DNA of 64,000 nucleotides from Bacteroides finegoldii DSM 17565 (lineage in GTDB: Bacteria > Bacteroidota > Bacteroidia > Bacteroidales > Bacteroidaceae): positions 1 to 64,000 of the forward strand of contig NZ_GG688326.1 in NCBI RefSeq assembly GCF_000156195.1. Reading direction: 5' to 3'. Below the pieces are notes generated by a model. The model was given only the letters and a program-made list of their open reading frames with translations. It did not search any database and was not told the DNA's origin. Of the stretch, positions 1 through 64,000 are shown piece by piece (the stretch's first letter is position 1; each line of letters opens with the position of its first letter). The position numbers and the translations under genes are program-made.

Positions 1-253
1 GTTGTGCATCGGAAAAGTTGGTATAGGACTTCAAGACCATTAAGGCTATTTTACCTTCGGGAGAAAAATAACTTTTACGCCCCAAAGCAGAGGACTTCAA
101 ATGCATTTGTCGGGCCAGTTCCGAGAAAGGAAACAGAGCATGGAGTCGACCTAATTCACTCGTTGCAAAACTTTGACGATATTTTTTTAGCATATCGAAC
201 TCGGTAAAACCTAAACGAGGTTCGATTTCTGAGATTTTTTGTATCTTTACCAT
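1..253 (-). CDS. IS transposase, N-terminal part (cut by window edge)
   Basis: The minus strand reads open from an ATG at 253 to the window edge, 84 codons with no stop. It begins MVKIQKISEIEPRLGFTEFD and continues with a segment ending KSYTNFSDAQ. I recognise this as the N-terminal region of a DDE transposase family that is common in Bacteroides (IS5/IS1182-like), but the catalytic part lies outside the window, so the exact IS family is not established. A G/C-rich stretch at about 268-308 between its start codon and the rhaR terminator probably holds the IS end; I could not define the terminal inverted repeat with only one end visible. Whether the gene is intact cannot be judged. Confidence 0.6.
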   Translation of the reverse strand, partial: MVKIQKISEIEPRLGFTEFDMLKKYRQSFATSELGRLHALFPFSELARQMHLKSSALGRKSYFSPEGKIALMVLKSYTNFSDAQ

Positions 254-321
254 GTGTTTTTATTTTAGATTACCCCCGTTTTGGCCGTCAAACCGTTTTT
301 TGGGGGGAATGCTTAAAGATA

Positions 322-359
322 CAAAAAAGGCAACTAATTCGCAATGAAGTAGTTGCCTT
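322..359 (-). terminator. Rho-independent terminator of the rhaR gene
   Basis: A perfect 10-bp inverted repeat (AAGGCAACTA at 327-336, TAGTTGCCTT at 350-359) encloses a 13-nt loop. On the minus strand it is followed by a T run. It lies 45 bp beyond the stop codon of the AraC-type gene, which is transcribed toward it. Confidence 0.8.
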
Positions 360-403
360 AAATTTTATTATTTTAGGAATATCCCTACTGACTTTATTCG
401 GTT

Positions 404-1303
404 CTATTCTTCCCTCCCGAATGAACGGTATTCCAACGGAGTAAGCCCTGTCCGTTTTTTGAAGAATGAAAAGAAGTACTCAGTAGATTGGAAACCTAAG
501 AAGAAAGAAATCTCTTTTACTGACTGAGAAGTACCTACCAACAATTGCTTTGCCTTACGGAGTTTCAATTCTTGAAAATATTTGGCCGGTGCATAACCGG
601 TATATTCCTTAAACACCCTGCGGAACCATGAATAACTGATATTCAGCCGCATCGCCAGTTCTTCCGGATCAACATTGCCCGAAACATTCTCGTTCATTAT
701 AATCTTTGCCTGCTCTATCTTCTGGTCAACATCGCTCATCTCAAAGACCTTGTTTTTAGAGATAGAAAGAATCATCCCGATTATATGCAACACAATGCCG
801 GAAAGATACTGTTGTGCGGAAATCTTGTCCGCTTCGGCCACCGCAAGAGCACGGGAGAACAAAGATACCAACTCCTCATTGATTCCCACCTCCAATATTT
901 GCTGTTCTTGGGATAAAAAAGAATTAGCCACAATCGCATCTATTGCCGGACCTTCAAATCCGATATAGTATTCTGTCCAACCGGTCTGCCGCAATGGTCG
1001 ATACGTATGCCACTGTCCGGGAAACAACACCATCAACCTTCCTTTACAAACCTGCTTTTCTGGAGTAGAATCGGATGAGAACAGGCCGCGTCCTTTAGTA
1101 ATATAAACTAGCTGGTATTCACGAAGCACCCTGCCTTTTTCCGCATTAAAAAAATAGCCGGAAGGATGCTCTTTCAACGGGTAAGGAGAATCGGGCGGGA
1201 TAGACTGATAGCCGACTGTATTCACCCATAAACCGAACTTACGGTCCATGTCATTTACTATTAAATACTTGAATTCAAGCCCTAAACTTGTACCATCGGT
1301 CAT
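404..1303 (-). CDS. rhaR: RhaR, AraC-family activator of rhamnose catabolism
   Basis: Transcription factor with an N-terminal cupin-type sensing domain and a C-terminal AraC double helix-turn-helix (about the last 100 residues, with LAMRLNISYSWFRRVFKEYT and the second helix region ISFFLGFQSTEYFFSFFKKR). The N-terminal stretch HTYRPLRQTGWTEYYIGFEG is typical of AraC-type sugar sensors. It is the last gene of the rha cluster, 51 bp downstream of the mutarotase gene; in B. thetaiotaomicron the gene in this place encodes RhaR, the positive regulator that responds to rhamnose, so that role is inferred here. The open frame extends to a TTG at 1351, but I prefer the ATG at 1303 because AAGGA lies seven bases before it; the ATG at 1309 is also possible. 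Confidence 0.85.
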   Translation of the reverse strand: MTDGTSLGLEFKYLIVNDMDRKFGLWVNTVGYQSIPPDSPYPLKEHPSGYFFNAEKGRVLREYQLVYITKGRGLFSSDSTPEKQVCKGRLMVLFPGQWHTYRPLRQTGWTEYYIGFEGPAIDAIVANSFLSQEQQILEVGINEELVSLFSRALAVAEADKISAQQYLSGIVLHIIGMILSISKNKVFEMSDVDQKIEQAKIIMNENVSGNVDPEELAMRLNISYSWFRRVFKEYTGYAPAKYFQELKLRKAKQLLVGTSQSVKEISFFLGFQSTEYFFSFFKKRTGLTPLEYRSFGREE

Positions 1304-1357
1304 GCCCATATCCTTACATACGATTTCTTTAATGTTTTCCACAGCAGACAAATGTAC

Positions 1358-1400
1358 AAAAAAAGAAGTGCATCGTATACAACCGACGCACTCTTTTTTT
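1358..1400 (-). terminator. Hairpin with A/T tails after rhaM
   Basis: An imperfect inverted repeat (AAGTGC...TCG paired with CGA..GCACT) is flanked by a seven-A run on the left and a seven-T run on the right, so it could stop transcription from either side. It lies immediately after the rhaM stop and may set rhaR expression apart from the structural genes. Confidence 0.65.
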
Positions 1401-1402
1401 AA

Positions 1403-1717
1403 TCAATCCATGTGGAAGACCTCCGGCAAAGGAATCGTAACCGGCGAATTATCCTCATTTACTTCCATGATATCCGCCATATAATCCCACCATTTCTGCA
1501 CAATCGGATTGGCTCCCATATCTTGCGAGGACTCTTCTCCTCTTGTTTTCTGACAGGCGAAAAGAATATTTGTATCTTTATCCCAATAGATAGAATAATC
1601 ATATACTCCACCATCGGACAACATTTTTTTCAGCTCCGGCCAAATGGCTGCGTGCCTTTTCTCATATTCTTTCTCGAACCCGGGTTTCAAGAACATCTTA
1701 AAAGCTTCCCGTTTCAT
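1403..1717 (-). CDS. rhaM: L-rhamnose mutarotase
   Basis: RhaM interconverts the alpha and beta anomers of L-rhamnose, which speeds entry into the isomerase step. The protein (about 104 residues) starts MKREAFKMFLKPGFEKEY and carries the family pattern KRHAAIWPELKKMLSDGG, DYSIYWD and the C-terminal MEVNEDNSPV..LPEVFHMD; dimeric alpha/beta-barrel proteins of this family are normally about 104 residues, matching the length. I chose the ATG at 1717 because AGGAGAAAG precedes it. An upstream start at 1738 would overlap the end of the reductase gene and add seven basic residues not typical of the family. It is the sixth gene of the rha operon. Confidence 0.93.
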   Translation of the reverse strand: MKREAFKMFLKPGFEKEYEKRHAAIWPELKKMLSDGGVYDYSIYWDKDTNILFACQKTRGEESSQDMGANPIVQKWWDYMADIMEVNEDNSPVTIPLPEVFHMD

Positions 1718-1734
1718 ACGCTTTCTCCTATCAA

Positions 1735-2889
1735 TCAAAATGCTTTGTGATACAGAGCCTCAATATCCGCTACTGAAGTCGGACGAGGATTACCACCCGT
1801 ACAGACATCATTGAAAGCCGCTACCGCCAAAGCAGGAATATCTTCTTCCTTCACATTAATTTCATGCAACTTCTGCGGGATACCGATACTCAACGAAAGA
1901 GCCTTCACTGCTTCTATTGCCGCTTTCACTCCTTCTGCCTCACTCATTCCGGCAGTATCTACCCCCATTGCTTTCGCAATATGAATATATTTCGGAGCCG
2001 CCGGAGATTCAGCATTGTATTCCATCACGTAGGGTAACAGCAAAGCATTTGCCACTCCGTGAGGCGTATCATAGAAAGCTCCCAACGGGTGAGCCATCGA
2101 GTGAACAATTCCCAGACCGACATTCGAGAATCCCATACCGGCGATATATTGCGCCTGCGACATTGCTTCGCGGGGCGCCACATCCTTACCGTTATCCACA
2201 GCCGCCTTCAAATTCTGTGCAATCATTTCAATCGCCTTCAATTCAAACATATCACTCATAGCCCAAGCACCCGGAGTAATATAACTCTCGATGGCATGAG
2301 TCAAGGCATCCATTCCCGTCGCAGCAGTCAGCCCCTTCGGCATGGAGTACATCAATTCAGGATCTACGATAGCCACAGCAGGAATATCGTTCGGGTCTAC
2401 ACACACCATCTTCTTACGTGCATCTTCATCGATAATCACATAATTGATAGTAACTTCGGCAGCCGTTCCGGCAGTAGTAGGCAGTGCGAAAGTAGGTACC
2501 GCTTTATGCTTGGTATCAGCCACACCCTCCAAAGACTTCACATCGGCAAAATCCGGGTTATTCACAACGATACCGATTCCCTTAGCAGTGTCAATAGAAG
2601 ATCCGCCGCCCAAAGCAACGATAAAGTCTGCACCGGAAGCTTTGTAAGCAGCCACTCCGTTCTGTACATTAGCAATAGTAGGATTGGCTTTTACATCACT
2701 ATAAAGTTCGTAAGGTATCTGATTGTCGTCAAACACTTTAATGATTTCGGCAGCCACACCAAACTTGATCAGATCCTTATCCGTTACAAAAAAAGCTTTC
2801 TTAAAGCCACGTCTGGCCGCTTCTACAGCAATTACACTCCGGCAGCCTGCACCGAAGTAAGAAGTTTCATTTAAAATAATGCGATTCAT
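1735..2889 (-). CDS. fucO: Lactaldehyde reductase (iron-containing alcohol dehydrogenase)
   Basis: Group III iron-dependent alcohol dehydrogenase of 384 residues. It reduces L-lactaldehyde, produced by the aldolase, to L-1,2-propanediol, which disposes of reducing equivalents during anaerobic growth on rhamnose. The nucleotide-binding motif GGGSSIDTAKG is at residues 94-104. The metal-binding region contains MDALTHAIESY, then HSMAHPLGAFYDTPHGVANA, supplying the conserved Asp and His ligands. The gene follows the aldolase gene by 19 bp and precedes the mutarotase. In Bacteroides literature this gene is called rhaO. Length and motifs agree with FucO proteins over the full sequence. Confidence 0.93.
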   Translation of the reverse strand: MNRIILNETSYFGAGCRSVIAVEAARRGFKKAFFVTDKDLIKFGVAAEIIKVFDDNQIPYELYSDVKANPTIANVQNGVAAYKASGADFIVALGGGSSIDTAKGIGIVVNNPDFADVKSLEGVADTKHKAVPTFALPTTAGTAAEVTINYVIIDEDARKKMVCVDPNDIPAVAIVDPELMYSMPKGLTAATGMDALTHAIESYITPGAWAMSDMFELKAIEMIAQNLKAAVDNGKDVAPREAMSQAQYIAGMGFSNVGLGIVHSMAHPLGAFYDTPHGVANALLLPYVMEYNAESPAAPKYIHIAKAMGVDTAGMSEAEGVKAAIEAVKALSLSIGIPQKLHEINVKEEDIPALAVAAFNDVCTGGNPRPTSVADIEALYHKAF

Positions 2890-2908
2890 GGTTGTTTATT
2901 GGTTTATT

Positions 2909-3718
2909 TTATTTAGGAAGATTGAAAGCAACAGTCATTTCCTTCATCTGTTCCTGACTCATACCATCCGGTTCGAAGCCCATGTTCTTGGCTGCAATAT
3001 AGATCAAAGCAGATTTATTCAACACATCAATCTGGTCGAATGCCTGCATCGCATCGCAATCTACTGCAAATACGCCATGTTTTTCCCACATCACAACGTC
3101 GTAATCCTGCAACTCCTTAATGGTAGCTTCCGCCAGTTCTACAGAACTAGGCAATTTATAAGGAATGATACCCAAGCCACGCGGGCAGAATGCCTTTGTT
3201 TCGGGAATCATGCTCCACAACATATTGGTAGCCACATCTTTTTCCAGAAACTTCTTACAATGTGTCAGGGCGATCAACTCAATCGGGTGCGTATGCACAG
3301 ATGCTTTATAAGGAGAGTTTTTGCTCAACAGGTCATTGTGCACACTCAGGTGAGAAGGCAATTCCGATGTCGGAGCCACCGCCTCATCAGCGATAATCAC
3401 ATAGCTGGCACAGTCATCCAGAATACGGATAACCGAACCATTCTCCATCGGCCAGCGAGCTAAATCACGCATACGCTTATTAGTTCCCTTGCAGTAGAAA
3501 TAACATCCTTTCAGATAAGGAAGAGTCACACCGATAGATTTTACTTCGCTGATCGGTTTCATCTGACGGATTTCATCGTCTACAAACTCTGTGATATTAA
3601 TAGTGATGTTACCACCATTACGTTCAGCCCATCCTTTCTGCCACAAGTAGCCGGCAACTTCAGCCACCTTATTTACCTCTTTGGCAAGTGCCGGACGATT
3701 CTCTAAAATTGATTTCAT
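2909..3718 (-). CDS. rhaD: Rhamnulose-1-phosphate aldolase
   Basis: Class II zinc-dependent aldolase of 269 residues that splits L-rhamnulose 1-phosphate into dihydroxyacetone phosphate and L-lactaldehyde. The zinc site is visible as SVHTHPIELIALTH, with a further conserved WEKHGVFAV segment containing the third histidine. The N-terminal half contains NGGNITINI and LPYLKGCYFYCKGTNKRMRD, typical of RhaD rather than of fuculose aldolase, which is shorter. The gene lies between the symporter and the reductase; the 91-bp gap to the symporter holds a long inverted repeat (3740-3799). It is called rhaA in some Bacteroides papers. Confidence 0.93.
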   Translation of the reverse strand: MKSILENRPALAKEVNKVAEVAGYLWQKGWAERNGGNITINITEFVDDEIRQMKPISEVKSIGVTLPYLKGCYFYCKGTNKRMRDLARWPMENGSVIRILDDCASYVIIADEAVAPTSELPSHLSVHNDLLSKNSPYKASVHTHPIELIALTHCKKFLEKDVATNMLWSMIPETKAFCPRGLGIIPYKLPSSVELAEATIKELQDYDVVMWEKHGVFAVDCDAMQAFDQIDVLNKSALIYIAAKNMGFEPDGMSQEQMKEMTVAFNLPK

Positions 3719-3739
3719 TATATATATTTTTTAATTGTA

Positions 3740-3799
3740 TACGGATTACATAGATTTCGCCGCAAGTTATAAAAAACTGCGTAATCTCTGTAATCCGTA
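3740..3799. repeat. Inverted repeat between rhaT and rhaD
   Basis: Two 17-bp arms (3740-3756 and 3783-3799) are inverted copies with 16 of 17 matches: TACGGATTACATAGATT and AATCTCTGTAATCCGTA. The 26-bp loop is A-rich. It sits in the only sizeable gap inside the rha operon, so its transcript could form a processing or attenuation hairpin. From memory, GGATTACA..AGATT-type repeats are scattered in Bacteroides intergenic regions; that is not checked here. Confidence 0.7.
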
Positions 3800-3809
3800 C
3801 CTATAAATT

Positions 3810-4829
3810 TTAAAACAAATTTGGGAACACTAATGAGAAGATAAGTACGATCAGACCAGCTATCAGCACAGTTATAGTCTTATTTGATACTCCTTTCCAT
3901 TCCTTCAAAATGATTCCCCAAACATTACTGAAAGTTACATTCAATGCCATCAGTATACACCAGGAAAAAGCCAACAATACAGGACTTTCTGTCAAGAAAC
4001 TTTTACCCATTTCCAATCCGAAGAATTGCATATACCACAACACACCTGCCAAGGCGCAGAACACCAGATTATTGCCCCACACTTTTCCTTTGGCATAGTC
4101 ACCCATTGACTTATTAGCCACATTCTGTTGCAGACAATAAGCGGCATTCGTCAGAAATCCGCCAAGAGTAACCAGGAAGATTACCGGAAGACCGGCATAA
4201 AGCCCTTCTACTCCACCGGCTAGAGCCGCATTCTTGATAGGAGTTCCCGCATCCAACCCCAAGGCAAAGCAAGCGCTCATGACACCGGCAAGGAGGGCAA
4301 CCAACAACCCTTTTGTCAGCGCAAAGTCTTTTACGGCAGCACGTTTTTCTTCTTCACTCATGTTTTGTGCACGCAAGCTACCGGCATAGCCGATAATAGC
4401 GATACCCGCCAATGTGATGCAAACACCCAACAACAGAATCAACCCGTTACCTTCAAACAAATTTGTGCCTGCAAAAAGAGCCGGAAGAAGAGTTCCGAAA
4501 CCGGCACAAGTACCCAACGAGATACTCTGCCCTAGCGCAACCCCCAGATAACGCATGGAAAGTCCGAAAGTCAATCCTCCTACTCCCCACAATATACCAT
4601 AAAAGATGCTCATACCGGCACCTCCCGCTCCCCACAAGTCGAGCAGACTGCCTCCTTGCGGTACGCCCAGCAGTGAACCCAAGAATGGGAACACCAACCA
4701 GGCAAATACACCTTGTATCAACCAGAAGCTTTCCCAGCTCCACTCCTTTACCTTTTTAATAGGTACATATGAACTGGACTGGCAAAAGCTACCGATGGCT
4801 ATAATCAACAAGCCGATTAAAATATCCAT
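3810..4829 (-). CDS. rhaT: L-rhamnose/H+ symporter
   Basis: Inner-membrane protein of 339 residues with about ten hydrophobic segments, starting MDILIGLLIIAIGSFCQSSS and containing PIKKVKEWSWESFW near the N-terminus, a pattern I associate with RhaT of the drug/metabolite transporter superfamily. RhaT couples rhamnose uptake to proton entry. The ends of the isomerase gene and the start of this gene are three bases apart, indicating translational coupling. The B. thetaiotaomicron homologue is called rhaP. No frameshift or truncation is apparent. Confidence 0.92.
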   Translation of the reverse strand: MDILIGLLIIAIGSFCQSSSYVPIKKVKEWSWESFWLIQGVFAWLVFPFLGSLLGVPQGGSLLDLWGAGGAGMSIFYGILWGVGGLTFGLSMRYLGVALGQSISLGTCAGFGTLLPALFAGTNLFEGNGLILLLGVCITLAGIAIIGYAGSLRAQNMSEEEKRAAVKDFALTKGLLVALLAGVMSACFALGLDAGTPIKNAALAGGVEGLYAGLPVIFLVTLGGFLTNAAYCLQQNVANKSMGDYAKGKVWGNNLVFCALAGVLWYMQFFGLEMGKSFLTESPVLLAFSWCILMALNVTFSNVWGIILKEWKGVSNKTITVLIAGLIVLIFSLVFPNLF

Positions 4830-4832
4830 AAC

Positions 4833-6089
4833 TTATCGTTTAGAAGTTACTTCGGCTTCGTACTTTTCGATTTCTGCAATGAAATCTTCACCTACAGGAA
4901 CATTGTTCTTCAAGCAGAACATATCCCAAACAGCATTCCAAGGCAACGCTTTTTCTTCTTCAAGCAAAGCCAGACGCTGGAATCCCTGTCCGTTTGCTTC
5001 ATATTCACGCAATTTCGCAATCGGTTCGAGCAAAGCGCGGGTCATACATTTCTGTGCGGCACGGCTGCCGATCACGTATGCACCGATACGGTTGATGGAA
5101 GCGTCGAAATAGTCAAGACCATAATGTACACGGTCCAAAGCACCGCAACGAACGATTTCGCTGAACAGTTCCATTGTCGGATCATCCATAATAGTAACGT
5201 GGTCTGAATCCCAACGAACCGGACGGCTTACGTGCAACATCAGTTCGGGAACATAAAGCAACAATGAAGACACTTTATCAGCTACGCTTTCTGTCGGGTG
5301 GAAGTGACCGGTATCCAAAGTGATCATCTTATTGCGAGAAGCACCGTAACCGATATAGAAATCGTTGGAACCTACCGTATAGCTTTCCAGACCGATACCG
5401 AACACCTTAGATTCGATGCAATCCTTCATATTCTTATATTCTGTAGCGAAGATCTGATCCAAAGAATCTTTCAGCAACGCACGGTACTTCATACGGTTTA
5501 CAGTGATATCCTTGCTTCCGTCATGTACCCAAAGGTTCATAATACACGGATCACCCTGTGCCTTACCCATTTCCTCCGCAACAGCACGACAGCGTTTGGT
5601 ATGTTCAATCCAGAACTGGCGGATACCTTCATCAGGGTTGGAGAGTGACAAATCGCCCGATTTCGGATGAGAGAAAGAAGTAGAGTTGAAGTCAAGCTTC
5701 ATGTTATGCTCCTTACCCCATTCAATCCAACTCTTGAAGTGTTCCGGTTCTACCTGATCGCGGTCAACCACCTTGCCTTGGAAATCTCCGTAAATCTCAT
5801 GCAAGTTCAAGCGGTGAGTACCTGGAATATAAGAAGCGGCTTTCAAGATGTCGGCACGCAACTCATCAATGTTACGAGCTTTGCCCGGATAATTACCGGT
5901 TGCCTGGATACCTCCGGTCAATGAACCTGCCTGCACTTCAAATCCAGTCACATCATCAGCCTGCCAACAGTGGAGTGACAGGTGAAAATCCTGCATAGTT
6001 TCCAAAACTTTCTCGGTGTCTACACCTACTGCCGCATAACGTTCCGCAGCAATTTCATACGCTTTCTGAATCAGTTCTTCTTTTTTCAT
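4833..6089 (-). CDS. rhaA: L-rhamnose isomerase
   Basis: Converts L-rhamnose to L-rhamnulose with a divalent metal. The 418-residue length equals that of the Escherichia coli RhaA type. Recognisable segments are CWQADDVTGFE near residue 40, LWVHDGSKD, GIGLESYTVGSNDFYIGYG, LDTGHFHPTE and SRPVRWDSDHV, which together hold the metal-binding Glu, Asp and His residues of the TIM barrel. It is the second gene of the operon, 45 bp after the kinase gene. Named rhaI in Bacteroides work. Clear call. Confidence 0.95.
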   Translation of the reverse strand: MKKEELIQKAYEIAAERYAAVGVDTEKVLETMQDFHLSLHCWQADDVTGFEVQAGSLTGGIQATGNYPGKARNIDELRADILKAASYIPGTHRLNLHEIYGDFQGKVVDRDQVEPEHFKSWIEWGKEHNMKLDFNSTSFSHPKSGDLSLSNPDEGIRQFWIEHTKRCRAVAEEMGKAQGDPCIMNLWVHDGSKDITVNRMKYRALLKDSLDQIFATEYKNMKDCIESKVFGIGLESYTVGSNDFYIGYGASRNKMITLDTGHFHPTESVADKVSSLLLYVPELMLHVSRPVRWDSDHVTIMDDPTMELFSEIVRCGALDRVHYGLDYFDASINRIGAYVIGSRAAQKCMTRALLEPIAKLREYEANGQGFQRLALLEEEKALPWNAVWDMFCLKNNVPVGEDFIAEIEKYEAEVTSKR

Positions 6090-6134
6090 GATATTCTTTT
6101 ATTAAAATGATTATTCTGTCGGTTATCTAATTAA

Positions 6135-7592
6135 TTATCGAACACAATTTTTAAAGTGGATATAAGCCGCATCCCATGCTTCCGTATCCTGCGGCTGATA
6201 AGTTTTTAACGGAATAGAGCTATGGATCAACCGGCGCATACCGGCAACATCCGTTGCTTCACCTGCCGCCATAGCCTGAATCATCACATTACCGATGGCT
6301 GTCGCCTCAGACGGTCCTGCCACCACAGGAATTCCGATAGCATTGGCCGTAAACTGATTCAGCAAGTCATTCCGACTACCTCCGCCAATCACGTGCAATG
6401 TTTCTATAGGTCGTGGAGAGAGTGAACGCAGATTTTCCAAAACCTGACGATAACGCAAAGCCAGACTTTCAAAGATACAACGCACCACTTGTCCTCGTTT
6501 CTCCGGAACCGGTTGTCCGGTAACCCGGCAATATTCAATAATGGCTTTTTCCATATCAGCAGGATTTGCAAAGCAATCATCATCCGGATTAATCAAACTA
6601 CGGAACGGTTCACACGTATCCGCCTCACTGATTAATTCAGGATAACTTGTATCCCCCCAATTCAGACGGCAACGTTCCAACAACCACATTCCACAGATAT
6701 TCTTCAACAGACGGATGGTTCCTTCCACGCCACCTTCATTGGTAAAGTTCAACGCCTCCGTTTCAGCATTAATCACCGGACTATCAGTCTCAACTCCCAT
6801 CAGTGACCAAGTTCCGCTACTCAAATATGCAAAGTCACGGTCTAATGCCGGAACGGCGGCAACCGCAGAACCCGTATCGTGACCGGCTACTGCAATGACA
6901 GGTATTGCCCCCAGTCCTGTTATTTTTTGTACTTCCTCCGTCAATACCCCGACTTTCTCGCCCGGGAATACAAAACGACCGAAATTCTTCTCACTCAGTC
7001 CAACCGCTTTCAGCAACTCCGGTTCCAGACGCCGTGTCTGCGCATTCACCAGCTGTGCTGTCGAAGCAATCGTATATTCCGTCACCATTTCTCCGGTAAG
7101 CATATAACTCAACGCATCCGGCATAAACAGAATCTTATCTGCCGCCTCCAATGCACTGTCATGGTTACGGCGTAAAGTATCCAACTGAAAAAGTGAATTA
7201 AAATTCATTATCTGAATTCCCGTTTTACTGTAAACGTCACTACGGGATATACGTGAAAAAAGGGCTTCCGGTGCTCCCACCGTGTGCGGATCACGATACG
7301 CGTATGGCTGACGGAGCAGGTTTCCGTCTTTTCCGACACACACAAAATCCACCCCCCAAGTATCAATACCGATAGAGGCTATAGATTCACCGCGGTGGGC
7401 AACCAACTTCAGTCCGTCAATAATATGGCGATATAATGCATAAATATCCCAATAGAAATGACCACCCACCTCAATCAGATGATTAGGAAAACGATTAATC
7501 TCTTCCAGATTTAATCCGCCTTCGATGAAAGTTCCTAAGATTGTACGGCCGCTCGTTGCGCCCAGGTCGACTGCAAAAAAGTTTTGTTTCAT
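6135..7592 (-). CDS. rhaB: L-rhamnulose kinase
   Basis: FGGY-family sugar kinase of 485 residues that phosphorylates L-rhamnulose at O-1. The phosphate-binding loop DLGATSGRTILG is at residues 9-20; GIDTWGVDFV follows near residue 90; AVAGHDTGSAVAAVP lies in the middle; the adenosine motif GGGSRNDLLNQFTANA and the FGGY-like AGPSEATAIGNVMIQAMA segment are near the C-terminus. It is the first gene of the operon, so its upstream region (7593-7828) is where control of the whole rha unit acts. Called rhaK in Bacteroides. Confidence 0.94.
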   Translation of the reverse strand: MKQNFFAVDLGATSGRTILGTFIEGGLNLEEINRFPNHLIEVGGHFYWDIYALYRHIIDGLKLVAHRGESIASIGIDTWGVDFVCVGKDGNLLRQPYAYRDPHTVGAPEALFSRISRSDVYSKTGIQIMNFNSLFQLDTLRRNHDSALEAADKILFMPDALSYMLTGEMVTEYTIASTAQLVNAQTRRLEPELLKAVGLSEKNFGRFVFPGEKVGVLTEEVQKITGLGAIPVIAVAGHDTGSAVAAVPALDRDFAYLSSGTWSLMGVETDSPVINAETEALNFTNEGGVEGTIRLLKNICGMWLLERCRLNWGDTSYPELISEADTCEPFRSLINPDDDCFANPADMEKAIIEYCRVTGQPVPEKRGQVVRCIFESLALRYRQVLENLRSLSPRPIETLHVIGGGSRNDLLNQFTANAIGIPVVAGPSEATAIGNVMIQAMAAGEATDVAGMRRLIHSSIPLKTYQPQDTEAWDAAYIHFKNCVR

Positions 7593-7635
7593 GGTATTCT
7601 GTCTATATATTTAAGGTATCCATTTACCTACATGG

Positions 7636-7699
7636 CAAAGATAGGCGATTCCCTCCTCCCTTTCCTTATGTATTTTGATTGAAAGGGTATACATTTTGA
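7636..7699 (-). promoter_or_regulatory. rha operon promoter with candidate RhaR direct repeats
   Basis: On the minus strand TATCTTTG (7636-7643) is an exact match to the Bacteroides -7 element, about 44 bp before the rhaB start. No TTTG lies at the expected -33 position, which fits an activator-dependent promoter. Upstream are two direct copies of TCAAAAT (7672-7678 and 7693-7699, minus strand) exactly 21 bp apart, the spacing usual for AraC-family half-sites. Binding by RhaR is inferred from spacing and position only. Confidence 0.5.
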
Positions 7700-7745
7700 C
7701 ACAAAACAAAAAAAGCAGGCTCTCACCGTTTAGCATATTTTTCAC

Positions 7746-7804
7746 TTTTATGCAAAAAAACTTTGGTTTTATGCAAGTTTTCTCCGAAATATTGCATACT
7801 TTTG
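7746..7804 (+). promoter_or_regulatory. argR promoter with 21-bp spaced direct repeats
   Basis: TACTTTTG at 7797-7804 matches the Bacteroides -7 element 24 bp before argR. TTTTATGCAA occurs twice, at 7746-7755 and 7767-7776, exactly 21 bp apart, and the inverted word TGCATA is at 7793-7798. The second copy covers the expected -33 region, so a repressor bound there would block the promoter. ArgR autoregulation is the likeliest reading because paired ARG boxes elsewhere also have 21-bp centre spacing; RhaR binding is an alternative because the repeats lie between the two divergent units. Confidence 0.5.
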
Positions 7805-7828
7805 CGCCATTCTTAGAATAAATATACA

Positions 7829-8302
7829 ATGAAGAAGAAAGCAAATCGGTTAGATGCCATCAAAATGATTATCTCAAGCAAGGAGCTCGGTTCACAGGAA
7901 GAACTGCTGCAAGAGTTGAACCGTGAAGGCTACGAACTGACACAGGCCACCCTCTCCCGCGACTTGAAACAACTGAAAGTAGCCAAGGCTGCCAGTATGA
8001 ACGGAAAGTATGTATATGTATTGCCCAACAACATCATGTATAAACGTTCCACCGACCAAAGCGCCGGTGAAATGTTGCGCAGCAACGGATTTATCTCTTT
8101 ACATTTCTCCGGCAACATTGCCGTCATCCGTACCCGTCCCGGCTATGCAAGCAGCATGGCATACGACATTGACAACAATGAGTTCAGTGACATTCTGGGA
8201 ACCATTGCCGGTGACGACACAATCATGTTAGTTTTGCGTGAAGGAGTTACCCCAAGCAAGATACGCCAGCTTTTGGCAGTCGTCATCCCGAATATCGAAT
8301 AA
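7829..8302 (+). CDS. argR: Arginine repressor ArgR
   Basis: Arginine-responsive DNA-binding protein of 157 residues. The N-terminal winged helix spans about residues 5-70 and contains GSQEELLQELNREGYELTQA and the recognition segment TLSRDLKQLKVAK. The C-terminal oligomerisation and arginine-binding domain contains VIRTRPGYASSMAYDID and the GTIAGDDT motif with the acidic pair that contacts arginine. Length is typical. It heads a cluster of arginine biosynthetic genes, the expected target of repression, and the palindromic and direct repeats upstream suggest self-control. Confidence 0.94.
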   Translation: MKKKANRLDAIKMIISSKELGSQEELLQELNREGYELTQATLSRDLKQLKVAKAASMNGKYVYVLPNNIMYKRSTDQSAGEMLRSNGFISLHFSGNIAVIRTRPGYASSMAYDIDNNEFSDILGTIAGDDTIMLVLREGVTPSKIRQLLAVVIPNIE

Positions 8303-8328
8303 CTATACCTATATTATATAATAAAGAA

Positions 8329-8907
8329 ATGGACACTCAGCAAATAGATGTTATGGTAGCCGACGCCTCACACGAGGTTTACGTTGACACTATTTTGGAC
8401 ACTATCAGAAAGGCTGCCGCAGTACGCGGAACAGGAATCGCAGAACGTACCCACGAATACGTAGCGACAAAAATGAAAGAAGGAAAAGCGATTATCGCAC
8501 TTTGTGGAGAGACATTTGCCGGATTTACCTACATCGAATCATGGGGGAACAAGCAATATGTAGCAACTTCCGGTCTGATCGTTCATCCGGATTTCCGTGG
8601 TTTGGGACTGGCAAAACGTATCAAACAGGCTTCTTTCCAACTGGCACGCCTCCGATGGCCGAAAGCGAAAATATTCAGTCTGACTTCCGGTGCGGCCGTA
8701 ATGAAGATGAATACGGAACTGGGCTACGTTCCTGTCACTTTCAACGAGCTGACAGACGACGAAGCTTTCTGGAAAGGATGTGAAGGATGTATCAACCACG
8801 ACATATTGGTTGCCAAGAACCGTAAGTTCTGTATCTGCACAGCCATGCTGTACGATCCGACAGACCCACGGAACATAAAAAAAGAACAAGAAAGAAATAA
8901 CATTTAA
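8329..8907 (+). CDS. GNAT-family N-acyltransferase in the arginine cluster
   Basis: The 192-residue protein contains a GNAT fold with the acyl-CoA binding pattern GLIVHPDFRGLGLAKRIKQA in the middle. The C-terminal part has a cysteine-rich stretch, GCEGCINHDILVAKNRKFCI. It lies 26 bp after argR and 12 bp before argG, so it belongs to the arginine transcription unit. That position suggests the first acylation of glutamate (acetyl- or succinyl-glutamate formation, as Bacteroides uses N-succinylornithine later in the pathway), but the substrate cannot be read from the sequence. A different amine acceptor is possible. Confidence 0.75.
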   Translation: MDTQQIDVMVADASHEVYVDTILDTIRKAAAVRGTGIAERTHEYVATKMKEGKAIIALCGETFAGFTYIESWGNKQYVATSGLIVHPDFRGLGLAKRIKQASFQLARLRWPKAKIFSLTSGAAVMKMNTELGYVPVTFNELTDDEAFWKGCEGCINHDILVAKNRKFCICTAMLYDPTDPRNIKKEQERNNI

Positions 8908-8919
8908 AATATACACACT

Positions 8920-10128
8920 ATGGAAGAAAAGAAGAAAAAAGTAGTGGTGGCATTCAGCGGCGGACTGGACACATCGTTCACCGTCATGTACCTCGCCAAA
9001 GAAAAAGGTTACGAAGTATATGCAGCTTGTGCCAATACAGGCGGTTTCAGCGCAGAACAACTAAAGACGAACGAAGAGAACGCCTACAAACTGGGAGCTG
9101 TGAAATATGTAACGTTGGACGTCACTCAGGAATACTACGAGAAGAGTCTGAAATACATGGTTTTCGGTAATGTACTGCGCAACGGCACTTACCCTATCTC
9201 AGTAAGTTCCGAACGTATCTTCCAGGCATTGGCAATTGCACGCTATGCCAATGAAATCGGTGCGGACGCCATCGCTCACGGTTCTACCGGAGCAGGTAAC
9301 GACCAGATCCGTTTCGACATGACTTTCTTAGTGCTGGCACCGAACGTGGAGATTATCACATTAACCCGTGATATGGCATTGAGCCGCCAGGAGGAAATAG
9401 ACTATCTGAACAAGCATGGTTTCAGCGCAGACTTCACCAAACTGAAATACTCTTATAACGTAGGCCTTTGGGGTACTTCCATTTGTGGCGGTGAGATTCT
9501 TGATTCCGCACAAGGACTGCCGGAATCGGCTTACTTGAAACACGTTCAGAAAGAAGGAAGCGAGCAGCTCCGTCTGACTTTCGAGAAAGGCGAACTGAAG
9601 GCTGTCAACGACGAGAAGTTTGACGACCCGATCAAGGCTATCCAGAAAGTGGAAGAGATTGGCGCAGCTTACGGCATCGGCCGTGATATGCACGTAGGTG
9701 ACACGATTATCGGTATCAAAGGCCGCGTAGGATTCGAAGCTGCCGCTCCGATGTTGATTATCGGTGCTCACCGTTTCCTCGAAAAATATACATTGAGCAA
9801 ATGGCAACAATATTGGAAAGATCAGGTAGCCAACTGGTATGGTATGTTCCTGCACGAAAGCCAGTATTTGGAACCTGTCATGCGTGATATCGAAGCGATG
9901 TTGCAGGAAAGTCAACGCAACGTAAACGGTACGGCTATCCTCGAACTTCGTCCGCTTTCTTTCTCTACCGTAGGCGTAGAATCCGAAGATGACCTTGTTA
10001 AGACTAAATTCGGAGAATACGGTGAGATGCAGAAAGGCTGGACGGCTGAAGACGCCAAAGGCTTTATCAAAGTGACTTCTACTCCGTTGCGTGTTTACTA
10101 TAATAACCATAAAGACGAAGAGATATGA
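8920..10128 (+). CDS. argG: Argininosuccinate synthase
   Basis: ATP-dependent enzyme joining citrulline and aspartate. The 402-residue protein has the N-type pyrophosphatase loop AFSGGLDTS at residues 11-19, and the second conserved block HGSTGAGNDQIRFD near residue 128. Later blocks YSYNVGLWGTSICGGE and GAHRFLEKYTLSKWQQYWKD are consistent with the full-length family. It ends in an ATGA overlap with argC, indicating coupled translation. It is followed in the window by argC and argD, while argH lies about 47 kb away. Confidence 0.96.
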   Translation: MEEKKKKVVVAFSGGLDTSFTVMYLAKEKGYEVYAACANTGGFSAEQLKTNEENAYKLGAVKYVTLDVTQEYYEKSLKYMVFGNVLRNGTYPISVSSERIFQALAIARYANEIGADAIAHGSTGAGNDQIRFDMTFLVLAPNVEIITLTRDMALSRQEEIDYLNKHGFSADFTKLKYSYNVGLWGTSICGGEILDSAQGLPESAYLKHVQKEGSEQLRLTFEKGELKAVNDEKFDDPIKAIQKVEEIGAAYGIGRDMHVGDTIIGIKGRVGFEAAAPMLIIGAHRFLEKYTLSKWQQYWKDQVANWYGMFLHESQYLEPVMRDIEAMLQESQRNVNGTAILELRPLSFSTVGVESEDDLVKTKFGEYGEMQKGWTAEDAKGFIKVTSTPLRVYYNNHKDEEI

Positions 10129-11093
10129 TTAAAGCAGGAATCATTGGTGGCGCAGGATATACAGCAGGCGAATTAATCCGTCTGCTACTCAACCATCCGG
10201 AAACCGAAATCGTATTTATCAACAGCAGCAGTAATGCCGGAAACAAAATTACCGACGTACATGAAGGATTGTACGGTGAGACAGATCTGAGATTCACCGA
10301 TCAATTGCCTTTGGACGAAATCGATGTTCTCTTCTTCTGTACTGCCCACGGTGACACAAAGAAATTCATGGAAAGCCATAACATACCGGAAGACTTGAAG
10401 ATTATCGACCTTTCCATGGATTACCGCATCAAAAGTGACGATCATGACTTCATCTACGGACTGCCGGAACTGAACCGCCGCGCCACCTGTACGGCGAAGC
10501 ACGTAGCCAATCCCGGTTGTTTTGCAACCTGTATCCAGCTTGGCTTGCTTCCGCTAGCCAAGAATCTGATGTTGACAGACGACGTGATGGTAAATGCCAT
10601 TACAGGAAGTACCGGAGCCGGCGTAAAACCGGGAGCTACCAGTCATTTCAGCTGGAGAAACAATAATATGAGTGTGTACAAAGCATTCGAACACCAGCAC
10701 GTGCCGGAAATCAAGCAGTCACTCAAGCAATTGCAGAACAGCTTCGATGCAGAGATTAATTTCATCCCGTACCGGGGCGACTTTCCACGCGGTATCTTTG
10801 CCACTCTGGTAGTAAAGACCAAAGTATCACAGGAAGAGATTGTCCGTATGTATGAAGAATATTATGCCAAAGACTCCTTTGTACACATCGTAGACAAGAA
10901 TATTGACTTGAAACAAGTCGTCAATACTAATAAATGTCTGATACATCTGGAAAAGCATGGCGACAAGCTATTGATTATCTCTTGTATCGACAACTTGCTG
11001 AAAGGCGCCAGCGGACAAGCTGTTCATAACATGAACCTGATGTTCAATCTGGAAGAAACCGTAGGCCTACGTTTGAAGCCGAGTGCTTTTTAA
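10125..11093 (+). CDS. argC: N-acyl-gamma-glutamyl-phosphate reductase
   Basis: NADPH-dependent reductase of 322 residues. The dinucleotide motif GGAGYTAGELIRLLLNHPETE opens the protein, and NPGCFATCIQLGLLPLA holds the catalytic cysteine (about residue 130). The C-terminal NLLKGASGQAVHNMNLMF is a family signature. Its start overlaps the argG stop by four bases, and argD follows 13 bp later. In Bacteroides the substrate may be the succinyl rather than acetyl derivative; sequence alone does not decide this. Confidence 0.95.
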   Translation: MIKAGIIGGAGYTAGELIRLLLNHPETEIVFINSSSNAGNKITDVHEGLYGETDLRFTDQLPLDEIDVLFFCTAHGDTKKFMESHNIPEDLKIIDLSMDYRIKSDDHDFIYGLPELNRRATCTAKHVANPGCFATCIQLGLLPLAKNLMLTDDVMVNAITGSTGAGVKPGATSHFSWRNNNMSVYKAFEHQHVPEIKQSLKQLQNSFDAEINFIPYRGDFPRGIFATLVVKTKVSQEEIVRMYEEYYAKDSFVHIVDKNIDLKQVVNTNKCLIHLEKHGDKLLIISCIDNLLKGASGQAVHNMNLMFNLEETVGLRLKPSAF

Positions 11094-11106
11094 AAATAAC
11101 AGAATT

Positions 11107-12228
11107 ATGAAATTATTCGACGTATATCCTTTATATAATATCAACATAGTCAAAGGGAAGGGTTGTCACGTTTGGGATGAAAACGGCACGGAATATCTGG
11201 ACCTTTACGGAGGTCATGCCGTTATCTCCATCGGACACGCACATCCGCACTATGTAGAAATGGTCAGTAGCCAAGTAGCAAACTTGGGTTTCTATTCAAA
11301 CTCCGTCATCAACAAGCTGCAACAACAGGTAGCCGAACGATTGGGAAAAATCTCCGGCTACGAGGACTACAGCCTGTTTCTTATCAACAGTGGCGCGGAA
11401 GCCAATGAGAACGCTCTGAAATTGGCTTCGTTCCATAACGGACGTACCAAAATCGTTTCCTTCAACAAGGCGTTTCACGGCCGTACGTCTCTGGCGGTAG
11501 AAGCCACCAACAATCCGTCGATCATCGCACCTATCAACAATAACGGTCACGTGACCTATCTCCCTCTGAACGACATCGACGCGATGAAGCAAGAATTGTC
11601 AAAAGGAGATACCTGTGCTGTGATCATTGAAGGGATTCAAGGGGTAGGCGGTATCAAGATACCGACCGCTGAATTTATGCAGGAACTCCGCAAAGCCTGC
11701 AGCGAAACTGGAACGATACTGATTCTCGACGAGATTCAGAGCGGATACGGACGTAGCGGTAAATTCTTCGCCCATCAATATTGTGACATCAAGCCGGATA
11801 TCATCACTGTAGCCAAAGGGATCGGAAATGGTTTCCCGATGGCAGGCGTCTTAATCAGCCCGATGTTCAAACCTGTATACGGACAATTGGGAACGACTTT
11901 TGGCGGAAACCACCTCGCTTGTTCTGCGGCTCTTGCCGTAATGGACGTCATCGAACAGGAGAATCTCGTAGAGAATGCGGCTAAGGTTGGTAACTACCTG
12001 CTGCAAGAACTTAAGAAATTCCCGCAAATCAAAGAAGTGCGCGGATGCGGACTCATGATCGGACTCGAATTTGAAGAACCGATCAAAGAGTTGCGTAGCC
12101 GTCTCATTTATGACGAACATGTATTTACCGGCGCAAGCGGCACGAATGTACTTCGCCTGCTTCCCCCTCTCTGTCTCAGTATGGAGGAGGCCGACGAATT
12201 CCTCGCCCGGTTCAAAAAAGTACTCTAA
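11107..12228 (+). CDS. argD: Acylornithine aminotransferase (PLP class III)
   Basis: Class III aminotransferase of 373 residues making N-acylornithine. Visible signatures are NSGAEANENALKLAS, AFHGRTSLAVEATNN, the cofactor block ILDEIQSGYGRSGKFFAHQ and the PLP lysine in ITVAKGIGNGFPMAGV, with GTTFGGNHLACSAALAVMD following. The frame continues upstream to 11083 inside argC, but the ATG at 11107 places MKLFDVYPLYNINIVKGKG at the start, as in the family. It ends the arg unit before a strong terminator. Confidence 0.95.
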   Translation: MKLFDVYPLYNINIVKGKGCHVWDENGTEYLDLYGGHAVISIGHAHPHYVEMVSSQVANLGFYSNSVINKLQQQVAERLGKISGYEDYSLFLINSGAEANENALKLASFHNGRTKIVSFNKAFHGRTSLAVEATNNPSIIAPINNNGHVTYLPLNDIDAMKQELSKGDTCAVIIEGIQGVGGIKIPTAEFMQELRKACSETGTILILDEIQSGYGRSGKFFAHQYCDIKPDIITVAKGIGNGFPMAGVLISPMFKPVYGQLGTTFGGNHLACSAALAVMDVIEQENLVENAAKVGNYLLQELKKFPQIKEVRGCGLMIGLEFEEPIKELRSRLIYDEHVFTGASGTNVLRLLPPLCLSMEEADEFLARFKKVL

Positions 12229-12260
12229 CCGCTCATATTGATTAATAAACAGCCAACGAT

Positions 12261-12315
12261 AAAAAGCAGCCTACCTCAGAATTTTATTTCTTATCCGGGC
12301 TGCTTTTTGTTTTTT
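12261..12315 (+). terminator. Terminator of the arginine unit
   Basis: Inverted arms AAAAAGCAGCC (12261-12271) and GGCTGCTTTTT (12298-12308) followed by further T residues form a rho-independent terminator 33 bp after argD. Confidence 0.85.
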
Positions 12316-12336
12316 CGCAATTAACCGTTACCTTTG
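12306..12336 (+). promoter_or_regulatory. proC promoter
   Basis: TTTG at 12306-12309, a 19-bp gap and TACCTTTG at 12329-12336 match the Bacteroides primary sigma promoter. It lies directly after the arg terminator and about 30 bp before the proC start. Confidence 0.7.
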
Positions 12337-12367
12337 TCTGTAACAATTCATTAAAAACAAGCGTCGT

Positions 12368-13141
12368 ATGAAAATAGCTATTATCGGTGCAGGCAACATG
12401 GGTGGTTCTATCGCCCGTGGTCTGGCAAAAGGAAGTCTGATAGAAGATTCAGACATTATCGTATCCAACCCCAGCGCCGGCAAGCTGGAACAGCTGAAGA
12501 AAGAATTTCCGAACATCTCTACAACTCACAATAACGCGGAAGCGGCAACGGGAGCGGACATCGTTATCCTCGCCGTAAAGCCTTGGTTTATGCAGCCGGT
12601 AATGCGCGAGTTGAAGCTGAAGGGCAAGCAGATACTTATATCCGTAGCCGCAGGAATCAGTTTTGAAGAGCTGGCACATTATGTGGTAGTACCAGAAATG
12701 CCGATGTTCCGCCTCATCCCTAACACCGCCATCAGTGAACTGGAAAGTATGACACTCGTTGCTGCCCGCAATACAAATGACGAACAAGACAAGTTCATCC
12801 TCCGGCTATTCAGCGAGATGGGCACAGTCATGCTTATCCCCGAAGACAAAATAACAGCCGCTACGGCGTTGGCTTCCTGCGGTATCGCATACGTTCTGAA
12901 ATACGTTCAGGCAGCCATGCAAGCGGGTATCGAAATGGGTATCCGTCCGAAAGACGCCATGACTATGGTGGCACAATCTCTGAAAGGAGCCGCCTCATTG
13001 ATTCTGAATAATGACACTCATCCCAGCGTGGAAATCGACAAAGTGACTACTCCGGGAGGAATCACCATCAAAGGAATCAACGAGCTGGAACATAACGGTT
13101 TCACCTCCGCTATCATTAAAGCCATGAAGGCCAGCAAATAA
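12368..13141 (+). CDS. proC: Pyrroline-5-carboxylate reductase
   Basis: Last enzyme of proline synthesis, reducing pyrroline-5-carboxylate with NAD(P)H. The 257-residue protein opens with the Rossmann motif IGAGNMGGSIARGLAKG; VILAVKPWFM and ISVAAGISFEEL follow, and the C-terminal signature region VTTPGGITIKGINELEHNGF is complete. It has its own promoter and is separated from argD by a terminator. Proline and arginine synthesis share glutamate as precursor, which explains the neighbourhood. Confidence 0.95.
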   Translation: MKIAIIGAGNMGGSIARGLAKGSLIEDSDIIVSNPSAGKLEQLKKEFPNISTTHNNAEAATGADIVILAVKPWFMQPVMRELKLKGKQILISVAAGISFEELAHYVVVPEMPMFRLIPNTAISELESMTLVAARNTNDEQDKFILRLFSEMGTVMLIPEDKITAATALASCGIAYVLKYVQAAMQAGIEMGIRPKDAMTMVAQSLKGAASLILNNDTHPSVEIDKVTTPGGITIKGINELEHNGFTSAIIKAMKASK

Positions 13142-13188
13142 TGGCTGCTGCAAATCATTAATCACTAACAAACTAATCACTAAATAAC

Positions 13189-13743
13189 ATGAATGATCAG
13201 ATTAGACAAATAGCAGAACGTCTCCGTGGATTGCGGGATGTGTTGGAATTGACCGCTGAGGACATCGCCCGCGACAGTGACATATCCGCCGAAGAATACC
13301 GGCTCGCAGAAACAGGCGACTATGACATCTCCGTCAGTATGCTGCAAAAGATAGCCCGCACTTATAACATAGCCCTTGATGCGCTGATGTTCGGTGAGGA
13401 GCCCAAGATGAGCAGTTATTTCGTAACCCGTGCAGGCAAAGGTGTCAGTATAGAACGTACGAAAGCCTACAAATACCAGTCATTGGCTTCCGGATTCATG
13501 AACCGCACCGCCGATCCCTTCATTGTGACCGTTGAGCCGAAAGGTGATGACGAGCCGATTCATTACAACAAGCACAACGGACAAGAATTCAACCTTGTGA
13601 TTGAAGGTCGTATGCTTATCAACATCGAAGGGAAAGAAATTATCCTTAATCAAGGAGACAGCATTTATTTTAACTCCAAACTTCCACATGGCATGAAAGC
13701 GCTCGACGGCAAAACGGTACGTTTTCTGGCTGTAATTATGTAA
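13189..13743 (+). CDS. XRE-cupin transcriptional regulator
   Basis: A 184-residue protein with an N-terminal XRE helix-turn-helix (about residues 5-60, with [20 protein letters not shown] and [20 protein letters not shown]) and a C-terminal cupin barrel ([20 protein letters not shown], then [17 protein letters not shown]). Regulators with this layout often sense a small metabolite. The acyl-CoA synthetase gene begins 7 bp later, so the pair is one operon, and regulation of that acyl-CoA ligase is the natural inference. Confidence 0.88.
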
Positions 13744-13750
13744 CAATATC

Positions 13751-15406
13751 ATGATAGAAAGATTTTTAGCAAAGACTAACTTTGCCTCACAAGAGGATTT
13801 CATCAAGAACTTAAAAATAAACGTCCCGGAGAATTTCAACTTCGGTTATGACGTAGTGGATGCTTGGGCTGCCGAGCAACCCGACAAGAAAGCCCTGCTT
13901 TGGACAAACGACAAAGGCGAAAGCCGACAGTTCTCATTTGCCGACATGAAACGTTATACGGATATGACGGCTTCTTATTTCCAAAGTCTGGGGATCGGAC
14001 GCGGGGATATGGTAATGCTGATTTTAAAACGTCGCTATGAATTTTGGTATAGCATTATCGCACTTCATAAACTGGGAGCGACCGTCATTCCCGCCACTCA
14101 CCTGCTGACAAAGAAAGATATAGTCTACCGTTGCAACGCCGCTGATATCAAGATGATTGTGGCTGCCGGTGAAGGAGTGATTCTCCAACATATCAAGGAG
14201 GCTATGCCCGACTGTCCCACTGTGGAGAAGCTGGTCAGCGTCGGTCCTGAGATTCCCGAAGGTTTCGAAGATTTCCATCAGGGAATTGAGAATGCCGCTC
14301 CGTTCGTACGTCCCCGCCATGCCAATACCAATGATGACATCTCACTGATGTATTTTACTTCCGGCACGACCGGCGAACCCAAAATGGTAGCACATGACTT
14401 TACCTATCCGTTGGGACATATCGTAACCGGTAGTTTCTGGCACAATCTGAATGAGGAAAGCCTCCATCTTACCATCGCCGATACCGGTTGGGGAAAAGCT
14501 GTTTGGGGAAAGCTCTACGGACAATGGATTGCCGGAGCGAATATCTTCGTTTATGACCACGAGAAATTTACTCCCGGAGATATCCTGCAAAAGATACACG
14601 ACTATCATGTCACTTCACTTTGCGCACCTCCCACCATTTTCCGCTTCCTGATTCATGAAGACCTGACGAAATACGACTTGTCCTCACTCAAATATTGCAC
14701 CATTGCAGGCGAAGCATTGAATCCGGCCGTATTCGATACCTTCAAAAAATTGACAGGTATCAAACTAATGGAAGGTTTCGGGCAGACTGAAACAACACTG
14801 ACCGTAGCCACGATGCCATGGATGGAACCGAAACCGGGAAGCATGGGACTGCCGAATCCTCAATATGACGTTGACTTGATAGACCACGAAGGTCGTTCCG
14901 TTGAAGCCGGAGAACAAGGACAAATCGTAATCCGCACCAGCAAAGGTAAACCCATCGGTCTCTTCAAAGAGTACTATCGTGATGCGGAACGTACTCGCGA
15001 AGCTTGGCATGACGGTATCTACTACACCGGTGACGTTGCCTGGAAAGATGAAGACGGTTATCTCTGGTTTGTAGGCCGTGCGGACGATGTTATCAAAAGT
15101 TCCGGTTATCGTATCGGCCCGTTCGAAGTAGAAAGCGCGTTGATGACGCATCCGGCAGTCATTGAATGTGCTATCACCGGTGTACCGGACGAAATTCGCG
15201 GACAGGTAGTAAAAGCTACGATTGTTCTTTCGAAAGACTACAAAGCCCGTGCAAGTGAAGAACTGATTAAGGAATTGCAGAATCATGTAAAAAAAGTGAC
15301 TGCTCCTTATAAGTATCCGCGTGTGATTGAATTTGTAGAAGAGCTACCTAAGACAATCAGCGGTAAGATCCGCCGGGTAGAGATTCGCGAAAACGATAAG
15401 AAGTAA
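13751..15406 (+). CDS. Acyl-CoA synthetase (ANL superfamily)
   Basis: AMP-forming acid-CoA ligase of 551 residues. The P-loop [17 protein letters not shown] is near residue 200, FGQTETTL near residue 340, [20 protein letters not shown] and [15 protein letters not shown] form the hinge and A8 region, and the C-terminal lysine motif [11 protein letters not shown] is present, so all catalytic elements are complete. The pattern resembles medium-chain or acetate/propionate ligases of gut bacteria; the acid used is unknown. It is translationally close to the XRE-cupin regulator. Confidence 0.87.
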
Positions 15407-15428
15407 ATTATAAACAACTCTAATCAAT

Positions 15429-15467
15429 AGAAGAACGATATTACAGATGATGTAATATCGTTCTTCT
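15429..15467. terminator. Bidirectional terminator between acyl-CoA synthetase and GH28 genes
   Basis: A perfect 17-bp inverted repeat (arms 15429-15445 and 15451-15467, 5-nt loop) lies between two convergent genes, 22 bp after the synthetase stop and 50 bp before the GH28 stop. Confidence 0.8.
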
Positions 15468-15517
15468 CATATCTACCCAACAATAAAATTCAACAGAAAT
15501 AATATGATAGTTCCTGT

Positions 15518-17059
15518 TTATTTAAAACTCTCTTTTTTCCAATAATTATGTCCTTCAATAATATGACTGTTATTAGCTTTATAAAAATCCTTCACAGGAG
15601 TCATCTGAAAACAATCATTAATAATAGCATTATCGACATCTTCAAAAGTAACAATCGGTTGTTGGGTAACAGGATACTTCGATCTAACATTATTCAGAAC
15701 AATCTGCTTACACTTACTGAATTGCCACGGTGAACCAGTCTGCGAAGAGAAATCCACATTATCAAAACGAATATCTTCAGCAATATCAACTATAAATCCA
15801 ACCTCTGCCTTCATATTAATATTTGAAAAGGACAAGCCTTGTACGGGCATTTCTTCAATCCCTTTAATATAACCAATTTGCTTGATATCAGAACCTGTAA
15901 TATTGCTTAAATGAATGTTCCGGAAAACAGGAGTCCGCTCACTGACAGGCTCCATTTTTGACTCTTTATCATAGAACAAATCAAAAATGAAGGCATTCCG
16001 CTGAATATTCTTCATGACGATATTATCTACCCGAAGCTCTTCAACGACCCCTCCTCTCCCGCGCGAGGACTTTAGACGAATACCGGAATCTATACCATCG
16101 AAAACACAATTAGAAATTGTCACTCTCCTTACACCGCCTGACATTTCACTACCAATAACTACCCCTCCATGACCGGAAAGCATAACACAATTAGTTATCG
16201 TTATATTTTCACATGCCTTTCCATATTTCCGTCCATCAGCATCACGCCCCGATTTAATTGTGATACAATCATCTCCCACACTAATAAAACAATCAGAAAT
16301 ACGTACATTCCGGCAAGAAGAAGGGTTTATTCCATCCGTATTGGGACCTTTTGGATCTTTTGAGGGGTTATATATCGTCACTCCATGCACTGTTACATTA
16401 TCACAAAAAGCCGGATTTATGGTCCAAAAAGGAGAATTGACAATTCTCACATTCTCTATCAACACATTGTTACATTCATAAAACTGAATAAAAGGAGGAC
16501 GAAACATACGACGCTCTAAAGAAGGTTTATAATAATCCGAGATTTCCAGTTCTTCATTAGCCTCTTCCCACATTCGTTGTAGTTTATTCAAAGCAGGCAA
16601 TTTTCCTCCGTTTTTTTTAATCAGTTCCCGTGTTTCTTTCTCCCAGCTCCACCATTTAAATCCATTACCGTCCAATGTTCCACGCCCGGTTATAGTCAAA
16701 TTCTCCGCATCATGCGCATAAATCAGGGGAGACAAAGTATTCATCACTGTACCTTCCCAACGAATCTTCACAAAAGGAAGATAATCTTCAAAACGATCTG
16801 AAAAACGAAGAACAGCTCCGGACTCCACATACAAAGTTATATTACTTTTCATGTGGATAGTGGCTGTCAAATAAACACCTGCCGGGAAATAAATAGTTCC
16901 TCCACCTTCAGAAGATGCTTTTTCAATCGTTTGGTTTATTAACTCCGTACAAGATTCAATACCTCGGGGATCAGCTCCAAGCTCCTTCATATTAAAGGTA
17001 CGAGACCATGCGGTTACGGCTATAACAAGTCCCACTACACAAATAAATAGACGTTTCAT
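15518..17059 (-). CDS. GH28 polygalacturonase, secreted
   Basis: Hydrolyses alpha-1,4 linkages between galacturonic acid residues in pectin. The 513-residue protein begins with a signal peptide (MKRLFICVVGLVIAVTAWSR), then a right-handed beta-helix with Pectate_lyase_3-like start (ADPRGIESCTELINQTIEKA). All GH28 catalytic motifs are visible: NTD at 240-242, DD at 263-264, GHG at 296-298 and RLK at 328-330. It is divergent from the hybrid sensor gene and shares the upstream region that holds a copy of the putative operator. A TACTTTTG element on the minus strand (17103-17110) is its likely -7 box. Exo versus endo action cannot be told. Confidence 0.93.
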   Translation of the reverse strand: MKRLFICVVGLVIAVTAWSRTFNMKELGADPRGIESCTELINQTIEKASSEGGGTIYFPAGVYLTATIHMKSNITLYVESGAVLRFSDRFEDYLPFVKIRWEGTVMNTLSPLIYAHDAENLTITGRGTLDGNGFKWWSWEKETRELIKKNGGKLPALNKLQRMWEEANEELEISDYYKPSLERRMFRPPFIQFYECNNVLIENVRIVNSPFWTINPAFCDNVTVHGVTIYNPSKDPKGPNTDGINPSSCRNVRISDCFISVGDDCITIKSGRDADGRKYGKACENITITNCVMLSGHGGVVIGSEMSGGVRRVTISNCVFDGIDSGIRLKSSRGRGGVVEELRVDNIVMKNIQRNAFIFDLFYDKESKMEPVSERTPVFRNIHLSNITGSDIKQIGYIKGIEEMPVQGLSFSNINMKAEVGFIVDIAEDIRFDNVDFSSQTGSPWQFSKCKQIVLNNVRSKYPVTQQPIVTFEDVDNAIINDCFQMTPVKDFYKANNSHIIEGHNYWKKESFK

Positions 17060-17102
17060 TTATAGTTTTCATTTAAAATTTTACCAGTTCTAATTGTCAA
17101 AA

Positions 17103-17110
17103 CAAAAGTA
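17103..17110 (-). promoter_or_regulatory. GH28 gene -7 element
   Basis: TACTTTTG on the minus strand, 44 bp before the GH28 start. No TTTG stands at -33, as expected for an activator-dependent promoter. Confidence 0.45.
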
Positions 17111-17175
17111 CGAGGTATCTTCTCTCCTTATAGGGTAATAATTGTGCTTGATAGAGGATAGACAGGTGGATTAAA

Positions 17176-17195
17176 TATGCAAAAGCGTGCATTTT
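17176..17195. promoter_or_regulatory. Putative HTCS operator, copy A
   Basis: TATGCAAAAGCGTG followed by CATTTT, in the intergenic region between the GH28 gene and the hybrid sensor gene. The first 14 bases are identical to the copy upstream of susC (30131-30144). See the finding on the shared motif. Confidence 0.5.
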
Positions 17196-17240
17196 ATGTT
17201 CAATCACGGTTTTATATTTCCTTTTTAATCCAGTTTTATC

Positions 17241-17248
17241 TATTTTTG
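17241..17248 (+). promoter_or_regulatory. HTCS gene -7 element
   Basis: TATTTTTG fits TAnnTTTG and lies 23 bp before the HTCS start. The -33 element is not recognisable. Confidence 0.45.
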
Positions 17249-17271
17249 CTCTACACATAATTTATAATATC

Positions 17272-20200
17272 ATGAAGACACTCTATGTTTTCCTTTTATG
17301 CTTATACACCAGTCTGACTGTAGCAGCTCAACCTCTTTGCCAGATTAAACACTTCTCTGTCAATAGTGGCCTTTCGCAAGGAGTAGTAGTGAATATAATG
17401 CAAGACAAAAAAGGATTTCTTTGGTTCGCCACCTGGAATGGACTGAACAAATTCGACGGATACACATTTAAAAATTACAAAGCATTCCCGGGAGACGGCT
17501 GTACGTTAACGACCAACCGCTTCTCTTATATTACAGAAAGCAAAGACGGAGATATATGGTGCAAATCTTATGATAACCGTGCATATCTATTCGATATTCA
17601 AACAGAGAAGTTTATTGACATACTCCTTCCTATTGAATCATCCCTACAACAGACCAACATAGTCAGCAATATCTATACCTTAAATAAAGGGATTACATGG
17701 ATCACCTGCGAACAAGGTTATGCTTTCAGAATCAATGAGCAAACCTGCAAAGAAGGAAAAGATATCATTTTATACAGCAGTTTCAACCAAAATTTAAAAG
17801 GAAACAAGATATTCGACATTTACGAAGATTCCGACGGGGACGAATGGATCATGACAGATAAGGGAGTAACCATCATCGGGAAAAAACGAATCAACAGCGA
17901 TTATCCGTTCAAAATGGTCAAAGAATATAATAAGAGAATATATCTTATCTCAACTTCCGGAAAAATCGCAATATATGATCCCAAGAACGGAAATATAAAA
18001 TTCCAGGAGCTACCATGTCCTATCACAGATATCTATTCCATATCTTCCATTTCCCCTTCTAATGACAAGATCGGCTTAGGAACTGACAACGGATTTATAA
18101 CATACGATACAGAAAAGAAAAAATTCCAACATTTTAATATACAAACAGCCACCCAGCCATCCAATGAAGCTCATTTCTTTTATCAGGACAAAACCGGAGA
18201 AGTCTGGATCTTTGCCAATACCTCCGGTGTGATAAAGCTAAATCTGAAAACAGGAGATAAGCAGCACTTCACAGCTCCTATACAAAACCTAATCCAATAT
18301 GAACGCGACAACCGGTACATGATCTTTGAAGACCATGAAGGCACACTATGGATGAGTCCTCAAAAAGGGCATTTGTGCTATTATGACCGCGACAGTAATC
18401 AACTGAAACTATACTTTGCAGATGAAAATAATCCCGCTTCCCTATTTGCCCCCTCTATTCGCTATTATTATACCGACCGGCAACAGAATGTATGGATTAC
18501 CAATGACCGGGGCGTAGACAAAATATCTTTCTATCCCAATAAATACAGAATACGTCCCATAGACAATGGATTGGAAATACGTGCTTTTCTTGCCGACAAA
18601 CAGAAACGTCTCTGGGTTGCTTCCAAAAAGGGAAACGTCAGAATTTACCGTCCGGATGGGACATTAGAAGGCTACCTTTCTCCACAGGGCATAATCACCC
18701 CTCAAGAGGTTACTTTCGGAAAAAGTGTGTACTGTTTTATGGAAGATAAACAAGGAAATATATGGATGGGAACCAAAAAAGACGGCCTCATCCTTCTAAA
18801 GAAGAAAAATGAGCACTCCTATCTTTTACAACAATTCGTCCATCAGCCACAAGATACATACAGTTTAAGCAACAATAGTGTCTATAGTATTATTCAGGAT
18901 AGTCATGACAATATATGGATCGCATGTTATGGAGGTGGCCTCAACCTATTATCACACGCACCTGATGGTTCTACCAACTTTATCCATAGCGGCAACCGGC
19001 TGAAAAACTATCCTGTTTCTACTTCACTCAAAATAAGACATATCGCAGAAGCCCCCAACGGAGTGTTATTGATTGGCACAACCAATGGTTTACTTACATT
19101 CTCCAATAAGTTCGATCAGCCTGAAGAAATTAAGTTCTATCACAGCAACCGTATCCCTAATGTAGATTCCAGCCTTAGCAGTAATGATGTCATGCAGATA
19201 TTTACTGACAGTCGAAAAAACACTTATGTAATAACATTCACCGGAGGAATCAGCCAGGTTATCTCTAAAAATCTGCTCACGGAAGATATACAATTCAAAA
19301 GTTATACAATCAAAGACGGATTAGCTTCTGATTTGGTACTTTCAATGCTCGAAGATACTCAAAAACAATTATGGGTAATCTCCGAAAACTCCATATCCAA
19401 ATTCAATCCACAACAAGGAACATTTGAGAATTATGGAAGTAATTACTTTCAGAGAGAACTGAATCTCACTGAAGCAGTTCCCACACTAACCAGTCAAAAG
19501 AAAATCGTTCTCGGAACCAATCAAGGGATACTTGAAATCAACACAGAACAAATGAAAAAAAGTTCTTACGTACCTCCTATTGTATTTACCGGACTCAAAA
19601 TACAAGGAAGTCAACTTCATGTAGCGCTTGATGACATAAAAGAACTGGAACTAAATCCTTCGGAACGTAATGTCACCTTTCAATTTGCAGCCATTGATTA
19701 TGTAAATCCCGATGCCATCGAATACGCCTATCGCCTGCAAGGCCTGGAAGAAGAATGGAACGAAGCCGGTAATAACCGCTCTGCAACATACATAAATTTA
19801 CCTGCCGGAGAATATCAACTGCAAATCCGTTCCAGCAATAGCGACGGAGTATGGACCGATAATATACGCACTCTCCCCATTCATGTTTTACCCACTTTTT
19901 GGGAAACATACTGGGCATGGTTATTCTATATTGTCATGTTCGTGTTATTCACTACTATCATTGTATACATTCTGTTCTATATCTACCGTTTGCGGCATCA
20001 GGTTGACTTGGAACAACATTTATCCAATATCAAATTACGCTTCTTCACTGATATTTCACATGAATTACGCACTCCTTTAACTTTAATATCCAGCCCTGTA
20101 TCAGAAATTCTAGCGCATGAAACAATCTCTCCGACAGTTCGGGAACATCTAAATTTGGTACATAAAAACACAGAACGTATGCTTCGTCTGGTTAATCAAC

Positions 20201-21651
20201 TACTGGATTTCCGCAAAATCCAAAATAAGAAGATGAAAGTGTTGGTAGAAAAGACAGAACTCGTTTCCCAATTACAGAAGATAATGGAAAGCTTCCACCT
20301 TATAGCAAAAGAAAAGAGAATTGATTTCCAACTTCAAACTAATACAGACAAAATATACGCATGGGTAGACCGTGACAAATTTGAAAAGATATTCTTCAAT
20401 CTACTTTCAAATGCCTTCAAATATACACCGAACGGGAAGAAAGTAACGGTAAATATGATAACAGGTTCGGAGCAAGTCACCATCTCCGTATCCGATGAAG
20501 GCATTGGCATTGCTCCCGAAAAGCAACAATCCCTATTTTATCGATTTGAAACACTGGCACAATACAATATCTTGCAGCCCTCATCCGGCATTGGGCTTTC
20601 ACTGGTACGCGAATTAATAGAATTACATCACGGAAATATCCAAGTGAAAAGCGAGCCGGGAAATGGAAGTGAATTCATTGTCACACTTCCTAAGGAAGAA
20701 AAAGCATTTGCAGACGATCAACAAGCCGAATTTATTTTATCCGACAGTGACAATAATTCACCGACGATACAAGCTACTGAAGAAGATTCGGATAATACAT
20801 CCTTCAAGGCAGCATACGCAGAGAATGAAAATAAAACCGACACAGAGGATGAAAAAACTTCCATTCTTATTGTCGAAGACAACAATGAATTACGTCATTT
20901 CCTATGGAATATCCTGTCAGAGACTTACACTGTTCTCGAAGCAGCAAATGGAAAAGAAGGATTAAAATATGCACAGCAGTACATTCCGGATCTGATAATC
21001 AGTGATGTCATGATGCCGATCATGGATGGATTAGACATGGTGAAAGCAATCAAAGCCGATCATAACACCTGCCATATTCCTATTATATTACTATCAGCAA
21101 AATCTTCTTTAGATGATCGGATAGCAGGACTGGAACAAGGTATCGATGACTACATTACCAAACCATTCAGCTCTACATACTTAAAAACCAAAATCTTGTC
21201 GCTGCTCCGTCAACGTAAACAGCTACAAGATCTATATTTATCGAAACTGTCAGAGCATACTCAAGAAGAGGATCATATAAATGGGTGGGAGCCTTCACAA
21301 CCTCAAGTGACTCCATACGATGAACAATTCATGCAACAAGTAATGGCGTTTATGGAGGAACAAATGGATAATACAGATATCACCATCGACGACTTCGCCA
21401 ACAAACTAATGTTAAGCCGTACGGTATTCTACCGAAAATTAAAATCCATTGTTGGGCTGACTCCGGTAGATTTCGTATGTGAAATGCGCATCAAACGAGC
21501 CGCCCAGCTAATTGAAAAAAGTGAATACAGTTTCTCCCAAATTGCTTATATGACCGGTTTCAATGACCCGAAGTACTTTAGCAGGCGCTTCAAAAAAATC
21601 ATGGGAGTCACTCCTACAGAATATAAAGAAAGAAAGGGAGATGCCTCATAA
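17272..21651 (+). CDS. Hybrid two-component system sensor/regulator (HTCS) of the pectin locus
   Basis: Single-protein signalling system of 1459 residues spanning the inner membrane. After a signal peptide come periplasmic Reg_prop beta-propeller repeats (repeated GLWFATWNGLNKFDG-like blocks over about residues 25-770), a Y_Y_Y domain (about 780-865), a transmembrane helix (about 880-905), a histidine kinase with phospho-acceptor His930 in FTDISHELRTPL, an ATPase domain (NLLSNAFKYTPNGKK, GIGLSLVRELIELHHG), a receiver with Asp1245 in LIISDVMMPIMDG, and a C-terminal AraC double helix-turn-helix. Proteins of this class bind oligosaccharides in the periplasm and activate the adjacent locus. It is convergent with the susCD operon and divergent from GH28. 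The ligand is presumably an oligogalacturonide. Confidence 0.95.
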   Translation: MKTLYVFLLCLYTSLTVAAQPLCQIKHFSVNSGLSQGVVVNIMQDKKGFLWFATWNGLNKFDGYTFKNYKAFPGDGCTLTTNRFSYITESKDGDIWCKSYDNRAYLFDIQTEKFIDILLPIESSLQQTNIVSNIYTLNKGITWITCEQGYAFRINEQTCKEGKDIILYSSFNQNLKGNKIFDIYEDSDGDEWIMTDKGVTIIGKKRINSDYPFKMVKEYNKRIYLISTSGKIAIYDPKNGNIKFQELPCPITDIYSISSISPSNDKIGLGTDNGFITYDTEKKKFQHFNIQTATQPSNEAHFFYQDKTGEVWIFANTSGVIKLNLKTGDKQHFTAPIQNLIQYERDNRYMIFEDHEGTLWMSPQKGHLCYYDRDSNQLKLYFADENNPASLFAPSIRYYYTDRQQNVWITNDRGVDKISFYPNKYRIRPIDNGLEIRAFLADKQKRLWVASKKGNVRIYRPDGTLEGYLSPQGIITPQEVTFGKSVYCFMEDKQGNIWMGTKKDGLILLKKKNEHSYLLQQFVHQPQDTYSLSNNSVYSIIQDSHDNIWIACYGGGLNLLSHAPDGSTNFIHSGNRLKNYPVSTSLKIRHIAEAPNGVLLIGTTNGLLTFSNKFDQPEEIKFYHSNRIPNVDSSLSSNDVMQIFTDSRKNTYVITFTGGISQVISKNLLTEDIQFKSYTIKDGLASDLVLSMLEDTQKQLWVISENSISKFNPQQGTFENYGSNYFQRELNLTEAVPTLTSQKKIVLGTNQGILEINTEQMKKSSYVPPIVFTGLKIQGSQLHVALDDIKELELNPSERNVTFQFAAIDYVNPDAIEYAYRLQGLEEEWNEAGNNRSATYINLPAGEYQLQIRSSNSDGVWTDNIRTLPIHVLPTFWETYWAWLFYIVMFVLFTTIIVYILFYIYRLRHQVDLEQHLSNIKLRFFTDISHELRTPLTLISSPVSEILAHETISPTVREHLNLVHKNTERMLRLVNQLLDFRKIQNKKMKVLVEKTELVSQLQKIMESFHLIAKEKRIDFQLQTNTDKIYAWVDRDKFEKIFFNLLSNAFKYTPNGKKVTVNMITGSEQVTISVSDEGIGIAPEKQQSLFYRFETLAQYNILQPSSGIGLSLVRELIELHHGNIQVKSEPGNGSEFIVTLPKEEKAFADDQQAEFILSDSDNNSPTIQATEEDSDNTSFKAAYAENENKTDTEDEKTSILIVEDNNELRHFLWNILSETYTVLEAANGKEGLKYAQQYIPDLIISDVMMPIMDGLDMVKAIKADHNTCHIPIILLSAKSSLDDRIAGLEQGIDDYITKPFSSTYLKTKILSLLRQRKQLQDLYLSKLSEHTQEEDHINGWEPSQPQVTPYDEQFMQQVMAFMEEQMDNTDITIDDFANKLMLSRTVFYRKLKSIVGLTPVDFVCEMRIKRAAQLIEKSEYSFSQIAYMTGFNDPKYFSRRFKKIMGVTPTEYKERKGDAS

Positions 21652-21687
21652 GCACCTCCCCTTTCCTTACCAGTTTTCTATATTCAA

Positions 21688-22992
21688 TTACAATACACCT
21701 TTTTTACCTTGCGTTCCATATTGATTCACGGCAGATACCTTCAAAGCATAATTCACTTCCGACACCGGAAAAGAGGTATCAGTAGTCGTCCCGAGAATCT
21801 GTTCTCCATCATATACAATATATCCGATCGCATTCTTCACAGGATTCCATTTAAGAGTGCCTTGCTGATAAACCAGACTGCGCGGACTTCCTAATTTCTC
21901 CATCATAATACGCGGATTCCAGCCATCATTACCCGGAATCATATTTTCGTACGTATATTTGTCCGCCTCCTCTTTCGTTATAGTTGCCTGACAGGTACCC
22001 GATACTTCCTTACCGGTTTGGCGGTCTTTATATTGATATTCCGTTTTGCGTTTACTTAAATCCAACACATTACCCTGTGCATCACGACTATTGTATTCGG
22101 CAAAAATTCCGGGAACCGTTCCCATATTCGTCCATCCTTCATCAGCGACAGGGATAAGCATAATGGTATTGATATACACCGTCTTCGAATTATTATGCCA
22201 TGGACGCCCCAACTTCAAACGTCCGTCAGCCGCTTCACTGTTTCCATCTATAATGCAATTACGAAAAGCATAACCATATTTGGCATCTTTATGGGAAGGA
22301 GCCACTATTACTGCTCCACTCCGTACATTATAAAGCGTACAGTTTTCCAGCAACACATCACCACCACCATAAAAATAGTCTACCGCGCCTTCTATCCAGC
22401 AATCTTTCACATAGTGCCGACTGACATCATTATTGGCAGTCATCCAAGTATCTTGAAAAGAACGGAACTTACAATTATAAAAGGAAGCACAATCTGCCTG
22501 ACTATTCATAGCCAAAGCCTGCGGACCATTATCTGATAAAACTCCCCAGTCATTCACATACGAAATGTTTTCCGTATAAAAGTGGTCTCCTTTTACCACC
22601 ACTACCGATCCCTCGTATTTATAAACTGGAGAGGAAGGATTATGAACCGAGTGTTCCCAATAAGCTGTTTTTCCACCTATTTCTTTACCGGTCAGTTTAC
22701 TACCAACATTCAAGTTTAAATGAATAATGGTCTTATCCTTATCCTGGCCTATTAAATGTACGTATGGCTTATTCTTAGGGATAATCACCTGCTCATTATA
22801 CAAGCCATTCTTTATCAGAATCAACCAAGGTTTCGTCTGTCCGTCAGGTACAGCATTGATTGCTTCCTGAACCGTTTTATAATCTCCACTACCATCAACA
22901 GCTACAATAGCCTGATAAGGCGATGAGTCCGCCTGTGCATAAATCATTGCACAGGCACTCATCAATAAAATTGATAATACAATATTCTTCAT
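21688..22992 (-). CDS. CE8 pectin methylesterase (operon copy)
   Basis: Removes methyl esters from homogalacturonan, opening it to lyase and hydrolase action. The protein (434 residues from the ATG at 22992) begins with a signal peptide MKNIVLSILLMSACAMIYAQ. CE8 motifs: DGSGDYKTVQEAINAVPDG, QALAMNSQADCASFYNCKF with FRSFQDTW (catalytic Asp region), DCWIEGAVDYFYGGGDV (second Asp) and LGRPWHNN (Arg). A short C-terminal Ig-like extension follows the beta-helix. It is the last gene of the susC-susD operon, 33 bp after the preceding gene. The frame extends to 23013, but the later ATG gives the proper signal peptide. Confidence 0.92.
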   Translation of the reverse strand: MKNIVLSILLMSACAMIYAQADSSPYQAIVAVDGSGDYKTVQEAINAVPDGQTKPWLILIKNGLYNEQVIIPKNKPYVHLIGQDKDKTIIHLNLNVGSKLTGKEIGGKTAYWEHSVHNPSSPVYKYEGSVVVVKGDHFYTENISYVNDWGVLSDNGPQALAMNSQADCASFYNCKFRSFQDTWMTANNDVSRHYVKDCWIEGAVDYFYGGGDVLLENCTLYNVRSGAVIVAPSHKDAKYGYAFRNCIIDGNSEAADGRLKLGRPWHNNSKTVYINTIMLIPVADEGWTNMGTVPGIFAEYNSRDAQGNVLDLSKRKTEYQYKDRQTGKEVSGTCQATITKEEADKYTYENMIPGNDGWNPRIMMEKLGSPRSLVYQQGTLKWNPVKNAIGYIVYDGEQILGTTTDTSFPVSEVNYALKVSAVNQYGTQGKKGVL

Positions 22993-23025
22993 GATATTCT
23001 TTATACCTAACAATTATAGGATCAA

Positions 23026-24699
23026 TTAATACCAACGTGGATCACCAGCATTACCCGTTCCGGCAAACCCGGCTCCCGGTTTAATATGGAAATCACCGTT
23101 CAATGGATCAACGAACAAGTCATCCGAGCTTTGTTTTATTCTCGTTATTTCTTCAAACCTGTTATTGCCTTCCTGCAGGTCGGAGGTGATATAACAATTA
23201 TCAGAGAAGTTCAAAATGTCATAAGCACCATTTCCACTATTCATTTTCTTTCCTTTGTTCGGACCGGAGAAAATCAAATTCCGCATTGTCGCAGATTTCG
23301 GAGAAGGCGGAGTACTTGCCGCATTATCAAAACGGAAAACTTTAGGCAATTCCTTCTTAGCATCCATAGAATTATAGAAAGTACAATTTTCCAATATCAC
23401 ATCACCGATTCCCCCTTTCACGTCCATCAACTGGTCACCAATATTAATCAATGTACTATTCGTTATAGAAACCTTTTCCAACTGATCGATATTTTTTCCG
23501 AAATTAATCATTCCATATCCGTCCGTACCAACTTCGGATATGACACAGTTATCAATCGTAATATCCGTCATGAACACACCACTTCCGTCGCTAATACGTA
23601 CAAGCGTACGTTTTATGTTCTGTATAGCACAGCCTGTGAATGAAATAGACTGGGCATAAGAACTATTTTTCCAATCCGTCATATAACTGGCCTCGCCATT
23701 TCCATTTAGACAAACAAACTCGAATGACAGAGACTGTATCGGAGAAGCCAATGATATTTTATTAGTCACAATAAGCTGTGGACGATTATTTTCATTAGCT
23801 TCCGTACTGGTAAACAAAATATTATCCAATCCCGGAATCTTTAGTTCACTTACCTTATACACCGCCCCCGGAGTAAGTTGGACAGTTACATTACTACATT
23901 CTTTCTCTTTCACAAAATTAGATAACAATGTACTTAAATCAATGACTCCGGTTTCCGTAGCCTCCACAAAAAGGATTTCGCTACCACCCAATCCCAGTGT
24001 TTTGAATACATACGAACCACGTAATGCATCATTATTATAAATCCGAACACGATAGGTCGCTCCATTCTCCAATTCGGAGAGTGTTTTCGAACAAGCCGCT
24101 ATATCTTCCGAAGTCAAATCAATCTGTTTTTCCTCACCATATTTCGTATCCACCATTTGAGCCAACGTCAGATGAGTTACTCTGTTCGTTTCTTCCCATG
24201 TCAAGGTTGCGGAATTAGCTGTAACTTCCACTCCGGTAAATAATTGCTCATCCGGAGTTTTAAATGCTACACTGACATAAGTGCTTGCCTTTCCCTGCGC
24301 ATCTTCTCCTTTCATACGAACAGAATATTGCGTAGAACCGTTGAACTCCTGAAACAAAGTACGATATTCCACCCTCATAGGCGTATTACTCTCTGAAAAT
24401 ACAGTCAATGTATCTTTCAGAATCGTATCTGTCCTTACATAATTTTCCGCATTAAACTCCAAGCTGTCCGTATAAAACTCAAAAATATAGACTTTTGCAT
24501 TCACAATCTGCGAATATCTTAATGTAACCGAAGTCGCATCGGTAGCCGACTTATCGAACGTCAACGGACGGAACAAAGCATCATAGTTCTTATTAACTGT
24601 CCAGTCATTGGCATCGTCCTCACAGGAAGACATACCCACTATCAAAGCCAATAGTACATACAGGCATGCTCCGGATAATCTATTAACTAGTCTTTTCAT
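23026..24699 (-). CDS. Surface lipoprotein with beta-helix, probable glycan-binding protein
   Basis: A 557-residue lipoprotein: the signal LLALIVGMSSCEDD places the acylated cysteine at about residue 26. Two fibronectin type III-like blocks (for example LTWEETNRVTHLTLAQMVDT and YRVRIYNNDALRGSYVFKT) precede a right-handed parallel beta-helix made of repeated strands such as ISFTGCAIQNIKRTL and ITIDNCVISEVGTDGYG, and the C-terminus FHIKPGAGFAGTGNAGDPRWY resembles DUF5123/DUF4957 proteins of pectin loci. No catalytic residues are evident. Placed third in the susCD operon, it is likely a surface glycan-binding protein for galacturonan; lyase activity cannot be ruled out. Confidence 0.8.
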   Translation of the reverse strand: MKRLVNRLSGACLYVLLALIVGMSSCEDDANDWTVNKNYDALFRPLTFDKSATDATSVTLRYSQIVNAKVYIFEFYTDSLEFNAENYVRTDTILKDTLTVFSESNTPMRVEYRTLFQEFNGSTQYSVRMKGEDAQGKASTYVSVAFKTPDEQLFTGVEVTANSATLTWEETNRVTHLTLAQMVDTKYGEEKQIDLTSEDIAACSKTLSELENGATYRVRIYNNDALRGSYVFKTLGLGGSEILFVEATETGVIDLSTLLSNFVKEKECSNVTVQLTPGAVYKVSELKIPGLDNILFTSTEANENNRPQLIVTNKISLASPIQSLSFEFVCLNGNGEASYMTDWKNSSYAQSISFTGCAIQNIKRTLVRISDGSGVFMTDITIDNCVISEVGTDGYGMINFGKNIDQLEKVSITNSTLINIGDQLMDVKGGIGDVILENCTFYNSMDAKKELPKVFRFDNAASTPPSPKSATMRNLIFSGPNKGKKMNSGNGAYDILNFSDNCYITSDLQEGNNRFEEITRIKQSSDDLFVDPLNGDFHIKPGAGFAGTGNAGDPRWY

Positions 24700-24715
24700 C
24701 TTTTCCTACCATTAA

Positions 24716-26791
24716 TTATTTATAACCATACGAATTAGAAACATACCCTTGCGTCTTATTGACATCCTCATAATAAATAGCGAATACATGGCGATAATTA
24801 CACACTCCATTACCAACAGAATATTTACGGAACTCCGCTTCGGCTTCACCGCCCCAGTTTAGCCTGCCAAACAAATTCGAATAGTCGTAAGACGCATTCA
24901 GTCCTGTACCGCAAACCAATATTCTAGCCATTGTTTTCACATAATTAGTATTCAGGGTTGCATTTATATCACCATCCTTATTCAATGTCACCTGCATACT
25001 GATCCAGTTGCACTCATACTGTCCTTTTGATGTAGAAGCAGTACCGGTTCCCATATCCTCATTGAAGTTAACAGACGACATATCAATGTATTCCGGATTA
25101 TCAGAGTCTTCATATTTATAATAGATTTTTCTCGGTATTTCATCCACTTGATAAGTCTTCCCGAAAATAGTCACCGGCTTGTAGTCATACAACATACAAA
25201 GACCTATTTTCATCTCTTCTATTTTCTCCGCCAACAATCCCCAACGTGTCAAATCCTGACGACGAATAGATTCACAACCAAACTCCCATGCCCGTTCATT
25301 GACAATAGCCGTGAAGAAATCCGCGTCATACTGCGTGATTTCGGGAGCACCAGTACCAAATGCTCTTTCACGAACCTTTTCCAAAGCCTGTCGGGGAGAC
25401 ATACCGGCAGTCGGACTAACTGCATCCGGCCCTGTCAATACATTTTGAGCCTCCGCAAACATCAGGTAAATATCTGAATACCGCATCAAAATCCAGTTGA
25501 TACCAGTAGCAATACGTGAATTAGCTTTCGGGAAACGGACTTTCATATAATTATCAGTCATCCAATACCAACGCCATTTACCACAAGCCACTCCTAATGG
25601 ATTACAGCGAATAACTTCCTTATTTTTTCCATTCTCATTGATATATTCCTGGAAAACACAAGTAACATCCCGACGGGTGTCTGCCGGATCAAATGAATAA
25701 AAATAGTAAGCAGTAGTAGCCGCATATCCTGCCCCTCCCATACCTTGGGTGGTATTAAAAACTCCTCTGTTCAGGTTGTATCCCATCGTGGCCCCCACAT
25801 CTCCATTCTGTCCTTCACCAAAAGCGACTTCAAACAGGTTTTCATTATACTTGTTGTATTCCAGATGATTGACAGTAGACCAAATATTCTCATAACTGGG
25901 ATCAAGCTCATGAGGATTATCAGTCGCTCCCAAAATCTCCGCACACTGTTTGGCAGCCAGTTCATAATAATCTTTCCAATTCTTAGGGCGACCGACGAAA
26001 TATCCGTTCATTTCCGGAATGGTCGGATGATGTTCCACATCCAAGTCCGGAAACTGATTTCCATCTCGTACAGACCATCCTCCGGCAAATAGCGCTACTT
26101 TTGCCAACAGTCCTTTGGCAAAACCTTTATTCATGCGTTCTACCGTATATGATTCTTCTCCCATCCAAGGCAGATATTCAATTGCCTCTTTCAAATCCTC
26201 TATGATATAATTATAAACAATATCACGATCCACTTTTCCTATATAGACATTTCCCAATCCGCTTTCAGACGCATGCTCTTTATATGGCACATCTCCCCAA
26301 TAACGGATCAATTCAAAATAGCCTAACGCTTTTAGTGCTAATGCCTCTCCTAAATATCTACGCATGACAGCCTTGTCCGAAGTAGATTGCATCAACGGGG
26401 ACCGACGTATACCATCTACGATAGTAGTGGCGGATTCTGCCAGATAATAAAGTTTGTCCCATCTGGTATTCCGGTTATAATTATCGTCATAAAAATTGCC
26501 AGCACCTTCATCACGAAGTGTCGAATTATAGTTTTCCGTAGAAAACGCACCCGAACCAACCTCCACGTCAGAAGCTCCCTGCCAGTTGACACACAGTTTC
26601 TGACCATATATATAGGTGTCCGTCATTGTTGCATACACACCCATCAGGGCTGCTTCCGTCAGAGCGGTCGATTTAAACAGATTCTCATCACTTGGAATAG
26701 AAGGACTTTCGGTATCCAAAAAATTATCCATACACGAGGTGCATAACACAGAGGAGGATAAAACCGCTAAAAATAGTTTCTGTATTTTCAT
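24716..26791 (-). CDS. susD: SusD-like outer-membrane glycan-binding lipoprotein
   Basis: RagB/SusD family protein of 691 residues with a lipoprotein signal (LSSSVLCTSCMDNFLDTESP; acylated Cys about residue 20). The SusD N-terminal region shows DNLFKSTALTEAALMGVYATM-like helices with YWGDVPY and the C-terminal RQALEKVRERAFGTGAPE and NERAWEFGCESIRRQDLTRW segments characteristic of the family. It caps the SusC barrel and delivers oligosaccharides. The gap to susC is 10 bp. At 691 residues it is longer than a typical SusD (about 550), the extra length lying in the C-terminal third. Substrate specificity is inferred from neighbouring pectinases. Confidence 0.94.
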   Translation of the reverse strand: MKIQKLFLAVLSSSVLCTSCMDNFLDTESPSIPSDENLFKSTALTEAALMGVYATMTDTYIYGQKLCVNWQGASDVEVGSGAFSTENYNSTLRDEGAGNFYDDNYNRNTRWDKLYYLAESATTIVDGIRRSPLMQSTSDKAVMRRYLGEALALKALGYFELIRYWGDVPYKEHASESGLGNVYIGKVDRDIVYNYIIEDLKEAIEYLPWMGEESYTVERMNKGFAKGLLAKVALFAGGWSVRDGNQFPDLDVEHHPTIPEMNGYFVGRPKNWKDYYELAAKQCAEILGATDNPHELDPSYENIWSTVNHLEYNKYNENLFEVAFGEGQNGDVGATMGYNLNRGVFNTTQGMGGAGYAATTAYYFYSFDPADTRRDVTCVFQEYINENGKNKEVIRCNPLGVACGKWRWYWMTDNYMKVRFPKANSRIATGINWILMRYSDIYLMFAEAQNVLTGPDAVSPTAGMSPRQALEKVRERAFGTGAPEITQYDADFFTAIVNERAWEFGCESIRRQDLTRWGLLAEKIEEMKIGLCMLYDYKPVTIFGKTYQVDEIPRKIYYKYEDSDNPEYIDMSSVNFNEDMGTGTASTSKGQYECNWISMQVTLNKDGDINATLNTNYVKTMARILVCGTGLNASYDYSNLFGRLNWGGEAEAEFRKYSVGNGVCNYRHVFAIYYEDVNKTQGYVSNSYGYK

Positions 26792-26801
26792 TTTTCAAGT
26801 A

Positions 26802-29800
26802 TTAAAAAGTAACATTAAGACCGAATACATAAGAATGTGCTTTCGGATATGCAGAATAATCCACACCCGGAGTCAAAGGGGTAGAACGTTGTGTGCTCAC
26901 TTCAGGATCCTGTCCGGAATAAGCTGTCCAGCAAAACAGGTTATTGGCCGTAGCATACACGCGCAGGTTCTTGACTCCTAGCTTACGAGTCACAGTAACC
27001 GGAAGCGTATACCCTAACGTCAGGTTACTACAACGCAAAAAAGAACCATCTTCAATCGCCCAGTCCGTCACAAGCGTACGCCCCATCATAGGCATCCAGA
27101 TAGAGGCTTTGGAATTGATTTCAACAAAGCGCTCCGGATTGGCATCATTACCATACATTACATTGGCACCCGTTTCCGGATCAATAATCGACCAACGGTT
27201 TTCCAAACTCATAAAATCTCTGATATTATTATATTTACGATTCGTATGAGTGGATGCCATAATCTTATTGGCATTATATACTTTATTGCCATATGACCAG
27301 TTGAACATTGCCGCCAAGTCAAACCCTCTCCATGCAGCATTCAGCCCGAATCCTCCAATATGCTTTGGCTGTACACTACCGATCACTTTACGGTCATTAT
27401 CCGCATCGATCACACCGTCATTATTCTGATCCTTCAGTTTGATAAAGCCCGGACCAAAGTTAGGCAGGTCGTTAGAGAACAAAGCCCTGTCGTCTACTAC
27501 CCCTTCATTCAGTATCCATTTTTTCGTATTCTCATCAAACGTAAAGTCGTCTACAGAATAAAAGCCCTCTACTTCGAATCCATAAATCTGTCCTACCGCC
27601 TGACCTACAATAGCACGAAAATCATCAGAGCCGATATCCGGTCGCCAGTTGGATTGCGCACTCAATACGGTTGCCGTTCCATCCAGTTTATTCACTATAT
27701 TTTTATTGAATGATATATTGAAGTTAGCGCCCAGATAGAAATCTTTACTATTGATAATCGTTCCGCTAAGCGTAAGTTCAACTCCCCTGTTCGTACTGCG
27801 GCCTACATTCTGATACTGATATTCATATCCCGAATTTGAAGGAAGATCCATGCGTAAGATTAAATCTTTCGTTATATCATTATAGAAGTCAACCGTCACA
27901 TTCAAACGGCTATTAAAGAGGCTGGCATCTATTCCCACGTTAGAGGATAACTTCGTCTCCCAAGTCAGATTCTCGTTCCGCAAGGTGTTCTGCAATTTCA
28001 GGGCACTCTGTACTGTTTCATTTAGATAATATTGCCTATTGGCAGAAGATTCCATTTTATAATCCTGTCTCCAGTATGAATTGACACGCGCATTACCAAC
28101 TGACCCGTAACTCACACGAAGTTTCAGATTATCCAGCCAGTCTTCCGTCTGCTTCATAAATTTTTCCTGGGAAATGCGCCATGCCAATGCCATACCCGGG
28201 AAAAATCCCCAACGGTTTTCAGGAGCGAACACATTCGTTCCGTCGGCACGGGCTGTAAAAGTGAACATGTACCGGTCTTTGAAAGCATAGTTTAAACGAC
28301 CGAAGTAAGATGCCGTACGGGAAGGTTCACCAAGAGTGGTATACGTTGGTTGGGATTCTCCATAGTTCCACATAGCCAACACTTCGCTCGCCGTAAAATC
28401 CATAGGATAATATTTGGATGAGGCAATCATCTGATTTCTGTAATTACTCACCATTTCATGTCCGGCCATCAGATCAAGGCGGTGATTCTTTTTCAGAGAG
28501 AACCGGTAACTCAATATGTTCTGTAAGTTCCATCGTGCACCTTTCTCATCCGTACGTTTGGCTACGGGCTGACCGGCATTGGAGCTCGACTCTCCGGTTT
28601 TCTTTAACCAGACATTATCGGTATAATTATAAGTGTATGCGTAACTACCTTTCAGCTGATAAGTCAATCCTTTAACAATTTCCCAGTTAAAGCCGGCATT
28701 ATAAGTCATAGAAAACTGGTTTTGCTTCTTATACTCATTCACCGTATTATATACAGGATCATTCAATGATGATAACAATGCATCATCCGAGTAATCAATT
28801 TCACCCCCAAAAGCATCTCCCGCATCTATACTTGCAAGGCTGTTGATTGGCGAGAAAAGAACGGCATCTCTCAATTTACCTCCATTGGTACCCGCACCGT
28901 CAATCACCATTCTAGTCAAACGACTGGAAAACTCAAACTTCAATTTGTTACTCAACTTTTTATCCATCTTCACACTCAAGTTATCCCTCACATAATTGGA
29001 GTTGAGCATAATGTACTTCTCATCATCCCGCGTATAACTCAAATTATAACGCAATGTGGCATCCGTTCCTCCTGTTATACCAACGTTATAGCTTTGTTTG
29101 AATCCGGTGTTTCCATATACTTTATCCTGCCAGTTCGTGCCTTCTACCGAACGATAAATATTGCGGTCGTCCCAACGTCCATACATCGAATTAATGCTAC
29201 TAGTCAGAGAGGTGCCCGGATCAAGTTCTTTCTGATAACAGTAGTATTCGTAAGGTGAAAGTACCCCCGTCAGATTATACACATTACTGACACCCCAGTG
29301 AGCATTGAATGAGATTTCTGTTTTTCCCGCCTTACCGCTTTTTGTAGTAACAAGAATAACGCCGTTCGCACCTTTAGCTCCATAGATGGCGGTAGAAGAA
29401 GCATCTTTCAAAACATCAATGCTTTGAATATCACCGGGAGGAATATCATTGATATTACTCACCTGAAAACCGTCAACAATATATAACGGTGAATTGTCCT
29501 GGGTAATAGAACCACCACCACGCACTGTAATCTGGATTGTTGCATCGGGCGATCCATCAGTAGCCACTACATTCACACCTGCCAGTTTTCCTGTAATAGC
29601 CGCAGCCGCAGAAGTTATCGGAATATCCTTCAAAACCTTCTCACTCACTGAAGAAATCGCACCGGTCAAATCTCCGCGACGTGAGGTTCCGTATCCTACC
29701 ACTACCACTTCGTCCAAAGTCTGATTGTCTTCTTCCAACACAACTTTCAGATGTTTGCCCGGTTTCACAGTCGCAACAACTGATTTCATTCCTACAAAAC

Positions 29801-30053
29801 TAATTTCCAACTTTGTTGCATCTTCGGGAACAGACAAAGTGAAATTTCCATCCAAGTCGGTAATTGTACCGACGGAGGACTTTTTCAACACCTTCACACT
29901 AGCACCAATAATAGCATCACCGTTGGTATCCACCACCGTTCCTTTCACAGATACCTTCTGTGCATATACTGTTGTCGCCGTTATAAAGCACAAGAGCAAG
30001 CAACATATATACGCAAAGCATCTTCTCAAAAATAAATGTCTTTGTACATCCAT
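26802..30053 (-). CDS. susC: SusC-like TonB-dependent oligosaccharide transporter
   Basis: Outer-membrane receptor of about 1083 residues. After the signal region CFAYICCLLLCFITATTVYA comes a CarboxypepD_reg-like domain (VKGTVVDTNGDAIIGASVKV), the TonB-box-like DEVVVVGYGTSRRGDLTGAI, a plug domain (APLYIVDGF-type region, DILKDASSTAIYGAKGANGV) and a 22-strand barrel ending in the aromatic tail SYVFGLNVTF. The frame runs up to 30122, but starts at 30080 or 30053 are more likely because a promoter element and operator occupy the upstream bases; I give the ATG at 30053, which leads directly into the signal peptide. First gene of a four-gene operon. Confidence 0.94.
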   Translation of the reverse strand: MDVQRHLFLRRCFAYICCLLLCFITATTVYAQKVSVKGTVVDTNGDAIIGASVKVLKKSSVGTITDLDGNFTLSVPEDATKLEISFVGMKSVVATVKPGKHLKVVLEEDNQTLDEVVVVGYGTSRRGDLTGAISSVSEKVLKDIPITSAAAAITGKLAGVNVVATDGSPDATIQITVRGGGSITQDNSPLYIVDGFQVSNINDIPPGDIQSIDVLKDASSTAIYGAKGANGVILVTTKSGKAGKTEISFNAHWGVSNVYNLTGVLSPYEYYCYQKELDPGTSLTSSINSMYGRWDDRNIYRSVEGTNWQDKVYGNTGFKQSYNVGITGGTDATLRYNLSYTRDDEKYIMLNSNYVRDNLSVKMDKKLSNKLKFEFSSRLTRMVIDGAGTNGGKLRDAVLFSPINSLASIDAGDAFGGEIDYSDDALLSSLNDPVYNTVNEYKKQNQFSMTYNAGFNWEIVKGLTYQLKGSYAYTYNYTDNVWLKKTGESSSNAGQPVAKRTDEKGARWNLQNILSYRFSLKKNHRLDLMAGHEMVSNYRNQMIASSKYYPMDFTASEVLAMWNYGESQPTYTTLGEPSRTASYFGRLNYAFKDRYMFTFTARADGTNVFAPENRWGFFPGMALAWRISQEKFMKQTEDWLDNLKLRVSYGSVGNARVNSYWRQDYKMESSANRQYYLNETVQSALKLQNTLRNENLTWETKLSSNVGIDASLFNSRLNVTVDFYNDITKDLILRMDLPSNSGYEYQYQNVGRSTNRGVELTLSGTIINSKDFYLGANFNISFNKNIVNKLDGTATVLSAQSNWRPDIGSDDFRAIVGQAVGQIYGFEVEGFYSVDDFTFDENTKKWILNEGVVDDRALFSNDLPNFGPGFIKLKDQNNDGVIDADNDRKVIGSVQPKHIGGFGLNAAWRGFDLAAMFNWSYGNKVYNANKIMASTHTNRKYNNIRDFMSLENRWSIIDPETGANVMYGNDANPERFVEINSKASIWMPMMGRTLVTDWAIEDGSFLRCSNLTLGYTLPVTVTRKLGVKNLRVYATANNLFCWTAYSGQDPEVSTQRSTPLTPGVDYSAYPKAHSYVFGLNVTF

Positions 30054-30091
30054 AGTATTATCTTGATTAATTTGTTTCATTTTTGATGTTA

Positions 30092-30099
30092 CAAAAGTC
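30092..30099 (-). promoter_or_regulatory. susC operon -7 element (imperfect)
   Basis: GACTTTTG on the minus strand differs from TAnnTTTG only in the first base and lies about 40 bp before the preferred start. The putative operator copy B sits 31 bp upstream of it. Confidence 0.4.
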
Positions 30100-30130
30100 A
30101 CACTTTTACATCTGTTTTCCACTCATTATT

Positions 30131-30152
30131 TATGCAAAAGCGTGGACTTTTT
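30131..30152. promoter_or_regulatory. Putative HTCS operator, copy B
   Basis: TATGCAAAAGCGTG runs into GGACTTTTT. It shares its left 14 bases with copy A and the word GCGTGGACTTTTT with copy C1. It lies in the 111-bp gap between GH95 and susC, upstream of the susC promoter. Confidence 0.55.
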
Positions 30153-30164
30153 ATATAGAATGTC

Positions 30165-32645
30165 TTATTTTACTGTAACAATAATCACCTCTCCTTCGCG
30201 TGTATCCACATCATACAAATAAGTATCACGTAATGTCACTCCTTTTAAAGGCGCTTTTTCACTAATCATCGGGCGTGAGATTTGCTGTACTTTAAATAAT
30301 GCGTTCGAATTCGCTTCCTCTTCCTTCTTCTGTTTCAACAATGCTCCTTCAGCAGCCAATTTCCAGTAAGAGCGCAGGCGCAGATTGCCTCCGGTTTCCG
30401 AACGTAACACAGCTTTTACCAGCTTACCGTCCTTCCAGATCAATTCATCAATCAAAAAACCTCCCCGGGCACGCAACCCTTTCACTGTCCCGCTCTTCCA
30501 TTCCGAAGGCAACGAAGGCAACAGATGAATCGCACCATCATGACTTTGCACCAGCATTTCGGCAATACCAGCCGTGCAACCGAAGTTACCATCTATTTGG
30601 AAAGGTGGATGCGCGTCGAATAAATTAGGATACGTTCCGCCTCCCTGTCCTTTTTGTATTTCAGGGCTGACATAAGTCAGCTGATTCTTTATCAACTGAT
30701 AAGCATGATCCCCGTCAAGCATACGGGCCCAGAAACAAACTTTCCATCCCATTGACCAACCGGTAGAAGGATCTCCCCGTTGTATCAATGTGTTTTTTGC
30801 CGCTTCAAAGAGTACCGGAGAACGATAAGGAGAAATCTGATAACCGGGATATAGCCCCCAAAGATGAGAGATGTGCCGGTGACGATCATTAGGATGATCC
30901 CAGTCTTCAAACCATTCCTGCAATTGTCCGTACTGCCCTACCTGCATCGGAGGCAACTGCCGGCGCATATTCTTCAATGTATCACAAAAATCAGTATCTG
31001 CGTTCAGCACTTTGGCAGCTTCGCATGTATTTGAAAATAAATCAAAAACCAACTGATTATCCATCGTGATTCCTGCAAAAAGATTACTTTTCTTCTTTAT
31101 CCAGCGCGGAGAATTCTCGGGTGAGTTGGAAGGAGTGACAACCAGATAACCCGTGTTCGGGTCGCGTACCAGAAAGTCGACAAAGAATTCCGAAGCACTT
31201 TTCATCATCGGATATACTTCCTCCAAATACTTCTTATCACCGGAAAACAAATAACGGTCCCATAAATGCTGGCAAAGCCATGCATTAGCCACAGGCCATG
31301 TCCCACAATAAGGACGGTCCACCGCACCCGTCATACGCCACAAATCCGTATTATGATGCAACACCCAGCCACGACAACCATACATTCGACTGGCAGCTTC
31401 ACGCCCATTCTCGCTCAATTCACGTACCATCTGGATGAATGGTTTATGAAGTTCGGCCAAGTTGGTGATTTCCGCCGGCCAGTAATTCATTTCAGCATTA
31501 ATATTCGTTGTATAATTGCAGCTCCAGGGAGGTCCCGGGTTATGATTCCATTTGCCCTGCAAGTTGGCGGGCTGGCATCCGGGCTGTGAAGATGAAATCA
31601 ATAAGTAACGTCCATACTGGAAATACAATGCTATCAATGCCGGATCATAGGATGAAGAAAATTCCTTGATACGTACATCCATCGGCTTATTGGCTTGGGA
31701 AGTTTCACCCAAATCCAAAGTTACACGATTGAATTGTTTCTGATAAGCAGCAATATGAGCGGCTTTCGCTTTACTATAATCTTTCGCTGCATTTTTCAAA
31801 TAAGCTTTATTCCGTTGATACGGATCGCCCGATATATCTTTATAGTTGACAAAGTTAGTCGCCATCGAGATATACAATGTAAGTTCACTGGCTCCTTGAA
31901 CGCTAAGCAACGTGTCATTGGCAGTTATCACTTTTCCACCTTTATGTTTCACATCCAAATCGGCACAATAGTGCACTTTACCCGGAAAATAACGGCTGCC
32001 ATACGTAATACCTTCCAGCCGCAAACCTTTCTTTCCATAAATACTACGTTTCGGATCTCTCATCGGGGTATTAAAAAACAGTTCGCAATTGATTGTTCCC
32101 GGTTTGGATGCTTTGATATGCCTGATAACCAGTTGATCGGTAAATGATGCAAATGTTTCTTCGGTAAATTCCACTCCGTCTACTTCGTAGCGAGTCACAG
32201 CTACTGCATTGCTTATATCCAGATCACGATAGTAATTATTTACTTTTTTGTGATCTTGATAACGGATATTCAGACGACCCACTGTCTGGTAAGGCATTTC
32301 ATTCCCCACTTGTGAAAGAATCTTCGTTGCCGCCATGTTCTGCGCTTCTTCGTACTTTCCTTCAAAAATCAACCGGCGCATTTCCGGCAAAGCCGCTTTT
32401 GCTTCTTCATTATAGTTCTGGTAAGGAGAGCCCGCCGACACTGTTTCTTCGTTCAACTGTATTTGTTCCAGTTGAGGGTCACCGAACACCATTGCTGCAA
32501 TCCGTCCATTACCAACCGGGAGTGCTTCTTCCCAATAAGAAGCGGGTTTGTCATACCATATTCTATAGATGTTTTGTCCTTCCACATTCCCCAACAGAGA
32601 AGAAAAAGCCAACATACAACTGAATACTTTACTTATCATTTTCAT
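30165..32645 (-). CDS. GH95 glycoside hydrolase (alpha-L-fucosidase or alpha-L-galactosidase)
   Basis: An 826-residue secreted enzyme with signal peptide ([20 protein letters not shown]). The N-terminal GH95 beta-domain begins [20 protein letters not shown], followed by the (alpha/alpha)6 catalytic barrel with [40 protein letters not shown], a central acid region and [20 protein letters not shown] near the C-terminus. GH95 enzymes remove terminal L-fucose or L-galactose. In a pectin locus this points to a decorated polymer or to rhamnogalacturonan side chains. It follows the second esterase gene by 21 bp, so both are probably one transcript. Substrate is not determined by sequence. Confidence 0.88.
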
Positions 32646-32666
32646 ATTTTAAAGTTTTAATTGTCA

Positions 32667-34286
32667 TCACTCTTTTGAAGGTTCACTCAAAGACCCATAC
32701 TCACTAACGGCCTTCACCTGATATGTCTTTCCTTCCTCAACATTACAAGACGTTTCCTTGGTTATTTGTACAGTTTCATCGTTCGCAATTACCAAATAAC
32801 AAATTGCATATTTTGAAGCATCCCAACTTAATATTCCGTTTTCTCTTTTCAGATTTTCCGGTGCGGATATTTGTTCCATATATTTCTTCGGGTCCCAATT
32901 ATCGCCCTCACGAACAACGTTTTCATACGTATACCGAGCTGCTTCACCTGCCGTAAGGACAGCCTGACAAATGCCTGTCACCGGATTCTCTTGTTCATCC
33001 TGATAGGTATATTGCGTTTTACGCTGACTTAAATCTACAGTATTCCCCTCCTTATCTTTACTGTTATATTCAGCAAACATTTGAGGAATAGCTCCCATAT
33101 CCGTCCATCCTTCCGGAGCTATCTTTATATTAAAAATCGTATTGAGATATACAGCTATCGGAGAATTGTGCCAGGGACGCCCCAACTTGACACTTTCTGT
33201 ATCAGCCAATTCATTTCCATCCACAATGCAATTATTCAACACATATCCCCAACGTGTTCCTACTTTATGAGAAGGAGCAACAATAATTGCGCCATCCCTC
33301 ATATTATAAAAGGTGCAATGTTCGAGAAAGCAATTCCCGTTTCCATAGAAGTAATCAACGGCTCCTTCAATCCAGCAATTCTGTGCATACAGTCTGCCGT
33401 TATCCGATTTAGGCCCGGTCTGCCAGGTGTCTTGGTACGAGAGGAATTTGCAATTATTGAATGAGTTGCGGTCATTCTGGGTATACATTGCCAATGCCAT
33501 AGGGCCTTTCTGTAATTCTTTGCCATATCCGTTTACAAAAGATATATTCTCTGCGTAAAAATCCGTAGCCTTCACTGACACCATAGCGGCTTCCGTTTTT
33601 CCTAAGTTCTTATAAGAGTACTTCCACACATCCGGATCAGTCGCACTGGCTTCGGTTGAGCTGTTAATTCGTAACTTGACAATTGTCTTATCCACATCCT
33701 GTCCGATGAGATGAATATACGGTTTGTCTTCAGGAATGATTATTTGTTCTTCATACGTTCCGTTCGCCACGAAAATAAGCCAAGGTTCTGTTCTTTTCGA
33801 GGGGACATTATCTATTGCTTTCTGTATACTGGTATAGTTTCCTTTTCCGTCAGGACTGACCACCGCATCAAATATGCGTGCTTCCGGTTGAGGACGTTCT
33901 CTGATTGTAAACTGAATACTAACACCTTCGAATACATTTCCCTGAAAGTCTATGACTGCACCTTTGGGGAGGCTGAACTGACAGACCTGATTATAGTCCA
34001 AAGCAGTATAAGCGTAAGACGCTGTTTTACCTTTGAAAGTCAACTCCACTTCCTCGCCATTAAAATTCGCTTTCTCTTCTCCCGCTTTCACATACTCGTT
34101 AAAAGTAAGCAGAATCGTATTGTTTTCTTCGGCCGTTTCACCATTTGCAGGAGTTACAGACACCAAAGAAGGGGCTTCATGGTCGGGAACAAAAAAGTTA
34201 TTGCTACTTTCCTTGCAACTTGTTGCCAGCAAAGCTGATAACAACAATAGTCCTTGGGACATCTTTGAAAATAAATGTGCTTTCAT
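32667..34286 (-). CDS. CE8 pectin methylesterase lipoprotein with N-terminal Ig-like domain
   Basis: A 539-residue lipoprotein (LLLLSALLATSCKESS, acylated Cys about residue 24). A Big_5/SbsA-type Ig-like domain (PSLVSVTPANGETAEENNTI) precedes the CE8 beta-helix, which has DGKGNYTSIQKAIDNVPS, MALAMYTQNDRNSFNNCKF with YQDTWQTG, NCWIEGAVDYFYGNGNCF and LGRPWHNS. The C-terminal Ig-like tail matches that of the other esterase, and the two proteins are clear paralogues over the catalytic region. A lipid anchor suggests surface display, whereas the other copy has an ordinary signal peptide and is probably periplasmic. A CAAAAGTA element (34372-34379) is its promoter candidate. Confidence 0.92.
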   Translation of the reverse strand: MKAHLFSKMSQGLLLLSALLATSCKESSNNFFVPDHEAPSLVSVTPANGETAEENNTILLTFNEYVKAGEEKANFNGEEVELTFKGKTASYAYTALDYNQVCQFSLPKGAVIDFQGNVFEGVSIQFTIRERPQPEARIFDAVVSPDGKGNYTSIQKAIDNVPSKRTEPWLIFVANGTYEEQIIIPEDKPYIHLIGQDVDKTIVKLRINSSTEASATDPDVWKYSYKNLGKTEAAMVSVKATDFYAENISFVNGYGKELQKGPMALAMYTQNDRNSFNNCKFLSYQDTWQTGPKSDNGRLYAQNCWIEGAVDYFYGNGNCFLEHCTFYNMRDGAIIVAPSHKVGTRWGYVLNNCIVDGNELADTESVKLGRPWHNSPIAVYLNTIFNIKIAPEGWTDMGAIPQMFAEYNSKDKEGNTVDLSQRKTQYTYQDEQENPVTGICQAVLTAGEAARYTYENVVREGDNWDPKKYMEQISAPENLKRENGILSWDASKYAICYLVIANDETVQITKETSCNVEEGKTYQVKAVSEYGSLSEPSKE

Positions 34287-34371
34287 AAATTATTTGTTAT
34301 ATTCTTAATGATAGATTCTTATTCCATTATTATTTGGTCGTCCTGTCTTGAGCAGTTACTATTTCACGTTA

Positions 34372-34379
34372 CAAAAGTA
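34372..34379 (-). promoter_or_regulatory. CE8 (32667-34286) -7 element
   Basis: TACTTTTG on the minus strand, about 85 bp before the esterase start and 38-72 bp downstream of the two operator copies in this divergent region. Confidence 0.45.
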
Positions 34380-34417
34380 TACGGAACAACATGAATACTT
34401 TCTCACTATTTGTTTGT

Positions 34418-34463
34418 TTGCGTGGACTTTTTTTAATATCATTCAAAAGTTGCGGACTTTTTG
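34418..34463. promoter_or_regulatory. Putative HTCS operators, copies C1 and C2
   Basis: GCGTGGACTTTTT (34420-34432) and a related CAAAAGTTGCGGACTTTTTG (34444-34463) stand with their GGACTTT words exactly 30 bp apart between the divergent esterase and pectate lyase genes. The C1 word is identical to that in copy B. Confidence 0.5.
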
Positions 34464-34516
34464 TGCAATCTGGTGCACTATCTATGCAACCAGTTGTCTA
34501 TCAAATTCTATCCGCT

Positions 34517-34524
34517 TACATTTG
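34517..34524 (+). promoter_or_regulatory. PL1 gene -7 element
   Basis: TACATTTG fits TAnnTTTG and lies 45 bp before the pectate lyase start; no -33 TTTG is present. Confidence 0.45.
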
Positions 34525-34569
34525 TATCAGTATCACTATCATCACACTTTATAAAAAATCAGGTAAGAT

Positions 34570-36210
34570 ATGAAAAACAACAAGGTAAAATTCATTTTCG
34601 TGGCACTACTGTTTGCCACACAAGTAGAAGCGTTCTCCTCCTGTTCCACATCTTCAGTCAATGAAGAAAATAAAGAACAGGAGACTCCACCGGATTCTCC
34701 CTCCGTATCTCCACCAGTGGAAGAAACAGCATATGCCTTTCCCGGAGCTGAAGGAGGAGGAATGAACACTACAGGAGGAAGAGGTGGAAAGGTATATATT
34801 GTCAGATCCCTGGAAGACTCCAAAGCACCGGGTACCCTCCGGTATGCCATCGAACAAAAGGAGCCTCGTATAATTGTCTTCTGTATATCCGGCACCATTT
34901 ATCTAAAATCGACACTGGACATTCGGAACGGTGATGTCACGATAGCCGGACAGACAGCTCCCGGAGACGGTATCTGCCTGGCTCACTTTCCAGTAAATGT
35001 ATCGGCCGATAATGTAATTCTACGATACCTGCGTTTCCGAATGGGAGATACGGATTTGCTGGGCTCTTCGGCTTCCGACGGTGCAGATGCTCTGGGAGGA
35101 CGCCAGAAAAACAATATCATGATTGACCATTGTTCCATCAGTTGGAGCACTGACGAATGTGCTTCATTCTATGATAATACTAACTTTACTATGCAATGGT
35201 GTATTATTTCAGAAAGTCTCCGCTTATCGGGACATACCAAAGGCCCTCATGGATATGGCGGTATTTGGGGAGGAGTCAACGCTTCCTATCATCATAATCT
35301 GATGGCACACCATGACAGTCGCACACCACGTTTCGGTTCCGGAGTAAAATATCAAGGTCAGGAACGTACTGATATGCGTAATAATGTTATTTATAACTGG
35401 AGCGGTAACGGATGTTATGGCGGCGCAGCAATGGGTATTAACATTGTGGACAACTACTACAAACCCGGACCCGCTACGGATGCCAAAGTGGCCAACCGTG
35501 TGATGGCTATCGACATCAGCTCTTCTGATGGAGATTTTGCACCGATCAAAGGGGTATTGGGACAGTATCATATCAGCCGGAATTACTTCGAGGCAGGAAA
35601 CCAACTGACAGAAGCATCCGCCGCAAAAGTGAACAAAGACAACTGGACTGGTATCCGTAACAACACCGGTCACTCTCTCGATGAACTGAAACGGGATACT
35701 CCGGTAGAAGTAGATGCGGTAACTACCCACACAGCACAAAAAGCTTACGAGCTGGTGTTGAAATATGCGGGTTGCAGTCTCAAACGAGATGATATAGATA
35801 CTCGTATCGTTGAAGAGACACGCACAGGAACGGCACAATTCATCGGAAAGAACGAACACAACGGATTAGGAGATGCCCCCTGCCCGAACGGTCCTTGTGA
35901 ACATTGCGACAAAGGTATCATCCATTGGAAAAGTCAGAATTATCCTAAGGGCGGACTTATCGATAGTCAGAAAGACCTAAAGCCTTCCGGAGCTGGTAGC
36001 GACTGGAGCGCATGGCCAACATTAAAATCATTGCCACAAATTACTGATTCTGACAATGACGGCATGCCTGACGAATGGGAAACCGCCAACGGATTGAACC
36101 CAAACAAATATGATGCAAACGGAAGAAATCTAAGTACTGCCTATGATAATATAGAGGTTTATATCAATAGCCTTGTAGAAACAATAACAAATACGCAAAA
36201 TAAGAAATGA
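34570..36210 (+). CDS. PL1 pectate lyase lipoprotein
   Basis: Cleaves polygalacturonate by beta-elimination, calcium dependent. The 546-residue protein has a signal ending in FSSCSTSSV (possible lipid Cys about residue 25) and a Pro/Ser/Glu-rich linker, then the PL1 beta-helix: FPGAEGGGMNTTGGRGGKVY, LRYAIEQKEPRIIVFCISGT, IMIDHCSISWSTDECAS with calcium-binding Asp residues, and DSRTPRFGSGVKYQ with the catalytic-type arginine. The C-terminal tail DSDNDGMPDEWETANGLNPN is a calcium-binding thrombospondin type 3-like repeat. Divergent from the second esterase and sharing operators with it. Confidence 0.92.
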   Translation: MKNNKVKFIFVALLFATQVEAFSSCSTSSVNEENKEQETPPDSPSVSPPVEETAYAFPGAEGGGMNTTGGRGGKVYIVRSLEDSKAPGTLRYAIEQKEPRIIVFCISGTIYLKSTLDIRNGDVTIAGQTAPGDGICLAHFPVNVSADNVILRYLRFRMGDTDLLGSSASDGADALGGRQKNNIMIDHCSISWSTDECASFYDNTNFTMQWCIISESLRLSGHTKGPHGYGGIWGGVNASYHHNLMAHHDSRTPRFGSGVKYQGQERTDMRNNVIYNWSGNGCYGGAAMGINIVDNYYKPGPATDAKVANRVMAIDISSSDGDFAPIKGVLGQYHISRNYFEAGNQLTEASAAKVNKDNWTGIRNNTGHSLDELKRDTPVEVDAVTTHTAQKAYELVLKYAGCSLKRDDIDTRIVEETRTGTAQFIGKNEHNGLGDAPCPNGPCEHCDKGIIHWKSQNYPKGGLIDSQKDLKPSGAGSDWSAWPTLKSLPQITDSDNDGMPDEWETANGLNPNKYDANGRNLSTAYDNIEVYINSLVETITNTQNKK

Positions 36211-36336
36211 ATGATGTGAGGGAAAACAACTCTTATTAACGCAAAAAACTGGTCAATTAATACAAATCCTGATTCAATGAATCATTTGTATACTATATAT
36301 GAAACAATATTGCACCTCTATGTTGCTTTTCTCTCT

Positions 36337-36344
36337 TATCTTTG
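36337..36344 (+). promoter_or_regulatory. -7 element of the small DUF2007-like gene
   Basis: TATCTTTG matches TAnnTTTG and lies 33 bp before the start of the 66-codon gene. Confidence 0.45.
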
Positions 36345-36377
36345 TCGCAGTAAAAACAAAAACACACTATAAAGATC

Positions 36378-36578
36378 ATGATTACAAGTAGAAAGATTTC
36401 TCAAGTCAAAGTTTTTGCTGGTAGTCCTTGGGAGGTAGCCAGCGTAAAGAGTTTGTTGAATGCAGCTTATATTCAAGTGTCAACGAAAGACAATGGTTTA
36501 AACAGTATTTTGATTTCTGTTCCTTGCGAATACTATACTGCGGCCATGCGTGTAATTAATAACAGAAAAGTTTCATAG
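36378..36578 (+). CDS. DUF2007-like small protein
   Basis: A 66-residue protein beginning with KVFAGSPWEVASVKSLLNAA after a short basic leader, and ending with residues that form a ferredoxin-like half (ISVPCEYYTAAMRVI). Short proteins with an initial beta strand followed by a helix that pairs two related arms are typical of DUF2007 (called putative signal-transducing proteins). The function is unknown. It has its own promoter element and a ribosome-binding region (AAGATC) and is separate from the pectin locus in front and the accessory module behind. Confidence is moderate because the protein is short. Confidence 0.6.
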   Translation: MITSRKISQVKVFAGSPWEVASVKSLLNAAYIQVSTKDNGLNSILISVPCEYYTAAMRVINNRKVS

Positions 36579-36610
36579 GTTTTAGGTTTACATATAAATT
36601 GGAGGGTTCT

Positions 36611-36724
36611 TATTGTCAGCAGGAGTTTTGGCTGGATAATACGGTGACTAGCAACTCATTGCACCCTGACAATAGGCTATGACAATAGGCTGACAATAAA
36701 AAGATCGTACTTTTATTGTCAGCC
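36611..36724. repeat. Left TGACAATA cluster and hairpin of the VirE module
   Basis: TGACAATA or its complement occurs at 36611-36618, 36667-36674, 36680-36687, 36691-36698 and 36714-36721. The last two are the arms of a hairpin (36688-36703 and 36710-36724, one bulged A) with A and T flanks, 30 bp beyond the stop of the minus-strand HTH gene, so it can terminate that gene. The same words and hairpin recur at 41700-41814, at the other end of the module. Confidence 0.7.
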
Positions 36725-36754
36725 TGTTATTTAATAGATAAATTCACAGCAGAA

Positions 36755-37189
36755 TTATAGAATTCGTTTCAATCTCCTGCATATCTTTCTGATCCAGCAG
36801 TTGCTACAAATAGCGTTGTCCGACATAGAATTCTTCTCGAAGGATCGCAGTCTTTCGTATTGTTCCTCCACCATTTTCCATAAACCGTCCAGTCGCGAAC
36901 TTTGTCCTCTAATTGCCATTAATTCCTGATCCCGCATATTCAAGAGTGAAGCATACAATCGGCTGGTTTTGTTTTTTTCCATGCAAAGTTGCTCTAATTC
37001 ATCGATATATTCAGACGTAATTCCCAGCTTAGTCCGTTTTATGAATTGCTGGATACTATCATCATCTATGGAAACTGTATCGTTCTCATAAGACACTGTG
37101 ATTTTTTTCATTTCCACCCAGAGCCAGATATACTCTTTTTCGAGTCGGTATTTCTCGGCTGCCGCTTCTATGCTAATCCATTGTGACAT
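36755..37189 (-). CDS. HTH/coiled-coil protein divergent from the VirE-like gene
   Basis: About 144 residues from the ATG at 37189. The N-terminal part (WISIEAAAEKYRLEKEYIWL and VSYENDTVSIDDDSIQQFIK) looks like an excisionase/MerR-type DNA-binding fold with the usual second helix; the middle is a long charged helix (ELEQLCMEKNKTSRLYASLL) and the C-terminus contains the pair CSNCWIRKICRRL. I do not know a named family. Its position opposite the VirE-like gene, with repeats between them, suggests that it regulates the module or binds the repeats. The frame extends to 37219; no clear ribosome-binding site decides the start. Confidence 0.6.
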   Translation of the reverse strand: MSQWISIEAAAEKYRLEKEYIWLWVEMKKITVSYENDTVSIDDDSIQQFIKRTKLGITSEYIDELEQLCMEKNKTSRLYASLLNMRDQELMAIRGQSSRLDGLWKMVEEQYERLRSFEKNSMSDNAICSNCWIRKICRRLKRIL

Positions 37190-37340
37190 AGTGTTTGTTT
37201 TTAATTTGTTATACAACAAGGAATAAATAGCACTCTATTGATGTTGATTCAACAAACATTCGCGCTTTTTGTATTCCGGGCGGACAGGAGATTAGAGTTG
37301 GGGATTTATAAGGATCATGAAACCAACCGGGTACAAGAAA

Positions 37341-37425
37341 AGCGTGAATGCTGTTGAATCATTATCTGTCCTTGAGGCCTAGCAAACCCGTCCATAAGAT
37401 AATGATAACAACAGACATCCACGCT
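37341..37425. ncRNA. Long imperfect palindrome, possible structured RNA or DNA site
   Basis: Arms at 37341-37367 and 37397-37425 are near-complements (AGCGTG, ATG, TGTTG and ATCATTATCT blocks pair with their complements at the other side) with small internal mismatches and a 29-nt loop rich in C and G. It lies in the noncoding region between the HTH gene and the repeats. Nothing in the flanks shows a promoter I can trust, so RNA versus DNA function is open. Confidence 0.35.
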
Positions 37426-37761
37426 AATCGTTTATATATAACACATCTTCCATCAATATGTTGATATACGACCGTTCACGTGGAATATCTGTTGAACCAC
37501 CCCTCTACGGACAGAAACTTGCTAGATTTCAAGGACGAGGGATAATGCAATAATATTCCTATTTCAAAATAAATAACGCTTCTTACCTGTTTTCACCACG
37601 CTGGTGAACAGAAAGCGTATGACAAAGATATGCTTTTTTTTTCGAAACAAAGTGGAAATACGGAAATAAATACAGGAAGTTTTGTATTGAAAGAGAGGAA
37701 GTTCAATATTAGCAAAGAGCCTATAAGAAATATAAACTCGCTACGAAGCGAATGTCGCCCC

Positions 37762-37785
37762 GTTAAATGAGTAGTTAAATGAGTA
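37762..37785. repeat. Tandem 12-bp repeat
   Basis: GTTAAATGAGTA occurs twice in direct tandem (37762-37773, 37774-37785), immediately upstream of the 22-bp array. Confidence 0.7.
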
Positions 37786-37797
37786 CTGCACATCCGG

Positions 37798-37906
37798 TAT
37801 CTTTCACTAAAGAAGCAGGTATTGTTCGGCTAAAGTAACAGTATTGTTCCGTTAAAGCAGCAGCATTGTTCGGCTAAAGCAGCAGTATTGTTCAGCTAAA
37901 GTACCG
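37798..37906 (+). repeat. 22-bp repeat array, left part (units of the TATTGTTCGGCTAAAG type)
   Basis: Five consecutive 22-bp units begin at 37798, 37820, 37842, 37864 and 37886. The four later ones have the form TATTGTTCGGCTAAAG plus a variable six-base end. The last unit ends in the insertion target of the IS element (37897-37906). Removing the IS and one target copy leaves the next units in the same 22-bp register (39270 onward). Confidence 0.8.
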
Positions 37907-39258
37907 CAGGGAAAACGCATTATAAATCATGTAAAATAAGTTCCCATAAGAATTCATTATCCCACCCTGCTATTAATCTTTTTCTATTGATTGGTATCTC
38001 TCTTTTGTTGTTTCTTAATGTAGCCAATGCAATTTTCGCCAGTACGGAAAAGTTTAATGCTGATATATTTCTTCTTCTGGTATTATCTTCATGGAAATTG
38101 ACATCTAGCTGCCAATGTAGATTATTCTCAATTTCCCAGTGTTCTCTACTATTTTTAAGTATCTTCTGCGCATCAGGTTTCAAGGAAGATATAAAACATC
38201 TTTTTTCCACTGTAGTGCCTTTGTTTGTATTTCTGGTATTCTCAATATATCCGAAAGACTGTATATTTTTCCACTTCTTTCTAATATCTGCTCCCAGAAA
38301 ACCAGGATCGTTGCAGCAATAGCAGATTCTCGACTCATTCCTGCCATGTCCTTCTTCATGCGTCTCATATTTGTCAAATCGTACTGTTGTACCTTTTGAT
38401 ACAATACTTTCTGTTACTGATAGTACTGTTTCCTTTAATTTCGGTTGATTATCTTTCACTATAAAAATGTAGTCACCTTCTCCCTTTATGACTTTCTCTG
38501 CAATTGTACGCTGGCATCCTAAAGCGTCAATTGTAATAATACAATCTTTTATACACAACATAGCTAATAATTCAGGAATGACAACTATCTCATTTTCCTT
38601 TTCTTGTGTACATAACTGTCCAAGGGAGATTCCCAGTTCTGTTGCAAATGCACTGATGACATGTAATTTGTGCTTTCCCGTATTTGAATCAGGAAGCACT
38701 CCTTGTTTACGATGACGCTTGTCCTGTTCAGATTCATAGGCTCCTCGTATGGTTTTACCATCAATGGCTATATGCCCCGAATAACATTTGAGAATGCTTT
38801 GGACCCATTGCCTATAAGATTCTTCAAATTTTAAAGGATCTAATGCCGAGAAAAAGCGATTAAATGTATCATGGGAAGGGATACCATTAAAATTGGAAAG
38901 CTTGGCTGCAAAAAAAGATTCTTTACTTTTACCAAAGTCTTCTATTGAATTCCAAGTATCAGCGCCACATATAACAGCAGAAATTGCAATAAGAACAATG
39001 GTACTGGCCTGATGTTTTTTACAACGGTCTATCCGGTTATCTATCAATATTAATGAATCAGCAAATTCATGTAGGTTGCTGATCTCAATCTTTCTTTTAG
39101 TTTCTTGCTTCATTTTAATTGTGATTTATAATCACGTAAATGTACTCAAATAATATTGTAAATGAAAGATAAATATCTTATTAATAAGATGAAAAGACAA
39201 TATTGGTGTAAGATAAATGTATAAAATATTAAGGAAAGAGTATAATGCGTTTTCCCTG
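37907..39258 (-). mobile_element. Complete ISAs1-family insertion sequence, 1352 bp
   Basis: The element is bounded by perfect 18-bp inverted repeats (CAGGGAAAACGCATTATA at 37907-37924 and its complement at 39241-39258) and flanked by a 10-bp direct target duplication TAAAGTACCG (37897-37906, 39259-39268). It contains a single transposase gene whose stop codon lies in the left repeat. A complete element with perfect ends and duplication suggests recent insertion, into a repeat array. Confidence 0.95.
37920..39113 (-). CDS. ISAs1-family transposase
   Basis: DDE transposase of 397 residues. The family core is visible as GHIAIDGKTIRGAYESEQDK near residue 115, IITIDALGCQRTIAEKVIKG in the middle, and REHWEIENNLHWQLDVNFHED with the third acidic position and NRRIARRRNISALNF-like segment downstream. 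The open frame runs the full length expected for ISAs1 (about 380-400 residues) with no frameshift. The stop TAA is formed by bases 37920-37922 in the terminal inverted repeat. Confidence 0.93.
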   Translation of the reverse strand: MKQETKRKIEISNLHEFADSLILIDNRIDRCKKHQASTIVLIAISAVICGADTWNSIEDFGKSKESFFAAKLSNFNGIPSHDTFNRFFSALDPLKFEESYRQWVQSILKCYSGHIAIDGKTIRGAYESEQDKRHRKQGVLPDSNTGKHKLHVISAFATELGISLGQLCTQEKENEIVVIPELLAMLCIKDCIITIDALGCQRTIAEKVIKGEGDYIFIVKDNQPKLKETVLSVTESIVSKGTTVRFDKYETHEEGHGRNESRICYCCNDPGFLGADIRKKWKNIQSFGYIENTRNTNKGTTVEKRCFISSLKPDAQKILKNSREHWEIENNLHWQLDVNFHEDNTRRRNISALNFSVLAKIALATLRNNKREIPINRKRLIAGWDNEFLWELILHDL

Positions 39259-39269
39259 TAAAGTACCGG

Positions 39270-39379
39270 TATCTTTACCTTCCCACGGCCGTGGTGACTT
39301 CTTTCCACAGCCGTGACGAATTCCTACCACAGCCGTGGGAAGATCTCGTCACGGCCGTGGCGAACTACCAATACCGGTA
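39270..39379 (+). repeat. 22-bp repeat array, right part (units with CACRGCCGTG palindromes)
   Basis: Palindromic or near-palindromic decamers CACGGCCGTG or CACAGCCGTG begin at 39284, 39306, 39328 and 39350, exactly 22 bp apart. Units of 22 bp (39270, 39292, 39314, 39336, 39358) continue the phase of the left half after the IS is removed. There are no spacers of constant-length unique sequence as in CRISPR. Confidence 0.8.
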
Positions 39380-39498
39380 AGTTAACGTAAGAATAACGGT
39401 GTCTTTATGCAACAATACACAGTGGCGAGCATATCTTTACTTGCTTGTTAATGTTTCAAGTCCGCCTTCTTGAATAGAGTATAACAAGAAAGCACATT

Positions 39499-39555
39499 CT
39501 TTATCGCGATAAAGCGCAAATAGTTTGCTTTACAGATACCTTATCCGTACCTTTG
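39499..39555 (+). promoter_or_regulatory. VirE-like gene promoter and 16-bp palindrome
   Basis: TTTG (39524-39527), a 20-bp gap and TACCTTTG (39548-39555) form a Bacteroides promoter 48 bp before the ATG at 39603. Just upstream is a perfect palindrome, CTTTATCGCGATAAAG (39499-39514), a possible regulator site. Confidence 0.65.
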
Positions 39556-39602
39556 AAACCAATAACAAACACTTACTCTCATTAAATATCAAGAGAAGAA
39601 AA

Positions 39603-41687
39603 ATGAAGATTACACAGATCAGGGAAAACGGAGATACGGAGGCACTAAGCGTAACAGACATCGACCTGCTGATAGAAAAAATGAAAAAAGAAACCAAGCT
39701 CCGCCCGGTAACCGGATTACGTCAGGCCCTGCATTTTGTTCTACCCGATGAGCCTTGTTCCTTCGCCAGCAAACTACCACGAGTGATTCCCGCAGCAGCC
39801 TTCGGGCGAGTGAACGGAGTGAAGCGAATGAAAACCTACAATGGCATTGTAAAACTGACCATCGGTCCGCTAGCCGGAAAGACAGAAGTGGAAATCGTGA
39901 AGCAAAAGGCTGCCGAACTTCCCCAAACAATGCTGGCTTTTATGGGAGCAAGTGGTAAAAGCGTCAAGATATGGAGTTGCTTCACCCGTCCGGACGGCAC
40001 TTTACCGCAAACAACGGAAGAAGCCGAAGTTTTTCAGGCACATGCTTACCGGCTTGCCATTAAATGTTATCAGCCTCAACTTCCCTTCAACATTCTATTA
40101 AAAGAGCCGAAACTGGAACAATTCTCACGTCTTAGCTATGATCCGGACTTGATTTATCGTCCCGCTCCCGTACCTTTCTATCTTTCACAGCCCATCGGTA
40201 TGCCCGGCGAGATGACTTATCATGAGAAATCGAGCACTGAAGCATCTCCGCTGAATCGAGCACTGCCGGGGTATGACACGGAAGATACGGTAGCATTGCT
40301 TTATGAAGCGACATTGCGGAAAACATTCGAAGAAATGGAAACGGACTGGCATCGAAACGATCATGATTTGCAAATATTAATAGTCCCGCTTGCCGAGAAC
40401 TGCTACTACTCAGGCATTCCGGAAGAGGAGGCAACCAGACGCACCATCATCCGTTACAACAAAAGAAAGAATCCAATGCTGGTACGTGAAATGATAAGAA
40501 ACGTATATAAGGAATGTAAGGGAGTGCCGAAAAGCAACTGTCTGACCAAAGAGCAACGCCTTAGCCTGCAAATGGATGAATTTATGAACCGCCGTTATGA
40601 GTTCCGTTACAATACGCAGATCGGAGAGGTGGAATACCGGGAGCGTTTCTCGTTCCGGTTCTATTTCCATCCCATCGACAAACGGGCACAAAACAGCATT
40701 ATGCTGGACGCCCAATCTGAAGGAATCGGAGTATGGGACAGGGACATAGACCGTTACTTGCACTCCAACCGTGTGCCTATCTATAATCCGCTAGAGGAGT
40801 TTCTGTTTCACCTGCCACATTGGGATGGGAAAGACCGTATCCATGCGTTAGCCAACAGGGTTCCCTGCAATAATCCGCATTGGGAATTACTTTTTCATCG
40901 CTGGTTCTTGAATATGGTTTCGCATTGGAGAGGAGTAAATAAAATGTATGCCAATAGTACATCGCCTATATTAGTGGGAGCACAAGGAACTCATAAATCT
41001 ACTTTTTGCCGTGAAATGATTCCGCCTGCACTCCGGGCTTACTATACGGACAGTATTGATTTCAGCCAGAAACGGGATGCGGAACTGTATCTGAATCGTT
41101 TTGCGCTCATCAACATTGATGAGTTCGATCAGATTACGCTGACCCAACAGGGGTTTCTGAAACATATTCTCCAAAAACCGGTGGTCAACCTTCGAAAACC
41201 ACATGGCCGCTCGGTGCTTGAGTTACAACGGTATGCTTCATTTATCGGTACAAGCAATCAGAAGGATCTGTTGACCGACCCTTCGGGGAGCCGTCGCTTC
41301 ATCTGTATTGAAGTGACAGGAAACATCGACACTACACAGCCGATAGATTATGAGCAGCTTTACGCGCAAGCCATGCACGAAATTTCTCATGGTGAGCGTT
41401 ACTGGTTTAATAGTGAAGACGAGCAGATTATGACCGAGAACAACCGGGAGTTTGAGCAAACACCGGCTATGCTCCAACTGTTTTATCAATACTTTAGGGC
41501 TCCACAAGCGGGAGAGGAAGGTGAATTCTTTACTCCGGTAGAAATACTGAATTACTTGAAGAAGAAAAGCGGTATTTCATTGTCCGACAACAAAGTATAT
41601 CATTTCGGGAGAATGCTTCAAAAGTGCGGAATTACCTCGAAACATACTTATAAAGGTACTGTCTATCAGGTAGTAAAGATATTATAA
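39603..41687 (+). CDS. VirE/BT4734-like primase-helicase ATPase
   Basis: A 694-residue protein. The N-terminal part (to about residue 250, MKITQIRENGDTEALS then TYNGIVKLTIGPLAGKTEVE) resembles the BT4734-like VirE_N domain of Bacteroides; the C-terminal part is a VirE/D5-like ATPase domain. The P-loop reads VGAQGTHKSTF near residue 460, the Walker B region RFALINIDEFDQI follows, and GTSNQKDLLTDPSGSRRFICI contains the sensor residues. Such proteins are found in mobile and phage-like contexts and are thought to unwind or prime DNA; here no phage neighbours are present. The start at 39603 is fixed by the promoter at 39524-39555. It is followed by the hairpin at 41700-41738. Confidence 0.75.
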   Translation: MKITQIRENGDTEALSVTDIDLLIEKMKKETKLRPVTGLRQALHFVLPDEPCSFASKLPRVIPAAAFGRVNGVKRMKTYNGIVKLTIGPLAGKTEVEIVKQKAAELPQTMLAFMGASGKSVKIWSCFTRPDGTLPQTTEEAEVFQAHAYRLAIKCYQPQLPFNILLKEPKLEQFSRLSYDPDLIYRPAPVPFYLSQPIGMPGEMTYHEKSSTEASPLNRALPGYDTEDTVALLYEATLRKTFEEMETDWHRNDHDLQILIVPLAENCYYSGIPEEEATRRTIIRYNKRKNPMLVREMIRNVYKECKGVPKSNCLTKEQRLSLQMDEFMNRRYEFRYNTQIGEVEYRERFSFRFYFHPIDKRAQNSIMLDAQSEGIGVWDRDIDRYLHSNRVPIYNPLEEFLFHLPHWDGKDRIHALANRVPCNNPHWELLFHRWFLNMVSHWRGVNKMYANSTSPILVGAQGTHKSTFCREMIPPALRAYYTDSIDFSQKRDAELYLNRFALINIDEFDQITLTQQGFLKHILQKPVVNLRKPHGRSVLELQRYASFIGTSNQKDLLTDPSGSRRFICIEVTGNIDTTQPIDYEQLYAQAMHEISHGERYWFNSEDEQIMTENNREFEQTPAMLQLFYQYFRAPQAGEEGEFFTPVEILNYLKKKSGISLSDNKVYHFGRMLQKCGITSKHTYKGTVYQVVKIL

Positions 41688-41699
41688 GATACAAAAGCA

Positions 41700-41814
41700 A
41701 GGCTGACAATAAAAGTTGATATCTTTTATTGTCAGCCTGTTTTCAGTGGCTATTGTCAGACAGTAGCTACCTGATATTCATCCGTTTAGATATTATATTG
41801 ACAATTTGACAATA
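41700..41814. repeat. Right TGACAATA cluster and hairpin of the VirE module
   Basis: A perfect 16-bp inverted repeat (41700-41715, 41723-41738; loop 7 nt) lies 12 bp after the VirE-like stop and probably terminates it. TGACAATA or its complement also occurs at 41751-41758 and 41807-41814, with TGACAATT at 41799. The same hairpin sequence is at 36688-36724. Confidence 0.75.
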
Positions 41815-41883
41815 AAACAGGTGCAAATCACTGTGAGATCTAAATTTGATATTTTTGTTTCATAGATGAATAGAGAGTATCTC

Positions 41884-42177
41884 CTATTTTATCTCCACTT
41901 TCGTCTGCAATCTGATGTCATCAGAAGCAGCACCGATCATTACTTGGAAAGTTCCCGGTTCTACCACCCTTTTCAAATTCCGATCGACAAGTGCAAAATC
42001 CTCTTCGGACAAAATAAACTTCACTTCCTGTTCTTCTCCACACTTCAAAAAGAGGCGTGCAAAATGTTTCAATTGCTTCAACGGTTGCACTACTGAAGCA
42101 TATTCATCTCTCAAATAAAGTTGAACAACTTCTTCACCATCGTACTTTCCGGTGTTAGCCGTACATAGTACACTCAT
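41884..42177 (-). pseudogene. GH3 beta-glucosidase fragment (C-terminal Fn3-like domain)
   Basis: The 97 codons encode NTGKYDGEEVVQLYLRDE and LKQLKHFARLFLKCGEEQ, the beta-sandwich typical of the C-terminus of GH3 enzymes, ending with the last strand ASDDIRLQTKVEIK. The catalytic domains are missing: upstream reading enters a TAG and the terminator-like sequence at 42190-42215. The gene was cut near the tRNA-Leu attachment side. It could be a remnant of a gene truncated by an older integration or deletion at this locus. Confidence 0.75.
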
Positions 42178-42187
42178 AAAAACAAAT

Positions 42188-42220
42188 GAGGCTTCATGAA
42201 TCTATATTCATAAAGCCTTT
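42188..42220 (-). terminator. Former tRNA operon terminator, displaced by the integrated element
   Basis: AGGCTTCATGAAT (42189-42201) pairs imperfectly with ATTCATAAAGCCT; on the minus strand it is followed by T-rich sequence. It stands just outside attL. Before integration it would have followed the tRNA-Leu 3' end directly, so it is the likely original terminator of tRNA-Gly/tRNA-Leu. Confidence 0.6.
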
Positions 42221-42227
42221 CAAAAAA

Positions 42228-42255
42228 AAAGAATACTCGTACTTGAAGCGGGACT
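42228..42255. repeat. attL, partial copy of the tRNA-Leu 3' end
   Basis: These 28 bases match 56474-56501 at 27 positions (the mismatch is at 42244). The copied part covers the 3' acceptor strand and part of the T arm of tRNA-Leu. This marks the left boundary of the 14.2 kb element. Confidence 0.9.
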
Positions 42256-42368
42256 AATATAGTTATATTCAAACATATCAAAACACATCTATAATTATCT
42301 ATAATACAATATAATAAGAAATCTAAAAAACAATGCAAAGGTAATAAAATGTAATAGAGTAACAAATA

Positions 42369-42392
42369 TTTGCCCGTAAATTTGCCCGTAAA
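42369..42392. repeat. Integrase arm-type direct repeats, left
   Basis: TTTGCCCGTAAA stands twice in tandem (42369-42380, 42381-42392), 114 bp inside attL. Similar paired GCCCG words occur near attR (56406-56428). Confidence 0.6.
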
Positions 42393-42412
42393 ATTAGATA
42401 TCATTATATTTG
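42381..42412 (+). promoter_or_regulatory. Integrase promoter
   Basis: TTTG at 42381-42384, a 20-bp gap and TATATTTG at 42405-42412 form a Bacteroides promoter 21 bp before the integrase start. It overlaps the second arm-type repeat, so integrase binding could repress its own transcription. Confidence 0.65.
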
Positions 42413-42433
42413 CCATAGATAAAAAATAAGATT

Positions 42434-43900
42434 ATGGCAACTTATAGATTTGAGTTAAATGATAAGCCGTCAAGAAATGGAAAATATTCCGTCTTTTTAC
42501 GGGTGACAGTAAACGGAATCAGGAAAAAGCTAAAGACCAGTATAGAAGTTAACAGAAAATCCGATTGGAATCCTACCCCCAAAGGTGATAATTGGATCAG
42601 ACCTTCAGAACCAAATTCTAAAGCTTGGAACATGATACTATCCAAAACTATAGAGAAAGCCAAAGAAACCTATCAGGAGCTTGCAATCGAAGGAGCGGTT
42701 ACATCAGGAAAAATCATATCAGGAATGAATGCAGAAGCAAATTCTTTTTCCTTTATTAGCTATGCAGAAGAATATGCACAACGTACCTATGAAGCCGGAG
42801 AATACCGAACATACACCAAATACATAACTCTTCTCAATAAATTAAAGTTTTTCATAAACGGGATCACCCCAACCGCAATACCTTTAATCCCACGCAACGG
42901 GAAAGAACTAGAAGAATATTTGAAGAGATTAAAGAAGGATTTACTTTTTAACGAAATAAACCTATCTTTCTTAAACAAGTTTAAAGCATATCTAAAGAAA
43001 GTTCCCAACTCTAAAAATTCTTCTCTAACCTTACACCCAAATACTATTAGTAAACAATTCGATAATTTTAAAAGCCTTTACAATAAAGGAAGAATAGAAT
43101 TAAGAGAGAAAGGTCTATCTCTTAAAAACAATCCTTTTGATGATTTCGAATGCGAAACCATTGATACAAACAAGGAAAAATTAACTATTGAAGAAATAGA
43201 ATCTTTAAAAGCCTTACAGTTAGAAGAAGGCAGTTTAATATGGCATACTAGAAATTGTTTTCTATTAGCTTTTTACTGCGCTGGGATGAGAGCTGGGGAT
43301 TTAATACAATTAAGGGAGAATAATATAATATACGAAAATGGAAGATGGCGGATAAGCTATCGCATGGACAAAACTGGAACATTAAAAGAAATACTTCTAC
43401 TTCCTGAATCAATGGCTATTATTACGAAATACGTAGACTTGAATAGCCGAACATCGAAGTATATTTTTCCTCTGCTTGATAATAAAGCGCCATACGCAAA
43501 AGCTGCCACCTGGGAAGAAAAAGAGCAACTCCCCTATGAATTAAAGAAGATGTTGCTTCAACATACCAACAGTAAAAACAGTTTATTAAACAAGTATCTA
43601 GGAAAATTAGCAACATTGGCGGGAATCGAAAAGAAGATTTCCATGCATATAGCCCGACATTCATTTGCTAATATAGCGAGACAGAAGAAAGCCAACGTTT
43701 ATGACATCAGCAAAGCTCTAGGACATACTAGTTTAAAGATAACAGAAACATATCTTTCGAAATTTGATACAACAAGTCAAGATGCAACAATGAAACAAGT
43801 ATTTGACACCAACAATATTGATGAAGAATTATTAATAAAACAACTTCAGGAGATCGCTCCTGATAAATTAAGGGATATACTTAAAAGAATTGAAAAATAA
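42434..43900 (+). CDS. int: Tyrosine recombinase (integrase)
   Basis: Phage-type integrase of 488 residues. The N-terminal arm-binding and SAM-like domains precede a catalytic domain with Arg286 in CAGMRAGDLIQL, the lysine region (SYRMDKTGTLKEILLLP), the HIARHSF motif at residues 405-411 (His405, Arg408) and GHTSLKITETYL near the end, which supplies the last His and the tyrosine nucleophile. It resembles Bacteroides integrases with an AP2-like arm domain (YRFELNDKPSRNGKYSVFLR). It is the leftmost gene of the element, next to attL, and must act on the tRNA-Leu site. Confidence 0.94.
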   Translation: MATYRFELNDKPSRNGKYSVFLRVTVNGIRKKLKTSIEVNRKSDWNPTPKGDNWIRPSEPNSKAWNMILSKTIEKAKETYQELAIEGAVTSGKIISGMNAEANSFSFISYAEEYAQRTYEAGEYRTYTKYITLLNKLKFFINGITPTAIPLIPRNGKELEEYLKRLKKDLLFNEINLSFLNKFKAYLKKVPNSKNSSLTLHPNTISKQFDNFKSLYNKGRIELREKGLSLKNNPFDDFECETIDTNKEKLTIEEIESLKALQLEEGSLIWHTRNCFLLAFYCAGMRAGDLIQLRENNIIYENGRWRISYRMDKTGTLKEILLLPESMAIITKYVDLNSRTSKYIFPLLDNKAPYAKAATWEEKEQLPYELKKMLLQHTNSKNSLLNKYLGKLATLAGIEKKISMHIARHSFANIARQKKANVYDISKALGHTSLKITETYLSKFDTTSQDATMKQVFDTNNIDEELLIKQLQEIAPDKLRDILKRIEK

Positions 43901-43912
43901 AAAGATATAGAT

Positions 43913-44920
43913 ATGGAAGATGAAACGAACAAAAAAATAGCAGAGCTTGCATTTGAAGCGGCCATGAGAAAAAGATTCATATACCCTCCCAAAGACACCC
44001 TATTGGTTACTGGAGGGAAAAGAAAAATCAATTTTACCCTCCCCCCTGAAGAGCTTGAAAAAATTGAAAAGGAAGATGAGCAGCATCAAGAATCCTTTTT
44101 ACGTATTTTGTTAAAATCCCCATTTGAAGAATATGCAAAAGATATCTATCAAGCACTATCACAAATAAGGTATGCAAATGTTGAATTTTTAAACGAATCA
44201 AGAAGGAAAGAAGTATTAGCTCACCTTCAGAAAGAGCTAGAAATCGCTACTGCCTTATTAGTATGTAAAACAGACACAAACGGAATAATCATCAGCAGTG
44301 CAAAAAAAAGATGCAAACTCCCCACTTTTTTAAAGCAAAAAATAGAAATGGCATTAGAATCTGAATATAAAGATGCCGATTTAGATTCTAGTCCTATGAC
44401 CTACGATGAAGCAAGAGAAATACTTGAATGCGATTTATCCGAAGATGTGCATGACTTTATAGATAACTATTGGAGAGAATATGCGATAGAAGCTGGACTA
44501 AGTGCAGAAGAAATAGCGGGTGGATATAGCTATGATGACATCGACGATGATATGATAGAATATTATAGATCAGGATCTTATTTAAAAAGAGAGATTACCA
44601 TCGAACAAATTCAAGAGACTATAAACGAGTTAAAAGATCGGATAAAAGCTAAACAAAGAAAGGGCGCCCCAAGAACCAATGAAAGACAATACTCTGCATT
44701 GTTAGTCTTTATAAAATATGGTTGCAAAAAAAAACATGAACATCTAGGATATGCATATGAATGTTTAGATCATTGGGGCTTTATTGAAGATGAAATAAAA
44801 AACGGATGGAACAAAACAAACAAATACGCTAATATTCAATACATGAAAAGGTTATTTGATGAGTGTACAAACTATAAATTAGTTATCAAATCAGATACCA
44901 ATTACCAGATGTCATACTAA
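43913..44920 (+). CDS. Hypothetical protein of the island
   Basis: A 335-residue acidic, mostly helical protein. Visible features are a basic middle part (LKDRIKAKQRKGAPRTNERQ) and a C-terminal segment with GFIEDEIKNGWNKTNKYANI. I do not recognise a family. It starts 12 bp after the integrase and is probably co-transcribed with it, followed by a terminator at 44946-44986. No membrane segment, signal peptide or catalytic motif is seen. Confidence 0.6.
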   Translation: MEDETNKKIAELAFEAAMRKRFIYPPKDTLLVTGGKRKINFTLPPEELEKIEKEDEQHQESFLRILLKSPFEEYAKDIYQALSQIRYANVEFLNESRRKEVLAHLQKELEIATALLVCKTDTNGIIISSAKKRCKLPTFLKQKIEMALESEYKDADLDSSPMTYDEAREILECDLSEDVHDFIDNYWREYAIEAGLSAEEIAGGYSYDDIDDDMIEYYRSGSYLKREITIEQIQETINELKDRIKAKQRKGAPRTNERQYSALLVFIKYGCKKKHEHLGYAYECLDHWGFIEDEIKNGWNKTNKYANIQYMKRLFDECTNYKLVIKSDTNYQMSY

Positions 44921-44945
44921 ATAGAACATAAATAATAAATACAGT

Positions 44946-44986
44946 CCTATTAATGTTCTAATAATAGAATATTAATAGGCTTTTTG
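44946..44986 (+). terminator. Terminator after the integrase operon
   Basis: Arms CCTATTAAT and ATTAATAGG enclose a partly complementary middle and are followed by CTTTTTG. It lies 25 bp after the stop of the preceding gene. Confidence 0.75.
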
Positions 44987-45024
44987 TACACCATAATGTT
45001 CCATTTTTAGAACATTATGGTGTA
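44987..45024. promoter_or_regulatory. Perfect 15-bp inverted repeat upstream of the excisionase-like gene
   Basis: TACACCATAATGTTC (44987-45001) and its exact complement (45010-45024) surround an 8-nt loop. It adjoins the terminator and lies about 60 bp upstream of a TACATTTG element (45081-45088), so a terminator for the opposite strand or an operator are both possible. Confidence 0.5.
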
Positions 45025-45080
45025 TCACTTTCTACGATTAAGTTCTACAAAACATTATCAATCAAATAATTACACCATAT

Positions 45081-45088
45081 TACATTTG
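45081..45088 (+). promoter_or_regulatory. -7 element of the replication gene cluster
   Basis: TACATTTG fits TAnnTTTG and lies 47 bp before the excisionase-like gene at 45136. No -33 TTTG is visible. Confidence 0.4.
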
Positions 45089-45135
45089 CATCACAGCAAT
45101 CAGAATTAAGTTTTAACCTGTAAATATATGATGCA

Positions 45136-45444
45136 ATGGTAAATGAAAGTAATGCACCGGCTTCCCTATCAATGGCGGTAGTTCCACAATCTTTTCTTAA
45201 TGGATTGATGGACGAAGTAAGAGAAGTAAAAAGCCTTCTTCAAAAGAAATCAGAAGAAGAAGTTAATAGCCAATGGATAGAATCCACCCAAGTAAGAAAA
45301 AGACTTGGAATATCGGCTAAAACTTGGCAAACCTATCGAGATGAAAGAAGAATCCCTTTCAGCCAGTTCGGACGAAAAATCTATGTAAAACGTGCCGACT
45401 TAGAAAAATTCATGGAGGATCACTACATAGATACTACTAAATAA
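45136..45444 (+). CDS. Excisionase-like helix-turn-helix protein
   Basis: A 102-residue protein with a C-terminal MerR/excisionase-type winged helix (STQVRKRLGISAKTWQTYRD, RRIPFSQFGRKIYVKRADLE). Such HTH_17 proteins bind DNA at att sites or promoters. The N-terminal 40 residues are predicted to form a helix. It is the first gene of a rightward cluster with a winged-helix protein, helicase and primase genes. Recombination directionality factor or a regulator of the cluster are both reasonable. Confidence 0.75.
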   Translation: MVNESNAPASLSMAVVPQSFLNGLMDEVREVKSLLQKKSEEEVNSQWIESTQVRKRLGISAKTWQTYRDERRIPFSQFGRKIYVKRADLEKFMEDHYIDTTK

Positions 45445-45458
45445 GAAAGGGGCTGACT

Positions 45459-45761
45459 ATGGAAGAAAAGAAAAAGGCAGCCTCCACGACCGCCAATCTC
45501 CTCAACAACAGGAGCAAAGATAGCAAATCATCTCGAATCAAACAACAGATTCGCAAACTATTCTTAGATAGTGGCAAGTACACTAGTAAAGATTTAAACA
45601 CCCTTACTGGCGGAAACGATAGCCGGAAAGTCATATCTGACCTTAGAAAAGAAGGTTGGAATATTAAAGACGTTCGTTTGGACGATAGAAGAAAACTATA
45701 TTGGTTAGAGCCGGATAAACGGCAAATGTCTATTGATTGGGAGGTTAATGGCAATGAGTGA
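45459..45761 (+). CDS. Small winged-helix DNA-binding protein
   Basis: A 100-residue basic protein (STTANLLNNRSKDSKSSRIK) with a central pattern typical of a winged helix (IRKLFLDSGKYTSKDLNTLT, then DSRKVISDLRKEGWNIKDVR). The beta wing DDRRKLYWLEP follows. I do not recognise a specific family. It starts 14 bp after the previous gene and overlaps the start of the helicase-like gene, so the three are translationally linked. It may bind the iteron array downstream. Confidence 0.6.
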   Translation: MEEKKKAASTTANLLNNRSKDSKSSRIKQQIRKLFLDSGKYTSKDLNTLTGGNDSRKVISDLRKEGWNIKDVRLDDRRKLYWLEPDKRQMSIDWEVNGNE

Positions 45762-46788
45762 AGCAATAAAACAGATTGTTAGCGAATTTGAAAAGCCTGT
45801 GATTGAGATTCCATCCGATATAATGGATGCTATTCAATGTAGCCGCCTGGACTTATCACAAAATATACCCGATCCGCAAATGCTCGTATCAAAAGGAAAC
45901 CTACCTGTATGTACCCGGGGGAATTTTTCTTTCGTTATTGGTTTACCCGGTGCAAGAAAGAGTTTTCTATGTTCCGGTATTGCCGGGGCGTTCCTGAATG
46001 AAAACGGGTGTATGGGATTAGACAACCCGAACGGATCTGGAAAGTTACTTTGGATTGATACGGAGCAAGCACCGGGGCACGTGGCGAAGATCGGGCGGAG
46101 ACTACACCGCATTGCAGGGCTTCCAACTAACATCAATTCAGATAATATCATTATTCACATGTTGAGAGAGTATCAGCCGCCAATAAGACATAAAATCTTT
46201 TATGCGTGCATGAATCTATATCATCCTGATTTTGTCGTTCTTGATGGAGTTAGTGATCTAATAGCCGACCCTAACAGTTCGGAGCAATCAACGTCTGTAA
46301 TTAATGATTTGATGGCTTTTACAAAAGAATATGATTGCCACGTTCTGACAGTCATTCACGCCAATGTAGGAAGTGAAAAGGCCCGGGGACATCTTGGATC
46401 GGAAGCTTTGCGGAAGTGCGAAACAGCAATTTTTGCGGAGGCTAAAGGAGATGTAACGTTGTGCAAATGGGCTAAAACTAGAGATATGCGACCGATGGAC
46501 TTTGCATTTATGGTTTTGGAAGGGCTTCCCGTTGAAGCTGAATACATACCCATTGAAGCAAAAACGGATAAACTACAACAGACTTTATCAAGCATCATGC
46601 CTCAATATCCGGCAACTATAACCTATTCGGATTTAAGACAGAAACTAATGTTACATCTTGGAGTGAAAGAAAGAGCGGCAGAAAAGAATGTTACGAAAGC
46701 GGTAGAGAATGGATATATTATCAAAAATCAGGTAGGCTGTTATTACCTGCCAAAGATTGAAAAAGCTAATGATACACTACCATTTTAA
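45754..46788 (+). CDS. RepA/AAA_25-like helicase ATPase
   Basis: A RecA-fold ATPase of 344 residues. The Walker A loop reads VIGLPGARKSFL near residue 65, with Arg where most families have Gly; Walker B is PDFVVLDGVSDLI. The core LLWIDTEQAPGHVAKIGRRL and VLTVIHANVGSEKARGHLGS agrees with RepA/DnaB-like replicative ATPases of Bacteroides mobile elements. The frame extends upstream to a TTG at 45733; the ATG at 45754 follows GGGAGG by nine bases. It precedes the iteron array (46792-46896) and the primase gene, forming the element's replication module. Confidence 0.8.
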   Translation: MSEAIKQIVSEFEKPVIEIPSDIMDAIQCSRLDLSQNIPDPQMLVSKGNLPVCTRGNFSFVIGLPGARKSFLCSGIAGAFLNENGCMGLDNPNGSGKLLWIDTEQAPGHVAKIGRRLHRIAGLPTNINSDNIIIHMLREYQPPIRHKIFYACMNLYHPDFVVLDGVSDLIADPNSSEQSTSVINDLMAFTKEYDCHVLTVIHANVGSEKARGHLGSEALRKCETAIFAEAKGDVTLCKWAKTRDMRPMDFAFMVLEGLPVEAEYIPIEAKTDKLQQTLSSIMPQYPATITYSDLRQKLMLHLGVKERAAEKNVTKAVENGYIIKNQVGCYYLPKIEKANDTLPF

Positions 46789-46791
46789 TAA

Positions 46792-46896
46792 CCGTTACCG
46801 TACCGTACTTTTTTACCGTACTCATCACCCCTTCTATAGAAGGGGGTGAATACGGTTAGGACGGTAGACGGTAAAAATACGGTTATTAATACGGTG
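46792..46896. repeat. Iteron array with central hairpin, candidate replication origin
   Basis: ACCGT occurs at 46792, 46798, 46803 and 46816; the complement ACGGT occurs at 46853, 46862, 46869, 46880 and 46892. Between them is a hairpin (46827-46849, CACCCC and GGGGGTG arms). The whole forms a large inverted arrangement between the helicase-like and primase-like genes. Such placement is typical of an element-specific origin, which is inferred. Confidence 0.55.
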
Positions 46897-46922
46897 CCAT
46901 AAATTTATAAAGATTTTGATTT

Positions 46923-47972
46923 ATGAGTGAACATACATATCACCTACAAAAATACGCAGGAACGAGCACCCGCCACACCTGCCCGCAATGCGGACATAAA
47001 GGAGAATTTACTTATTATGTTGATGAAAGGAATGTTCCTATTGATGAATCGTGCGGACGTTGCAACCGGGAACGTTGCGGCTATCATCTGACACCTTCGG
47101 AATATTTCAAGGCACACCCGGCCGATAAACGAAATGAGTTTACCACATGGAAACAGCCGGAACCACCTAAAGCAATTCCCGTATCTTATCTACCTTCTTC
47201 GTTGTTGGCAACAGATACACACCGAGACAGAAACAATCTATTCCGGTTTATGTCTAAAGAGTTCGGAGATGTTGAGGCAAACCGGGTATTTGATCTCTAT
47301 AATGTCGGGACATCTCGTCACTGGAGAAACAATGACGGATTATCTACCACCTTTCCACAGATTAACGAAAAAGGCAAATTATGCCAACTAAAGGTTATGG
47401 CTTATAATCCCAATACGGGAAAACGGATGAAAAAACAAGACCGGGCGGAGATGTGGAGCGATAAGGCGCAAAAGTATATTCCAGATACTCGACCGATGGA
47501 TAAGATTTGGTTTGCCGGGAAAACGCTTCTCAAAAACTATGAGGCTAATCTTCAGCAAACATTCTTCGGTTGCCATTTAATAAAAACCTCATCCCGGATA
47601 GGAATTGTTGAAAGTGAGAAATCAGCCCTTATATGCTCTATTTTGATGCCCGAAATCACTTGGATAGCAACGGGAGGCTGTAACGGATGCAAATGGACGG
47701 AAACAGCCGTTTTCAAGCCGTTATCAGGCAAAAGAGTAGTTTTATATCCTGATAGTGGAATGTTGGCAAAATGGGAAGAAAAAGCCGAAATATTGCACAG
47801 CGCCGGAATAGATGTAACAGTTAGCCGGATATGTGAAGGATTACCGGATAACTGGGACGTGGCGGACGTTCTTCTTCGAGAACGGCATACACAGAAAGGT
47901 ATGAATATTGGTGAAATAATGGCTTATGCCAAAGAGATAGGAGTTTCCCGGCAAATAACATATAACGTTTGA
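46923..47972 (+). CDS. Primase-like protein with zinc finger (DUF6371-like)
   Basis: A 349-residue protein. The N-terminal CPQCGHKGEFTYYV and CGRCNRERCGYHLTPSEYF supply cysteines for a zinc finger as in DnaG-type primases; the second half contains a Toprim-like block (IGIVESEKSALICSILM, then KRVVLYPDSG). I compare it to DUF6371 proteins of Bacteroides mobile elements. It begins 26 bp after the iteron array and ends overlapping the next gene. Together with the helicase-like protein it would start replication of the element. Primase activity is inferred. Confidence 0.72.
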   Translation: MSEHTYHLQKYAGTSTRHTCPQCGHKGEFTYYVDERNVPIDESCGRCNRERCGYHLTPSEYFKAHPADKRNEFTTWKQPEPPKAIPVSYLPSSLLATDTHRDRNNLFRFMSKEFGDVEANRVFDLYNVGTSRHWRNNDGLSTTFPQINEKGKLCQLKVMAYNPNTGKRMKKQDRAEMWSDKAQKYIPDTRPMDKIWFAGKTLLKNYEANLQQTFFGCHLIKTSSRIGIVESEKSALICSILMPEITWIATGGCNGCKWTETAVFKPLSGKRVVLYPDSGMLAKWEEKAEILHSAGIDVTVSRICEGLPDNWDVADVLLRERHTQKGMNIGEIMAYAKEIGVSRQITYNV

Positions 47973-47974
47973 GT

Positions 47975-48418
47975 ATGGAAATAGAAATAATATACGGGCA
48001 AGTGATAGCGAAAGCAAATAACTATCAAGCCGTACCGGGCAAAGACGGCCAGAAACGGATCATCAAAAACGACCGAATCAGGGAGTATGAGAAATCCTTC
48101 TGCCTACAATGCAAGAAGTATCGAGGAAAGCGCATTTCCGGTCGTTTCAAGCTATTTATTCGTGTTTGGCATGGAAATATTCGCTTCGACCTGGATAATG
48201 CTCTAAAAACGATCCTTGATTGCTTGCAAATGGTGGAGGCTATTACAAACGACAGCCTATGTTTTGAGATTCATGCGGAGAAACGGATAGACCGACGGAA
48301 TCCGAGAGTAGAGTTTGGTATGGAAGAGATAAACGAGCAAAAAAATATATTTAGCCAAAATAAAGCGAGCGAAAATCACTTTCATCTGTCAGATGAGCAA
48401 GAGTACCAAAAAGAATAG
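47975..48418 (+). CDS. RusA-like Holliday junction resolvase
   Basis: A 147-residue protein with a RusA fold: beta strands in the N-terminal half, then the acidic block RFDLDNALKTILDCLQMVEA and NDSLCFEIHAEKRIDRRNP. RusA enzymes of lambdoid phages cut four-way junctions and use conserved Asp residues of this block. The ATG at 47975 overlaps the primase gene stop; a TTG at 47969 is a less likely start. Role in resolving recombination intermediates during replication of the element. Confidence 0.78.
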   Translation: MEIEIIYGQVIAKANNYQAVPGKDGQKRIIKNDRIREYEKSFCLQCKKYRGKRISGRFKLFIRVWHGNIRFDLDNALKTILDCLQMVEAITNDSLCFEIHAEKRIDRRNPRVEFGMEEINEQKNIFSQNKASENHFHLSDEQEYQKE

Positions 48419-48468
48419 ATTATCATTTTCGCTCACCTTAAAATGAGCGAGAGCAACATTTAAAAGTT

Positions 48469-48741
48469 ATGGAAGCAATTAAAGAATTAAAGAAAGAGTT
48501 TATTAAGAACAAAGAGCGATTTATCCAAATCGGATATAATCCCCAAACTGAAGTTTACTTATACAAACGTATATTCCCAGGAGGAGCAATCGTTTATGAA
48601 GTGTTTAAACGCAAGATAAATAAACGGTTTAACTATGTTAGCTATCCCGGTAACAATGCCTTTGGTTATTGGGCTTTGACATTCCCCAAATATGAGCAAG
48701 CGAGATATTATTTAGATAATGGGTTTATAAAACCTTCGTAG
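48469..48741 (+). CDS. Hypothetical protein of the island
   Basis: A 90-residue protein with Lys-rich start (KELKKEFIKNKERFIQIGYN) and a core of alternating strands (VYLYKRIFPGGAIVYEVFKR). I recognise no family. It starts with AAAAG about 7 bp before the ATG and shares orientation with the replication genes. The length and composition look like a small phage-type accessory protein. Confidence 0.55.
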   Translation: MEAIKELKKEFIKNKERFIQIGYNPQTEVYLYKRIFPGGAIVYEVFKRKINKRFNYVSYPGNNAFGYWALTFPKYEQARYYLDNGFIKPS

Positions 48742-48874
48742 GCTAATTTTAAAAAGAACCATTCAAGTAAACGTCCATCAAGCGAGGAAAAGTATTACCG
48801 GATAGGTGTTTGTCTAATCGTTGCAAAAAAATTAGAGAACAAATATTTTAATAACCAATTTAATTTTTAACGTT

Positions 48875-49324
48875 ATGAGAAAAAAAGTTTATTCGATCGA
48901 GAACCAAGACGGTTTAAATTTCAGTGTACAAAAGACATCACCGTGCGCCATTACGCACAAGGGAAAGGAAAGGTTACCCGAACAGATTACTTTTCTTTTT
49001 GGAGAAATTGATCCTGAATCAGATTTGACAGAAGATAACAATTTGGTATGTAGTATCAGTAAGGAAGAAGCCGTTAATTTGGCAATCCGCTTACTAAAAC
49101 TTAGCACGAGGGGAGTAGCGGAAAACGGGATGTCATTACATAACTTTTCAGGATACGATTTTTCCGTTCATCATGCCAAAGAAGATGGCGTACATATCGA
49201 TGAACTAATTTTCGAGATCGGTAATCTGGAGGCGGACGATATTGCGGAGGATGGAACCATCTCCGTATGTCTGACTAACGAATCAGCAAAAGAGTTAATT
49301 AAAGTGTTGGCAAAGATTGTATAA
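48875..49324 (+). CDS. Hypothetical protein of the island
   Basis: A 149-residue protein with no recognisable domain; the sequence contains EQITFLFGEIDPESDLTEDN and two repeated beta segments. It is followed by a hairpin terminator (49332-49363) and preceded by 130 bp of AT-rich sequence with no clear features. Function unknown. Confidence 0.55.
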   Translation: MRKKVYSIENQDGLNFSVQKTSPCAITHKGKERLPEQITFLFGEIDPESDLTEDNNLVCSISKEEAVNLAIRLLKLSTRGVAENGMSLHNFSGYDFSVHHAKEDGVHIDELIFEIGNLEADDIAEDGTISVCLTNESAKELIKVLAKIV

Positions 49325-49331
49325 CCCAATA

Positions 49332-49363
49332 CCGGGTAGGTCTGCTTCGGACGATCTACCCGG
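49332..49363 (+). terminator. Hairpin between two island genes
   Basis: CCGGGTAG (49332-49339) pairs with CTACCCGG (49356-49363) across a 16-nt loop that itself has weak complement, followed by A/T-rich sequence. It lies 7 bp after the previous stop and 14 bp before the next start. Confidence 0.6.
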
Positions 49364-49376
49364 CATAAATAAAAAT

Positions 49377-51242
49377 ATGATTATGATAAGAGACGAATTA
49401 TACATCAATAATACAAAGGTTGATCTAGGTAAAACGGATATTACTTTGAGTTATAAAAGTAATTTGCTAACCGATATTAGTAAGATCGTAAGTAATAGCA
49501 GCTATACTATCAAGCTACCGAAAACAGCGAGAAATCTTGCTTTGATTGAGTGTTCTCACATGCCGAGCTCAACGAGCCGTTATCCTTATCTAAAACATAA
49601 AGGTACATTATTGCGAAATGGTATTGAGATAATCAAAGATGCAATTGTAGTATTACTTGAAACCGGAGAATTTATAGAGATAGCTTTAACTTGGGGTAAT
49701 GTCACTAACTTCGCTGGTGTGGTAAACGATGGTAAGAAGCTAACGGATTTGGAATATGGAACAGAAGAGGGAGTAGATTGGGTAGTGTGGAATAATAAAG
49801 GAAGCAATTCTGTACAGTTTCCTCTTATTGATTACGGATTCAATTCCGGTGATCCGAACGTGTGGTATCATCCTGTAGTTACTGTGAAATGGATTTTAGA
49901 CAAGATTCAGGAGCAAAGCGGAGTGACGTTTAATTTTCCTTCTGAAAAACTTACTGTTATAAACAGAATGATTATTCCTCTTTTGACAAGGAATGATTCA
50001 CAAAAATTGTATGACAAATATAGAATCAATTTTACAGGAGATGGAGTATCCAGGGAACAATTAACAGGAGGAAGTACCCAATTATCCGGAAATATAGGTC
50101 TTAATATCAAATTCAATGGAGATAGTACTCAACTTAAGTACGGAAATATAAGGGAATTTACATATCAATCTTCTGTATCACCTTTTAGAACATTAACAAC
50201 TAGAGGTTTTTCATCTTCCCATGATTCAGTAAATACTAAAGTAAAGGGGATTGTTCTTACAACATTTACAATGGCGTACAATCCAAGTAATATCGATAAA
50301 GTATATTTGGAAATACGGGTTAATGAATCTCTCGTGCATTCTATAAAGCCGACATCATTTCAGGAAATTGGCAATAAGCAATATAATGCAGGATTTAACA
50401 TTGATGCAACAGTATCACTAAAACAAGAAGATACATTATTCTTTGTGTTAAACACGAATGATACAACTACTACGGCATCTCAATATACCGATTTGAATCT
50501 TACATTATCAGCTAGAGGTGAAGTTCTTTTTGGAGAGAAACTTCCCTTAGTTCCCAATCTTCCTGATGTTAAACAAATAGACTTTATCAAGGCCATTGCC
50601 TCAATGGTTGGTCTGTTTGCCTTACCGGATGGCGTAAATGGAATCAAGTTTATTCCCTTCGATAATCTGTCTGCAAACAAATCTAAAGCTGTAGATTGGA
50701 CTAACCGTGTTATTATGGCTTATAGGAGTGCAACTCCACGAAGCCTTAAATATACTCTTGACAATATAGCTCAAAATAACAGATTCCGGTATAAAGAAGA
50801 TGATAAGGTAAAAGGGGATTACGATGGAAATATACAGGTCAATGATGCCACGATAGATTACGAACGTGATGCTATTAAACTGCCTTTCTCCGCTTGCGAT
50901 ACAAAGAATGGAGTAGCTTATATCCCTATGTATTCCTACAACGAAAACGGGGAGTTACAATACAATAAAACAAATCCCCGAATATTGCTTCTTGACGGTA
51001 CAAAAGGAGTATTCAAAGGGCTAGAATGGACTACCTTAATTGCAAATAACTACCAGACGTACAAAGGACTAATCAATGATGCAAAGGTAGTGACCGAGTA
51101 TATCCGTCTCAACAGTATCGATTTACGAGATTTAGAGATGGATGTACCGGTTTATCTAGCACAATATGGCTGTTATTTGGCTATCATAGAGATAAAGACT
51201 AATGAGAATGATATATGCGAGTGCAAACTTTTAAAATTATAA
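49377..51242 (+). CDS. Phage tail/baseplate-like protein
   Basis: A 621-residue beta-rich protein starting MIMIRDELYINNTKVDLGKT. The opening (DITLSYKSNLLTDISKIVSN, SSYTIKLPKTARNLALIECS) resembles a tail-associated protein found in Mu-like and other Bacteroidetes prophages; the rest has no recognised domain. It is the only virion-like structural gene in the element. I choose the ATG at 49377 instead of the TTG at 49317, which overlaps the previous gene. A role in phage remodelling or a leftover from a prophage are both possible; confidence in the family is moderate. Confidence 0.5.
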   Translation: MIMIRDELYINNTKVDLGKTDITLSYKSNLLTDISKIVSNSSYTIKLPKTARNLALIECSHMPSSTSRYPYLKHKGTLLRNGIEIIKDAIVVLLETGEFIEIALTWGNVTNFAGVVNDGKKLTDLEYGTEEGVDWVVWNNKGSNSVQFPLIDYGFNSGDPNVWYHPVVTVKWILDKIQEQSGVTFNFPSEKLTVINRMIIPLLTRNDSQKLYDKYRINFTGDGVSREQLTGGSTQLSGNIGLNIKFNGDSTQLKYGNIREFTYQSSVSPFRTLTTRGFSSSHDSVNTKVKGIVLTTFTMAYNPSNIDKVYLEIRVNESLVHSIKPTSFQEIGNKQYNAGFNIDATVSLKQEDTLFFVLNTNDTTTTASQYTDLNLTLSARGEVLFGEKLPLVPNLPDVKQIDFIKAIASMVGLFALPDGVNGIKFIPFDNLSANKSKAVDWTNRVIMAYRSATPRSLKYTLDNIAQNNRFRYKEDDKVKGDYDGNIQVNDATIDYERDAIKLPFSACDTKNGVAYIPMYSYNENGELQYNKTNPRILLLDGTKGVFKGLEWTTLIANNYQTYKGLINDAKVVTEYIRLNSIDLRDLEMDVPVYLAQYGCYLAIIEIKTNENDICECKLLKL

Positions 51243-51246
51243 TGAC

Positions 51247-51408
51247 ATGGAAGAAAATGTAGAAGAAAAGATTCGGAGCATTACCGAACAGGCCAATCAA
51301 ACTAGAAAAATGCTTTTAGAAGAGTATTTGGGACATTCCATCTCTATGGAGGAGGCTATAAATATGGAAATACCGGACGAAGCTCTGGATCATCTAGGAG
51401 ATTTGTAA
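51247..51408 (+). CDS. Small acidic protein, 53 residues
   Basis: An open frame starting MEENVEEKIRSITEQANQTR directly after the tail-like gene (4-bp gap), ending IPDEALDHLGDL. Coiled-coil like and acidic. Its tight spacing with the gene before it suggests that it is translated; no family is recognised. Confidence 0.5.
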   Translation: MEENVEEKIRSITEQANQTRKMLLEEYLGHSISMEEAINMEIPDEALDHLGDL

Positions 51409-51441
51409 TTTAATGACTAAATATAAAAGACTATTGAAGAT

Positions 51442-51935
51442 ATGGCAAAATTTAATGAACAGATAATTCAAAAGTGTGTTGACTGGGTATGTGAGAACGG
51501 GCTTATAGATTATGGTGGTACAAAGCTTATTGATTTTTGTAATGTAATGGGAATCGGAAAGAGTACCTATTACCGATGGATGGAAAATGAAACTTTCGGA
51601 ACTGCTATAAAAAAGCGAAAGAAGATTTCAAAAACGGGTTAGAACGCAATGTTGTTTCTTCCCTTGCAAGGTCTGCCATTGGGTATGAATACGAACAGGT
51701 TTCTTCCGAATACTATATGGAAGGCAAGAAAAAGAAGTTGAAAAAGGAAGTAAGAAAAAATGTCCGTGTTGAGCCTAATGTGGGAGCTGGTATATTCCTT
51801 CTTACAAACCTTGCTCCTGATAGATGGAAGAACAAACAGAACACCGAGCATTCAGGAGAAGTTTCTACAGGATTGACCGTTGTAGTCAAGAACCAGGAAG
51901 AAGCGGATTTAATCAAACAATTAAAAGAACATTAG
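51442..51935 (+). pseudogene. Phage-type helix-turn-helix protein split by a frameshift at a poly-A run
   Basis: The first frame (51442-51642) gives a homeodomain-like HTH (MAKFNEQIIQKCVDWVCENG, GKSTYYRWMENE) and stops. Reading on in the -1 frame from the A6 run at 51609-51614 restores the continuation: GCG AAA GAA then KNGLERNVVSSLARSAIGYE and the known tail of this family to 51935, PNVGAGIFLLTNLAPDRWKN. The intact gene would be about 164 residues and belongs to the phBC6A51-like HTH proteins that accompany small terminases. The junction A AAA AAG (51609-51615) is in the zero frame and is a classical slippery heptamer, so programmed -1 frameshifting is possible as well as mutation. Confidence 0.65.
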
Positions 51936-51937
51936 TT

Positions 51938-52420
51938 ATGTCTGCACCTAAAGGAAACCAATTTTGGAAGTTGAGAAATAAGCATGGGAGAAGCAAGCGT
52001 TTTGCTTCTCCTGAACAGTTGTGGGAAGCAGCCTGTGAGTATTTTGCCTATTGTGACAGGACTCCATGGAAAGTAATCAAGAATAAAACGAAAGGAGAAA
52101 TAAAGGAAAAAGAAGAAAACCCTACACAACGTCCTTACTCTCTGACCGGGTTAATGGCTTATTTAGATGTTAGTAAGTCCTTTTGGAACGATTTTAAAAA
52201 AGGTAGTCATGAAGATTTTTCCGTAGTCATTACACGCATAGAGAATGTCATCAGGACACAACAATTAGAAGGTGCTATTGTTGGTGCGTTTAATCCCAAT
52301 ATAGTTTCCCGAATTATAGGTCTTTCTGATAAACAAAAGGTAACTCATACCATCAACAGTAAAGAGTTTAAAGGCTTTGATTTCTTACCTTATATTCCCA
52401 AAGCAGATGAAAGCATATGA
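51938..52420 (+). CDS. Terminase small subunit-like DNA packaging protein
   Basis: A 160-residue protein. The N-terminal part KGNQFWKLRNKHGRSKRFAS and the helix-turn-helix segment YSLTGLMAYLDVSKSFWNDF, followed by VVITRIENVIRTQQLEGAIV and FNPNIVSRIIGLSDKQ, match packaging proteins that I know from Bacteroidetes prophages. The start MSAPKGNQFW at 51938 follows the previous gene by two bases. No large terminase gene follows; in satellites a small subunit alone can redirect a helper's packaging machinery. Two degraded copies of its DFSVVITR region lie near attR (56261-56382). Confidence 0.7.
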   Translation: MSAPKGNQFWKLRNKHGRSKRFASPEQLWEAACEYFAYCDRTPWKVIKNKTKGEIKEKEENPTQRPYSLTGLMAYLDVSKSFWNDFKKGSHEDFSVVITRIENVIRTQQLEGAIVGAFNPNIVSRIIGLSDKQKVTHTINSKEFKGFDFLPYIPKADESI

Positions 52421-52638
52421 GGTTTTAGCATCAAGCCGCTTTCTACTTGCTACAATGAACAGAAACGGAGTGAGCGCAGATGATATAATGTATCTTTATG
52501 TTCTATGAGTATAGAGATATGCTTGCAGAAGGACGAAAAAAAGCCGAAATTCGGGACTTTCTTTCAAACAAGCATAAGCTATCAGCCTCAACAATAAAAA
52601 GAGTCATAAAACGTCTGAACGATGAATATAAATTATAG
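52407..52638 (+). pseudogene. Small phage-type protein split over two overlapping frames
   Basis: One frame (52407-52508) encodes KAYEVLASSRFLLATMNRNG and ends in YVL; a second frame (52498-52638) encodes FYEYRDMLAEGRKKAEIRDF, ending with an HTH-like SASTIKRVIKRL. Joined, they would give one protein of about 76 residues of a type seen next to small terminases. The two frames overlap by 11 bases, so translational coupling of two peptides is also possible, but loss of one base is the simpler reading. Confidence 0.5.
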
Positions 52639-52675
52639 TTTTAATGGCTAAGTATAAACAAAAGTCCCGAACCAA

Positions 52676-53005
52676 TCAAGGAACGGGGCTTATTATTTCT
52701 CTCATTTCAGCCTTTGCCAAAGGGGAAAGTTCTTTCATATAATTACATTTAAAAGCGGCTGATTCCAGGTCAAGCACATCATAACGAACGCCGGAACGTA
52801 ACTTTCCATCAGCATCTTTATATTTCTTCACTATGCCAGCTTTTACCCATTTAGTAACATTTCCTTTGCCATACCGGATATGTGCCTGATTTTGAGATAT
52901 AAATTGAGATTCTTTAAAGGAGTTGATCCGTTCTTTTTTACGACCCAGATTTTCTGCAAATTCTACTAGCTTAAACAGCAATTCTTCGGATATGGCTACA
53001 ATCAT
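52676..53005 (-). CDS. Hypothetical protein, HTH-like, last gene of the Fic operon
   Basis: A 109-residue protein with [20 protein letters not shown] and [20 protein letters not shown], which has the look of a DNA-binding winged or excisionase-like helix, and a helical tail. Its start overlaps the preceding stop by four bases, so it is co-translated with the truncated Fic protein. No family is recognised; it might be the antitoxin-like partner. Confidence 0.5.
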
Positions 53006-53283
53006 ATATATTTAGCAATGATTTCCTCAAATTTCGTTTCCGGCATCTTTTCTATTACTGGGAGCATCACATCAAGATACATACAATTAGCAAAACGAAA
53101 GTTTCCCTTTACTATATTCAACGTACGCACCTGTCCAGCAAACCTGTACAACCCATCGAACAAATAACGGTGTATGTCACACAATCCTTTTACGGTTGCC
53201 ACCTCAATACGATCTATATCTCCAGTTTCAAACAAGGCATGAGCTTTGCAAAAGCTCAATTTATCTATTTCATTTGTATTCAT
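53002..53283 (-). pseudogene. Truncated Fic-domain protein without catalytic motif
   Basis: The 93 residues match the front half of Fic proteins ([50 protein letters not shown]) and stop just before where the HPFxxGNGR catalytic loop should follow. An ATGA overlap leads to the next gene. It could be a remnant, or a retained fragment that acts in regulation, since translation is still coupled with both neighbours. Confidence 0.6.
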
Positions 53284-53286
53284 ACC

Positions 53287-54048
53287 CTATTGCATTATAG
53301 ACAAATATCTTTGCAAAGAGGCTATTTCGGCCTCAACAACAAGTTTTTGAAAGGCTTCCGGCTTATTCTCTGTATGAGATTCTTCCAGTGCTTTATAATA
53401 ACTTATTTTATCCTCATTGCTACCTTTTAAAGTAACCAATGTATACCCATTCCGTAAAAGATAAAGATTCATCAATAAACGTGACGTTCGCCCGTTTCCA
53501 TCAATAAACGGATGAATACGTACAAGTTCGTCGTGAAGATATGCGGCTATAAGTACCGAATGTACTTTTTCTTCCTCCATCTGTCGGTACTTTATCATAA
53601 AATCCTCCATTTGTTTCTGTATTAGATAAGGTTGTGGCGGCATGTGGGTACTACCGGAAATCATAACGGGAACGGTGCGATACCGCCCGGCATTTTCACG
53701 ATCTATTCCATGCAAGATAAGAGCATGTATTTCTTTGATAGTGCGTTCGCTTATCTCTATATCCTTCTTCGCTATATCTTTGATATAATCAATAGCTTCG
53801 CTATGATTGATAGCTTCCAAATGTTCACGCATAGACTTGCCGGATATGGTAACGCCTTCATTTACCACTAAGGCGGTTTCCTGCAATGTAAGGGTATTAC
53901 CTTCGATTCGGTTACTTTCGTAAGTGTATTCTATATCTAAGGCGTCCTGTATCTTTTGCAACGCATCTTCCGGTAATGGACGTAAAGCGGATAACTCTTC
54001 TTTGAGTGTGTCAGCTTTATCTAACAACTGTTTTAAATCTTCATTCAT
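53287..54048 (-). CDS. Fic family protein (AMP-transferase type)
   Basis: A 253-residue protein with the complete Fic core: catalytic loop HPFIDGNGRTSR at residues 179-190 and inhibitory-type motif SNRIEG at residues 45-50, which places it in the class with a built-in inhibitory helix at the N-terminus. Fic proteins add AMP to target proteins, often under control of that helix. It is the second gene of a four-gene minus-strand unit: XRE repressor, this gene, a truncated Fic and an HTH-like protein. A toxin or phage-resistance role in the island is possible but not shown by sequence. Confidence 0.87.
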   Translation of the reverse strand: MNEDLKQLLDKADTLKEELSALRPLPEDALQKIQDALDIEYTYESNRIEGNTLTLQETALVVNEGVTISGKSMREHLEAINHSEAIDYIKDIAKKDIEISERTIKEIHALILHGIDRENAGRYRTVPVMISGSTHMPPQPYLIQKQMEDFMIKYRQMEEEKVHSVLIAAYLHDELVRIHPFIDGNGRTSRLLMNLYLLRNGYTLVTLKGSNEDKISYYKALEESHTENKPEAFQKLVVEAEIASLQRYLSIMQ

Positions 54049-54066
54049 GACTATTCTACTTTGATA

Positions 54067-54372
54067 TTATAAAACAATTTCTCCGCTTTCTATTCTATCC
54101 AGCAGCCAGGACAAGTCCGATACGCTATTTATATTGTAATTGGTATCTCTTATGCGGATCACTCCAATAATACCACCGGAAGAAGAAGGTCCAAACAGTT
54201 CTGTAATATCAACCTCTAAAGCTGATGCAATCTTTTCCAATGTTTCGAGAGAAGGTGTAGATTTACCATTAACAATATTACTCATATTTGGCTGAGTTAT
54301 CCCTATCATTCCTGCAAGTGATACAACGGTCACTTTTTTTTCCTTTAATACATCTTTAATTCTTAGTTCCAT
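54067..54372 (-). CDS. XRE-family repressor (CI-like)
   Basis: A 101-residue regulator from the ATG at 54372 (MELRIKDVLKEKKVTVVSLA, GITQPNMSNIVNGKSTPSLE). The helix-turn-helix is at the N-terminus and the short C-terminal tail is unlike that of lambda CI. The divergent gene at 54542 has promoter elements surrounded by TTATATCG / CGATATAA words, which would be its binding sites. The layout resembles a lysogeny-type switch controlling the Fic operon leftward and the small ORFs rightward. The frame extends to 54399, but the internal ATG fits the family start. Confidence 0.83.
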   Translation of the reverse strand: MELRIKDVLKEKKVTVVSLAGMIGITQPNMSNIVNGKSTPSLETLEKIASALEVDITELFGPSSSGGIIGVIRIRDTNYNINSVSDLSWLLDRIESGEIVL

Positions 54373-54373
54373 A

Positions 54374-54537
54374 TTATATCGTTTTAGATTATAGTACAAA
54401 CATACTACATTATATCGAACAAAAGTATAAATAAAGGTTAAATATACTCTTATACATGATATTTCCGTGCTATTTATTTTGATTGTATATTTTAATACGA
54501 TATATTTGCGTCATAATAATAACATAAAACGATATAA
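54374..54537. promoter_or_regulatory. Divergent promoters with repeated XRE-type operators
   Basis: Rightward: TTTG (54478-54481), 19 bp, TATATTTG (54501-54508). Leftward: TATGTTTG on the minus strand (54397-54404). TTATATCG words begin at 54374 and 54410, and CGATATA words at 54498 and 54530, so the sites flank or overlap both promoters. Repression of both directions by the XRE protein is inferred. Confidence 0.6.
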
Positions 54538-54541
54538 AGAT

Positions 54542-54934
54542 ATGGCACGTTACGATTTAAGCAAGATAATGAAAAAAGCTTGGGCCCTATTTACGAACGC
54601 CTGTGCAAAGTACCCGACATTTGCCGATGCACTCCGTAAATCTTGGAAAACAGCAAAATGGGAAAAGTCCATAGCAGAAAAATGCAAAGCAATCGAAGAG
54701 GAAGAAAAAGTACATGAAGAAAAGGCACGTGAGAAAAGAGAGCAAGCCGCTATTAGTTCGGTTCTTTTTCGTGCACAAATCGAAGCCGACCGGATCAGAA
54801 GAGAAGCGGAAGCCAAAGCGGAACGCATGAAAGCCGAGATAGCAGCACGCAAAGAGGGTATCTCTTATAATGAGTACCAGGACCGTATTAGTCGTGCAAT
54901 GGGCTACGGATGTGGGTTGTATTGTGGTGATTGA
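54542..54934 (+). CDS. Charged coiled-coil protein of the island
   Basis: A 130-residue protein beginning MARYDLSKIMKKAWALFTNA. From residue 45 to 105 it is a long helix rich in Glu, Lys and Arg (AIEEEEKVHEEKAREKREQA, then EAEAKAERMKAEIAARKEGI), ending CGLYCGD. The promoter at 54478-54508 and its opposite orientation to the repressor make it the likely first gene of the derepressed (lytic-like) transcript. Family unknown, though similar helical proteins occur in Bacteroides mobile elements. Confidence 0.6.
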   Translation: MARYDLSKIMKKAWALFTNACAKYPTFADALRKSWKTAKWEKSIAEKCKAIEEEEKVHEEKAREKREQAAISSVLFRAQIEADRIRREAEAKAERMKAEIAARKEGISYNEYQDRISRAMGYGCGLYCGD

Positions 54935-54985
54935 TTATTAATCGGATGGGGTCGTAAAACGCTACCCCATCATAAAATATACACT

Positions 54986-55180
54986 ATGACAGAAACAAAG
55001 GTCTACAAGCTCCACGAGAGCAAGCAAGTAGAGGATATTACTACCATGCTAAAGATAGAAGGAATAAAGCATAATGTATTCGAATACGAAGAGTACACAG
55101 CAATAGAAGTGACCGGCACACCATTAGAAATAATAAGAGCCTCCACGATATACCAACAGGTTACAACTCTTAAACTATAA
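54986..55180 (+). CDS. Small hypothetical protein of the island (64 residues)
   Basis: Encodes TKVYKLHESKQVEDITTMLK and YEEYTAIEVTGTPLEIIRAS, a compact alpha/beta design resembling DUF2007-like or ferredoxin-like half proteins. Starts 51 bp after the coiled-coil gene, no recognised function. Confidence 0.55.
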   Translation: MTETKVYKLHESKQVEDITTMLKIEGIKHNVFEYEEYTAIEVTGTPLEIIRASTIYQQVTTLKL

Positions 55181-55184
55181 CGAG

Positions 55185-55268
55185 ATGAAAATATTGATAG
55201 TATTAGGTTGCTTGTATACCGGATATCGTTTTTTCAAGAAGCCCGGAGAACACTTCTTTGATGTTTAA
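55185..55268 (+). CDS. Very small membrane-type peptide, 27 residues
   Basis: Open frame MKILIVLGCLYTGYRFFKKP ending in GEHFFDV. A single hydrophobic helix is followed by basic residues. It begins 4 bp after the preceding stop and is followed by another tiny frame; reported with low confidence because such frames can arise by chance. Confidence 0.3.
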   Translation: MKILIVLGCLYTGYRFFKKPGEHFFDV

Positions 55269-55274
55269 TCAATT

Positions 55275-55367
55275 ATGAACGCTACACTAATTATTTGTAT
55301 CATCCTTCTTGCTTTCTGTATCTGGGATGAAATGTTTAACGATAACAACAGAAATCAATCAATATAA
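55275..55367 (+). CDS. Very small membrane-type peptide, 30 residues
   Basis: Open frame MNATLIICIILLAFCIWDEM ending in FNDNNRNQSI. A hydrophobic stretch of about 15 residues suggests a membrane peptide. The 6-bp gap to the preceding frame suggests a chain of small genes; low confidence. Confidence 0.3.
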   Translation: MNATLIICIILLAFCIWDEMFNDNNRNQSI

Positions 55368-55369
55368 CT

Positions 55370-55606
55370 ATGGGAATGATAATAGAACCCGCAAGCAAAG
55401 AGCGGACAGAAGAAGGAGAACAGTTCATCGAAAGACTGCTGAAGATTCTACAGAACAACGATAAAGTAACGGTTAACGTAATGTATTGCCAGACTTGCGT
55501 TATTGACAGGCTGGTAACTGTGGAATCCGGCACCAGTTTTAATGCAGGTCTCAGTAAAGACAATTGTACAGTACTAAATGAAATGGTCTACAACTCACAT
55601 CAATAA
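55370..55606 (+). CDS. Small hypothetical protein of the island (78 residues)
   Basis: Begins MGMIIEPASKERTEEGEQFI, with a central VNVMYCQTCVIDRLVTVESG. Follows the two tiny frames by 2 bp. No known family; it is the last rightward coding frame before the att region. Confidence 0.5.
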   Translation: MGMIIEPASKERTEEGEQFIERLLKILQNNDKVTVNVMYCQTCVIDRLVTVESGTSFNAGLSKDNCTVLNEMVYNSHQ

Positions 55607-56064
55607 ATGACACATGAAAGTTGACGCCAATCAACAAAGCCACCCCGGTAACAATACGGTTGCCGGGCTTACATTTAAAAGAATTTTGTGTTTATGCTGT
55701 TTCGTCGTGAGATGAGGCAGCATCATTTATTTACACCCGTTTTCGCTTTCAAGGTTTGCGATTTTAGGGCTTTTTCTTTTCGGATGATATATTGTTCGCC
55801 CGGCAAAAGAAAACCGCTTAGACACAAACAAAACACGAAAACGAGCGTTAAACAAGCGTTATTCAAGTAAAACGGCATAGGATAACGTGGGAAAATCTCA
55901 CACTCATAGTACAAACATACTATTGCTTTCGAAGCAAGAAAACGGTTTGGAAACGGTTATAAGTACCTCGAACATGCACTGTTTTCTAAATCATGTACAT
56001 TTATCTATATTTACATTATTCGCTTAGATTCCAATAGGTGATTATTCTCACCTTATAACTAGAG

Positions 56065-56192
56065 AAAACGGCGGGAAAACGACGGGAAAACGAGCAAAAT
56101 ACCCTAAGATTACCCTAAGATGAATTGTTAAATAACGGCAAGATTACGGCAAGGGTAAAACAAAAAATATAGTAAGGTTTTAGTAAGGGTAA
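56065..56192. repeat. Four 11-bp direct-repeat doublets
   Basis: AAAACGGCGGG, AAAACGACGGG and AAAACGAGCAA start at 56065, 56076 and 56087; ACCCTAAGATT/G at 56101 and 56112; ACGGCAAG at 56135 and 56146; AGTAAGG at 56171 and 56182. Each doublet has a period of 11 bp, about one helical turn. Candidates for integrase or excisionase arm sites, or for iterons. Confidence 0.7.
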
Positions 56193-56260
56193 AATGTGAT
56201 TTTTGATAATCCTCATGTCCTATAACTCCAAATAGCTGTTATTTGGAACTGATACACTAC

Positions 56261-56382
56261 AAAGATTTTTCCGTAGTCATTCGCATGTATGAAAGATATG
56301 CTCAAAATGTGGATTTTGTGGATGCTATAAAAAAGGGGAAAGAAATAAGCATGAAGATTTTTTGGGGGTCATTACACGTGTG
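56261..56382 (+). pseudogene. Degraded terminase small-subunit segments
   Basis: AGATTTTTCCGTAGTCATT at 56263-56281 is identical to bases in the terminase-like gene (52213-52231), and the surrounding sequence reads YKDFSVVIRM. A second segment (56350-56382) reads HEDFLGVITRV in another frame. Neither is part of an open gene; both look like leftovers of similar genes. Confidence 0.6.
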
Positions 56383-56405
56383 TGAAAAGGGGATTCATTT
56401 TTACT

Positions 56406-56428
56406 TTTGCCCGCAATATGCCCGTAAT
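56406..56428. repeat. Integrase arm-type repeats, right
   Basis: TTTGCCCGCAAT and TATGCCCGTAAT, two GCCCG words 11 bp apart, match the tandem repeats at 42369-42392 and lie 46 bp inside attR. Confidence 0.6.
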
Positions 56429-56436
56429 AAAATAAA

Positions 56437-56470
56437 AATCCCTCATAAACAACACGTTTACAAGGGGATT
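56437..56470 (-). terminator. Hairpin downstream of tRNA-Leu inside the island
   Basis: AATCCC..TAAAC and GTTTA..GGGGATT form arms about 14 bp long; on the minus strand T-rich sequence follows. It lies 16 bp beyond the tRNA-Leu 3' end and can terminate the tRNA transcript in place of the terminator now at 42188-42220. Confidence 0.65.
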
Positions 56471-56473
56471 AGT

Positions 56474-56501
56474 AAAGAATACTCGTACTCGAAGCGGGAC
56501 T
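56474..56501. repeat. attR, overlapping the tRNA-Leu 3' end
   Basis: These 28 bases match attL (42228-42255) at 27 positions. The overlap with tRNA-Leu covers the 3' acceptor strand and part of the T arm, so the inserted DNA restores the gene. Confidence 0.9.
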
Positions 56502-56570
56502 TGAACCCGCACAGCCGCAATGGCCAAGGGATTTTAAGTCCCTCGTGTCTACCGATTCCACCATTCGAGC
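56486..56570 (-). tRNA. tRNA-Leu (anticodon UAA)
   Basis: An 85-nt minus-strand cloverleaf. The acceptor pairs GCTCGAA with TTCGAGT, the T arm reads GCGGGTTCAAGTCCCGC, and the anticodon loop ACTTAAAAT gives UAA. A long variable arm is present. CCA is not encoded. The element integrated at its 3' end. Confidence 0.93.
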
Positions 56571-56585
56571 ATCCTTTCAAAGAAG

Positions 56586-56658
56586 AGCGGAAAACGAGAC
56601 TCGAACTCGCGACCCTAACCTTGGCAAGGTTATGCTCTACCAACTGAGCTATTTCCGC
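56586..56658 (-). tRNA. tRNA-Gly (anticodon GCC)
   Basis: A 73-nt minus-strand cloverleaf with acceptor GCGGAAA/TTTCCGC, D arm AGCTCAGTTGGTAGAGC, anticodon stem AACCT around TTGCCAA, and T arm GCGAGTTCGAGTCTCGT. It is 15 bp from tRNA-Leu and transcribed with it. Confidence 0.94.
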
Positions 56659-56674
56659 ATTTTTTCAACGGGTG

Positions 56675-56706
56675 CAAAGATAAGTAGTTTACTTGTTTCT
56701 GCCAAA
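56675..56706 (-). promoter_or_regulatory. tRNA-Gly/tRNA-Leu promoter
   Basis: On the minus strand TTTG (56703-56706), 20 bp, TATCTTTG (56675-56682), 16 bp before tRNA-Gly. A good match to the Bacteroides promoter. Confidence 0.7.
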
Positions 56707-56707
56707 T

Positions 56708-56745
56708 CTTTTCGGAGGAAAGTTTAAAAAACTATCCTCCGAAAG
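56708..56745 (-). terminator. argH terminator
   Basis: TTTCGGAGGA (56710-56719) and TCCTCCGAAA (56735-56744) form a perfect 10-bp stem with a 15-nt loop, just downstream of the argH stop on the minus strand and directly upstream of the tRNA promoter. Confidence 0.75.
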
Positions 56746-56751
56746 TTCATT

Positions 56752-58092
56752 TTATCTTCCAAGCAGTGCTTTCTCTGCTCTATCCATCCCGCAAAAGTTG
56801 AATCCATCGACCACTTGCTGCATCAATGCAGAGATCTCTGTATTACACAAATTGCCTATACTTCCTTCATGTGTATGATGTACTTCCTTACTATGCGAGA
56901 ATTTACCTGCTTCAATATCCAGACCGACCTTTTTGTATGCATCGCGGAAAGGCATACCTTCGCGTGCCAAACGGTTCACTTCTTCCACACTGAAAATGAG
57001 CAGATATTTGTCATCATCCAAGATATGTTCATTTACCTTAATCTCGTTCATGATGTAAGTTGTCATCTGCAAACAGTCTTTCAATTCCTGGAAAGCCGGA
57101 AGAAAGACCTCTTTTATAATCTGCAAGTCACGGAAATAACCGGAAGGCAGATTGTTGGCAATCATCATGATTTGTTGGGGAAGCGATTGCAACTTATTAC
57201 ATTTGGCACGTGTCAATTCAAACACGTCCGGATTCTTCTTATGAGGCATAATACTGGAACCCGTAGTACAATCATCGGGCAACTTCACAAATCCGAAGTT
57301 CTGGCTGTTGAACATACAAGCGTCAAAAGCTAATTTGGAGATTGTTCCGGCAATCGTGGCCAACGCAAACGCAACATTACGTTCCATCTTGCCACGTCCC
57401 ATCTGGGCATATACCACATTATAATTCATAGAGTCAAAACCGAGCAACTCAGTTGTCATCGTCCGGTTCAACGGAAACGAAGAACCATATCCGGCAGCAG
57501 AACCTAACGGATTACGGTTGCACATCTTAAATGCAGCCTGCAGAAACAGCATATCATCCACCAGGCTTTCGGCGTAAGCACCGAACCATAGTCCGAAAGA
57601 AGAGGGCATGGCAATCTGCAGATGTGTATATCCCGGCATTAAAACATTTTTATAACGTTCGCTCTGGCAAATCAATACATGGAAAAGCTGCTCTACCGCT
57701 TCGGCTATTTCTCTGACTTGCGTGCGGGTAAAGAGTTTAAGATCCAACAGTACCTGGTCGTTACGCGAACGGCCGCTATGAATTTTCTTTCCTATATCTC
57801 CCAAACGACGAGTCAGCATCAACTCCACCTGCGAATGTACGTCTTCCACACCATCTTCTATCACGAATTCACCTTTCTCCACTGAAGCATAAATATTTTT
57901 CAGTTCAGCCAGCAACTGCTCCAGTTCTTCTTTCGTCAGCAAACCGATACTTTCGAGCATTGTGATGTGCGCCATAGAGCCGAGCACATCATGCTTGGCC
58001 AGATAAAGATCCATTTCACGATCGCGTCCCACCGTAAAGCGTTCGATGTCCTTATTTACCTGCACGGATTTCTCCCAAAGTTTCTGTGCCAT
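56752..58092 (-). CDS. argH: Argininosuccinate lyase
   Basis: Last enzyme of arginine synthesis, splitting argininosuccinate to arginine and fumarate. The 446-residue protein contains SGRSRNDQVLLDLKLFTRTQ, MPGYTHLQIAMPSSFGLWFG and the superfamily signature TTGSSIMPHKKNPDVFELTR with the catalytic serine. Length is typical of Bacteroidetes ArgH. The gene is on the minus strand 17 bp after an SRPBCC gene and ends before a terminator and two tRNA genes. It is far from the argGCD cluster in this window. Confidence 0.96.
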   Translation of the reverse strand: MAQKLWEKSVQVNKDIERFTVGRDREMDLYLAKHDVLGSMAHITMLESIGLLTKEELEQLLAELKNIYASVEKGEFVIEDGVEDVHSQVELMLTRRLGDIGKKIHSGRSRNDQVLLDLKLFTRTQVREIAEAVEQLFHVLICQSERYKNVLMPGYTHLQIAMPSSFGLWFGAYAESLVDDMLFLQAAFKMCNRNPLGSAAGYGSSFPLNRTMTTELLGFDSMNYNVVYAQMGRGKMERNVAFALATIAGTISKLAFDACMFNSQNFGFVKLPDDCTTGSSIMPHKKNPDVFELTRAKCNKLQSLPQQIMMIANNLPSGYFRDLQIIKEVFLPAFQELKDCLQMTTYIMNEIKVNEHILDDDKYLLIFSVEEVNRLAREGMPFRDAYKKVGLDIEAGKFSHSKEVHHTHEGSIGNLCNTEISALMQQVVDGFNFCGMDRAEKALLGR

Positions 58093-58109
58093 ACCAATTA
58101 ATAATTGAA

Positions 58110-58520
58110 TTAATAATTTATAATCGACAGCATTTCAACCATCTTCTCCAAACCTTCCTGGAGGGGCTTCTGCACCATCGCTTTCATAAACGGATTGATA
58201 TCCATCCCGATAGTAACCTTTACTTTGCATTCTTCCTCACCGGTCGCCACTAATTGAATCCACATATTAAAAGGAAGCGGTGAGTTGGTTGTCTCCAACT
58301 TCACACATTTAGAAGGTTCACGTTCAACGATTTGCAGTGTCAGCTTTCCAACAGGAGAAACACTAAAACTCAACGTATCCGAATCAAAACTCAAATCCTG
58401 TACCTTATCTTGCGGCAAACGGTCTTTAATGGCTTCCAGATTACTCAAATCCGAAAGCTTGTTATACACTCGTTCCTGACTGTAAGGTATCACCTTGACA
58501 CTACTCTCAAATTTAGTCAT
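58110..58520 (-). CDS. SRPBCC (START-like) family protein
   Basis: A 136-residue protein of the START/Bet v1-like fold: opening TKFESSVKVIPYSQERVYNK, central VGKLTLQIVEREPSKCVKLE and a long C-terminal helix NPFMKAMVQKPLQEGLEKMV. Such proteins bind hydrophobic ligands, but the ligand is unknown here. It precedes argH by 17 bp and follows pyrE with a terminator between, so it is either the first gene of an argH unit or transcribed with read-through. Confidence 0.75.
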   Translation of the reverse strand: MTKFESSVKVIPYSQERVYNKLSDLSNLEAIKDRLPQDKVQDLSFDSDTLSFSVSPVGKLTLQIVEREPSKCVKLETTNSPLPFNMWIQLVATGEEECKVKVTIGMDINPFMKAMVQKPLQEGLEKMVEMLSIINY

Positions 58521-58542
58521 AATATTCTATTTGTATAAAAAC

Positions 58543-58588
58543 AAAAAAAGAACTATCCGGGCAAATATTGTCCGAAGAGTTCTTTTAC
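58543..58588 (-). terminator. pyrE terminator
   Basis: AAAGAACT (58547-58554) pairs with AGTTCTTT (58578-58585), with an inner CGG/CCG pair, and a T run follows on the minus strand. It lies 27 bp beyond the pyrE stop. Confidence 0.7.
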
Positions 58589-58614
58589 TGACATATATTT
58601 AATCAAAAAAAGTC

Positions 58615-59253
58615 TTATTTACCAGCATCCCAATGAGCAGGGTCTTTACGCCATTCGTTCAGTGTCTGGATATCTTCTTTTTCAATGTAACCTGTACGAA
58701 GAGCAACATCAAGCACGGCCTCATAATTGGTCAATGTCACCAAAGTCACTTTAGCGTTCTTGAATGCTTCTTCAGCAACCGGGAAGCCATACGTATAAGC
58801 CGCAACCATACCAATTACTTCACAGCCATCGCGACGAATCGCCTCTACAGCCTTCAAACTACTGCCACCGGTAGATATCAAATCTTCTATTACTACTACT
58901 TTCATACCCGGACGAAGTTCACCTTCGATTAGGTTCTCCAATCCATGGTCTTTCGGGGTAGAACGAACATATACGAACGGTAAATTCAATGCATCAGCAA
59001 CCAAAGCTCCTTGAGGAATAGCACCAGTCGCCACACCTGCAATCGCATCCACCTGTCCGAATCGTTCCAATATCAGACGTGTAATTTCAATCTTCACAAA
59101 ATTACGAAGAGAAGGATAGGACAGAGTTTTACGGTTGTCACAGTAAAAGGGGGATTTCCATCCAGAAGCCCAAGTGAAAGGGTTAGCAGGTTGAAGTTTA
59201 ATAGCTTTAATCTTCAACAGTTTCTCCGCAAATAGTCTCTCTAAGTTTTTCAT
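58615..59253 (-). CDS. pyrE: Orotate phosphoribosyltransferase
   Basis: Makes orotidine 5'-phosphate from orotate and PRPP in pyrimidine synthesis. The 212-residue protein has the PRPP-binding motif VVVIEDLISTGGSSLKAVEA near residue 118 and the flexible loop region STPKDHGLENLIEGELRPGM; FTWASGWKSPFYCDNRKTLS lies near the N-terminus. Typical length. It follows recX with a gap of about 80 bp. Confidence 0.95.
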   Translation of the reverse strand: MKNLERLFAEKLLKIKAIKLQPANPFTWASGWKSPFYCDNRKTLSYPSLRNFVKIEITRLILERFGQVDAIAGVATGAIPQGALVADALNLPFVYVRSTPKDHGLENLIEGELRPGMKVVVIEDLISTGGSSLKAVEAIRRDGCEVIGMVAAYTYGFPVAEEAFKNAKVTLVTLTNYEAVLDVALRTGYIEKEDIQTLNEWRKDPAHWDAGK

Positions 59254-59330
59254 AACTAAACTAACTATTAATTATTTGCCGCAAAAGTACAGAAATAGAA
59301 CGAGAATAAAAAGAAGAATCCGTTTATTTT

Positions 59331-59815
59331 TTACTCCACCTGCTCCTCTTCATCGGGAACATCGATACAACGCCTGATATCTTTCAGTTCAAACCCACGA
59401 CTCATAGCGAACCGCATCAGCTTTCCATTCAGTTCATATTCATCCTGCGCATGGACTACTTTTTTTTCTTGGAGGCCAGCAGTCCACGAAGGACAGCAAG
59501 ATATTCCTCCTCATCAATCTCATTCAGATAACGCCATGCTACGTCGGATGGAATCTTCTTCATATAGAGTCCTTGCGCTATTTTCATCTTCCCCCACTTG
59601 GCGAAACGGAATTTATCATTCACAAAAGCCCTGCAGAAACGCTCGTCATCAATGAACTTTTCCGATTCCAGCCGGTCAAGAATACGCGCTATGGTATCAT
59701 AGGCTATCCCCCAACGTTGTAACTTCTCATTTATTTCTGCCCGGCAATGCTCGGCAGTAGAGCAATAGGAGGCTACACGACTTAAAGCCTCTTCGTCTGT
59801 TAATTGTGCACTCAT
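59331..59815 (-). pseudogene. recX: recX regulatory protein, reading frame interrupted at a poly-A run
   Basis: The first frame (59456-59815) gives 119 residues (SRVASYCSTAEHCRAEINEK, RILDRLESEKFIDDERFCRA, RFAKWGKMKIAQGLYMKKIP) and stops at TAG after eight A residues (59460-59467). The -1 frame continues for 42 codons as VVHAQDEYELNGKLMRFAMS and RGFELKDIRRCIDVPDEEEQ, the missing third RecX helical repeat, ending at 59331. The joined protein would be about 160 residues, the normal length. The junction is A AAA AAG followed by TAG. Loss of one A, phase variation or programmed -1 frameshifting could all explain it. RecX inhibits RecA filaments. The start overlaps the prmC stop. Confidence 0.7.
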
Positions 59816-60648
59816 CGGTTAGCTGTAACTATTCTATCTTTTCCAAATATGTCTTTTATAACACGAATATCACGATATTGGTTCATTTCAAGCATATATG
59901 CTATTTCCCGGCCAAACGCCCGGTTGATTTCAAAATAAAGTTTTCCTTCCGGCAGAAGCAACTCACGCCCCAGAGTGGCAATCCTGCGATAAAACCGCAA
60001 CGGGTCGTCATCGGGAACAAACAAAGCCAGTGCCGGTTCCCAATCGAGCACATTAGCTTCCATTTCATCTTTCTCCGCCTCAGTGACATAAGGAGGGTTG
60101 CTTACAATGACATCAAACGACGGTGACTTTTCCCAATCGTCAGATAAAACATCCCTTTGCCGAAACAGCACTCGGGATTCCAGTTCTTCGTTGTTTGTCC
60201 GAGCTATCGCTAATGCCTCTTCCGAAATATCCCAAGCTTCCACGTCGGCATCCGGAAGTCTCTTATCCAGAGAAATTGCAATGCATCCGCTTCCCGTACC
60301 TATATCTAATAGGTGATGTGCTCCCGGATTCTCATTGACGACCCAATCTACCAACTCCGCAGTTTCCGGACGGGGAATCAGCACCCCCGGAGCTACCTTG
60401 AACTTCCTCCCACCAAATACCGCAAAGCCGCGAATGTACTGTATCGGCTCATTTTTCTGTAAACGGAATATAATGTTTTCTAATTCACGCTCTTTGCATT
60501 CGGATAAAATCATATCTTTGCCCAAGTAAATATCGAGCGGATCGAACCCGAGCATATCGCAACAAATCATCATCGTAAGGGCTTTAAGCTCTTCCGGCGG
60601 ATAGATATCACGCAGAGATTGGCGAATGCGGGTGGAGATACGATTCAT
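59812..60648 (-). CDS. prmC: Release factor glutamine methyltransferase
   Basis: Methylates the GGQ glutamine of peptide release factors. The 278-residue protein has an N-terminal helical domain and an SAM-dependent fold: VLIPRPETAELVDWVV, LLDIGTGSGCIAISLDKRLP and the catalytic NPPYVTEAEKDEMEANVLDW. The stop overlaps the recX start in an ATGA. It is divergent from ribD, with 54 bp between the two starts. Confidence 0.94.
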   Translation of the reverse strand: MNRISTRIRQSLRDIYPPEELKALTMMICCDMLGFDPLDIYLGKDMILSECKERELENIIFRLQKNEPIQYIRGFAVFGGRKFKVAPGVLIPRPETAELVDWVVNENPGAHHLLDIGTGSGCIAISLDKRLPDADVEAWDISEEALAIARTNNEELESRVLFRQRDVLSDDWEKSPSFDVIVSNPPYVTEAEKDEMEANVLDWEPALALFVPDDDPLRFYRRIATLGRELLLPEGKLYFEINRAFGREIAYMLEMNQYRDIRVIKDIFGKDRIVTANR

Positions 60649-60702
60649 ACATTTACAGTTTCGGAGTGCAAAAGTAAGAATAATATAGCGAAGAGTACCA
60701 AA

Positions 60703-61740
60703 ATGGAAGAAGAAAAATACATGAGACGTTGTATTGAGCTCGCAAAGAACGGGTTATGCAACGTAGCTCCCAATCCGATGGTAGGGGCTGTTATCGTATG
60801 CGACGGGCGCATTATCGGTGAAGGTTATCATGTCCGTTGCGGAGAAGCGCATGCCGAAGTCAATGCAATCCGCTCCGTCAAGGATGAGTCTTTATTGAAA
60901 CGTTCGACAATCTATGTCAGCCTGGAGCCTTGTTCCCACTATGGTAAAACACCTCCCTGTGCAGACTTGATCATCGAAAAACAGATTCCGCGTATCGTCA
61001 TTGGTTGCCGGGATCCCTTTTCCAAAGTAGCCGGACGAGGGATTCAGAAACTACAGAATGCCGGACGGGAAGTTATAGTCGGTGTGCTGGAAGAAGAATG
61101 CCTGCATCTGATCCGCCGTTTTATCACTTTCAACACGCTCCGCCGACCTTTTATTACTCTTAAGTGGGCTGAATCGGCCGACCAATTCATTGACATAGAG
61201 CGAATTGATGGGAATCCTGTCCTTCTCTCCTCCCCTCTTACGTCAATGTTGGTACATAAAAAAAGGGCGGAGAATACAGCTATTATGGTAGGAAGACGGA
61301 CAGCCTTGCTGGATAATCCCTCTCTGACGGTACGCAACTGGTATGGACGTAACCCTATACGTATTGTTTTAGACCGCAACCTTTCTCTTCCGAATGATTT
61401 GCAAATATTCAACGGAGAGGTCCCGACATTAGTTTTCACAGAGAAAGAACATCCGGAAGAAAAGAGCGTCAGCTATATAACTATTGATTTTGGTCATAAC
61501 CCTCTGAAGCTGATTATGGAAGAGTTATATCAACGAAATATACAATCATTGTTGGTAGAAGGCGGAAGCCAACTGCTGCAATCATTCATTGACAATGAAT
61601 TATGGGATGAAGCCTATATAGAGAAGTGCCCCAAGCGGTTATACTCCGGTGTTAAATCACCTGAAATAAGCAATAATTTTAGTTACTCGACCAAAGAACA
61701 CTTTGGAAGACAAATTTGGTATTATGTTCATCGGATTTAG
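60703..61740 (+). CDS. ribD: Bifunctional riboflavin biosynthesis protein (deaminase/reductase)
   Basis: Catalyses the second and third steps of riboflavin synthesis. The 345-residue protein begins MEEEKYMRRCIELAKNGLCN and has the zinc site HAEVNAI with PCSHYGKTPPC, then the reductase domain with LKWAESADQFIDIERIDGNP and LLVEGGSQLLQSFIDNELW. The frame extends upstream to 60619 inside prmC; the ATG at 60703 is the proper start. It is divergent from prmC. No FMN-type leader is seen in the short upstream gap. Confidence 0.94.
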   Translation: MEEEKYMRRCIELAKNGLCNVAPNPMVGAVIVCDGRIIGEGYHVRCGEAHAEVNAIRSVKDESLLKRSTIYVSLEPCSHYGKTPPCADLIIEKQIPRIVIGCRDPFSKVAGRGIQKLQNAGREVIVGVLEEECLHLIRRFITFNTLRRPFITLKWAESADQFIDIERIDGNPVLLSSPLTSMLVHKKRAENTAIMVGRRTALLDNPSLTVRNWYGRNPIRIVLDRNLSLPNDLQIFNGEVPTLVFTEKEHPEEKSVSYITIDFGHNPLKLIMEELYQRNIQSLLVEGGSQLLQSFIDNELWDEAYIEKCPKRLYSGVKSPEISNNFSYSTKEHFGRQIWYYVHRI

Positions 61741-61846
61741 CTAAAATAGTCCTATTCAGGGAGTTTTACGTCGATAAAAACAGTGTTATTATCTATAATT
61801 TTATATAAAACTTACCTGTAATGTTCATTATCGGGAAAAATGTTTC

Positions 61847-61854
61847 TATTTTTG
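61847..61854 (+). promoter_or_regulatory. -7 element of the DUF6242-like gene
   Basis: TATTTTTG matches TAnnTTTG and lies 28 bp before the next start. No matching -33 element. Confidence 0.4.
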
Positions 61855-61882
61855 CAACTTGTAAATAAACACAATCTTTCAA

Positions 61883-63361
61883 ATGAGAATAAAGTTTTTA
61901 TCATTCATTGCGAGTTTTTTCATGGTGTCATTCGTTATAACGTCATGCCTTGATGACGATAATGACATAGAATATAGCCCAGATGCAACTATACATGCAT
62001 TTGAACTTGATACAATATATGGGATATCCTACAAGTTCACTATTGACCAACAAAATGGCCTTATCTATAATCAGGATTCACTCCCTGTTCACGCAGATAC
62101 TATTATTGACAAAATCTTGATTAAGACGCTGACAACAGCTTCAGGCGTCATCACCATGAAAGACAAAGAAGGAAGAGACTCTATTATCAATATTAACGAT
62201 TCACTAGACCTTCGTAAAAAATTAGAAATCAAGGTATGGTCTACTGAGGCACTGGCAGGAATAGCCCCTAACAAAGTAAAGCCATATACTATTGAGGTTA
62301 GAGTACACAAACATGATCCGGATTCTTTAAGCTGGGGATATGTCGGGAAAATAGGTGATGAGATTAAAGGAGCACAGAAAACCATTAAATTTAAAGATGA
62401 ATATTTCACCTATTCTATGGATGGGTCAAGTGTAAAAGTACATAGTAGTAGTGACTTATCTAATTGGAATTTGCAAAATGCAACGGGATTAGCAACTCTT
62501 CCTAACTCCATATTACCCTTAGAGAAGATTATATTGGCTACCGCAGATAATAAGGTATATGAATCTACCGACGGTATAGCATGGACAGAATCAAATAAAT
62601 TTTCAGGTGAAGTAAATACATTTATTTCAGCAATACCCATTGAGAATGACAATAGCCAAACCGAAGAAGAGAAGTACATTCAACAAGCCACTTATCTCAA
62701 GACAGAAGATAACGTACGTTATTTGTATTCCATTTTAGAATCGGAACTAGGGATAGGAAATGCTGAAACTAAAATACAAGCAGCCGGTGAGAATTTCCCA
62801 ACAAAGAACATTTCATACACAACTTTCAAAAAAGGAGGACAATATCAGAATGTTATAATAGGTGAACATGATGAATCTATCAAAATAACGGTTGGTGATA
62901 AAGAAATTCCAGTCAGCATAGCATGGGGATACAATGGAACAACATGGGCTGAGTTGGGAACCACTTCAACGGTTGCTTATTGCCCGGAGTTCAAGAATCC
63001 GACTATTATTTATTACAATAACCTTCTTTATACTTTTGGTGACAAGTTTGAATCCATCTATGTTTCAAAGAATGAAGGAATTGCTTGGCAAAAAGCGGAC
63101 AAAAAGTTCTCATTCCCTTATCAGGATTGGAGTGACCCCGAGTTCAAACCAACAATAGAAAAACCGGAATTCATGGGAAGAACTAATTACTCCGTAGTAC
63201 AAGACACAAAGAATGACTACATTTACTTCTTATTCAGTAAGGGAGATGTTTTACTCGAAGAAGGTGAGAATACACATCCTTATAGTCATGATTCAGAAAT
63301 CTGGCGTGCACGCTTAAACCAATTATGGTTTGATAAGAGTCCCAAGCATGCAGGTCAATAA
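61883..63361 (+). CDS. DUF6242-like lipoprotein
   Basis: A 492-residue lipoprotein with a signal ending SFVITSCLDDDNDIEYSPDA (acylated Cys about residue 22). The N-terminal third has DATIHAFELDTIYGISYKFT, the rest is rich in repeated beta segments with WNLQ, AWTES and TWAEL motifs resembling propeller repeats, a pattern I know from DUF6242 proteins of Bacteroides. Function unknown, surface or periplasmic. It stands between ribD and uppS, with its own promoter element. Confidence 0.8.
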   Translation: MRIKFLSFIASFFMVSFVITSCLDDDNDIEYSPDATIHAFELDTIYGISYKFTIDQQNGLIYNQDSLPVHADTIIDKILIKTLTTASGVITMKDKEGRDSIININDSLDLRKKLEIKVWSTEALAGIAPNKVKPYTIEVRVHKHDPDSLSWGYVGKIGDEIKGAQKTIKFKDEYFTYSMDGSSVKVHSSSDLSNWNLQNATGLATLPNSILPLEKIILATADNKVYESTDGIAWTESNKFSGEVNTFISAIPIENDNSQTEEEKYIQQATYLKTEDNVRYLYSILESELGIGNAETKIQAAGENFPTKNISYTTFKKGGQYQNVIIGEHDESIKITVGDKEIPVSIAWGYNGTTWAELGTTSTVAYCPEFKNPTIIYYNNLLYTFGDKFESIYVSKNEGIAWQKADKKFSFPYQDWSDPEFKPTIEKPEFMGRTNYSVVQDTKNDYIYFLFSKGDVLLEEGENTHPYSHDSEIWRARLNQLWFDKSPKHAGQ

Positions 63362-63387
63362 TAAACGCATACGTTTAAAACAGAAAA

Positions 63388-64000
63388 ATGTCCTATATAG
63401 AGCAAATAGACAAAACTCGGATACCCCAACACGTAGCCATCATCATGGATGGTAACGGAAGATGGGCAAAGCAACGGGGAAAAGAACGTACTTACGGTCA
63501 CCATGCAGGCGCAGAAACGGTACAGAGAATTACCGAAGATGCAGCCCGTCTGGGAATCAAGTACCTCACTTTGTATACTTTCTCCACCGAGAACTGGAGT
63601 CGTCCGCAAGAGGAAGTTACGGCACTGATGAATCTATTGCTGGATTCTATTAAGGAAGAGACATTGATGAAAAACAATCTCCGCTTCAATGTAATCGGTG
63701 ACTTAAAGAAATTGCCGGTTGAAGTCCAGGATAGTTTAACATCATGCATAGATCATTCCGCAAAAAACACGGGAATGTGTCTAGTGTTGGCACTTAGCTA
63801 CTCTTCACGCTGGGAAATAACCGAAGCAGTCCGACAAATAGCTACGAAGATTAAAGAAGGAGATTTATCTCCTGAACAGATAACAGACGAATGCATCGCA
63901 TCACATCTGAATACTAATTTTATGCCCGATCCGGATTTATTAATCCGCACGGGAGGCGAAATCCGACTAAGCAATTACCTGCTATGGCAATGTGCTTATT
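63388..64000 (+). CDS. uppS: Undecaprenyl diphosphate synthase (cut by window edge)
   Basis: Cis-prenyltransferase making the lipid carrier for cell-wall and surface-sugar synthesis. The visible 204 residues contain the family start [20 protein letters not shown] with catalytic Asp, [36 protein letters not shown] and [20 protein letters not shown], so nearly the whole catalytic core is present before the window ends. The start at 63388 is 26 bp after the DUF6242-like gene. Confidence 0.95.

Follow-up and report, generated by a model that had tools for sequence, protein, structure and literature searches.

A candidate replication origin made of facing iterons behind the helicase gene of an integrated phage-satellite-like island in Bacteroides finegoldii

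Results

Genes and Features of the Island

The window, by which we mean the whole 64,000-nucleotide stretch of Bacteroides finegoldii DSM 17565 DNA that was analyzed, contains an island of about 14.2 kb inserted in the 3' end of a tRNA-Leu gene (Table 1). In this island, a helicase-like gene and a primase-like gene are separated by a 134-bp intergenic stretch (between 46788 and 46923), which is occupied by an array of short facing repeats. The position between helicase and primase genes had been proposed in the initial annotation, and it agreed with the Pfam matches upstream (AAA_25) and downstream (Zn_ribbon_16 and DUF6371). Which codon starts the helicase is uncertain; our coordinates take 45739 as the frame start, and the listed open reading frame starts with TTG at 45733.

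Table 1. Coordinates of the features of the island, in window positions.
Feature	Position	Strand	Basis
attL candidate, 28 bp, 27/28 identical to attR	42228–42255	.	
Tyrosine integrase of the island	42434–43900	+	ORF and Pfam
HTH_17 (excisionase/MerR-like) protein	45136–45444	+	Pfam
Small basic protein, winged-helix-like; no tracking of the word	45459–45761	+	no Pfam match; covariation
Replicative helicase-like gene, AAA_25, RecA/DnaB/RSF1010-RepA fold	45739–46788	+	Pfam, ORF, model, fold matches
Helicase C-terminal domain, residues 278–349, predicted winged helix, proposed iteron binder	46570–46785	+	swap, covariation, model
Facing iteron array, candidate replication origin; nine words, oriented alike ~TACGGTWA	46791–46895	.	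word positions, oriented copies, design conserved in relatives
Left iterons, four ACCGT at 46791, 46797, 46802, 46815	46791–46819	-	word positions and spacing
GC-rich hairpin separating the arms, TATA loop	46826–46848	.	sequence and folds
Right iterons, five ACGGT at 46852, 46861, 46868, 46879, 46891	46852–46895	+	word positions and spacing
Primase-like gene, Zn_ribbon_16 and DUF6371	46923–47972	+	Pfam; weak PHROG DNA primase match; PG0870_Nterm
RusA-like resolvase gene	47969–48418	+	Pfam
Small terminase gene (GP3_package), phage-related cargo	51824–52420	+	Pfam
attR candidate, overlaps 3' end of tRNA-Leu(taa) 56485–56570 (-)	56474–56501	.	

As in phage-inducible chromosomal islands, an integrase with a specific att site is present, together with a phage-related packaging gene (terS), which occurs in some such islands. 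The small terminase was 54.5% identical over 98% to the terminase small subunit of Bacteroides phage BS-TP3, and a 640-residue protein (49317–51242) matched gp59 of the same phage, which sits in the block after the terminase genes, at 34.3% over 97%. Only these two proteins were common to the island and the phage, and given these matches packaging and structure may be functions that the island borrows. Among the island proteins that were scanned, none was a relaxase. In viral contigs no locus was found with a gene related to that of the helicase or primase, and the DNA of 46650–47000 had no match in phage records. An excerpt lists NBU1 of Bacteroides as another element that uses a tRNA-Leu 3' end (PMC5704250).

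Other features were seen in or beside the island. A Fic-domain protein (SoFic-like in PADLOC) is encoded at 53287–54399 (-), opposite in strand to the replication genes, and adjoins a Cro/C1-type repressor. An exact 20-base direct repeat (52212–52231 and 56262–56281), inside the terminase gene and near attR, is part of a longer diverged repeat (52197–52236 and 56339–56378), possibly a remnant of another island. The BT4734-like_N/VapE-like/DUF3874 protein at 39525–41687, just outside attL, is likely to come from a different mobile element.

The Facing Array and the Helicase

Four ACCGT and five ACGGT words had been described as facing each other across a GC-rich hairpin at 46792–46896; the words were verified at the positions given in Table 1 and the array stood, with its start corrected by one base to 46791. 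The facing array is real: nine copies of a 5-mer and its complement in the 134-bp intergenic stretch were matched by 0 of 5000 dinucleotide shuffles (shuffle maximum 8), and the signal of 6-mers in the same stretch was weaker (6 copies, 5/5000 shuffles). Among the other 134-bp windows of the 64 kb, sampled every 20 bases, none reached a score of 9 with a different word, and poly-A/T words scored up to 8. Repetition within a single arm was also above chance (left arm 43/5000 shuffles, right arm 0/5000), with irregular spacing of 6, 5 and 13 bp on the left and 9, 7, 11 and 12 bp on the right. The array begins within the first bases after the helicase stop, as it does in relatives. It holds two iteron sets, and its center is not an AT-rich region but a GC-rich hairpin, CACCCCTTC-TATA-GAAGGGGGTG, with only a TATA loop.

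The helicase was modeled with a mean pLDDT of 86, and its core aligned to structures of RadA, DnaB, Rad51 and RSF1010 RepA at Z ~20 (RepA, 1g8y: Z 20.2, rmsd 2.8, 213 residues aligned). In the predicted structure these matches show a RecA-type motor without singling out RepA, and the RepA-type fold is a weak pointer because it is common to the DnaB, RecA and RadA families. The C-terminal domain was modeled with modest confidence (pLDDT 71), and its matches, mostly winged-helix, had Z below 8. Searching the PDB by sequence gave nothing convincing for the helicase or the primase.

Apparent Exchange of Helicase Tail and Array in Near Relatives

Three near loci were obtained from a genome-contig scan, namely L001 (= L109, B. 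faecalis), L002 (= L107, B. fragilis) and L003 (= L110, B. faecichinchillae), and a fourth (L111) from the family search described below. L003 has the same word and hairpin as the window and differs by an insertion on the right side. L001, L002 and L111 also have a facing array at this place, but the word is TACACC/GGTGTA and the hairpin that it surrounds is a different one. Functional relatives without the repeats had been named beforehand as a result that would refute an origin; instead, the architecture was kept and the word was changed.

The helicases of the window and L001/L109 are identical at 198 of 200 positions in residues 41–240 and at only 34 of 72 in residues 278–349, and the tails (278–349) of L109 and L107, which have a common word, are identical at 67/72. 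At the DNA level, the window and L001, compared in 60-bp blocks, had 95–100% identity from 45701 to 46420 with few exceptions; identity then dropped to 76% and then 63% in the two following blocks, stayed at about 40–63% from 46481 to 46900, was 68% in the next block and returned to 86% from 46961, in the primase gene. L001 and L002 gave the opposite profile, with 86–100% across tail and array and lower identity, mostly 65–85%, in the flanks. The two opposite profiles therefore indicate that tail and array moved together, and the putative swap junction is placed a little before the start of the winged helix.

The binder had been annotated as either the helicase-like or the winged-helix protein. 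In the ten pairs formed by five near loci, the helicase C-terminal core was identical at 37–39/41 residues in same-word pairs and 19–20/41 in different-word pairs; the 41 intact residues of the L110 tail were compared because its helicase gene is broken in the draft record. The small winged-helix protein, in the same ten pairs, ranged from 39/86 to 63/100 in same-word pairs and from 40/87 to 80/101 in different-word pairs. Since it fails to track the word, the small winged-helix protein (45459–45761) was rejected as the first-choice binder, and it may still assist; the covariation points instead to the winged helix predicted at the C-terminus of the helicase, to which the role of binder was reassigned. 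The repeats are thus probably recognized by the helicase tail, and the relatives appear to have swapped tail and repeats as a matched set.

The HTH_17 protein (45136–45444) was also considered as a binder and was set aside: tblastn found no relative at the same place in the near loci, and the proteins at this place in other loci sort, by eye, unlike the words (L110 with L107, L109 with L111). The broken helicase gene of the B. faecichinchillae relative lies at 6400–7532 of the draft record L116, and the array behind it looks intact.

Facing Arrays Across Bacteroidales

The search for the Zn-ribbon family covered 158 genomes at the level of the genus, with 51 matches, and 393 at the level of the order, with 77 rows, a figure that counts the own genome; at the order level the first 15 candidates per genome were scored, and 60 of the 75 matches outside the own genome were fetched. 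Twelve primase queries were run, of which one (L095) was empty. The combined set held 111 stretches, of which 109 were usable after L112 and L113 had been dropped (truncated or no match). The proteins encoded upstream belonged to DUF3987 (60 loci), AAA_25 with HTH_23 (21), AAA_25 of the window type (10) and D5_N (8), with 10 of the 109 proteins outside any group and Pfam run on ten examples.

A facing-array score of at least 4 was found at 53 of 74 representative loci and in 46 of 3545 control windows, a score of at least 5 at 40/74 and in 6/3545, and a score of at least 6 at 27/74 and in 0/3545, the representatives being thinned yet not independent. Scores below 4 were found at 21 of the 74; inspected by eye, some low-scoring loci have long perfect palindromes (L080, L101) or arrays of short words (L203). 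When 21 clusters were tested at k=6, 14 stood at 0/500 shuffles and two at 2/500, and five (L064, L065, L080, L101, L108) were not significant, being equaled by 38 to 482 of 500 shuffles. Example words are TTGCAC/GTGCAA, TTGCAG/CTGCAA, TTTCAG/CTGAAA, TGTCCC/GGGACA, TGTAAC/GTTACA and GTTCAC/GTGAAC, and the arrays of L169, L184 and L189 have three copies per arm in 9-bp steps. In the 28 genomes searched for relaxase, at least 15 of 40 Zn-ribbon loci were followed within 2 kb by a relaxase match in the same orientation; the design is thus common to mobilizable elements and the phage-like island of the window.

In one genome (G447), three Zn-ribbon loci (L181, L182, L185) have the CTGCAA word and a fourth (L171) has GTGCAA, and equal words therein coexist in one cell while integrated. 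L011, L012, L013 and L014 encode distant helicases of the AAA_25 kind followed, by eye, by two successive facing CTTCACTTTA arrays with TATATA centers and a different downstream gene.

Folding of the arrays bears on whether the element acts as RNA, that is, as a long hairpin in the helicase-primase transcript serving attenuation, processing or translation control. As RNA, the array region of the window folded at z -5.8 (0/200 shuffles), and 21 of 22 representative arrays folded at z <= -2.3, as this explanation would expect; L108 gave no fold signal (z -0.3). The opposite strand, however, folded about equally strongly in the window and in the representatives. As single-stranded DNA, a 121-base region of the window had a z of -6.0, with 0 of 200 shuffles equally stable. 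The same word is repeated directly within an arm, the copy numbers are unequal (4 and 5 in the window, with the insertion on the right side of L003), Rfam found two tRNAs only over 42000–57000 and no RNA family in the array, and the word follows a DNA-binding helix. An RNA hairpin by itself explains none of these five points (repetition, copy number, strand, Rfam, helix), and we regard this explanation as highly improbable.

Another reading makes the hairpin chiefly a signal of the ssi or sso type, at which the primase initiates on single-stranded DNA, and the iterons secondary; this, too, is very unlikely in our judgment. A hairpin with a CTATAG/TATA center does recur with other stems in L001, L105 and L101, and RSF1010 has primase-specific hairpins beside its iterons. 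The GC-rich central hairpin, however, is not obvious by eye in the DUF3987 loci, whereas facing iterons are common among the loci.

Recognition Helix and Word

By eye, recognition helices and words in the table of loci go in pairs, for instance xKSTVxRI with TGTCCC, MKVxR with TGTAAC, GxVNKYL with GTTCAC and RRTVxYxL with GTGCA. L189 and L200 are 80% identical in the N-terminal part of the helicase and 17% in the recognition helix, and their words differ. The recognition helix of L184 is nearly equal to that of L189. No array was found in the region before the L184 primase, from which another frame separates the array; it was later located at the helicase stop, and the word is TGTAAC x3/GTTACA x3 in both loci. 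L184 is thus a small forward check, in which the helix predicted the L189 word.

The association was then assessed by partial Mantel tests of word against recognition helix given the rest of the helicase. For DUF3987 (n=25) r was 0.255 (6/10000), with 1139/10000 in the reverse test; for AAA_25-HTH (n=13) r was 0.372 (28/10000), and the reverse test (N-terminal part given helix) gave 133/10000, so that both directions pass. With arrays anchored at the helicase stop, which is a post hoc choice because it was tried after L184 had been seen, the helix given the rest reached 0.213 (43/10000) for DUF3987 and 0.529 (0/10000) for AAA_25-HTH, and the rest given the helix 238/10000 and 6/10000, respectively. 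When the whole C-terminal domain was used in the DUF3987 group, it added nothing to the signal of the N-terminal part (0.038, 3128/10000). A first, smaller test on 13 loci gave 0.229 (182/5000) for word against C-terminal given N-terminal part and 0.134 (727/5000) for the reverse. The helix therefore informs on the word beyond relatedness, though relatedness is not fully removed, and, once the rest of the helicase is corrected for, words track the recognition helix, though not in every version of the test.

Such covariation would suit a regulator equally, and the facing repeats may be read as an operator, bound by the helicase tail or another regulator, that controls transcription into the primase and later genes and has no part in starting replication; the array does lie just upstream of the primase gene. 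In L184, L203 and L208, however, the primase starts 240 to 411 bases after the helicase stop and the arrays are still at that stop, so the array follows the helicase gene and not the primase promoter. In addition, published systems of like design (SaPI, E. coli PICI) are, in the excerpted reports, tested origins (PMC7581432; PMC6092414). We therefore consider an operator unlikely, while not as far-fetched as the two explanations weighed in the preceding section.

Discussion

The array had initially been annotated as a candidate origin, and this reading is well supported by comparison: the design recurs behind Bacteroidales helicases, and origins of PICIs are reported, in the text excerpted, at the same place (PMC6092414). 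We propose, with a probability of roughly 0.8, that an integrated phage-satellite-like island has its replication origin in this stretch, that the upstream helicase would be its initiator and that the C-terminal winged helix of this helicase binds the word, a reading drawn from sequence comparison. Weighing against it are the word's association with the rest of the helicase, the lack of added signal from the whole C-terminal domain in DUF3987, the 21 low-scoring representatives, the GC-rich center and irregular spacing in the window, and the modest confidence of the C-terminal model. The sequences show the array, where it lies, the joint change of domain and word, and how widely the design occurs; binding, helicase loading, melting and excision-linked replication are steps that we infer. 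In the proposed process, the winged helix at the helicase C-terminus would bind the repeated word, and the copies, facing each other from either side, would place two helicase rings head to head. The center of the array would then melt or extrude, and the helicases would travel outwards while the primase from the adjacent gene primes both strands, after excision of the island. Exchange of tail and repeats would alter the specificity of the replicon while the motor is kept; because the domain ends the helicase gene and the repeats come directly after it, both could be replaced together by one recombination.

We also lean, by a little, towards a wider proposal, that integrated elements of Bacteroidales, satellites and mobilizable elements included, have a common plug-in origin, in which the C-terminal DNA-binding domain of the helicase and the adjacent facing array form an exchangeable specificity cassette and the word is readable from a few recognition-helix residues across at least three helicase families. 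If this holds, origin specificity would be predictable and testable from sequence, and the many helix-word pairs are a data set for a recognition rule. The near-isogenic pair of the window and B. faecalis, with one motor and two tail-array cassettes, would be a natural experiment on change of origin specificity. Integrated elements are abundant in gut Bacteroidales, and in the literature listings and paper excerpts that we searched we found no replication origin of this design described for them.

Several known systems can be compared with this locus. RSF1010, with its RepA/RepB'/RepC-oriV replicon, has the RepA that the helicase core matches, and helicase, primase and iterons likewise occur together. 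Its iterons are bound by a separate protein, RepC, whereas the covariation here points to the helicase tail, the small winged-helix-like protein being present without tracking the word.

The Cch2 protein of SCCmec is a D5-type helicase whose C-terminal domain binds downstream AAGTG repeats (PMC7581432, in excerpt), which resembles the short repeats downstream of the helicase gene and the C-terminal domain predicted as binder here. The Cch2 repeats differ in being direct and in three copies, and they were bound in vitro after deletion of inverted repeats, according to the same excerpt (PMC7581432); the partner proteins differ as well. In the PLE replicon of Vibrio cholerae, the initiator's DNA-binding domain covaries with the origin, and the two have been exchanged as modules (PMC8263062, in part), a coupled exchange like the one suggested here. 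The PLE domain, however, is an N-terminal RepA_N and its iterons are semi-palindromes of ~30 bp, as far as the excerpt describes them (PMC8263062), whereas the helicases here have the domain at the C-terminus, as a winged helix or HTH, and the words are short and stand in facing arrays.

A further comparison is with the SaPIs and E. coli PICIs, satellite islands of other phyla whose origins had been mentioned as similar in the initial annotation, a likeness borne out by what the excerpted reports describe (PMC6092414; PMC7581432). Their origin lies directly 3' of the initiator-helicase gene and has two sets of short iterons flanking an AT-rich region (PMC6092414), and the C-terminal domain of SaPI Rep recognizes the iterons directly downstream of rep, the protein apparently binding as two hexamers (PMC7581432). 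The window island resembles these satellites in its size, tRNA att site and TerS gene, and its array is likewise directly 3' of the helicase gene with two iteron sets. It differs in the helicase family (AAA_25, DUF3987 or D5_N at the loci studied), in a primase of the Zn_ribbon_16/DUF6371 kind placed after the array, in the GC-rich hairpin instead of an AT-rich center and in the host phylum, Bacteroidota. Because the AT-rich center is absent, and origin function here is read from sequence, the window array is not filed as a PICI origin, and the design is not confined to satellites since it also occurs beside relaxase genes. With the loci described here, a design of this kind would reach into Bacteroidota and into elements that neighbor relaxase genes and, by analogy, the array may work like the SaPI/PICI origins, with a module swapping like that of PLE.
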